From Caldisericum sp. (GTDB lineage: Bacteria; Caldisericota; Caldisericia; Caldisericales; Caldisericaceae): a stretch of 32,104 nucleotides of DNA. Below are positions 1 through 32,104 of this stretch, in pieces. The position numbers and the translations under genes are program-made. The stretch is from assembly GCA_020692945.1 (NCBI GenBank), contig JAIMJY010000010.1, positions 1 to 32,104 of the forward strand, read 5' to 3'. Each line of letters starts with the position of its first letter. Position 1 is the first letter of the stretch. The notes beneath the pieces were generated by a model, which saw nothing but the letters and a program-made list of their open reading frames with translations, searched no databases and was not told the origin of the DNA.

Positions 1-119
1 ATAACTATTTCATTTTTATTAAGGATACTTAAAGGCGTCTCATTTTGTATGAGGCTGCTAATAAACCTTTCAATAAATTCTTTCGATTTTGTTCTAGTCA
101 AAAAATCAATTTCTTCCAT
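1..119 (-). CDS. N-terminal fragment of an unrecognised protein (runs off window)
   Basis: On the minus strand an ATG at 119-117 opens a frame with no stop to the window edge, giving about 39 residues that begin MEEIDFLTRTKSKEFIERF. The composition is charged and helical, with no signal peptide or membrane segment. I do not recognise the family. A TATAAA box on the same strand at 134-129 ends 9 nt before the ATG, but no good -35 or Shine-Dalgarno site is visible. It would be divergently transcribed from the formate operon. Too little is present to suggest a function, and a chance open frame of this length cannot be excluded. Confidence 0.45.
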   Translation of the reverse strand, partial: MEEIDFLTRTKSKEFIERFISSLIQNETPLSILNKNEIV

Positions 120-444
120 TAATCAAATTTTATACATTTTGGCGTAAAATCCAACACTCAATTGAAATGTTTTTATAATTTTGAAAAATAAATTAATTTT
201 GCTTAATTGAACTTTATTTTAATAAAAAGACGCGATTTGTTAAACGACAAGTATTTTTTGAATCATTAAGATATTTACTTTCATAAGGTTTCGTGCTTAA
301 AGTTTAAATTAAACAGTTTGGTGGAGGCTATTTGCATTTTTAACACTCAGAATTTTGTTGATTTATTAAGGAAAGGTATTGCATTGATAGTAATAATTCA
401 TATAATTGAATGTGAAAATAATAACATATTTATAGGAGAGAAAA
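120..444. other. Divergent intergenic region, AT-rich
   Basis: About 325 bp without a supportable gene, between the minus-strand fragment and the nuoE remnant. It is very AT-rich and has stops in all frames that I checked. The only features I can support are a sigma70-type promoter at 379-406 and a Shine-Dalgarno site at about 434-440. I saw no riboswitch fold, including the molybdenum-cofactor type that might be expected ahead of a molybdoenzyme operon, but I cannot fold it computationally. Confidence 0.6.
379..406 (+). promoter_or_regulatory. Predicted sigma70 promoter of the formate module
   Basis: TTGCAT (379-384) and TATAAT (401-406) are separated by 16 bp, so transcription should start near 413. 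That is about 30 nt before the nuoE remnant and upstream of the whole nuoEF-fdhA-FNT-mobA-fdhD run. It is the best -35/-10 pair in the leader. The call rests on consensus match only. Confidence 0.5.
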
Positions 445-651
445 ATGGTAGAGACTAAATTTCCACAGGTTGATCTAGAAGTGAGAAAATGGGGAGCAAG
501 GCCTGAGTCTCTTATTTAGGCACTTCATGAAACGCAGGAACGTATCGGTTATTTACCAAAAGAATCCTTACAATATGTCGTAGAAAAATTGAACGATCCT
601 ATATTCAAGGTTTATAGAGTTATCACTTTATACACCTATTCTATAGCTTAA
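445..651 (+). pseudogene. NuoE N-terminal remnant with in-frame TAG
   Basis: An AGGAGAG site (about 434-440) precedes an ATG at 445. The frame reads 24 codons, meets TAG at 517-519, then continues in the same frame for 43 more codons to TAA at 649-651. The residues after the stop include ALHETQERIGYLPKE and KVYRVITLYTY. These match the helical N-terminus of NuoE/HoxE proteins (LxxLHxxQexxGYLPxE ... KVYGVATFY). The frame ends before the [2Fe-2S] cysteines would begin. A single C-to-T change from CAG would create this TAG. The intact NuoE domain starts 25 bp downstream in the NuoE-NuoF fusion, so this is probably a decayed partial second copy. A 24-residue peptide could still be translated. Confidence 0.75.
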
Positions 652-675
652 ATATATTATACAAGGAGGTAAAAA

Positions 676-2409
676 ATGAAAGGAAGGTCACTAACAGATG
701 CTTTGCATGACATTCAGAGTGGAAACAAAGAAAACTATATTCCGGAAAAAGATGCGTTAACTGTTTCCGAAAAGAGCAAGGTTTCACTATCAAAGGTTTA
801 CGGATTTGCAACTTTTTATTCAATGTTTTCAGTAAAGCCTCGAGGCAAGCGTATTATAAGGGTATGCAAAAGCCTTTCCTGTCATATGGGAAAGGCGGAA
901 GAGGTAATTGAAAAACTCAAAGAAGTACTTGGTATTGGAATTGGAGAAACAACAGAGGATGGTGAATTTACCCTTGAAGAAAGTAGCTGTCTTGGAATGT
1001 GTTCTGTTTCTCCTGCAATAATGATCGATGAAATTCCATTTGGCAACCTCACTGTGGATCAGATCCCAGAAATTATAAAGAAAGTGAAGAGTGAAGGAAG
1101 TCAAGAGAAGATTTATACAGAGCAGATCCTTCCGGCTCAAGGGAGAGTAGTATTGAAGAATGTTGGAGTGATTAATCCTGAAAGTATTGATGAATACATT
1201 GCTTCTCGAGGATATCTTGCTCTTAAAAAGGCAATTGAAAATGGACCTCAATGGGTTATTAACGAAGTGAAAAAATCAGAGCTCAGGGGAAGAGGGGGGG
1301 CAGGATTCCCGACAGGTAGAAAGTGGGAATTCACTGCTAAGGCTCCAGGGCCTCAAAAATATTTGATTTGCAATGCCGATGAAGGTGAGCCTGGCACATT
1401 CAAAGATAGGGTAATTATGGAAGGGGACCCTCACTCTATTATTGAGGGAATGATTATTGCAGCGTTTGCAACGGGTTGCAACAACGGTTACGTCTATATA
1501 AGAGGTGAATATGACCTATCCATTAGAAGAATTGAAAAGGCAATTGAGGATGCCAGAAGCCACGGTTTCCTTGGTAGAAATATTCTAGGAAGTGGTTTTT
1601 CGTTTAATATTGAGATTCATAAGGGAGCGGGTTCCTATGTCGTTGGAGAAGAAACAACTCTTATGGAATCAATTGAAGGGCATAGAGGAGAGCCAAGGAA
1701 AAAGCCACCATATCCTCCAACCTTTGGGTTATTGGGCAAGCCTACAGTTATCAATAATGTTGAAACACTTGCTAACGTACCGCCAATCATCGCGAACGGA
1801 GCAGATTGGTACAGGACAATTGGAGTCACGGAGTCTTATGGAACAAAACTTTTCAGCTTATCGGGTGATGTGAACTGGAAGGGTGTCATTGAGGCTCCTT
1901 TTGGGGCACGACTTTCGTATATTACAAACGAGTTTGGTGGTGGAGTAAAGAACGGTAAAAAACTCAAAGGGATAATTCTCGGAGGAGTATCTGGAACTCT
2001 TCTTACTCCTGACCAATTTGATACTTCTGTTGATTTTAACTCACTCGCAACTATAGGGGCTGGACCTGGTTCGGGCTCCATAGTTGTAATGGATGAGACA
2101 AGATGTATAGTCGATATTGCTAAAAATATTGCTTATTTCTTCAAGTATGAAAGTTGTGGAAAGTGTACACCTTGCAGAATTGGCACTGAGCAGGTGTACA
2201 AGATAGTTGACAGGATTTCTAAAGGAAGAGGAGAAGAGGAAGACCTCGATATCCTTGAACGTCTTGGCGAGAATATGCGCCTAACATCTTTCTGTCCTCT
2301 GGGGCAGACTGCTCCTAATATCATTGTGCAATCAATCAAGAAATTCAGGGACGAATGGATTGAACACATAAAAGACAAGAAAGTTGAAGGAGGTAGCAAT
2401 GAGCGATAA
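676..2409 (+). CDS. NuoE-NuoF fusion: NAD-binding diaphorase subunit of formate dehydrogenase
   Basis: 577-residue flavoprotein joining two subunits that are usually separate. Residues 1-~145 are a NuoE-type thioredoxin-like [2Fe-2S] domain with cysteines at 64, 69, 105 and 109. Residues ~155-577 are NuoF. This part has the NADH/FMN loop GRGGAGFPTGRKW (205-217), the FMN motif GAGSYVVGEET (317-327) and a [4Fe-4S] cluster at Cys494, 497, 500 and 540. No extra C-terminal ferredoxin domain is present. The start is set by AAGGAGGT at 663-670, 5 nt before the ATG. Its end overlaps the catalytic subunit by 11 bp. The role is electron transfer between NAD(H) and the iron-sulfur chain of the next protein. 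No membrane Nuo subunits are nearby, so this is a soluble dehydrogenase module rather than complex I. Whether it bifurcates electrons cannot be told from sequence. Confidence 0.93.
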   Translation: MKGRSLTDALHDIQSGNKENYIPEKDALTVSEKSKVSLSKVYGFATFYSMFSVKPRGKRIIRVCKSLSCHMGKAEEVIEKLKEVLGIGIGETTEDGEFTLEESSCLGMCSVSPAIMIDEIPFGNLTVDQIPEIIKKVKSEGSQEKIYTEQILPAQGRVVLKNVGVINPESIDEYIASRGYLALKKAIENGPQWVINEVKKSELRGRGGAGFPTGRKWEFTAKAPGPQKYLICNADEGEPGTFKDRVIMEGDPHSIIEGMIIAAFATGCNNGYVYIRGEYDLSIRRIEKAIEDARSHGFLGRNILGSGFSFNIEIHKGAGSYVVGEETTLMESIEGHRGEPRKKPPYPPTFGLLGKPTVINNVETLANVPPIIANGADWYRTIGVTESYGTKLFSLSGDVNWKGVIEAPFGARLSYITNEFGGGVKNGKKLKGIILGGVSGTLLTPDQFDTSVDFNSLATIGAGPGSGSIVVMDETRCIVDIAKNIAYFFKYESCGKCTPCRIGTEQVYKIVDRISKGRGEEEDLDILERLGENMRLTSFCPLGQTAPNIIVQSIKKFRDEWIEHIKDKKVEGGSNER

Positions 2410-5122
2410 ACTTATCCTTGTGAAAATTGACGGCAAAGATTATCAGTTTTCGCAAGGAATAACTATCTTAAATGCTTGCAAAATTGCAAATTATGACATA
2501 CCAACACTTTGTTATCTTGAGAACATCGCTGAAGAAGGGTCCTGTGGAATGTGCGTTGTTGAAGTTAAAGGAGCGAAAACTCTTCAGAGGGCTTGTATTA
2601 TTAAAGTTACCGAAGGCATGGAAATTACGACAGAGTCATCCGCCGTCCGTGAAGCAAGAAAACTAAACCTTGAACTTGCACTCGCTCACCATCCACTCGA
2701 TTGCATGACATGCGATGCTGACGGAGACTGTGAATTACAGGAGCTTGCGTATGAATTTGGAATCAAGAGGAGTCAGTTCCTTGATGAGAAAGAGGTCTTT
2801 GAATATCCAAAGGAAACTTCGTGGGATTCAAATCCTTTCATTCAGTTTGATCCGCAAAAGTGCATTCTCTGTAGAAGATGTGTTGATGCTTGTGAAAGTC
2901 AGGCGATTGTTGAAGCGATTGGGATTGGAATGCGAGGTTATAAATCAACGGTTTCCACTCCATTTAATTTACCTCTTGAACAGACTGATTGTCAGTTCTG
3001 TGCTGCTTGTGTACAGGCTTGCCCTGTTGGTGCTCTTGTTGAGAAGCCACGCGTAGGAAAGGGAAAGATCTTCAACCTTGAGAAAACGGACACAATTTGT
3101 GCATACTGCGGGACTGGTTGTGAGGTGACCCTTTATAGGGATAAGAAGAATGACCTTGTTTTGGCCAGAGGAATTGATGATTCGATCGTGAACGAGGGAA
3201 GACTCTGTGTCAAGGGGCGTTATGGTTATGAGTATGTAAATTCAAAAGATAGGCTTACCACGCCTTTGATTAAGGAAAATGGCAAGTTTAGGGAAGCCAC
3301 TTGGGAAGAAGCAATAGAGTACACTTCTAAAAGATTGCTTGAGATAAAAGAAAAATATGGGCCTGACGCAATTGGTGTACTTGGCTCTTCAAGATGCACA
3401 AATGAAGATAACTATGTTGTACAGAAATTTGCCCGTGCAGTTATTGGCACCAACAATGTTGATAACTGTGCACGATTGTGCCATGCCTCAACAATTGCAG
3501 GTCTTGGAAAGGCGCTTGGTGCGGCGGCTGCAACTAATCCAATTGAGGATATAAAGAATGCCGATGTAATGTTTGTTATTGGTTCAAATATGACGGAAAC
3601 CCACCCTGTCATATCTCAATTTATTAAGGAGAATCAGAGGAAAAGAGGAGCAAAACTTATTGTTTGTGACCCAAGGAAGACTGATCTTGCAAAAGTTTCT
3701 GATATTCATATTCAGCACTACCCGGGCACGGACGTTGCGCTTCTTAACGGTACAATGAAAGTCATTGTCGATAAAGGACTTGTTAATAAAGAATTCATTG
3801 AAGCTCATACCGAAGGATACGATGAATTTGTTAAGATTGTTTCAAAGTATGATATTGAAACTGTTTCAAAGATAACAGGTGTTGACAAAGCGCTTATTGA
3901 AAAAGCTGCAGAAATGTATGCGACAGCCCCTAATGCAACAATTTTCTACACAATGGGTATTACTCAGCATTCGGTTGGAACGGATAATGTGCTTAGTGTT
4001 GCAAACCTTGCGCTCGTAACAGGTCATATCGGAAGAGAAGGAAATGGCATAAATCCTTTGAGAGGTCAAGCAAATGTTCAGGGAGCCTGTGATATGGGAG
4101 CTCTCCCTGATGTATATACAGGCTATCAAAAAGTTATTGATCCTGCCTCAAGGGAGAAATTTGAGAAGGCATGGAGGGTAAAACTTCCAGATAAAGCTGG
4201 TATGCCTGTTACCGAGTTTGGTGACGCTGCACTCTCCGGTAAACTAAAGGCGATTTTTGCGATGGGCGAAAACCCGCTTATGACTGAGCCAGATATTAAG
4301 CATGTAAGAAAAGGATTTGAGAATCTTGAGTTTTTAGCTGTTCAGGAGATTTTCCTTTCGGAAACTGCAGAGCTTGCAGACGTTGTTTTCCCCTCGGCAG
4401 CTGCCTATGAGAAGGAAGGTACTTTTACGAACACCGAAAGAAGAGTTCAGCTTCTTAGACCAGCACGTGAAAAGCCAATTAACGCAAAATTTGACTGGGA
4501 AATTGTCTCTCTTGTTTCAACAAAGATTGGATATCCAATGAAATATAAAAATGCTGATGAAATTATGGATGAGCTTGCAAAACTGACTCCGTCGTATGCT
4601 GGTATTCATCACTTTAGGCTTGAACAAAGTGGTATACAGTGGCCTTGCCCAACGGATGACCACGAAGGAACAAAGATCCTTCACTACGGTGGTAACTTCA
4701 AGCGATCTAATGGAAAAGCATTCATTGCTCCAGTTGAATATATTAAGGCAAAAGAACTCCCAGATAAAGAATATCCTTTTATTCTGACAACAGGGAGAAT
4801 TCTTTACCACTACCACTCAGGCAATGAGTCAAGAAGAGTAAAGGTGCTTGATACATTTGTTCCAAGAAATTACATCGAAATAAGCAAAGAGGATGCAGAG
4901 TCTCTGAAGATTAACAATAAGGATTCGGTTAGGGTGTCTACTAGAAGGGGAAGTATTGATCTTGAGGCTCGTGTTTCTGACAAGCCAAAGAAGAGTGTCG
5001 TGTTTATTAGTTTCCACTTCCGTGAGGCAGCAGCAAATATTCTAACAAATGCAGCCCTTGACCCTGTTTCGAAAATACCTGAATATAAAGTTGCAGCATG
5101 TAAAATCGAAAAAATTAAATAA
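2399..5122 (+). CDS. fdhA: Formate dehydrogenase alpha subunit (NuoG-like N-terminus, Mo/W-bisPGD)
   Basis: 907-residue catalytic subunit for reversible formate oxidation. Domains in order: [2Fe-2S] ferredoxin (Cys38, 49, 52, 66); a NuoG-type His-Cys [4Fe-4S] (H98, C102, C105, C111); a 2x[4Fe-4S] ferredoxin (C155/158/161/165 and C198/201/204/208); a molybdopterin-domain [4Fe-4S] (C234/237/241/270); then the molybdopterin and dinucleotide-binding domains to the C-terminus. In NCARLCHAS, Cys361 aligns with the selenocysteine of E. coli FdhF and is encoded by TGC, so this is a Cys-type enzyme. I prefer ATG 2399 to the in-frame start at 2384 because AAGGAGGT (2387-2394) sits 4 nt upstream. The formate assignment is supported by the adjacent FNT channel and by mobA and fdhD. 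Related NAD-linked molybdoenzymes share the architecture. Mo versus W is undetermined. Confidence 0.92.
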   Translation: MSDKLILVKIDGKDYQFSQGITILNACKIANYDIPTLCYLENIAEEGSCGMCVVEVKGAKTLQRACIIKVTEGMEITTESSAVREARKLNLELALAHHPLDCMTCDADGDCELQELAYEFGIKRSQFLDEKEVFEYPKETSWDSNPFIQFDPQKCILCRRCVDACESQAIVEAIGIGMRGYKSTVSTPFNLPLEQTDCQFCAACVQACPVGALVEKPRVGKGKIFNLEKTDTICAYCGTGCEVTLYRDKKNDLVLARGIDDSIVNEGRLCVKGRYGYEYVNSKDRLTTPLIKENGKFREATWEEAIEYTSKRLLEIKEKYGPDAIGVLGSSRCTNEDNYVVQKFARAVIGTNNVDNCARLCHASTIAGLGKALGAAAATNPIEDIKNADVMFVIGSNMTETHPVISQFIKENQRKRGAKLIVCDPRKTDLAKVSDIHIQHYPGTDVALLNGTMKVIVDKGLVNKEFIEAHTEGYDEFVKIVSKYDIETVSKITGVDKALIEKAAEMYATAPNATIFYTMGITQHSVGTDNVLSVANLALVTGHIGREGNGINPLRGQANVQGACDMGALPDVYTGYQKVIDPASREKFEKAWRVKLPDKAGMPVTEFGDAALSGKLKAIFAMGENPLMTEPDIKHVRKGFENLEFLAVQEIFLSETAELADVVFPSAAAYEKEGTFTNTERRVQLLRPAREKPINAKFDWEIVSLVSTKIGYPMKYKNADEIMDELAKLTPSYAGIHHFRLEQSGIQWPCPTDDHEGTKILHYGGNFKRSNGKAFIAPVEYIKAKELPDKEYPFILTTGRILYHYHSGNESRRVKVLDTFVPRNYIEISKEDAESLKINNKDSVRVSTRRGSIDLEARVSDKPKKSVVFISFHFREAAANILTNAALDPVSKIPEYKVAACKIEKIK

Positions 5123-5133
5123 AGGAGGCAAAA

Positions 5134-5991
5134 ATGAATGAAATGAATTTATTCCCGCCCGCTCAAATTGCTGAGAAAGTGAGGGATGTGTGTGTTGGAA
5201 AATGTAAAGTCCCAATGAAGAAGTTCTTTATCCTTGCAATTCTTGCAGGTGCCTTTATTGCATTTGGTGCTCAACTCTCTATCCTTGTTGGGTCTGATGC
5301 AACAATGGGGTTTGGCTTCACCAAGTTCCTTTCGGCAAGTGTGTTTACTGTTGGACTAATGCTTGTTGTTGTGGCAGGTGCTGAACTTTTTACAGGAGAC
5401 AATCTTATAATAATGTCAGCGCTTGAAAAGAAAATTCGTTGGAGCGAACTTTTAAAAGCATGGATTGCAGTCTACATTGGTAATTTTATTGGCTCAATTC
5501 TTGTTGCGCTTCTTCTTTATTGGTCAGGGCTTTGGAGTTTAAATGGAAGTATTGTAGGTGCTGCTGCGCTAAAGATTGCTAGCACAAAGGTCAGTCTTAC
5601 ATTTGTTCAAGGGCTTTTCAGGGGTATTCTCTGTAACTGGCTTGTTTGCCTTGCTGTGTGGATGGCAACCTCCGCAAAAGATGTTATAGGTAAGCTTTTT
5701 GCAATCTACTTCCCTATTATGGCTTTTGTCGCTTCTGGTTTTGAACACTCTGTTGCAAATATGTTCTTTATTCCATACGGGATTTTCCTTAAGTCTGTTC
5801 CAAAGGTTGTTGAAGCTACAGGCAAGACTCTTGGCGATTTCGCAGGGCTTAGCTGGGGAACGCTCTTTACGAAAAATCTTATCTCGGTAACGATTGGAAA
5901 TATAATTGGTGGAGTGTTCTTTGTTGGCTTTATTTATTGGTACGTGTATCTCAAAAAGGAGCCAGTAACTTTTGAGCCAAAGAAAGATTAA
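5134..5991 (+). CDS. Formate/nitrite transporter (FNT/FocA family channel)
   Basis: 285-residue integral membrane protein with about six hydrophobic helices. It carries family signatures: AGAELFTGDNL after the second helix, NWLVCLAVW, and FEHSVANMFFIP containing the conserved pore histidine. FNT proteins form pentameric channels for formate and similar monovalent anions across the inner membrane. The gene sits 11 bp after the dehydrogenase gene with a strong site (AAAGGAGG at about 5121-5128). It therefore most likely imports formate for, or exports formate from, that enzyme. The direction depends on whether the cell oxidises formate or reduces CO2. The C-terminal coding end overlaps the mobA start. 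Confidence 0.93.
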   Translation: MNEMNLFPPAQIAEKVRDVCVGKCKVPMKKFFILAILAGAFIAFGAQLSILVGSDATMGFGFTKFLSASVFTVGLMLVVVAGAELFTGDNLIIMSALEKKIRWSELLKAWIAVYIGNFIGSILVALLLYWSGLWSLNGSIVGAAALKIASTKVSLTFVQGLFRGILCNWLVCLAVWMATSAKDVIGKLFAIYFPIMAFVASGFEHSVANMFFIPYGIFLKSVPKVVEATGKTLGDFAGLSWGTLFTKNLISVTIGNIIGGVFFVGFIYWYVYLKKEPVTFEPKKD

Positions 5992-6658
5992 TTCACTGAA
6001 AAGGAGCGTGAATTACAAAGGAGTAAATTCACTGAAAGAGAACGCGGATTGCAGAAAAGTAAAACCCGTAATTCTTGTTGGTGGAACGAGCAAACGCTTT
6101 GGGAGTGATAAGGCTTACCTTACCGTTCAAGGTGAATCAGTCATCCTAAGGACCCATAAGTTGCTTAAGAGTACGTTTAATGAGGAGCCTCTCTATATAG
6201 GAAGGGAGGCTCCCTTCAGTTCGTTTGAAGCGCTACCAGATGAAGTTGTCGGGGCAGGACCAATTGGCGGGCTCTACACTGCTTTAAGAAACATTACTGC
6301 TGATTTTGTTTTTCTGACTGCTTGCGATATGCCTTTTATAAATGGAAAGGTGCTGAAGTACATGATAGATCACCTGCAAGATAAAATTATGATTTACCTT
6401 CCTCGATTTAAGAACGGCATGATTGAGCCACTTTTTGCGTTTTACAACAAAGAGCTTCTCCGTTGTGTGTCAAAAAAAATAAATGAAGGTGAATTCAGAT
6501 TGCGTTCTCTGATTAGTTGCGGAGCTGTGCAGTATCTTGAAGAGCAAGAAATTAGATCTATAGATTTAGAGCTCTTGTGCTTTTTAAATATCAACACCAG
6601 AGATGATCTCGACAGGATAAATGAATGGTCCAATCTTGAAAGAAATAGAGATCTTTAG
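5972..6658 (+). CDS. mobA: Molybdenum cofactor guanylyltransferase MobA
   Basis: 228 residues. MobA transfers GMP from GTP to molybdopterin to make the (bis-)MGD cofactor used by formate dehydrogenases. The nucleotide-binding signature LVGGTSKRFGSDKAYL lies near residues 35-50, and the catalytic-site CDMPF motif follows in the middle. The start taken is TTG at 5972, with AAGGAG (5956-5961) 10 nt upstream. It overlaps the FNT gene by 20 bp. No ATG exists before the GG-loop, and a GTG at 6008 is the alternative. The first 30 residues are unusual for the family: residues 7-18 and 19-30 are tandem copies of a 12-residue unit (NSLKRSVNYKGV / NSLKENADCRKV), encoded by a 36-bp duplication. The body of the protein looks normal. 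Confidence 0.88.
   Translation: MSQRKINSLKRSVNYKGVNSLKENADCRKVKPVILVGGTSKRFGSDKAYLTVQGESVILRTHKLLKSTFNEEPLYIGREAPFSSFEALPDEVVGAGPIGGLYTALRNITADFVFLTACDMPFINGKVLKYMIDHLQDKIMIYLPRFKNGMIEPLFAFYNKELLRCVSKKINEGEFRLRSLISCGAVQYLEEQEIRSIDLELLCFLNINTRDDLDRINEWSNLERNRDL
5991..6062 (+). repeat. Diverged 36-bp tandem duplication at the FNT/mobA junction
   Basis: Copy 1 is 5991-6026 and copy 2 is 6027-6062, with no spacer. By eye 27 of 36 positions match and all nine differences are transitions (A/G or T/C). The first copy begins on the last base of the FNT stop codon. The unit is a multiple of three, so the mobA frame stays open and gains 12 codons. Confidence 0.8.
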
Positions 6659-7319
6659 ATTTAATAACGGAAACGTTTTTTCGTTAAAGGACTTAGTTGT
6701 TGTTGAGAGGGTGCTGAATATTTTTATTGAGGACAGTTTGGTTGAGTCAATCACTTATTCTTCTGGTTTCGAAAAAGAGCTTCTTTTTGGTTACCTTTAC
6801 CTTGAAAAGCTTATAGAATCTAAAAAAGATGTCTTTGATTTTAAGATTGTTGAAGGAAGCCATTCAACAAATTGTTATGCAAAAATTTCAAAAAGCAAAA
6901 CTAATGAAATCCATTCACAGTCGAAAATAAAAGCCTCTCAATTGTTTTATCTTATGAAAGAGTTGCTTTCAAAAAGCTTTACTTTTGCGCGTACAGGAGG
7001 TACTCATATTTCTGGTATTTCTGGTGGAGAGAAACTAATAGCGTATTTTGAAGATATATCTCGTAGAAGCACTATCCAAAAATTGGTTGGTTTTGCTCTC
7101 TTAAACAGTATTTTGGACGTTAAAATCCTTCTCACAAGTGGGCGTATTAGTCTCGGTACAGTCCAATTTGCCAAAAGGGCAAATATACAATTTGTCGTTT
7201 CCCAGTCGGCTGTAACGGATTTGGCAGAGCAGTCGGCAAATGATAATGGAATAACCCTTATAGGTTTTCTTCGCGGCAACAGATTTAACATCTATTCTCA
7301 TCCAGAGTTTCTTTACTAA
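6621..7319 (+). CDS. fdhD: FdhD-family formate dehydrogenase accessory protein (divergent)
   Basis: 232 residues. FdhD-family proteins pass sulfur from a cysteine desulfurase to the molybdenum cofactor and are needed for active formate dehydrogenase. The fold is recognisable from VVVERVLNIFIED (the usual E-P-L-x-I-x-v-N-G region), RTGGTHISGI (~124-133), TSGRISLGTVQFAKRA (~172-187), SQSAVTDLA and GFLRGNRFNIYS at the C-terminus. Two hallmarks are missing. The CxxC pair that carries sulfur in E. coli FdhD is absent, since Cys85 is the only cysteine in the protein. The usual EDxGRHNAxDKxxG motif reads EDISRRSTIQKLVG. The start overlaps mobA by 38 bp, so a later start is possible. Position directly behind the formate genes supports the identity. 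Catalytic competence is doubtful, and a binding role is an alternative. Confidence 0.85.
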   Translation: MNGPILKEIEIFRFNNGNVFSLKDLVVVERVLNIFIEDSLVESITYSSGFEKELLFGYLYLEKLIESKKDVFDFKIVEGSHSTNCYAKISKSKTNEIHSQSKIKASQLFYLMKELLSKSFTFARTGGTHISGISGGEKLIAYFEDISRRSTIQKLVGFALLNSILDVKILLTSGRISLGTVQFAKRANIQFVVSQSAVTDLAEQSANDNGITLIGFLRGNRFNIYSHPEFLY

Positions 7320-7327
7320 ACAATTAT

Positions 7328-7444
7328 TTATTTGTGCCTTCTAATTTTTCCTGGAAGTTTGGATGCGATGTATGTTTCTTTATAAAGTTCCACTTCGTTT
7401 TCTCTGAACAAAATACTTGATAGCTGGCAATTCTCACATATAAT
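7328..7444 (-). pseudogene. Possible gene remnant with CxxC, opposite strand
   Basis: On the minus strand a frame closed by TAA at 7330-7328 extends back to about 7444, encoding 38 residues. The sequence looks protein-like: CENC near the upstream end, then FRENEVELYKETYIASKLPG and a basic tail. No ATG or plausible start with a Shine-Dalgarno site is present, and an in-frame stop lies just upstream. It could therefore be the C-terminal remnant of a lost gene. I do not recognise the family. The frame overlaps the promoter and micro-ORF on the + strand, and a chance open frame is possible. Confidence 0.25.
7417..7444 (+). promoter_or_regulatory. Near-consensus sigma70 promoter ahead of the dcw cluster
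   Basis: TTGATA (7417-7422), a 16-bp spacer and TATAAT (7439-7444) predict a start at about 7451. This is one of the best promoter matches in the window. It reads towards rsmH 128 nt downstream, so it could be the main promoter of the division/cell-wall cluster. Confidence 0.55.
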
Positions 7445-7450
7445 TTAATA

Positions 7451-7498
7451 ATGAAAGGACACATTATTAGCTTGCTACTGCCTCATAAGCATTTTTAG
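7451..7498 (+). CDS. Possible 15-codon leader peptide
   Basis: ATG at 7451 coincides with the predicted transcription start of the 7417-7444 promoter and opens MKGHIISLLLPHKHF, then TAG at 7496-7498. It would be leaderless, with no Shine-Dalgarno site. The only support is the promoter-to-ATG distance, and such short frames are common by chance. If real, it might be an upstream regulatory ORF for rsmH. Confidence 0.2.
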   Translation: MKGHIISLLLPHKHF

Positions 7499-7566
7499 TC
7501 CTCGTGACAGGAAAGAGAGGTTTTTGGTTATTCAATTTATCCCTTTTATCTTCCCCGAGAAATTGA

Positions 7567-7572
7567 TATAAT
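7567..7572 (+). promoter_or_regulatory. TATAAT box placing the rsmH transcript start at its ATG
   Basis: A perfect TATAAT lies 6 nt before the rsmH ATG (7579), so initiation 7 nt past the box would give a leaderless mRNA. No Shine-Dalgarno site is visible between 7555 and 7578, which agrees with this. The -35 region (about 7544-7549, TTTTAT) is poor, and that is the main weakness. Confidence 0.4.
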
Positions 7573-7578
7573 GTCAAT

Positions 7579-8454
7579 ATGGAAATCTTTCATAAGCCTG
7601 TTTTTTTGAGAGAAAGTGTAGAATATCTTAATATTGATGCTGGTAAAATTGTTGTTGACTGCACAGTAGGAGAAGGAGGTCATAGTGAAGAAATCTTGCG
7701 AAAGATTGGACCAGGTGGATTTTTAATCGGTATAGACCTTGATGCCAAAGCTCTTGATAAATCATCTGTTCGTTTGAAGGAAATTGGTTCTAACTTCATC
7801 CTTATTGAAGGAAACTTCAGGGATATTTTAGTAATAGTTAAGCCGATTATTTCTAAAGTGGATGCTGTCCTTGCCGATTTAGGCCTCTCTTCCCTTCAGC
7901 TTATGGATGGAGAACGTGGGTTTAGCTTTATGAAAGAAGGACCTCTTGACATGAGGATGTGTCCTCTGTGTACCCGTTTCTCTGCTTATGACGTGGTCAA
8001 CAGCTTTAAAGAAAGTGAGATTTCTGAAATTCTTTTTTACTACGGAGAGGAACCTCTGTCAAGGAAAATTGCGAAGAGGATTATTGAAATACGCACCAAA
8101 ACGCCTATCAGAACTACGATTCAGCTTGCTGAAATTGTGCAGAGCATTTTTCCAAGAAGATACTATAAAACAAACCCAGCAACTCGAACATTTCAAGCTT
8201 TGAGGATTTTTGTAAATGATGAGCTTGAGAACCTCAAACGTTTTCTTGCTCAAGTACCAGAGATCTTGAATTTTGGTGGTAGGGTAGCCATAATTTCTTA
8301 TCACTCTCTCGAGGACAGACTTGTTAAAAATGCTTTTAAAAATGACGAAGAGTTAAACAGAGTGAACAAAAAGGTAATTGTACCTTCATATGAAGAGGTC
8401 CAATCTAATAGGCGAGCCCGAAGTGCAAAATTAAGGGTGGCAGAGCGAATATGA
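7579..8454 (+). CDS. rsmH: 16S rRNA (cytosine1402-N4)-methyltransferase RsmH
   Basis: 291 residues, near the usual 300-315. RsmH uses S-adenosylmethionine to methylate N4 of C1402 in 16S rRNA. Motifs seen: SAM-binding DCTVGEGGHS (27-36), GPLDMRM (~121-127), NPATRTFQALRIFVNDEL (199-216), SYHSLEDRLVKNAF, and a C-terminal NRRARSAKLRVAER. It is the first gene of the cluster. The mraZ regulator that often precedes it is not in this window. The start has a TATAAT 6 nt upstream and no Shine-Dalgarno site, suggesting leaderless translation. Its stop overlaps the ATG of a 17-codon ORF as ATGA. Confidence 0.96.
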   Translation: MEIFHKPVFLRESVEYLNIDAGKIVVDCTVGEGGHSEEILRKIGPGGFLIGIDLDAKALDKSSVRLKEIGSNFILIEGNFRDILVIVKPIISKVDAVLADLGLSSLQLMDGERGFSFMKEGPLDMRMCPLCTRFSAYDVVNSFKESEISEILFYYGEEPLSRKIAKRIIEIRTKTPIRTTIQLAEIVQSIFPRRYYKTNPATRTFQALRIFVNDELENLKRFLAQVPEILNFGGRVAIISYHSLEDRLVKNAFKNDEELNRVNKKVIVPSYEEVQSNRRARSAKLRVAERI

Positions 8455-8504
8455 TTGGTATTTTTCTTTTTGTTGTAACGGCGTTTTACAGTTTATTAAG
8501 ATGA
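8451..8504 (+). CDS. 17-residue hydrophobic micro-ORF coupling rsmH to ftsL
   Basis: ATG at 8451-8453 overlaps the rsmH TGA (8452-8454). The frame encodes MIGIFLFVVTAFYSLLR and ends with TGA at 8502-8504, which overlaps the ftsL ATG at 8501-8503. Both junctions are ATGA, the classic arrangement for translational coupling. The peptide is almost wholly hydrophobic with a terminal arginine, like a minimal membrane segment. Without it there would be an untranslated 46-bp gap, in a cluster where most genes overlap. I know of no named family. It may be a real micropeptide, a coupling device, or chance. Confidence 0.45.
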   Translation: MIGIFLFVVTAFYSLLR

Positions 8505-8764
8505 AAAAGAGAGTTTTTGTAATCGTTTCAATCATTATTCTTTTGGTGATGTATGGTTTTGTTTACTTGTTTACTGTTAGGCTCCAAACGAAACTTAATA
8601 CTCTCGTGAAAAAAAAGGATGCGCTTAACCTCGAAAATGAGGCATTGAGAACGCAGAGTTTTTATTACTCTTCGCCAGACAGAATTGATAAGATAGGAAG
8701 GGAAAAATACAAAATGACAGAGCCAAAATATTTCTATATAGTTGAGATGAATAATGGAAACTAA
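8501..8764 (+). CDS. ftsL: FtsL/DivIC-like cell division protein
   Basis: 87 residues with a short basic start, one membrane helix (about 5-24) and a coiled-coil stretch with spaced leucines (about 28-52), then a compact C-terminal part. This is the bitopic layout of FtsL/DivIC proteins, which bridge FtsQ and FtsW-FtsI in the divisome. These families are too short and variable for a firm match. The assignment rests on layout and on position between rsmH and ftsI, where ftsL is usual. It overlaps ftsI by 11 bp. The start is coupled to the micro-ORF by ATGA, and no strong Shine-Dalgarno site is present. Confidence 0.8.
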   Translation: MKKRVFVIVSIIILLVMYGFVYLFTVRLQTKLNTLVKKKDALNLENEALRTQSFYYSSPDRIDKIGREKYKMTEPKYFYIVEMNNGN

Positions 8765-10439
8765 AGAAGACTCATTTCTTGTAAGATTAGCAATCGTTTT
8801 CTATGTTGTAATTTTTGTTTTCTTAATGATATTTCTGAGGCTTGTATTCATTCAGGTGATAAATAGAAACAACTACTTGATGGGGCTTTCTCCTCAGATA
8901 GATACTGAGTACAACACGATAAAGGCTGAACGTGGAGATATCTTTGATGTAAATGGTGAGCCTCTTGCCGTTAGCAGTACTTTCTTTCAGCTTGATGTAA
9001 ATCCATATCTTTTGAGCGCAAGCGAAAAAGAAAAGCTTATAAAATTCCTTCCTCAAATTTTAAATACACCTAAAACAACTATCCAGCAGCTAATGCTACA
9101 AAAGGATTATGTAATGGTAAATTCTTCCTTGAATGCCACCCAAAAGCAGAAAATTGAAGAACTAAACATAACAAATGGCATTTCGCTCTCCAGAACCGTT
9201 AAAAGGACTTACCCCCTTGGAAACAAAATTTCTACTGTAATTGGAGCAGTTGGTTTAAACGGTACTGGACTTGCAGGTTTGGAGTACTCGCTTGATTCGT
9301 ACCTTTCTGGAAAAAACGGGAGAGTATTTAAGGATTTTACTTCTACAAAACCTCTAATGCCAGGTGAGGTATCTTTTTCAGTAGACCCCGTAAAAGGCAA
9401 TACTGTAAAACTTACGATTGATGCAAACATACAAAGCACTATCCAGCGCTTGCTTGAAGAAAAAATTAAGGAAGTCCAAGCAAAAAAAGGTCTTGTTATC
9501 GTTATGAACACGAAGACTGGAGAGATTTTAGGACTCGCTAACTTTCCTTCGTATGATCCAATTGCTCTTACGGGCTTTAGCTCGGCAATTGATATGGCAG
9601 TTAATTGGAATTATGAGCCTGGTTCTGTTATCAAACCAATTGTTGCTGCTGCTGCTCTCGAAGCTGGTACACTTCGTACTGATGAAGATTTTTATTGTAG
9701 TGGGAGCGTCAAAGTAAAAGATAGAGTCATCTCTTGTTGGCAGAAGCATGGAGCTGAACATGGGCTCAATACAATCATGATGAATTCTTGCGATGTTGCT
9801 TTTGTGCAGACCGGTTTGAAGCTTGGAAAAGAGAATTTGTTCAATTCTTTTAAAAGGTTTGGGTTTGGAGAAGCTACGGGGATAGAACTCCCTGGAGAGG
9901 AGAAAGGGATTCTGCCAGATTTTAAAAATATTGGTGATGTAGAAATTGCTAACATGTCTTTTGGACAGGGTATTGCTGTTACGCCACTCCAGCTTATATC
10001 TGCTTTCCAAGCAATAGCCAACAAGGGGGTACAGGTTAAACCAACGATCATTAAAGAAATAACTGATGCTTCTGGAAATGTAATTTTCCAGTCCAAGACA
10101 ATTATAAAACAGGCAGTAATTTCAGAAGATACTGCCTTAAAAGTAATGGATTCCCTCAAGGCAGTTGTAGAGGGCGGAGGTGTCCCTCAGGCAAAGATTC
10201 CAGGTTATGAAGTGGCAGGCAAAACCGGTACTGCTCAAAAAGTGTTGCCTTCTGGGGGTTACTCGAACCAAAAACTTATTTATAGCTTTTGCGGAATTTT
10301 GACAGTAAACGATCCTCAAATTGCCGTTTTGATAGTAATAGACGAAACTCCCACTCCTACCTACTCTTTAAACATCACTGCGCCACTTTTTAAAGAAATT
10401 GGAGAATTCCTTGTGAGGTATCTCAGGATATCAAAATGA
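8754..10439 (+). CDS. ftsI: Septal peptidoglycan transpeptidase FtsI (class B PBP)
   Basis: 561 residues. One N-terminal membrane anchor (~11-35) is followed by the PBP dimerisation domain (AERGDIFDVNGEPLA at ~58-72) and a penicillin-binding transpeptidase domain that crosslinks peptide stems outside the membrane. Active-site motifs: S291-V-I-K294 (SxxK), K490-T-G (KTG) and S345-C-D347 in the SxN position. Asp instead of Asn in the second motif is more typical of PBP2/MrdA-type enzymes. The position beside ftsL and murE still indicates the septal enzyme. There are no C-terminal PASTA domains, unlike many Firmicutes homologues. It overlaps ftsL by 11 bp and murE by 4 bp. Confidence 0.93.
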   Translation: METKEDSFLVRLAIVFYVVIFVFLMIFLRLVFIQVINRNNYLMGLSPQIDTEYNTIKAERGDIFDVNGEPLAVSSTFFQLDVNPYLLSASEKEKLIKFLPQILNTPKTTIQQLMLQKDYVMVNSSLNATQKQKIEELNITNGISLSRTVKRTYPLGNKISTVIGAVGLNGTGLAGLEYSLDSYLSGKNGRVFKDFTSTKPLMPGEVSFSVDPVKGNTVKLTIDANIQSTIQRLLEEKIKEVQAKKGLVIVMNTKTGEILGLANFPSYDPIALTGFSSAIDMAVNWNYEPGSVIKPIVAAAALEAGTLRTDEDFYCSGSVKVKDRVISCWQKHGAEHGLNTIMMNSCDVAFVQTGLKLGKENLFNSFKRFGFGEATGIELPGEEKGILPDFKNIGDVEIANMSFGQGIAVTPLQLISAFQAIANKGVQVKPTIIKEITDASGNVIFQSKTIIKQAVISEDTALKVMDSLKAVVEGGGVPQAKIPGYEVAGKTGTAQKVLPSGGYSNQKLIYSFCGILTVNDPQIAVLIVIDETPTPTYSLNITAPLFKEIGEFLVRYLRISK

Positions 10440-11878
10440 ATGGTAATGATATCAAATTGCATTTCCCTGAACTTTTAGTTTCGCAGAACCTAAAAGTCGA
10501 AATAAAAGGCATTTCCATTGACTCAAGAATTGTTAAAGATGGAGAGCTGTTCGTTGCAACTAAAGGTGAGTATTTTGATTCTCACTCTGTAATTGATGAA
10601 GCAATTAAAAATGGAGCTGTTGGAATTGTTCTCGAAGGGGATAGGCCAATTGGAAAGCAGTTACTAAAAATACAGACAAACAACTCAAGACAAGCCTATG
10701 CACTTATTTCTTCCCTTTTCTTTGAATTTCCATCAGAGAAAATTAAGCTTGTTGGCATAACTGGAACAAGCGGTAAAACAACAACTGCATTTTTACTGTG
10801 CACTCTATTTAATAGAGTTGGTATACCTGCAGGATTCATTGGTACTCTAGGCGTCGGTATAAAAGGCCGTTTCAGGAGAATGGAACTTTTCCCGCCAACG
10901 ACTCCTGATGCTTTTCCCCTAAATGCTTTACTATCGGAAATGGTTAGAGAGGATGTTCAGTTCGTTTTTTTGGAGGTGTCTTCACACGCAATTAGCCTTG
11001 ATAGAGTTTTTGGGCTCCATTTTGCATTTAGAGTTCTCACAACAATGGGTGTAGACCATTTAGATTTTCATGAAACAGAGGAGAACTACCTCAACACAAA
11101 AGTTTCCTTTTTTGCTAACCAAAAAAATGTTATTCTAAATGCTGACAGTAACCGCATCGAATTATTTAAATCTGTCGTGGCAGAGGCTAAGCTGTATGGA
11201 ATTGAACACGGCGCAAGTTACTCTGCTTCAAATATTGAACTTACACCAAAAGGTTCTCATTTTGACTTATTGGTTGACAATGAGAAAAAAGTGCACATTA
11301 ACCTTTCGATAAGAGGCCTCTTTAACATCTATAATTTTCTTGCAGTTTCTGTTATCGCCATCGAGAATGGAATTTCTCTTGCCCAGTTGAAAGATTTTGC
11401 TTCAAAAGAAATTAAAATTCCAGGAAGAATGGAAGTAGTAGAGCTTAATGGCAAAACTATTGTGGTTGATTTTGCTCATAATCCTATTGAGATAAAAGAA
11501 GTGCTAAGTTTTCTTCGGGCAAACAAAAAAAGTAGACTCATCACCGTTATTGGTCCAGTAGGTGGTTCTACAAAGGAAAAGAGGTTGGAAATTGGTCTCA
11601 TTTCTTCACAATTAAGCGATTTTGTGTTCGTTACTGTTGACGACCCGCGTAAAGATGATCCTGAGGAGCTTGCAAGAGATGCATTTATTGGTATTTCAGG
11701 GAATGGGAAAATGGTTGTTGATAGAAAGGATGCAATAAGAGAGGCTGTAAAGATGGCACATAGAGAAGATATTGTCGCTATTCTTGGACGAGGAGACGAA
11801 GAAGAAATGCATTTTAAGGAGGGAACGAAAAAATTTTCTGACCTTAAAATTGTCTTGCAGGCGCTGAATGAAGATTAA
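10436..11878 (+). CDS. murE: UDP-MurNAc-tripeptide synthetase MurE
   Basis: 480 residues. This ATP-dependent ligase adds the third, diamino acid to UDP-MurNAc-L-Ala-D-Glu in the cytoplasm. Motifs: N-terminal uridine-binding region (SIDSRIVKDGELFVA, ~27-41), ATP loop GTSGKTT (110-116), LEVSSHAISLDR in the central domain, and DDPR at 402-405 in the C-terminal specificity loop. Enzymes that use meso-diaminopimelate usually read DNPR here. The Asp resembles what I recall for Thermotoga maritima MurE, which uses lysine, so the third residue may not be meso-DAP. The late GKGHE motif is also altered, to GRGDE. It overlaps ftsI by 4 bp and murF by 11 bp. Confidence 0.94.
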   Translation: MNGNDIKLHFPELLVSQNLKVEIKGISIDSRIVKDGELFVATKGEYFDSHSVIDEAIKNGAVGIVLEGDRPIGKQLLKIQTNNSRQAYALISSLFFEFPSEKIKLVGITGTSGKTTTAFLLCTLFNRVGIPAGFIGTLGVGIKGRFRRMELFPPTTPDAFPLNALLSEMVREDVQFVFLEVSSHAISLDRVFGLHFAFRVLTTMGVDHLDFHETEENYLNTKVSFFANQKNVILNADSNRIELFKSVVAEAKLYGIEHGASYSASNIELTPKGSHFDLLVDNEKKVHINLSIRGLFNIYNFLAVSVIAIENGISLAQLKDFASKEIKIPGRMEVVELNGKTIVVDFAHNPIEIKEVLSFLRANKKSRLITVIGPVGGSTKEKRLEIGLISSQLSDFVFVTVDDPRKDDPEELARDAFIGISGNGKMVVDRKDAIREAVKMAHREDIVAILGRGDEEEMHFKEGTKKFSDLKIVLQALNED

Positions 11879-13244
11879 CCTGAGCGAACTTTTTTCTTTA
11901 TATAGCGGTTCTGTGCTTGGCAATCTTCCTCTCCAATACGGAAGATTCGTAACTGACAGTAGAACTGTCGAGAAAGGAGATATTTTCGTAACAATCAGAG
12001 GGAACCACGTTGATGCTCATGACTATGTAGATAGTGCTATTGATAGAGGTGCAATAGGCGTTATCGTTGATCACTTTATAGAACTTCCTTCAGGTTTCCA
12101 ATATGTTGTAGGGTCAACAACAGATTTTCTTGTTTTTCTTGGAGCCTTTGCTAGAAAAAGGGCCAGTGGACAATTCGTTGGCATCACTGGGAGTGCAGGT
12201 AAAACAACTGCCAAGGAAATGCTTGCCGAAATTCTCTCCGTGAAGTATCGTGTAACCAAAACGGTTGGAAATATGAACACGGATGTTTCTTTGCCAATCT
12301 TTATGGCAAATTCCGTTAACGGTGATGAAGATTTTGTCGTCGTTGAAATGGGAGTTCAACGGCCGAATGATATGAACCGCCTTTTAACTATAGTTGAACC
12401 TGATATTGGTGTTGTTCTGAATATCGGCGAGTCCCACCTGGAATACCTTTTTAGTAAAAACGGCGTTGCGCGAGAAAAATTTAAACTAGTAGAGTATCTT
12501 GCGAAACATAACGGTACAGCATTTTTAAATGCTGATGATGAAACAATACTTTCTTTAAGCGAGCAGTTTTCATTGAAGAAAATTTTCTTTGGAAATAGTG
12601 ATAGCGCTGATGTAAGTGGCAAAATAATAAATATGGGGAACGACGCTATGGAAGTTCTTCTGCATTTTTCTAACCAGGAGTATAGTGCAAAGCTTCCCTT
12701 TTCTGGAACACACTTTTTAAGTGATGCACTTGCTGCAATATCAGTTGGCTTAGACGCAAAAATCACTATTGCTGAAGCATTGCTTGTTCTTTCTACTTTT
12801 TCACCTCTTAAGGGTAGAGGCAATACGATAAAGCTCTCTAACGAAATTGTTCTTATTGACGAAACATATAATTCTAATCCTCTTTCTCTCATGAAATCAC
12901 TTGAACGGCTGAAGGGAAATGGAAATCATTTGGTACTAATTCTTGGAGATATGCTTGAGTTAGGAGATGAAGCCGTTTGCATTCATAGAGATGTTGGTAA
13001 GTATATTGCACACATTAACCCTTCGGCACTTATTACCTTTGGCTTGCTTGCCGAAGAAATTGCGTTTTCTGCGAAAGAATCTGGTTTGAATAATGTTTTC
13101 TCGTTTACGGAAAGAGACAGCTTCCTCCGTTTCCTTTTAACCCTTGAATTTTCTGAAAAATCTATTATATTCGTCAAGGGTTCACGTGGAATGAAAATGG
13201 AAGAATTTGTTGAAATTATTAGCGAGAGGTTGAAAGATGAATAA
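11868..13244 (+). CDS. murF: UDP-MurNAc-tripeptide--D-Ala-D-Ala ligase MurF
   Basis: 458 residues, normal for the family. MurF joins D-Ala-D-Ala to the UDP-MurNAc-tripeptide in the last cytoplasmic ligation. Seen: N-terminal Mur domain (VTDSRTVEKGDIFVTIRG, ~28-45), ATP loop GSAGKTT (108-114), VVVEMGVQRPNDMNRLL in the central domain, DETYNSNPLSLMKSLE and LGDMLELG in the C-terminal domain; these last two are characteristic of MurF. It starts inside the end of murE (11-bp overlap) and ends inside mraY (8-bp overlap), consistent with one translationally coupled transcript. Confidence 0.96.
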   Translation: MKINLSELFSLYSGSVLGNLPLQYGRFVTDSRTVEKGDIFVTIRGNHVDAHDYVDSAIDRGAIGVIVDHFIELPSGFQYVVGSTTDFLVFLGAFARKRASGQFVGITGSAGKTTAKEMLAEILSVKYRVTKTVGNMNTDVSLPIFMANSVNGDEDFVVVEMGVQRPNDMNRLLTIVEPDIGVVLNIGESHLEYLFSKNGVAREKFKLVEYLAKHNGTAFLNADDETILSLSEQFSLKKIFFGNSDSADVSGKIINMGNDAMEVLLHFSNQEYSAKLPFSGTHFLSDALAAISVGLDAKITIAEALLVLSTFSPLKGRGNTIKLSNEIVLIDETYNSNPLSLMKSLERLKGNGNHLVLILGDMLELGDEAVCIHRDVGKYIAHINPSALITFGLLAEEIAFSAKESGLNNVFSFTERDSFLRFLLTLEFSEKSIIFVKGSRGMKMEEFVEIISERLKDE

Positions 13245-14166
13245 ATCGATAATCTTTGTTTTTATTTGCGTTTTTTTTGTTTCATTAGCTTCTCTTGCAG
13301 CGTATATACCATTCCTTAAGCGTAGAAATTATGTGCAATTCGTGCGAGATGAGGGAGTCAAAGCACATAAGGCTAAAGAGGGCACACCGCGAGGGGGAGG
13401 AGTCGTTTTCCTTTTAGCTCCACTGTTTTTGCTTCCTTTTTACCACGGAAGAGAGTTTCTCTTTTTATATTTCTCTTTACTTTCCTTTGGACTCATAGGT
13501 TTTATCGATGATCTAATGAGCATTAGGCACAAGGAATCGCTTGGGCTTAATGTAAAAACAAAACTCACCCTCTTTACAATAGGCTCTGTTTTGATTTTCT
13601 TGATAGGCAAGGGGTTACTTTCTACTGAAGTTTCAATCATGAAATTGAAAATAGATCTTGGTACTCCGCTTTATTTCGTACTTTTTATCTGCATCATGCT
13701 CGGCTCCGCAAATGCTTTTAACCTGACAGATGGGGTAGACGGTCTTCTCGGAAGCGTGACGATTCCAATTTTTATTGCTTGCATTGCATTAACCGGAGGA
13801 GTGATAAGGGATTTTTCATTTATAATGGTTGCTTCTATTCTTGCTTTCCTTTGGTTCAATAGTCCTAGAGCATCAGTCTTTATGGGTGATGCCGGAGCGA
13901 GTGCAATTGGCGGGGTTGTAGGTGCAATGAGCATACTTGGAAAGTTTGAGCTTCTACTTCCAATTATTGCCATTATCCCTGTGATGGAAGCGCTTTCCGT
14001 GTTTATTCAGGTGGGATACTTTAAAATTACTCACGGAAAACGTGTGTTTAAAATGGCACCTATTCATCATCATTTCGAGCTCCTTGGTTGGAGCGAGTCA
14101 AAAATTGATTTTAGATTTTTTATTATTACGGTATTGTTTTGCGCAGTAGCGATTTTGCTTCGTTAA
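13237..14166 (+). CDS. mraY: Phospho-MurNAc-pentapeptide transferase MraY
   Basis: 309 residues, polytopic with about ten membrane helices. MraY transfers phospho-MurNAc-pentapeptide to undecaprenyl phosphate, forming lipid I at the inner membrane face. Motifs: HKAKEGTPRGGG (~44-55), FIDDLMSI, NAFNLTDGVDGL (Asp-rich catalytic loop), MGDAGASAIGG, and PIHHHFELLGWSE near the C-terminus. The usual GTPTMGG reads GTPRGGG, and MGDTGSLALGG reads MGDAGASAIGG, both moderate departures. The His-rich loop before the final helices is the MraY hallmark and excludes WecA/TagO. Confidence 0.95.
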   Translation: MNKSIIFVFICVFFVSLASLAAYIPFLKRRNYVQFVRDEGVKAHKAKEGTPRGGGVVFLLAPLFLLPFYHGREFLFLYFSLLSFGLIGFIDDLMSIRHKESLGLNVKTKLTLFTIGSVLIFLIGKGLLSTEVSIMKLKIDLGTPLYFVLFICIMLGSANAFNLTDGVDGLLGSVTIPIFIACIALTGGVIRDFSFIMVASILAFLWFNSPRASVFMGDAGASAIGGVVGAMSILGKFELLLPIIAIIPVMEALSVFIQVGYFKITHGKRVFKMAPIHHHFELLGWSESKIDFRFFIITVLFCAVAILLR

Positions 14167-14179
14167 AGGAGATTCTTAG

Positions 14180-15520
14180 ATGAAAAAAGTTCTTGTCGTT
14201 GGTTGCAGAAAGAGCGGTGTTTATTCAGCGCTTCTTGCAAAAAAGGTTGGGTACGATGTTTTTCTTACAGAGGACAAAGATAATGAGGAGGTTCGAATAT
14301 TTTTGCCACTTCTTGAGGCTCAAGGGATTGATTACGAAATTGGTAAACACTCTTTTAATCATTTTAAGGATTATGACCTCGCAGTTCTATCGCCTGGGGT
14401 TCCGCTTTCTGCAGAAGTCGTAAAAGTAATCAAGGAGAACTCCATTCCAATAGTCGGTGAAACTGAATTTGCATTTGTTAATGCCTCTTCAACAACTATT
14501 ATTGCAATTACTGGCTCCAACGGGAAAAGCACAACTACTGCTCTTACGGGGCACATCTTTGACGTTTCTGGGCAGTTTACGGTTACGGGAGGAAATCTTG
14601 GGACTCCTTTTTCAGAGCTTCTTTACGAAAACCCGCATCCACAGATTGCAGTACTTGAAACAAGCTGTTTCCAACTTGAAACCGTGGTTACTTACAAACC
14701 AAAAGTTGCAGTCTTTCTTAATCTAATGGAAAATCATCTTGACCGATACAGCAGTATGGAAGAGTATCTTACAGTTAAAAAAAAGATTTTTATGAATCAG
14801 GAAATTGATAATTTTGCAGTACTTAACCACGATGATTCTATTGTTAATGGCTTTGAGCCATCCATTAAAAGTAAACCTTATTTTTTTAGCATTAATGAGA
14901 AAGTTGATAGAGGTGCTTACCTCAAGGAAGGTAAGGTCACTTTTATAGACGGTGTAGAAGAGAGTTTATTTGATATTAGCATTATTCCACTGCGAGGGAA
15001 GCATAATGTAACTAACGTGCTTGCATCAGTAGTGTCTGCCAAAGTTATGGGGGTTGATATGCGAGCGATAATTGAAGGAGTTAGGACTTTTAAAGGCCTT
15101 CCTCATAGGCTTGAAGAAGTGCGCGTTATTGACGGTGTTTTGTATGTAAACGATTCAAAATCTACGACTCCTGATTCTACAATAAAAGCTTTGGAATCAT
15201 TTATTGAACCTATCGTACTGATTGCAGGAGGTAGCAGTAAGAATAATGATTTTTTGAAGATGGCTGAAAAGTTTCGTGGGAAGGTTAAAAAGCTAATTCT
15301 AATAGGACAGACTGCAAGAGAGATAGGAGATGCTTCAGTTAGAGTTGGGTACGGCGATTTCATAATAGCTGATTCTCTTGCGGAAGCAGTACTCACTGCT
15401 AAAGATAATGCACAAGCAGGTGACGTGGTTTTGCTCTCCCCTGCTTGTGCTAGTTTTGACATGTTCAAAGACTTTGAGAACAGAGGAAACGCGTTTAAAA
15501 ATTTTGTGAACTCTTTATGA
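14180..15520 (+). CDS. murD: UDP-MurNAc-L-Ala--D-Glu ligase MurD
   Basis: 446 residues, normal length. MurD adds D-glutamate to UDP-MurNAc-L-alanine. Seen: N-terminal Rossmann-like domain (VLVVGCRKSGVYSALLA), ATP loop GSNGKST (112-118), LETSCFQLE and NHLDRY in the central domain, and VNDSKSTTPDSTIKALE, the signature of MurD. LLSPACASFDMFKDFENRG closes the active site. AAAGGAG (14165-14171) lies 8 nt before the ATG and overlaps the mraY stop. It overlaps ftsW by ATGA (4 bp). Confidence 0.96.
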   Translation: MKKVLVVGCRKSGVYSALLAKKVGYDVFLTEDKDNEEVRIFLPLLEAQGIDYEIGKHSFNHFKDYDLAVLSPGVPLSAEVVKVIKENSIPIVGETEFAFVNASSTTIIAITGSNGKSTTTALTGHIFDVSGQFTVTGGNLGTPFSELLYENPHPQIAVLETSCFQLETVVTYKPKVAVFLNLMENHLDRYSSMEEYLTVKKKIFMNQEIDNFAVLNHDDSIVNGFEPSIKSKPYFFSINEKVDRGAYLKEGKVTFIDGVEESLFDISIIPLRGKHNVTNVLASVVSAKVMGVDMRAIIEGVRTFKGLPHRLEEVRVIDGVLYVNDSKSTTPDSTIKALESFIEPIVLIAGGSSKNNDFLKMAEKFRGKVKKLILIGQTAREIGDASVRVGYGDFIIADSLAEAVLTAKDNAQAGDVVLLSPACASFDMFKDFENRGNAFKNFVNSL

Positions 15521-16596
15521 ACAAAGAAAAAAAGACTTTAATCGTTTTCTTGGTCGTTGTAGTTTATCTCCTTGCCTTAGTGGGAGTTCTGATGAGTTTT
15601 AGTATTAGCTTTGCGGAAAGCGAAAAGCTCTCTATCAATTTGTTCATTAAACAGCTTGCCTATGTTGGCATTGGAACAGTTGTGCTGGTTTTCTTTTCCT
15701 TTTTTAACCATCACAAGTTGAGAGGACTTGCCAAGACGATTTTTCTACTTTTATTTATTATACTCAATGTTCTACTTTTTAAGGGTTTTGAGGATTTGCA
15801 CAGATGGATTCCTCTTGGGCTTATGGCTATACAGCCTTCACAATATACCTATCTCATTTTATCCCTTTTAATTGCAAGAATTTTTTCTGGTCCGCTCGAT
15901 GACAAAAAACTGTCCAAGCTCTACCTAGCATCTTATTTAATAATAGCAATTGTTTCTGGATTAATTGTTTTTGAGCCAGACATGGGAAGTGGAATTATTA
16001 CATTTCTATCTTCTTTTGCGCTTCTTTTTGTGAGCGGGATGCCATTGTATGAATTTTTGACTTTTTCGTTGTTAGGAGCATCAGGTATAGCATTAGTACT
16101 TCCTCTTAGTGCTGAGTGGTCAAGCAGACTAAAAGCATGGCGAAATCCTTATGCTTACCAAACTGGAGATGCCTTGCAGATGCTTCAGTCTATAAGGGCC
16201 TTTGCAAGAGGTGGCATAACTGGGGTTGGATTTATGAGAAGCTTGTTAAAATTCCCTGGTTATCTTCCCGTAAGTTCTTCCGATTTCGTTTATGCTATCA
16301 TAGGCGAGGAAATAGGTTTGTTTGGATGCACTCTTTTGATTGTGCTTTATGTAATCATTGCTTTCATTGGATTAAGAGTCGCAAAAATGGCAAAATCAAC
16401 ATTTTCTATGCTCTTAGCTTTTGGCCTTACAATTGGACTTATCAGTTGGGCTGTTGTTAATATGGCCGTTAATGTAGGGCTCATGCCTGTCACCGGTGTT
16501 CCCCTTCCATTTGTAAGTTTCGGTGGGAACAATATGATTGCTAACTTTGCAAGTACCGGTATTTTGATAAACATTATTAGAAAAGAGGTTGGTTAG
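15517..16596 (+). CDS. ftsW: Septal peptidoglycan glycosyltransferase FtsW (SEDS family)
   Basis: 359 residues with about ten membrane helices. FtsW is the SEDS glycosyltransferase that polymerises lipid II at the septum together with FtsI. SEDS motifs seen: RWIPLGLMAIQPSQ, FEPDMGSGI (the catalytic Asp region), GFMRSLLKFPGYLPVSSSDFVYAIIGEEIG split across the central loop, and the C-terminal MPVTGVPLPFVSFGG. RodA has the same motifs. Location between murD and murG, the standard ftsW site, decides the name. It begins with ATGA on the murD stop. Confidence 0.93.
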   Translation: MNKEKKTLIVFLVVVVYLLALVGVLMSFSISFAESEKLSINLFIKQLAYVGIGTVVLVFFSFFNHHKLRGLAKTIFLLLFIILNVLLFKGFEDLHRWIPLGLMAIQPSQYTYLILSLLIARIFSGPLDDKKLSKLYLASYLIIAIVSGLIVFEPDMGSGIITFLSSFALLFVSGMPLYEFLTFSLLGASGIALVLPLSAEWSSRLKAWRNPYAYQTGDALQMLQSIRAFARGGITGVGFMRSLLKFPGYLPVSSSDFVYAIIGEEIGLFGCTLLIVLYVIIAFIGLRVAKMAKSTFSMLLAFGLTIGLISWAVVNMAVNVGLMPVTGVPLPFVSFGGNNMIANFASTGILINIIRKEVG

Positions 16597-16597
16597 A

Positions 16598-17671
16598 TTG
16601 AAAATACTCATTGCTGCGGGTGGTACAGGTGGTCATGTCTATCCAGCTATTGCAATAGCAGAAGCTTTCAAACCCGAAGGAATTAATGTAATTTTTGTTG
16701 GAAGAAAGGATAGCTTTGAGGAGAGTAAATACAAAGAGTATGGTTTTCCTGTTGCAGTTGTTCATGCTTCTCAATTTGATTTTGGTTTAAGAAAAGTTGT
16801 TGTTTTCGTGTTCAATCTTGTGCGAGGTATCAGAGAAGCTCTTTCTATACTTAATATTGAGCGCCCCGATGCTGTAATTGGCGGAGGTGGTTACGTTTCT
16901 GCCCCTGTGGTCTTTGCTTCTATGATGAAAAGAATTCCCTATTTTCTCTATGAACAGAATATAATCCCCGGAAGGACGAATAGGATTTTTAAAAATTTTA
17001 GTAGAAAAGTTTTTCTTGGTTTTCCAGATGAATATAATTTTTTTGGAAATAAAGGTTTTTTCACTGGTAATCCGCTTAGAAAGAAGATAACAGAAAAGGA
17101 TAAAGAAAAAGCATTAGCATATTTTGGGTTTAAAAACCTTCCAACTCTTGTTGTGTTTGGTGGAAGTGGAGGGGCTAACAGGCTTAACGTAGTCTTTTCA
17201 AATGTGGCACAAATTATTTTGCAAAAAGTTGGTATTCAGATAGTTTTTATTACAGGAGAGAAATGGTACGATGAAATTGCGAGTAAATTAAATAGTAACC
17301 CTAACATGGTAATTCTTCCTTTTCTTGAAGAAATGGGCCTTGCTTATTCAGTTGCTGATTTTGCCATTACAAGGGCAGGAGCAATGACTATGACAGAAAT
17401 TGCTTATTTTAAAGTTCCCTCGCTAGTGATTCCTTTCCCCTTTTCTCGTGATGACCATCAGAAGAAAAATGCGCTTTTTATTTTGCAATATGGGTGTATC
17501 GACTTGCTTGACGAAAAAATCCTAACAGAGGATGTAATTGTCGATAAAATTGTTTACTATTTTAATCATCTTGGTATAATAGAAAAGATGAAAGAAAACT
17601 GCAAAGGGATTTTCCCGGAAAATAGTGCAGAGCTGATTGTTAATTTCGTGAAGGTCGATATTAATGGATAA
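16598..17671 (+). CDS. murG: Lipid II synthase MurG
   Basis: About 357 residues. MurG transfers GlcNAc from UDP-GlcNAc to lipid I on the inner membrane face. Seen: N-terminal LIAAGGTGGHVYPAIAIAEA glycine-rich loop, GGGYVSAPVVFASM, YEQNIIPGRTNR, the GGSGGANRLN nucleotide loop, and ITRAGAMTMTEIAYFKVPSLVIPFP with the UDP-GlcNAc contacts. No ATG is available. I chose TTG at 16598 because GAGG at about 16585-16588 then sits 9 nt upstream and the protein begins MKILIAAGG as usual. A TTG at 16589 adds three residues and overlaps ftsW, but would abut its ribosome site. The 3' end overlaps murC by 8 bp. Confidence 0.94.
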   Translation: MKILIAAGGTGGHVYPAIAIAEAFKPEGINVIFVGRKDSFEESKYKEYGFPVAVVHASQFDFGLRKVVVFVFNLVRGIREALSILNIERPDAVIGGGGYVSAPVVFASMMKRIPYFLYEQNIIPGRTNRIFKNFSRKVFLGFPDEYNFFGNKGFFTGNPLRKKITEKDKEKALAYFGFKNLPTLVVFGGSGGANRLNVVFSNVAQIILQKVGIQIVFITGEKWYDEIASKLNSNPNMVILPFLEEMGLAYSVADFAITRAGAMTMTEIAYFKVPSLVIPFPFSRDDHQKKNALFILQYGCIDLLDEKILTEDVIVDKIVYYFNHLGIIEKMKENCKGIFPENSAELIVNFVKVDING

Positions 17672-19016
17672 AGTATTTATGATAGGAATTGCTGGTACTG
17701 GAATGAGTAAATTGGCGCTCATGCTCTCTGATTTGGGATATGAAGTTTTTGGAACAGATGTTCAGCACAATTTTGTGGTTGATTCACTTATAGAACGGGG
17801 CATTGAAGTTGTTTCTTCTGATTTTGTGCTTGATAAGAGTTTTAATTTGGTCGTTTATTCATCTGCTGTTCCTCTGACAGACCCTCACTTAATAGAAGCA
17901 CGGCAACTTGGAATAAAGACAGAAAAGAGAGGAGAAACCCTTGCACGGATTTCGCGAGACTTTAGGTCTATAGTCATTGCTGGCACTCATGGCAAAACAA
18001 CTACTGCTACAATGGTTGGAGCAAGTTTAAGACGAAGTTTTAAAACAGACCTTTATGTTGGCGCAGAGACACATTTTTACGACGACTTTTCAAAAGATGC
18101 AGAATATTTTGTCATTGAATCAGATGAAAGCGATGGCACTTTTCTTCTTTTTAATCCTGAAATTCTCATATTGACTAATGTGGACAGAGATCACCTTAAT
18201 TTGTACGGGGGAAATTTTAGCGAGCTTAAAACCGCTTTTGCAAAGCTTTTAGGTCAATCGTCGAAACGAGTGGTTTCTATGGATGACCCTGTCGCGTCGT
18301 CTCTTTCGTCTTCTTTCTCTGACACTTTTTTCTACAGCGTCTCCAATCATTCTGCCAATGCGTTCGCAAAGAACATTAGATTTGCAAATGAAGGAGTTTA
18401 CTTTGATGCATTCATTTTGGGGGGATATGCTAAAAATGTTTTTCTTCCAGCTTTAGGATTGAAAAATATTTCCAACGCCCTTGCAGCAATGCTTGTATCA
18501 CTTTTACTGGGAGAATCTATAGATAAAAGCGTTGAAGGTCTAGCTCAACTTCATATGCCTTCTCGGAGACTTGAAAAAAAAGGCGAAGTTTCATCTATTA
18601 TCGTTTTTGATGATCACGCAGACCATCCGACTGAAGTGGAAGCGACGCTTGACGCTATCAAAAAGCACTTTCCCATGAGAAGGATTATTGCGATTTTTCA
18701 ACCTCACCGATATTCAAGGATGTCGCTCTTGCGTGAAGAGGTTGGGAGGCCATTTCATCTTGCAGATGTTGTTCTTGTGACTGATATTTTCCCTGCATTT
18801 GAACCTCCAATAGAAGGTATATCTGGTGAATCAGTGTACAATTGGATTAAAAATAGAAATATAGATAAGGAAATATTTTATGTAAAAGATAAAAATGATA
18901 TTGCTAAAACTGTCGGAAATGTTGCTCGAAGAAGCGATATTGTTGTTACATTGGGGCCTGGTGACATAGGTAGTTTTAGCGCGTCAATTTTGGATATATT
19001 GAAGGAGAAAATATGA
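17664..19016 (+). CDS. murC: UDP-MurNAc--L-alanine ligase MurC
   Basis: 450 residues. MurC adds the first amino acid, normally L-alanine, to UDP-MurNAc. Seen: N-terminal GIAGTGMSKLALML loop (8-21), ATP loop GTHGKTT (107-113), ESDESDGTFLLF and NVDRDHLNLYGG in the central domain, and FDDHADHPTEVEATL then FQPHRYSRM in the C-terminal domain. The usual DDYGHHPTE reads DDHADHPTE, a minor variation near the amino-acid site. It overlaps murG by 8 bp and murB by 4 bp. Confidence 0.95.
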   Translation: MDKVFMIGIAGTGMSKLALMLSDLGYEVFGTDVQHNFVVDSLIERGIEVVSSDFVLDKSFNLVVYSSAVPLTDPHLIEARQLGIKTEKRGETLARISRDFRSIVIAGTHGKTTTATMVGASLRRSFKTDLYVGAETHFYDDFSKDAEYFVIESDESDGTFLLFNPEILILTNVDRDHLNLYGGNFSELKTAFAKLLGQSSKRVVSMDDPVASSLSSSFSDTFFYSVSNHSANAFAKNIRFANEGVYFDAFILGGYAKNVFLPALGLKNISNALAAMLVSLLLGESIDKSVEGLAQLHMPSRRLEKKGEVSSIIVFDDHADHPTEVEATLDAIKKHFPMRRIIAIFQPHRYSRMSLLREEVGRPFHLADVVLVTDIFPAFEPPIEGISGESVYNWIKNRNIDKEIFYVKDKNDIAKTVGNVARRSDIVVTLGPGDIGSFSASILDILKEKI

Positions 19017-19948
19017 CTAAAGAAATTGATTCTTTGAAAAAATCTTTAAGAGGCGAGGTGCTTCAGAATGAATCGATGTCAAAGCATACTTCTTTCCGTA
19101 TTGGCGGGCCTGCGGAAATTTTTGTAAAGCCAATTGATGTTAGAGACTTGAAGACAGCCATTAAATGGGCTAAAAGAAACAAGCTGCAGATATTTGTCAT
19201 CGGTAATGGTACAAATTTAATTGTCTCCGATGAAGGAGTTGAAGGTATTGTAATAAAAATTGGAGAAGCGTTTTCTGATGTTGAGTTCGATAATAAAGAG
19301 GCTTTTGTTCAAGCGGGAACTACAATCCAGAGTCTGCTTGAACAGGCGATGAAGCTTGGACTTGGTGGAATGGAATTTGCATGGGGGATCCCTGGTGCAG
19401 TAGGTGGGTCAATTGCAATGAATGCTGGCAGTAATTCACATTTTATAAGCACAAAGATAAATCGCGTTAACGTTATGGATTTTAATGGTAAAATCTATAA
19501 GCTGAATCATGATGATCTCAGGTTTGATTATAGATATTCTATTCTGCAGGATGAGCAGCTTATATTAACTGATGCCTTGTTTACTTTTGACAGGAAGGAC
19601 ATCACGTTTATGGAACATGAAAAAGAAATCTCTATAAAATCACGCTGGGAAAATCAGCCAATAAATTATCCCTGCGCCGGTAGCGTTTTTAAAAACCCTC
19701 CTACGACCTATGCCGGTAAAGTCCTTGAGGAGGTAGGATGTAAGGGAATGCAAACGGGGGGCGCAAAAATATCTGAAAAACACGCAAATTTTATTGTCAA
19801 CCTTGGCAATGCGACCGCGAATGACGTAATTAACCTTATAAGAGAGGCCCAGTACAGGGTGTACAAACAGAAGGACCTAATTCTTGAACTTGAAGTAAAG
19901 CTTGTCGGACAATTTGAAAATGTTTCTTTTCTTGAGAGAAAGAAATGA
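19013..19948 (+). CDS. murB: UDP-N-acetylenolpyruvoylglucosamine reductase MurB
   Basis: 311 residues. This FAD enzyme reduces enolpyruvyl-UDP-GlcNAc to UDP-MurNAc using NADPH. Seen: SKHTSFRIGGPAEIF (~23-37), GNGTNLIVSDEG (~64-75), GIPGAVGGSIAMNAG (125-139), YRYSIL, and AGSVFKNPP with the proton-donor serine at about residue 224. The length and the AGKVLEEVGCKG / EKHANFIVN region fit the shorter (type II) MurB lacking the extra loop of the E. coli enzyme. MurA is not in this window. It begins with ATGA on the murC stop. Confidence 0.95.
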   Translation: MTKEIDSLKKSLRGEVLQNESMSKHTSFRIGGPAEIFVKPIDVRDLKTAIKWAKRNKLQIFVIGNGTNLIVSDEGVEGIVIKIGEAFSDVEFDNKEAFVQAGTTIQSLLEQAMKLGLGGMEFAWGIPGAVGGSIAMNAGSNSHFISTKINRVNVMDFNGKIYKLNHDDLRFDYRYSILQDEQLILTDALFTFDRKDITFMEHEKEISIKSRWENQPINYPCAGSVFKNPPTTYAGKVLEEVGCKGMQTGGAKISEKHANFIVNLGNATANDVINLIREAQYRVYKQKDLILELEVKLVGQFENVSFLERKK

Positions 19949-20874
19949 GGGAAAGAGTTCTTGTGCTTTTAGGAGGGTTGTCCAAAGAAAGGGAGATTTC
20001 GATAAGGAGTGGCACTGCAATTGCTACAAGTCTCAAAAGAAATGGTTTTGAGGTGCTGGAATATGATTTTCAAGGGCACCTTGAGCAAGTTATTGCAGAG
20101 TTCAAACCTGATGTTGTTTTTATTGCGCTGCACGGTACACTTGGAGAAGACGGAACAGTGCAGGGAATGCTTGAAATTGCCCAAATACCTTATACTGGTT
20201 GTGGCGTCCTTCAGAGCGCCGTTTGTATGAATAAGCTTTTTACAAAATATTTTTTTAGAGAGATTGATGTACCGACTCCTAAATTTGTTTACAAGCGTAA
20301 GGGCGAGAGCGTTTCATTTAGCGAGATTAAAAAAATCCTCAACTGTGATAAGGTCGTTGTTAAGCCAGTTGACCAGGGCTCTGCAATTGGAGTGAGCATT
20401 GTAAACGACGAAGACGGTTTTAAAGAAGCATTGAATGAAAGCTATGTGCTTTCCAACGGAGTTTTGGTAGAAGAATTTATCAAAGGAACAGAGATAACCA
20501 TCACAGTAATCGGCAATTACCCGGATATAAAAGTGTTTCCAATCATAGAAATTGTGCCAGTACATGATTTTTATGATTTTTATTCTAAATATACGCCTGG
20601 TATGTCTAAGCACAACATACCTGCCAATATCTCTCAAAAAGCTGCTAAATCTGCCGAAGAATATGCATTTAAGATTTACCAAGAGATGGGCTTGAGAGAT
20701 ATTGCAAGAATTGATATGATTGCGATGGGAGATGAAGTGTTGGTCCTTGAAGTCAATACAATTCCTGGATTCACTGAAACAAGCCTTGTGCCTGATGCAG
20801 CGGCTTCTGCCAATATCAGTTTTGATGACCTAACTGATTTTATCGTTAAGGAAGCATTGAAACGTAAAAAATGA
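19945..20874 (+). CDS. ddl: D-alanine--D-alanine ligase
   Basis: 309 residues, ATP-grasp fold. Ddl makes the D-Ala-D-Ala dipeptide that MurF consumes. Seen: LLGGLSKEREISIRSG (~8-23), LHGTLGEDGTVQGMLE, VVKPVDQGSAIGVS (ATP loop), VEEFIKGTEIT, and EVNTIPGFTETSLVPDAA with the Mg- and substrate-binding residues. It is coupled to murB (4-bp overlap) and to the ftsQ-like gene (4-bp overlap). Whether it makes D-Ala-D-Ala or D-Ala-D-Lac was not resolved. Confidence 0.95.
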   Translation: MRERVLVLLGGLSKEREISIRSGTAIATSLKRNGFEVLEYDFQGHLEQVIAEFKPDVVFIALHGTLGEDGTVQGMLEIAQIPYTGCGVLQSAVCMNKLFTKYFFREIDVPTPKFVYKRKGESVSFSEIKKILNCDKVVVKPVDQGSAIGVSIVNDEDGFKEALNESYVLSNGVLVEEFIKGTEITITVIGNYPDIKVFPIIEIVPVHDFYDFYSKYTPGMSKHNIPANISQKAAKSAEEYAFKIYQEMGLRDIARIDMIAMGDEVLVLEVNTIPGFTETSLVPDAAASANISFDDLTDFIVKEALKRKK

Positions 20875-21476
20875 AACGTGCTATAAAAACACTTTTCGTA
20901 ATCATTTTTATTTTTATACTTGTGCTCATTAGTTTCTCTCCTCTCCTTCCCAAGCAACAGATTAATTTCGAAAGCAATGTACCTATATCTCTCGATGACA
21001 TTTTGTTCCGTTGTGGCAGTTTCTATTTTACATACATTCCCAAAAAAGCCGCTAACATAACTCATACATTCCTGAGAGCTTCCGTTTCTTATGAGGAGCA
21101 GCCGTTCTGTAACATCAAGTTTGACGAAGGGCTTTTTGGTGCAACCTCTACTGGTATAATTATAGAGCAGACTCTAAATGACGGGATTACTCTTGTTGCA
21201 AGGATTAAAAAATCTCAATGGAATGAAAATTTTGCGGGACTTTTTTGTGCATTGAAAGATAACAATTTATTTGGGGGGGTTGATTATTTTATTTTTTATC
21301 AAAATTATGTTGCATTTTTTGATAAAAACGGTATTCTTAATATAATAGGAAATTATAATTTTGGTGAGAAAGTGCGTGAGTACGTGAAAACAACTGAATT
21401 ATTAAATAAAAAGCTTAAACAAATAAAGACGATTGATTTGAGGTTTAACGATCAATCTGTTATAATTTGGAGATGA
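20871..21476 (+). CDS. ftsQ: Divergent FtsQ/DivIB-like division protein
   Basis: 201 residues: short basic start, one membrane helix (about 7-24), then an extracytoplasmic part. The first ~70 outside residues have the pattern of a POTRA domain, ending in a conserved-looking P-F-C-N-I-K-F-D-E strand like the xP-xLxIxVxE of FtsQ. The C-terminal IDLRFNDQSVII resembles the last FtsQ beta strand. At 201 residues it is shorter than typical FtsQ (about 240-280). Similarity alone would not name it. Position between ddl and ftsA, the standard ftsQ site, and topology do. FtsQ recruits FtsL/FtsB and regulates FtsW-FtsI. Confidence 0.72.
   Translation: MKRAIKTLFVIIFIFILVLISFSPLLPKQQINFESNVPISLDDILFRCGSFYFTYIPKKAANITHTFLRASVSYEEQPFCNIKFDEGLFGATSTGIIIEQTLNDGITLVARIKKSQWNENFAGLFCALKDNNLFGGVDYFIFYQNYVAFFDKNGILNIIGNYNFGEKVREYVKTTELLNKKLKQIKTIDLRFNDQSVIIWR
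21438..21466 (+). promoter_or_regulatory. Predicted internal promoter for ftsA-ftsZ
   Basis: TTGAGG (21438-21443), a 17-bp spacer and TATAAT (21461-21466) lie inside the 3' end of the ftsQ-like gene. The predicted start near 21473 is only about 5 nt before the ftsA ATG (21478). An extra promoter for ftsAZ inside the cluster is common in bacteria. Its use here is inferred from consensus match alone. Confidence 0.5.
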
Positions 21477-21477
21477 T

Positions 21478-22686
21478 ATGAGCGAGAGAATAGTTTCAGT
21501 GCTTGATTTAGGAAGTAGCAGTATTAAATTCCTCATTGCTGAGATTTCTGAGGGCAATGCATCCATTGTAGGAGTGGGAAATGTTCCATCAAGAAGTATC
21601 AACAAAGGTGTGGTAGTTGATTTGAACAGGTCGAGCGAAGCTATCATTCAAGCCAAGAAAGCGGCCGAAACTATGTCTGGCAAGAAACCATCTGCCGTTT
21701 ACGTCGCTGTTAGCGGAGGACATATCTATTCCCTTAACAACCGCGGGGTTGTTATCATTTCTAAAGAAGGCAGAGAAATTTCTAAAGACGATATCAGACG
21801 TGTTGAAGAATCTGCTAAAGTTCTCTTGTTGCAGGCAAACCAGAACATTATTCACATTCTACCGAGGCAGTTTATCATAGACGGTCAAGGTGGCATTAGG
21901 AACCCAATTGGAATGTCAGGCATCAAACTTGAGGAAGAGGTTCATATTGTTACTTGCTCATCTCCCGCTCTCTATAATATTAAAAAAGCAATTTCAATGG
22001 CTGGCTTAGACTTTGGAAACTTTGTTTTACAGTCACTTGCGTCAGCTTATGCTACTCTTAAAGATCAGGAGAAAGAACTTGGAGTGGCACTTCTTGATAT
22101 TGGAGCAGGAACGGGAGACCTCGTTGTTTATTCGAATGGCAATATTTCTCATACGGCAGTCTTACCAATCGGGGGAGGGTACATCACGAAAGATATAGCC
22201 TACGGTTTAAGAATTTCTTTAGACGAAGCAGAAAGAGTTAAAAAACAGTATGGTTTTGTCATAACATCAAGAGGCGAGATTCCTTCGGGTGAAGTTGAAA
22301 TAGAAAAGGTTAGTAATGGTGATAAAATTTACGTTCCCTACTCTGAAATTGGCGAAATAGTGACTTCGCGTGTTGACGAAATTCTTGAAGGCATTAGATT
22401 AGAACTAATGAAATCAGGGTTTTGGAGTTCAATTCCTTCTGGTATGGTAATCACTGGCGGGTGTGCTTTGCTTAAGGGATTTGCAGATAGAGCAAGCGAA
22501 ATACTTGAAATTCCCTCAAGAACAGCCTATCCAAGAGGAGATTTTGCTCTTTCGAACATCCTTAGTACTCCAGAATATTCAACAGCCGTTGGTCTCGTAC
22601 TGTACGCTATGGAAAACGAAGAGCTTGAGAGAAAGCGACCTGAATTCTTGAAGAGCCTGTCGTGGCTTAAAGACATTTTTGAATAG
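21478..22686 (+). CDS. ftsA: Cell division protein FtsA
   Basis: 402 residues, actin-like ATPase that tethers FtsZ to the membrane and recruits later division proteins. Seen: phosphate loop LDLGSSSIKFLI (~9-20), the SHS2 (1C) insert (~85-165), LLDIGAGTGDLVVY (second phosphate loop), and GMVITGGCALLKG (adenosine region). The last residues, PEFLKSLSWLKDIFE, form the expected amphipathic membrane-targeting helix. GGAG (21469-21472) lies 5 nt before the ATG. The ftsQ-like stop is 1 bp upstream, and ftsZ starts 14 bp downstream. Confidence 0.95.
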   Translation: MSERIVSVLDLGSSSIKFLIAEISEGNASIVGVGNVPSRSINKGVVVDLNRSSEAIIQAKKAAETMSGKKPSAVYVAVSGGHIYSLNNRGVVIISKEGREISKDDIRRVEESAKVLLLQANQNIIHILPRQFIIDGQGGIRNPIGMSGIKLEEEVHIVTCSSPALYNIKKAISMAGLDFGNFVLQSLASAYATLKDQEKELGVALLDIGAGTGDLVVYSNGNISHTAVLPIGGGYITKDIAYGLRISLDEAERVKKQYGFVITSRGEIPSGEVEIEKVSNGDKIYVPYSEIGEIVTSRVDEILEGIRLELMKSGFWSSIPSGMVITGGCALLKGFADRASEILEIPSRTAYPRGDFALSNILSTPEYSTAVGLVLYAMENEELERKRPEFLKSLSWLKDIFE

Positions 22687-22700
22687 GAGGTTGATTTTAA

Positions 22701-23747
22701 ATGATAGACCCATGGATGGGGGCACAAGCAAGGATAAAAGTGATAGGGGTTGGAGGTGGTGGTGGAAATGCCATTAACCGGATGATAGATGAGGGTGTTC
22801 AAGGAGTAGAATTTATTGCGGTAAATACTGATGTTCAGGTTCTTTCTTTAAATAAAGCAGATAAGAAAGTGCAGATTGGCCCGAGAACTACAGGTGGCTT
22901 GGGGGCAGGCTCCTACCCTGAAATAGGCAAAAAATCAGCTGAAGAAAGCAAAGATGAATTAATAAAAATGATTGAAGGGGCAGACATACTCTTTATTACA
23001 GCAGGTATGGGAGGAGGTACGGGGACGGGGGCCTCACCTTTTATTGCTTCCCTTGCGAAGGAACTTGACGTTCTTACGGTTGCCGTTGTTACTAAGCCGT
23101 TTTCATTCGAAGGGAGAGCCAGAATTCGAGTTGCCGAGGAAGGCATCAACGAGATTACTCCTAATGTTGACACTGTTATTGTGATTTCGAATGACCGATT
23201 GCTTAAGATAGTTGACAAAAAGATGCCCTTAAACGATGCATTCAAGGTTGCAGATAACATTCTGCTATTTGCAGTTAAAGGAATTTCTGACCTCATAACT
23301 GTACCTGGGCTCATCAATGTTGACTTTGCAGATGTCAAGACGACACTTAAAGAGGCAGGCACTGCATGGTTTGGAGTTGGTGTTGGAAAGGGTGAAAATA
23401 GAGCTACTGAAGCTGCCAAAAAAGCTGTTTCAAGCGCTTTGCTTGAGTTCTCCATAGACGGCGCAAACAGGGTTTTGTATAATATAACTGGTGGCAAAAA
23501 TTTTGGGATCGGTGAAGTCAATGAAGTTGCATCTGTAATCACTGATGCAGTTGCTCCTGACGCAAATATTATTTTTGGAGCTGCCATTGACGATGACATT
23601 GAAGACGAAGTCCGCATCACAGTTATAGCGGCAGGATTTGACAAAAAAACGGAGACAAAGCGTGGGAAAATTCTGGAAGCTTCACGTGAAAATTTTGAAA
23701 ACTCTGATTTCGAAATTCCGGCCTTTCTAAGGAAGAGAGGCAAGTGA
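22701..23747 (+). CDS. ftsZ: Cell division GTPase FtsZ
   Basis: 348 residues. This tubulin homologue forms the Z ring at mid-cell. Seen: [13 protein letters not shown] (~17-29), GTP-binding tubulin signature GMGGGTGTG (102-110, followed by ASP where AAP is usual), and the T7 synergy loop NVDFADVK (206-213), which completes the GTPase site of the neighbouring subunit. The C-terminus ends with the conserved FtsA-binding peptide, here EIPAFLRKR. The linker before it is short, about 20 residues, so the protein is smaller than most FtsZ. TAGGAGGT lies a suitable distance before the ATG. Confidence 0.97.
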
Positions 23748-23757
23748 ACTTAGTTGG

Positions 23758-24636
23758 ATGTTTAAAAAAGCTTTGTTTTTTCTCGTTGTAATTGTCATTA
23801 GTTTTTTTGTGCTTATTGGTCTTTCTAAGGATTTCGTTTCTTTTGTTAAGTCGAAAACAGTTAAGATAGTGGCTGTAAATGCTAATATTATTTCCGTCGA
23901 TGAAAAGACAGAGGGAACAACTCTTTTTTTGTCACTGCCTATTTTTTCAAATGCGGATGGAATAATCCATTTTCTCATCGCTGATGGGGTTTTTGTAAAC
24001 AAGGGGTCTATTGTTGCTCAAATCGTTGATAAAGACTCTGAGACAGATATCCTTAGTCCCGAGAAAGGTATATTTTTAAGATGTTCTTTGAACTATTATA
24101 CTGTTTTGTTGAACGATTTTATTAATGACAAAGTCACTACTTTTTCGATCAATAACGTTAACGAGGGGAAAAAGATTCATAGCGGAGATATAATAGCTTC
24201 CGTTGTTAAAAGCAACGATTACCTTATCAAAATTGGTTCGTTAAATGTGAGCGATTTGCCAAATACTGTAGGCATAAAAGTTGAAGGTAGTCTTGAGCCT
24301 ATTAAGGCAAGCGTTGTAAAGAGTAAAGAAGGTAATATTTATTTGCAGTTGAACGATTTTTTTCAGGAACTTTATGATAAGAAAACTTTCACTGTATTTT
24401 TTTCGGATATTAGAGGGTTTGAGGTGGAGAAAAGAGATGTTGTTAAGAGAGAGGGCTCATCAGGAGTTTATATAGTAAACGGCGATAGAGTTCGCTTTGT
24501 TTTGGTAGATTTGTATGATGCTGACGACAAACTTTTGGCAAGCATTAAAGATCCATATTTTAAAGAGTTCAGTACTTTTTTCCTTATAAAAGCTCCGTCT
24601 TTTGTCAAAGAAGGCGATCCTGTTGGAAGTTTTTAG
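23758..24636 (+). CDS. HlyD/biotinyl-lipoyl-like membrane-anchored protein of the division cluster
   Basis: 292 residues: one N-terminal membrane helix (about 4-24) and a large extracytoplasmic part of alternating beta strands. The stretch DGIIHFLIADGVFVNKGSIVAQIVD and the later GKKIHSGDIIASVV have the lipoyl/barrel-sandwich pattern (hydrophobic-G-x-V-x-x-G-x-x-I/L) of HlyD-type adaptors. No outer-membrane partner or efflux pump lies beside it. From general knowledge, proteins of this type are encoded close to ftsZ/sepF in some clostridia, so a structural role at the envelope during division is possible. The start ATG lies 10 bp after ftsZ and has no clear Shine-Dalgarno site. Function is not established by sequence. 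Confidence 0.6.
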   Translation: MFKKALFFLVVIVISFFVLIGLSKDFVSFVKSKTVKIVAVNANIISVDEKTEGTTLFLSLPIFSNADGIIHFLIADGVFVNKGSIVAQIVDKDSETDILSPEKGIFLRCSLNYYTVLLNDFINDKVTTFSINNVNEGKKIHSGDIIASVVKSNDYLIKIGSLNVSDLPNTVGIKVEGSLEPIKASVVKSKEGNIYLQLNDFFQELYDKKTFTVFFSDIRGFEVEKRDVVKREGSSGVYIVNGDRVRFVLVDLYDADDKLLASIKDPYFKEFSTFFLIKAPSFVKEGDPVGSF

Positions 24637-24676
24637 TGTAACTTTTTTGATTAATTTACGTTTATAGAGGTAAGAG

Positions 24677-25261
24677 TTGGATAAAGTAAAGTCCGTTGAA
24701 CTAATAAGTAGAATTAAGAAGGGTGAACAAAACGCCTTTAAGGAGTTTTATGAGGAGTTTTTTCCGAGAGTTTACAAATACGCAGAGAGAAGGGTTAAAA
24801 ACAGAGAAGTTGCCGAGGACATTACTTCAGAGACCTTCTTTAAGGTTTTGAAAGGGTTGAGTTGTTTTGTTATAAAAGGAGATAATGCCTTGGACGTTTG
24901 GATTTACAGTATCGAGAGAAATGTGGTGAGAGACTGGTTCAGAAAAAATGCTGGCGTAGATTTGCTTCCATTTGAGGAAGCTTTTTCTGATGTTTTGTCT
25001 TCAATCGTTGACGATCCATACTCTACAGCAGAGAGAGAAGAAGTAAAGGAATATATTGTAAGTGCCTTAGAGGAGATACCCGAGCAGTATCGAGAAGTTA
25101 TTGAGCTCAGGTTTTACAAGATGAAAAAGATCAAGGATATTGCTTTAGAGCTTGAAAAAAGCGTTGATGCAGTTAAAGTGACACAGTTCAGGGCGCTCAG
25201 TGCCTTAAAAGAAAAAGTGGAGGAAAAATTGCATAGTGGACAAAAAAGAACAAATAATTGA
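24677..25261 (+). CDS. ECF-type RNA polymerase sigma factor
   Basis: 194 residues. Sigma region 2 (~20-65) includes YAERRVKNREVAEDITSETF, the DNA-melting and core-binding segment. Region 4 (~125-180) includes EIPEQYREVIELRFYKMKKIKDIALELEKS followed by a helix-turn-helix, which contacts the -35 element. No sigma region 3 or 1.1 is present, so it is group 4 (extracytoplasmic function). The start is TTG at 24677, with AGAGGT (24666-24671) 5 nt upstream. It overlaps the next gene by 26 bp, the usual arrangement for a sigma/anti-sigma pair. The target promoters are unknown; candidates are its own operon and the SLH-transporter operon downstream. Confidence 0.93.
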   Translation: MDKVKSVELISRIKKGEQNAFKEFYEEFFPRVYKYAERRVKNREVAEDITSETFFKVLKGLSCFVIKGDNALDVWIYSIERNVVRDWFRKNAGVDLLPFEEAFSDVLSSIVDDPYSTAEREEVKEYIVSALEEIPEQYREVIELRFYKMKKIKDIALELEKSVDAVKVTQFRALSALKEKVEEKLHSGQKRTNN

Positions 25262-25685
25262 CAATATCATTGAGGAGCTATCTGAGGAAAAGTCACCAGA
25301 TTTATCAAGGGTCATGAGCGACAACGAGCTCTTGTCTATAGTTGACCTTGTGCTTTTGCTAAAAAAAGAGAAGGGTTTCGATATCTCTTTTAAAGCAAAT
25401 CTTGAAAGCACTCTTGCCAGAGAGTTAAATAATAACAAAGCTAAGAGTTCTACCTCTTACCGTAAAATTGCATTTGGTATCGTTTCTGCAATTCTAATAT
25501 TTTTTGGATTCTCAAGCCGAGTATATGCGCCTTTGAAGATGAGTTCAGTCAAATATTTGGAAGAAAATATCGATACGGTCATGATTAAAGCATATAATTA
25601 CCATACTTTGAATTCTGAGTCGTTTCTGTATAATTATGATATAGCTGGTTTCTGGTTTACAAGATTTATTCATTCGCTACAATAA
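25236..25685 (+). CDS. Single-pass membrane protein, probable anti-sigma factor
   Basis: 149 residues: an acidic and helical N-terminal cytoplasmic part (1-75), one membrane helix (about 76-92) and a short external tail (~55 residues). No zinc-binding HxxxCxxC (ZAS) motif is present and there is no cysteine at all, so I cannot match a known anti-sigma family. The call rests on topology and on translational overlap with the sigma gene. The GTG start at 25236 has GGAGG (25218-25222) 13 nt upstream, a long spacing that suggests coupling to sigma translation. An unrelated small membrane protein is possible. Confidence 0.65.
   Translation: MDKKEQIIDNIIEELSEEKSPDLSRVMSDNELLSIVDLVLLLKKEKGFDISFKANLESTLARELNNNKAKSSTSYRKIAFGIVSAILIFFGFSSRVYAPLKMSSVKYLEENIDTVMIKAYNYHTLNSESFLYNYDIAGFWFTRFIHSLQ
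25608..25634 (+). promoter_or_regulatory. Possible promoter of the SLH-transporter operon
   Basis: TTGAAT (25608-25613) and TATAAT (25629-25634) lie in the 3' end of the anti-sigma-like gene. The 15-bp spacer is shorter than ideal. A start near 25641 would give a leader of about 120 nt before the SLH-binding-protein gene. I saw nothing better in the 75-bp gap, so the operon may also be read through from upstream. Confidence 0.3.
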
Positions 25686-25760
25686 AGGAGGTGTAATCTG
25701 GGCCAAAATTAGAGAAAAGGAAACAAACAAAAATCTAAAAAAACAAGGAGGTTTTAAGAA

Positions 25761-27980
25761 ATGAAGAAGTTATTAGCTGTAGTATTAGTTTTAGCTATGG
25801 TTCTTACGTTATTTGCCGTAAGGCCAATGTCAGTCTCAGCAGCAGGTTTCAAAGATGTTCCTGCTACCTACTGGGCAAAAGGGCAGATTAATTACCTTGT
25901 AAGTAAAGGTGTTGTAACTGGGTATCCTGACGGGACATTCAAACCAGAAACTCCAGTTACAAGAGAGCAATTTGCAAAGATGATTTGCATTGCAAAGGGA
26001 CTTAAGGAATATAAGCCAGCAACAGCAACATTCAAGGATGTAAAGTTAAGCCGTTGGTCTTACGTTTTTGTAGAAGCGGCAGCAAAAGCTGGTTATATTA
26101 AAGGTTATCCGGATGGTACTTTTGGCCCGGATAAGAACATTACCAGGCAAGAGCTTGCAGTGCTTGGCGTGAGAGCTCTTGGCAAAGAAGCAGAAGCAAA
26201 TGGAATAAAGCAGTCCTTTGTTTTTGCGAATGACGAGGACATGATTGCCTCATGGGCAACTGGTGCTATGACAATTGCTGTGAGACCAAAAATTGGACTC
26301 TTAAAATGGGATGACCTTAGAAATATTAATCCAAAAAGTGCAGCAACCCGTGCAGAATGTGCCCATGCTGTTTACAGCATTCTTGTCCCGCCGGGAACGC
26401 TTGGGAAGAAGGATGTAATTAATTTAAGCGAGGAAGGCCCTGAGAACTTTTTCACATTGACATCTGATTCAGCATACACGTTACAGGCAGTAAATTATAT
26501 GCAGGGCGCTTTAGTTGGTGAGACACCACCAGGAGTTCCTTATCCTGATATTGCAACAGCTGTGCCAAGTACTTCAAATGGTCTGCTTAAAGTTAACGAA
26601 GCCACTAACACAGTCGAAACCACTTTCAAATTCAGGAAGGGCGTAAAGTGGTCTGATGGAGTGCCTGTTACTGCTGATGACGCAATATTTGCGTACAATA
26701 TGACAATGAGCGACAAAATCCAGGTTGTTAGTACATGGCCATATGATGAAATAACCGAAATAAAGAAGATTGATGATTATACTCTCTATATTAAATGGGG
26801 AGTTCTTGAAACCTACTCTATCCTTGGTGTTTCACTTTATCCAAAGCATATCCTTGGGCCGATTTTTGACAAAGACCCAGCGCTCATTAACAGTGCAGAC
26901 TTTGTTACAAAAAACCCTATTTACTGTGGTGCGTATTTACTCGACAAGTACGTTCCAGACCAGTATACGATTTATAAGAAGAACCCCAATTGGTATGGTG
27001 GAGAGCCAGTTCTTGATACTATCACCGATAGAGTAATTCAGGATACCAATACTCAGTTTGCAAACATGCTTGCAGGCGGTATTGATTCTGGTTCAGCGAT
27101 TCTTACTCTTGACCTTGCAGACGAAGTAGCCAAAAGGATGCCTGGTATGAAAGTTTTCTACAACACGGGAACTTCAAGCGGTATTATATCTCTTAACCTT
27201 ACTTCAGATGCTTTCAAGGATGTAAGAGTAAGACAGGCACTCTACTATGCAATCGATCGATACACACTTACGCAAAAAGCAAATGTCGGTAAAGCTCCAA
27301 TGCTTTCAGTCCTTGTTACGGGAACCTGGGCATTTAAGGATGTATTGAGCCAGTACAACTATAACCCTGATAAAGCTAACCAGCTCCTTGATGCAGCAGG
27401 GTGGAATTGGAATGCTGACCATACTGTGAGGATTATGCCAAATGGAAAAGAAGCTTCCTTTAAGATCCCTTACGCGGTTGGTGCATCATTCAGAGAGAAA
27501 GAAGTCACGATTATGCAGCCAATGCTCGCAAAAATTGGTATAAAGATTGACCATGGCGCACAGGACTTCAATGCACTCCTTGACAGTGAAACAAAAGGAA
27601 CATTCACAATCACTCTTCACGGAGTAGGATTTGATGCTTTTGACCCGATTGGTGGCTTGATTACTCTTCAGAGCTCACAGATTCCAACCGAAGCAAATGG
27701 TTGGCAAGGACAGAATGTTTATAGACTCAATGACCCAGAAATGGATAAGTATGTGAAACAGGCAATTTCTGAAGGCTTCAAGAGCCAGAAAGAAAGATTA
27801 TCAGCTCTCTATAAGGTTCAGGAAATTTGGGCAAAGGATGTTCCATACTTATTCCTTGAATCACGTTCATATCCAGATTTTGTAAGAGTAGGACTGCAGA
27901 ACTGGAATCACTCCTTTGCAGGAATAATTTATTTTAACTGGATGTGTCCATACTGGTATTGGGATACAAACATCGGATAG
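25761..27980 (+). CDS. SLH-domain/solute-binding protein family 5 fusion (ABC importer receptor)
   Basis: 739 residues. A Sec signal peptide (1-~27, cut near SVSA-AG) has no lipobox cysteine. Three S-layer homology domains follow: ~29-72 (GFKDVPATYWA ... GYPDGTFKPETPVTREQF), ~90-137 (FKDVKLSRWSY ... GYPDGTFGPDKNITRQEL) and a divergent one at ~152-207. From ~218 to the end is a family 5 extracellular solute-binding domain (FKFRKGVKWSDGVPVTADD, KNPNWYGG, VRVRQALYYAIDR). Most such receptors are lipoproteins or free in the periplasm; here SLH domains would hold it to the cell wall or S-layer. The substrate is probably peptide but could be sugar or nickel. AAGGAGGT (25745-25752) lies 8 nt before the ATG. 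Its transporter genes follow directly. Confidence 0.93.
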   Translation: MKKLLAVVLVLAMVLTLFAVRPMSVSAAGFKDVPATYWAKGQINYLVSKGVVTGYPDGTFKPETPVTREQFAKMICIAKGLKEYKPATATFKDVKLSRWSYVFVEAAAKAGYIKGYPDGTFGPDKNITRQELAVLGVRALGKEAEANGIKQSFVFANDEDMIASWATGAMTIAVRPKIGLLKWDDLRNINPKSAATRAECAHAVYSILVPPGTLGKKDVINLSEEGPENFFTLTSDSAYTLQAVNYMQGALVGETPPGVPYPDIATAVPSTSNGLLKVNEATNTVETTFKFRKGVKWSDGVPVTADDAIFAYNMTMSDKIQVVSTWPYDEITEIKKIDDYTLYIKWGVLETYSILGVSLYPKHILGPIFDKDPALINSADFVTKNPIYCGAYLLDKYVPDQYTIYKKNPNWYGGEPVLDTITDRVIQDTNTQFANMLAGGIDSGSAILTLDLADEVAKRMPGMKVFYNTGTSSGIISLNLTSDAFKDVRVRQALYYAIDRYTLTQKANVGKAPMLSVLVTGTWAFKDVLSQYNYNPDKANQLLDAAGWNWNADHTVRIMPNGKEASFKIPYAVGASFREKEVTIMQPMLAKIGIKIDHGAQDFNALLDSETKGTFTITLHGVGFDAFDPIGGLITLQSSQIPTEANGWQGQNVYRLNDPEMDKYVKQAISEGFKSQKERLSALYKVQEIWAKDVPYLFLESRSYPDFVRVGLQNWNHSFAGIIYFNWMCPYWYWDTNIG

Positions 27981-28006
27981 TTATTTAAGCATTTAAAATT
28001 TGGTGT

Positions 28007-28033
28007 GGGGCAGGGAGTTCTTACCCCTGCCCC
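28007..28033 (+). terminator. Strong stem-loop between receptor and permease genes
   Basis: GGGGCAGGG (28007-28015) pairs perfectly with CCCTGCCCC (28025-28033) around a 9-nt loop. No T-run follows, so it is not a canonical terminator. Stem-loops in this position commonly protect the 3' end of binding-protein mRNA or partly stop transcription, giving more receptor than permease. That role is inferred. Confidence 0.7.
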
Positions 28034-28065
28034 CAAGGTATGTGTAGAGGAGGTTATTCTGAAAG

Positions 28066-29052
28066 ATGAGAACATACTTAACTAGAAGAATTTTGCAGTT
28101 AATTCCCGTTATAATAGGTGCAACGCTAATAGCATTTTTTATTTTGAGTCTTGTAAGCGACCCCTTTGCTGCGATGATTGAAAACCCAAAGATTAAGCTT
28201 GCAGATATTGTTAGGCTAAAGCACCAATGGGGGTTCGATCTGCCGATTTATTTACGATTTTTCAAGTGGTTTGGCTCCGTTGTTGTAGGAAACTGGGGTC
28301 CATCGTTACTCTACCCTGGTTATTCTGCAAGAGAGGTTATTTTTAGGGCACTTCCTATAACATTGCAGGTTATGAGTCTTGAATTTATATTTTCCATTTT
28401 ACTGTCCATACCACTTGGTGCAATATCAGCATTGAAGCAATACTCTAAAACTGATTATAGTTTGACACTATTCAGTTTCTTCGGGATGTCTATGCCTACG
28501 TTCTGGTTTGGCTTGATGATGATGATTGTTTTTTCTGTCTGGCTCAAGAGACCATCGGGAGTTCCGCTGCTACCTCCTGGCGGTATTCAAACACCAGGTA
28601 TGGAGTCAGCAGCATTTTTGCCGAGAATGCTTGACAGAGGGCAATATTTAATTATGCCTGTAATAGTTTTGTCACTCTTCTCCGTTGGAGGTTGGGTCAG
28701 ATATATGAGATCTTTTATGCTTGAAGTTCTCCATCAGGATTACCTGAGGACTGCAAGGGCAAAAGGTCTCACAGAGAGAACCGTTATTTACAAGCACGCA
28801 TTTAGAAACGCTCTTATTCCCATTATCACTCTCATTGCTCTTTCTTTCCCTGGCATTGTGAGTGGAGCGGCTATTACTGAATATGTATTTAATATCCCTG
28901 GTATGGGACGACTTGTGCTTAGTGCCGAGCTTAAGAATGATTTTCCTACAGCGATGATTGCCCTGACTTTGAGTACTATCCTTGTCGTTATTGCAAATCT
29001 TGCTGCAGATGTTGTGTACAGCATCGTAGATCCCAGAATCAGGTATAGTTAA
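28066..29052 (+). CDS. Oligopeptide/dipeptide ABC transporter permease (DppB/OppB family)
   Basis: 328 residues, about six membrane helices, inner membrane. It begins with the family-typical MRTYLTRRILQLIPVIIG. The EAA loop that docks the ATPase is DYLRTARAKGLTERTVIYKHAFRNALIPI (about 225-255). VFNIPGMGRL and the C-terminal DPRIRY are also typical of DppB. It pairs with the next gene to form the channel. AGAGGAGGTT (28046-28054) precedes the ATG by 11 nt. The gap upstream contains the 28007-28033 stem-loop. Confidence 0.94.
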   Translation: MRTYLTRRILQLIPVIIGATLIAFFILSLVSDPFAAMIENPKIKLADIVRLKHQWGFDLPIYLRFFKWFGSVVVGNWGPSLLYPGYSAREVIFRALPITLQVMSLEFIFSILLSIPLGAISALKQYSKTDYSLTLFSFFGMSMPTFWFGLMMMIVFSVWLKRPSGVPLLPPGGIQTPGMESAAFLPRMLDRGQYLIMPVIVLSLFSVGGWVRYMRSFMLEVLHQDYLRTARAKGLTERTVIYKHAFRNALIPIITLIALSFPGIVSGAAITEYVFNIPGMGRLVLSAELKNDFPTAMIALTLSTILVVIANLAADVVYSIVDPRIRYS

Positions 29053-29062
29053 GGAGAGTGAA

Positions 29063-29956
29063 ATGGCTAATGAGTTAACATTAGAAGAAAAATCAAAAGG
29101 AAGAGAATCTTACAGCTACTGGGGTCTTGTATTTAAAAGGCTCAGAAAGCATAGCATGGCAATGATTGGCTTTTTTTTGCTTCTCATAATAATTGCGGTT
29201 GTTATTTTGGGACCGCTTATTTGGAGAGTCAGTCCGACGCAGCAACCTGAAGGTATGGAGGATATACTCCTATCTCCGTGCGCAGCTCATCCTTTTGGCA
29301 CTGATGAGTATGGAAGAGATATACTCGCAAGATTTTTATATGGAGGTAGAGTTTCAATTTTTATTGGTTTTATGGCGGCAATTTCATCTGTATTTTTTGG
29401 GACCGTTATTGGTCTTATAACCGGTTTCTTCGGTGGCAAAATTGACACAGTTCTGATGAGACTGGTAGATATAATGCTTTCGATACCTACATTTCCTTTG
29501 TTGATAGCGCTTGCATCAGTTCTTGGTAAAGGAGTGTGGCAGATAATTCTTGTCATCTTTGTATTTGGATGGATGGGTGATGCAAGACTTGTTCGGAGCG
29601 TAGTATTGTCATTAAAAGAAGAGGAGTTTTCCGAAGCTGCAAAGGCAATTGGTGTTAGCCCTTTGAGAATTATGTTTGTTCACTATTTACCAAACGTTAT
29701 GGCTCCAATCATAGTATCTACTACCTTAGGCATTGGTGGCGCAATTGTGTACGAGGCGTCAATCAGCTTCCTTGGTTTTGGCGTTCAGGCCCCTCTTCCA
29801 AGCTGGGGCAACATGCTTCAGCATGCCCAAGATTACATTTTCACTCATCAAGCGCTTGTTTGGTATCCAGGCATTGCAATTTTCCTTACAGTCCTTAGTT
29901 TTAACTTTATGGGTGACGGTCTTCGTGATGCAATGGACCCAAGGCTTTACAGGTAG
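29063..29956 (+). CDS. Oligopeptide/dipeptide ABC transporter permease (DppC/OppC family)
   Basis: 297 residues. Seen: a cytoplasmic N-terminus, then the first membrane helix (about 33-52), the DppC-type periplasmic motif HPFGTDEYGRDILARFLYGGRVS, and five further helices. The EAA loop is EEFSEAAKAIGVSPLRIMFVHYLPN, and the protein ends GDGLRDAMDPRLYR, a family signature. It forms the heterodimeric channel with the preceding permease, 10 bp upstream. AAGGAG (about 29051-29056) sets the start. Confidence 0.94.
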   Translation: MANELTLEEKSKGRESYSYWGLVFKRLRKHSMAMIGFFLLLIIIAVVILGPLIWRVSPTQQPEGMEDILLSPCAAHPFGTDEYGRDILARFLYGGRVSIFIGFMAAISSVFFGTVIGLITGFFGGKIDTVLMRLVDIMLSIPTFPLLIALASVLGKGVWQIILVIFVFGWMGDARLVRSVVLSLKEEEFSEAAKAIGVSPLRIMFVHYLPNVMAPIIVSTTLGIGGAIVYEASISFLGFGVQAPLPSWGNMLQHAQDYIFTHQALVWYPGIAIFLTVLSFNFMGDGLRDAMDPRLYR

Positions 29957-29964
29957 GTGTCGAA

Positions 29965-30963
29965 ATGTATAAAACTGAAGTTCTGTTAGAAGTAAAGGAT
30001 TTGAAAACATATTTTTTTACTGACGATGGTGTTGTGAAAGCCGTTGACGGAGTGAGTTTTACTATTCACAAGGGCGAAGTGCTTGGGCTTGTAGGAGAGA
30101 GTGGTTGCGGAAAGAGCGTTGCATCACTTTCTATTATGCGGCTTGTTGATGCTCCAGGTAAAATTATTGGAGGAGAGATTATTTTTAAGGGAGAGGATTT
30201 ACTTAAGAAAACTCCCGAGGAAATGCGTAAAATTAGAGGTGCGGAAATTGGGATGATATTTCAGGAGCCAATGACTTCACTTAACCCTGTTTATACTATT
30301 GGTAACCAGATATCTGAAGCAATTCTTGTGCACCAGGATATAGGAGGAGAGGAAGCAAAGAAAAGAACCATTGAACTTTTAAATCTTGTTGGAATTCCCG
30401 AACCCGAAAGGCGCTTTAACCAATACCCTCATGAAATGAGTGGTGGAATGAGGCAGAGGGTTATGATTGCAATGGCGATGTCCTCTAACCCCGATTTACT
30501 TATTTCTGATGAGGCAACTACTGCACTCGATGTCACAATTCAGGCACAGATTCTTGAACTAATGAAGGACCTGCAGAAGAAAACAGGTATGGCGATTCTT
30601 TTTATTACTCATGATCTTGCTATCATTGCGGAAATGGCAGATTCGGTTGCAGTTACATATACGGGTAAAATAGTCGAATATTCTGATGTGAGGACAGTAT
30701 TTAAAAACCCGAAGCATCAATATACTTATGGACTTTTAATGTCAGTACCAAGCTTAGTAGCAGTTGAGACAAAAGTTGAACTTCCAGCGATTGAGGGAAT
30801 GGTGCCAAACCCTTACCATATGCCTCAAGGTTGCCATTTCAATCCAAGGTGCCCATTTGCAACCGAAACTTGTAGAAAAGAGATGCCTGAACTTAAAGAA
30901 CTCGAACAGCAGCATTTAGTAAGGTGCTTACACCCCGTTCAAGCTTCTAAGGAGGTTGTATGA
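29965..30963 (+). CDS. Oligopeptide/dipeptide ABC transporter ATPase (DppD/OppD family)
   Basis: 332 residues. Walker A GESGCGKS (44-51), Q-loop [10 protein letters not shown] (~99-108), signature MSGGMRQ (158-164), Walker B LLISDE (178-183) and H-loop FITHDL. The C-terminal oligopeptide-type domain has the conserved cysteine set ([15 protein letters not shown] ... VRC). In some Dpp/Opp ATPases, as I recall from structural work, this set holds an iron-sulfur cluster. It energises import with the next ATPase, which it overlaps by 4 bp. Confidence 0.94.
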
Positions 30964-31955
30964 AAAAGATACTTGAAGTTCAAAATCTTGTTAAATACTT
31001 TCCGGTTCTTGGAGGGGTTTTTTCGAGGCCTGTTGGCTATGTCAAGGCCGTTGATGATGTTTCTTTCCATATTTTTGAAGGAGAAACTTTTGGTCTTGTA
31101 GGTGAAAGTGGTAGTGGCAAAACTACTACAGGCAAAACTTTGCTCAAACTCATTGAACCTACAAAAGGCAAGATAATTTTTGAAGGTAAAGATATTTCAA
31201 AATTGTCAACTTCAGAGATGAGATCCCTGAGGAAAAGCATGCAGATTATTTTTCAGGATCCGTATGGTTCACTCAATCCGAGACTTCCAGTCGGTGAAAT
31301 AATAAGAGAGCCACTCCTTGTTCATAAGATTGGCACGAAAAAAGAGCAAGAAGAAAGAGTCGTTGAGATAATGAAACTTGTTGGCTTGAGGCCTGAGTAT
31401 CTGCATCGTTATCCCCACGAGTTTTCAGGTGGACAGAGGCAGAGGATAGGTATCGCAAGGTCAATTGTAATGAACCCGAAGTTTATCGTGGCTGATGAAC
31501 CTGTTTCAGCCCTTGATGCTTCTGTTCAAGCGCAGGTTTTGAACCTTTTACTTGAACTCCAGCAAAAGCTTGCCCTCACATATCTGCTTGTTGCTCATAA
31601 CCTTGCTGTCGTAAGGCATATTTCTGACAGGATTGGGGTTATGTACCTTGGAAAGCTTGTTGAAGTTGCAGAAACGAAAGAGCTTTTCTCAAAACCTCTT
31701 CACCCTTACACTCAGGCGTTGTTATCGGCAATTCCGATCCCTGACCCTGAAGTAAAGAAAGAGAGAATACTTCTTCAAGGAGATATTCCATCGCCTATCA
31801 ACCCGCCTTCGGGATGTAGGTTCAGAACAAGATGTAGATATGCCAAAGATATTTGTGCAGAAAAAGAGCCGTCCCTTGTTGAGGTGAGCGATGGTCATTT
31901 TGTATCCTGCCATTTCGTAAAGAAAGGGCCTGTTATAGAGTATACTATTAAATAA
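30960..31955 (+). CDS. Oligopeptide/dipeptide ABC transporter ATPase (DppF/OppF family)
   Basis: 331 residues. Walker [10 protein letters not shown] (48-56), Q-loop [11 protein letters not shown] (~98-108), signature FSGGQRQ (155-161), Walker B ending VADE (177-180), D-loop SALD and H-loop VAHNL. The C-terminal domain has the same cysteine-rich pattern as its partner ([15 protein letters not shown] ... VSC). The linker [21 protein letters not shown] near the N-terminus is typical of OppF. Its ATG overlaps the oppD-like stop, and AAGGAGG lies just upstream. It is the last gene of the operon. Confidence 0.94.
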
Positions 31956-31980
31956 TAAGATTATAAAATGTTTATTCATT

Positions 31981-32010
31981 GAGGGAGGACCTACCTCCCT
32001 CGTTTTTATT
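31981..32010 (+). terminator. Rho-independent terminator of the transporter operon
   Basis: GAGGGAGG (31981-31988) and CCTCCCTC (31994-32001) form a perfect 8-bp stem around a 5-nt loop. A T-rich tail (GTTTTTATT) follows. It lies 25 bp after the last ATPase gene. Confidence 0.9.
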
Positions 32011-32104
32011 ACCCATGCAGAATGACAAGTAGCACATTAAGGATAAAATGCAATTAATAGTGACATTTTTTATATTTCCCTACTTTTATGAGACGCCTTT
32101 GTAC
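32011..32104. other. Intergenic end of window
   Basis: No coding frame is supportable in these 94 bp. Two short items stand out. A stretch at about 32014-32027 contains CAGAATGACA, which resembles part of dispersed intergenic repeats in many bacteria. ATGAGACGCCTTT at 32088-32100 also occurs inverted at 31-43. Confidence 0.4.

Follow-up and report, generated by a model that had tools for sequence, protein, structure and literature searches.

A 17-codon frame with ATGA at both ends as a probable translational relay between rsmH and ftsL in a Caldisericaceae genome

Between rsmH and ftsL in the dcw cluster analysed here lies a very small open reading frame (micro-ORF) of 17 codons that shares an ATGA with the gene on either side. 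Is such a frame a peptide gene, a device that passes ribosomes from one division gene to the next, or an accident of base composition and phase? We addressed this question using the window, the whole 32,104-nucleotide stretch of DNA analysed, together with the genome that it comes from and the same junction in relatives. This stretch forms contig C93 in the genome of an uncultured bacterium, a fragmented assembly of 1.5 Mb (207 contigs; completeness 99%) that is apparently metagenome-derived.

Structure of the rsmH–ftsL junction

The features from rsmH to ftsI lie on the forward strand. The first flanking gene, rsmH (mraW; 7579–8454), encodes the 16S rRNA m4C1402 methyltransferase (PF01795, 1.5e-99), the product sharing 58–60% identity with RsmH of the named relatives Caldisericum exile and another Caldisericaceae bacterium. 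Its end reads CGA ATA TGA, giving a product C-terminus of RVAERI before the TGA, and the stop codon falls within a first ATGA (8451–8454), whose ATG (8451–8453) opens the micro-ORF (8451–8504). The micro-ORF reads ATG ATT GGT ... AGA TGA, translates as MIGIFLFVVTAFYSLLR and stops at 8502–8504, where its TGA is shared with the ftsL ATG in a second ATGA (8501–8504). Both of its ends are therefore the −4 nt overlaps that characterise an ATGA gene pair, and the earlier note's description of a 17-codon frame with ATGA at the rsmH stop and ATGA at the ftsL start proved exact, base for base. The two motifs are separated by a T-rich spacer of 46 nt (8455–8500; 54% T, 28% GC) that is present in the window genome only.

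The small gene that follows (8501–8764, 87 aa) matched Pfam families below their cut-offs (DivIC, 2.3e-5; FtsL, 0.0015). It is probably an ftsL/divIC-like division gene, an assignment that rests on these sub-threshold matches, its place before ftsI and family homologs found at the same place; its N-terminus is colinear with that of relatives. The next dcw gene, encoding an ftsI/PBP2-type transpeptidase (8754–10439; PF00905, 2.7e-74), overlaps it by 11 nt. On the other side, directly upstream of the dcw cluster, are genes for a formate dehydrogenase-type molybdoenzyme, a formate/nitrite transporter, a MobA-like protein and FdhD (2384–7319). A TATAAT-like hexamer is located ~10 bases ahead of the rsmH ATG (7564–7581) and rsmH itself has no Shine-Dalgarno site (+0.4 kcal/mol); it heads the dcw cluster here and may be read from a leaderless mRNA.

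The same junction in relatives and the origin of the spacer

The window genome is the sole sampled genome of its genus. The comparison set comprised 17 other genomes of the family, 16 of which carry rsmH (7 other genera). In all 16, rsmH and ftsL overlap directly, 14 of them by a single ATGA, and the FtsL of these relatives starts right at the junction. A representative of another family in the same class (L019) also has the ATGA, bringing the total for family and class to 15/17. The Caldisericum-group genomes L006 and L007 have lost the ATGA; with TAG as their rsmH stop, the ftsL reading frame begins ahead of it, its start seeming to be a CTG or TTG located 8 nt upstream of the rsmH end.

The micro-ORF was found neither in these 16 family relatives nor in L019. 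Frame and peptide thus lack the conservation expected of a conserved bacterial micropeptide gene (0/16), and the notion of a conserved element, which the earlier note would have judged by the junctions and frame in related genomes, is refuted. A lineage-specific relay is not refuted by this absence. Across a wider survey of 102 rsmH loci, of which 55 scored as direct overlaps, no second clear gap-filling relay was seen; one locus (L038) has a double-coupled frame at rsmH, but the downstream gene there already overlaps rsmH.

Both sides of the junction are otherwise preserved. The window RsmH C-terminus (RSAKLRVAERI) and FtsL N-terminus (MKKRVF...) match those of relatives, so that one ancestral ATGA has two counterparts in the window, 46 nt apart, and FtsL is colinear with its relatives from the first residues, which makes the spacer extra sequence. 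This comparison points to the insertion of ~46 nt and an additional ATGA into a coupling junction that is otherwise conserved, as a novelty of a single genome. The first ATGA corresponds to the ancestral rsmH–ftsL junction; the second was presumably created by the insertion, possibly accompanied by a 4-nt target duplication.

Several candidate origins for the additional sequence were rejected. An N-terminal extension of FtsL, split off by a frameshift, does not fit relatives, in which FtsL begins at the junction and lines up with the window protein from 8501 onward. Tandem duplication of the ftsL 5′ end gave a best alignment score of 23 versus a shuffle mean of 21.6 (P = 0.35), and the alignment seed lay at offset 74, unfit for a 50-nt unit. 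For a repeat or mobile element, no second copy of the spacer was present in the genome and the 17 family genomes yielded only AT-rich chance matches of ≤30 nt. RNA structure, such as a leader-peptide attenuator, was likewise discarded (fold z-score 0.03, no terminator-like site). Promoter-like sites near the junction occurred at chance frequency only, and the exact DNA of the locus was absent from viral contigs. An assembly artefact, in which the real chromosome lacks the 46 nt and the rsmH stop itself overlaps the ftsL start, would agree with a spacer that is missing in all relatives and comes from a single metagenome-assembled genome in 207 contigs. We regard it as most improbable, given that the spacer is unmatched elsewhere in the genome, leaving no source for a misjoin, that both genes are intact and that completeness is 99%.

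Chance expectation and ribosome entry

The earlier note held that a frame which is open, hydrophobic and joined at both ends by the same signal is unlikely to be trivial. We fixed both ATGA ends and the length, and randomized or replaced the 46-nt spacer. The frame stayed open in 28% of dinucleotide shuffles, 35% of mononucleotide shuffles and 50% of 46-mers drawn from the window. The hydropathy of the micro-ORF peptide (KD 1.95) was reached by 13% of the open dinucleotide shuffles, its hydrophobicity arising because the spacer is 54% T. Openness and hydrophobicity alone are not significant, being accounted for by the T-rich spacer, and the hydrophobic peptide adds no independent signal. Since the first ATGA is ancestral and the second belongs to a Met-Lys start, phase and openness alone were subject to chance; double coupling required no more than an open frame in the right phase (1 in 3). 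As an argument against triviality, the joining at both ends is therefore weak. The non-trivial features are an ftsL without a Shine-Dalgarno site and the interruption of a direct overlap seen throughout the family.

Using simple ORF calls over 608 kb of the same genome, an ATGA/ATGA relay was identified in 2/332 co-directional pairs, rsmH–ftsL included. The second is a 19-codon micro-ORF (L267, G000:C121, 3081–3140; MKHKAIKKSLERIGYKIKR) with a hydrophilic product. Its neighbours are a 497-aa ORF, by appearance an ATP-binding/winged-helix protein, and a gene for a 289-aa protein of unknown function, a pair that looks accessory. The occurrence of an unrelated frame in such a pair indicates that these frames also arise by chance.

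Ribosome entry sites differed sharply between the two ATGA motifs. The 16S 3′ end is canonical (GGATCACCTCCTTTC). Ahead of the ATGA on the rsmH stop, the 3′ end of rsmH contains a Shine-Dalgarno-like context (AAGGGTGGC...GAG, 8433–8450) that forms a duplex with ACCUCCUUU of −6.8 kcal/mol at the micro-ORF start. A corresponding site serves ftsL in relatives, whose ATGA ftsL starts score −5.7 to −8.2 kcal/mol against the anti-Shine-Dalgarno, with the site inside the rsmH tail. The window ftsL start, at +0.8 kcal/mol, has no site. The micro-ORF start has thus retained the ancestral Shine-Dalgarno context and the ftsL start at 8501 has lost any. This loss is unusual: among 49 starts located behind gaps of 20–120 nt in the same genome, the median was −7.9 kcal/mol and 90% were better than −1 kcal/mol, leaving ftsL and four others (5/49) on the weaker side.

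With genes beyond ftsI named by ORF reading, the dcw cluster runs ftsL ftsI murE murF mraY murD ftsW murG murC murB ddl ftsQ-like ftsA ftsZ in the window, and 11/13 junctions after ftsL up to ftsZ fall within −11 to +1 nt. The two gapped later junctions both have strong sites (murD, +13 nt, −8.8 kcal/mol; ftsZ, +14 nt, −10.9 kcal/mol). At +46 nt, rsmH–ftsL is the one wide gap in the cluster, and no other gapped start there lacks a site. Across 8451–22701, nearly all junctions of the cluster are overlaps (−4, −8 or −11 nt); ftsW and the ftsQ-like gene, which have no Shine-Dalgarno site, are exactly of the −4 type.

These observations bear on how ribosomes would reach ftsL. In six native gene pairs of E. 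coli and H. volcanii, gaps of 20–38 nt nearly abolish reinitiation, and the last 15 nt of the upstream gene are enough for coupling (PMC10666635). By that measure, a ribosome ending rsmH should rarely arrive at 8501 unaided but could do so by translating the micro-ORF. In the model that we propose, an insertion of ~46 nt with a duplicated ATGA separated rsmH from ftsL, which had overlapped directly in the ancestor, and the inserted frame would preserve the coupling. A ribosome finishing rsmH at 8452–8454 would reinitiate on the overlapping ATG, aided by the Shine-Dalgarno context retained inside the rsmH 3′ end, translate 17 codons, terminate at 8502–8504 and reinitiate on the ftsL ATG (8501), with the peptide as a by-product. 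We consider it on balance probable that this lineage-specific insertion is tolerated owing to a frame that passes reinitiating ribosomes on from rsmH to ftsL, and we infer from the sequence both translation of the micro-ORF and the dependence of ftsL on it. The relay from rsmH to an ftsL without a Shine-Dalgarno site, which the earlier note had suggested, thus gains inferential support from three sides, namely the missing site at ftsL, the ancestral one kept at the micro-ORF start and the failure of reinitiation to bridge 46 nt in published tests. Counting against it, the frame comes from a single genome, a metagenome-assembled one, its openness is expected by chance in 28–50% of cases given its ends, and the genome has a second, unrelated ATGA/ATGA micro-ORF.

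One rival is a chance frame within a neutral insertion, where ftsL initiates alone, either from an AU-rich leader that lacks a Shine-Dalgarno site or by short-range scanning, with the micro-ORF a bystander. Openness at 28–50% by chance, a hydropathy found in 13% of open shuffles, a 1 in 3 phase and the second relay-like frame all speak for it. The −4 overlaps at ftsW and ftsQ likewise lack a Shine-Dalgarno site. Initiation on the leader could serve ftsL with no relay, and four other gapped starts in the sample are also without a site. This explanation is possible, but we hold it to be doubtful, as starts without a site are rare among gapped genes here (5/49) and the ancestral ribosome entry site lies at the micro-ORF start, where some initiation (8451) is expected. 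The earlier note had also raised a tiny membrane peptide of the divisome. A functional, lineage-specific hydrophobic micropeptide, acting for example on FtsL and held at a fixed ratio to RsmH and FtsL by the double coupling, would suit the location within the dcw cluster, and 17 residues at KD 1.95 are enough length for a minimal membrane helix. The frame is nevertheless absent from all 16 relatives with rsmH, no homologous DNA turned up in the family and the hydropathy is that expected from base composition, 54% T; the peptide proposal is not supported and appears very unlikely.

Implications and comparison with known systems

If the relay is real, the locus represents a clean natural experiment, as an insertion broke a family-wide coupling junction and a non-conserved 17-codon frame now seems to do the handing over. 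The locus would illustrate how small insertions can be tolerated in operons and imply that some very small frames merit annotation as translation relays rather than as genes for peptides. Its effect is local, and the underlying principle has been described before, with short ORFs that deliver ribosomes to downstream genes covered in a review (PMC12548453); we found no literature treating ftsL, mraW and translational coupling together.

At each end, the micro-ORF resembles termination-reinitiation coupling at ATGA, the −4 nt overlap being the commonest coupled junction type in the window genome (52/332 co-directional pairs). Here, however, the two junctions flank a 17-codon frame rather than join two full genes directly. 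In the uof-pqsR system of Pseudomonas aeruginosa, translation of a short ORF also feeds the next gene, and uof is stimulated by the small RNA PhrS (PMC8395346). At the present locus, ribosomes would instead come from rsmH, and neither a regulator nor RNA structure (the fold z-score of 0.03 given above) was found. Bicistronic design (BCD) cassettes similarly employ a short leader cistron, of 17 residues in the cited example, that overlaps the target start and delivers ribosomes (PMC5995908), but they are engineered and carry a second Shine-Dalgarno site inside the leader, which the natural frame lacks.

A further likeness is to the mycobacterial interspersed repetitive unit (MIRU), an apparently mobile element that inserts at start codons, whose internal ORF couples at −4 nt and so spares the invaded operon (PMC12548453). 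The present locus shares with it a short insertion at a coupled start codon, unsplit in relatives, and an internal frame with −4 nt overlaps at both ends. In contrast to a dispersed repeat, the spacer is a single copy of 46 nt, AT-rich, from an unrelated phylum and without a repeat family. The locus would act in the manner of a MIRU insertion without being one.
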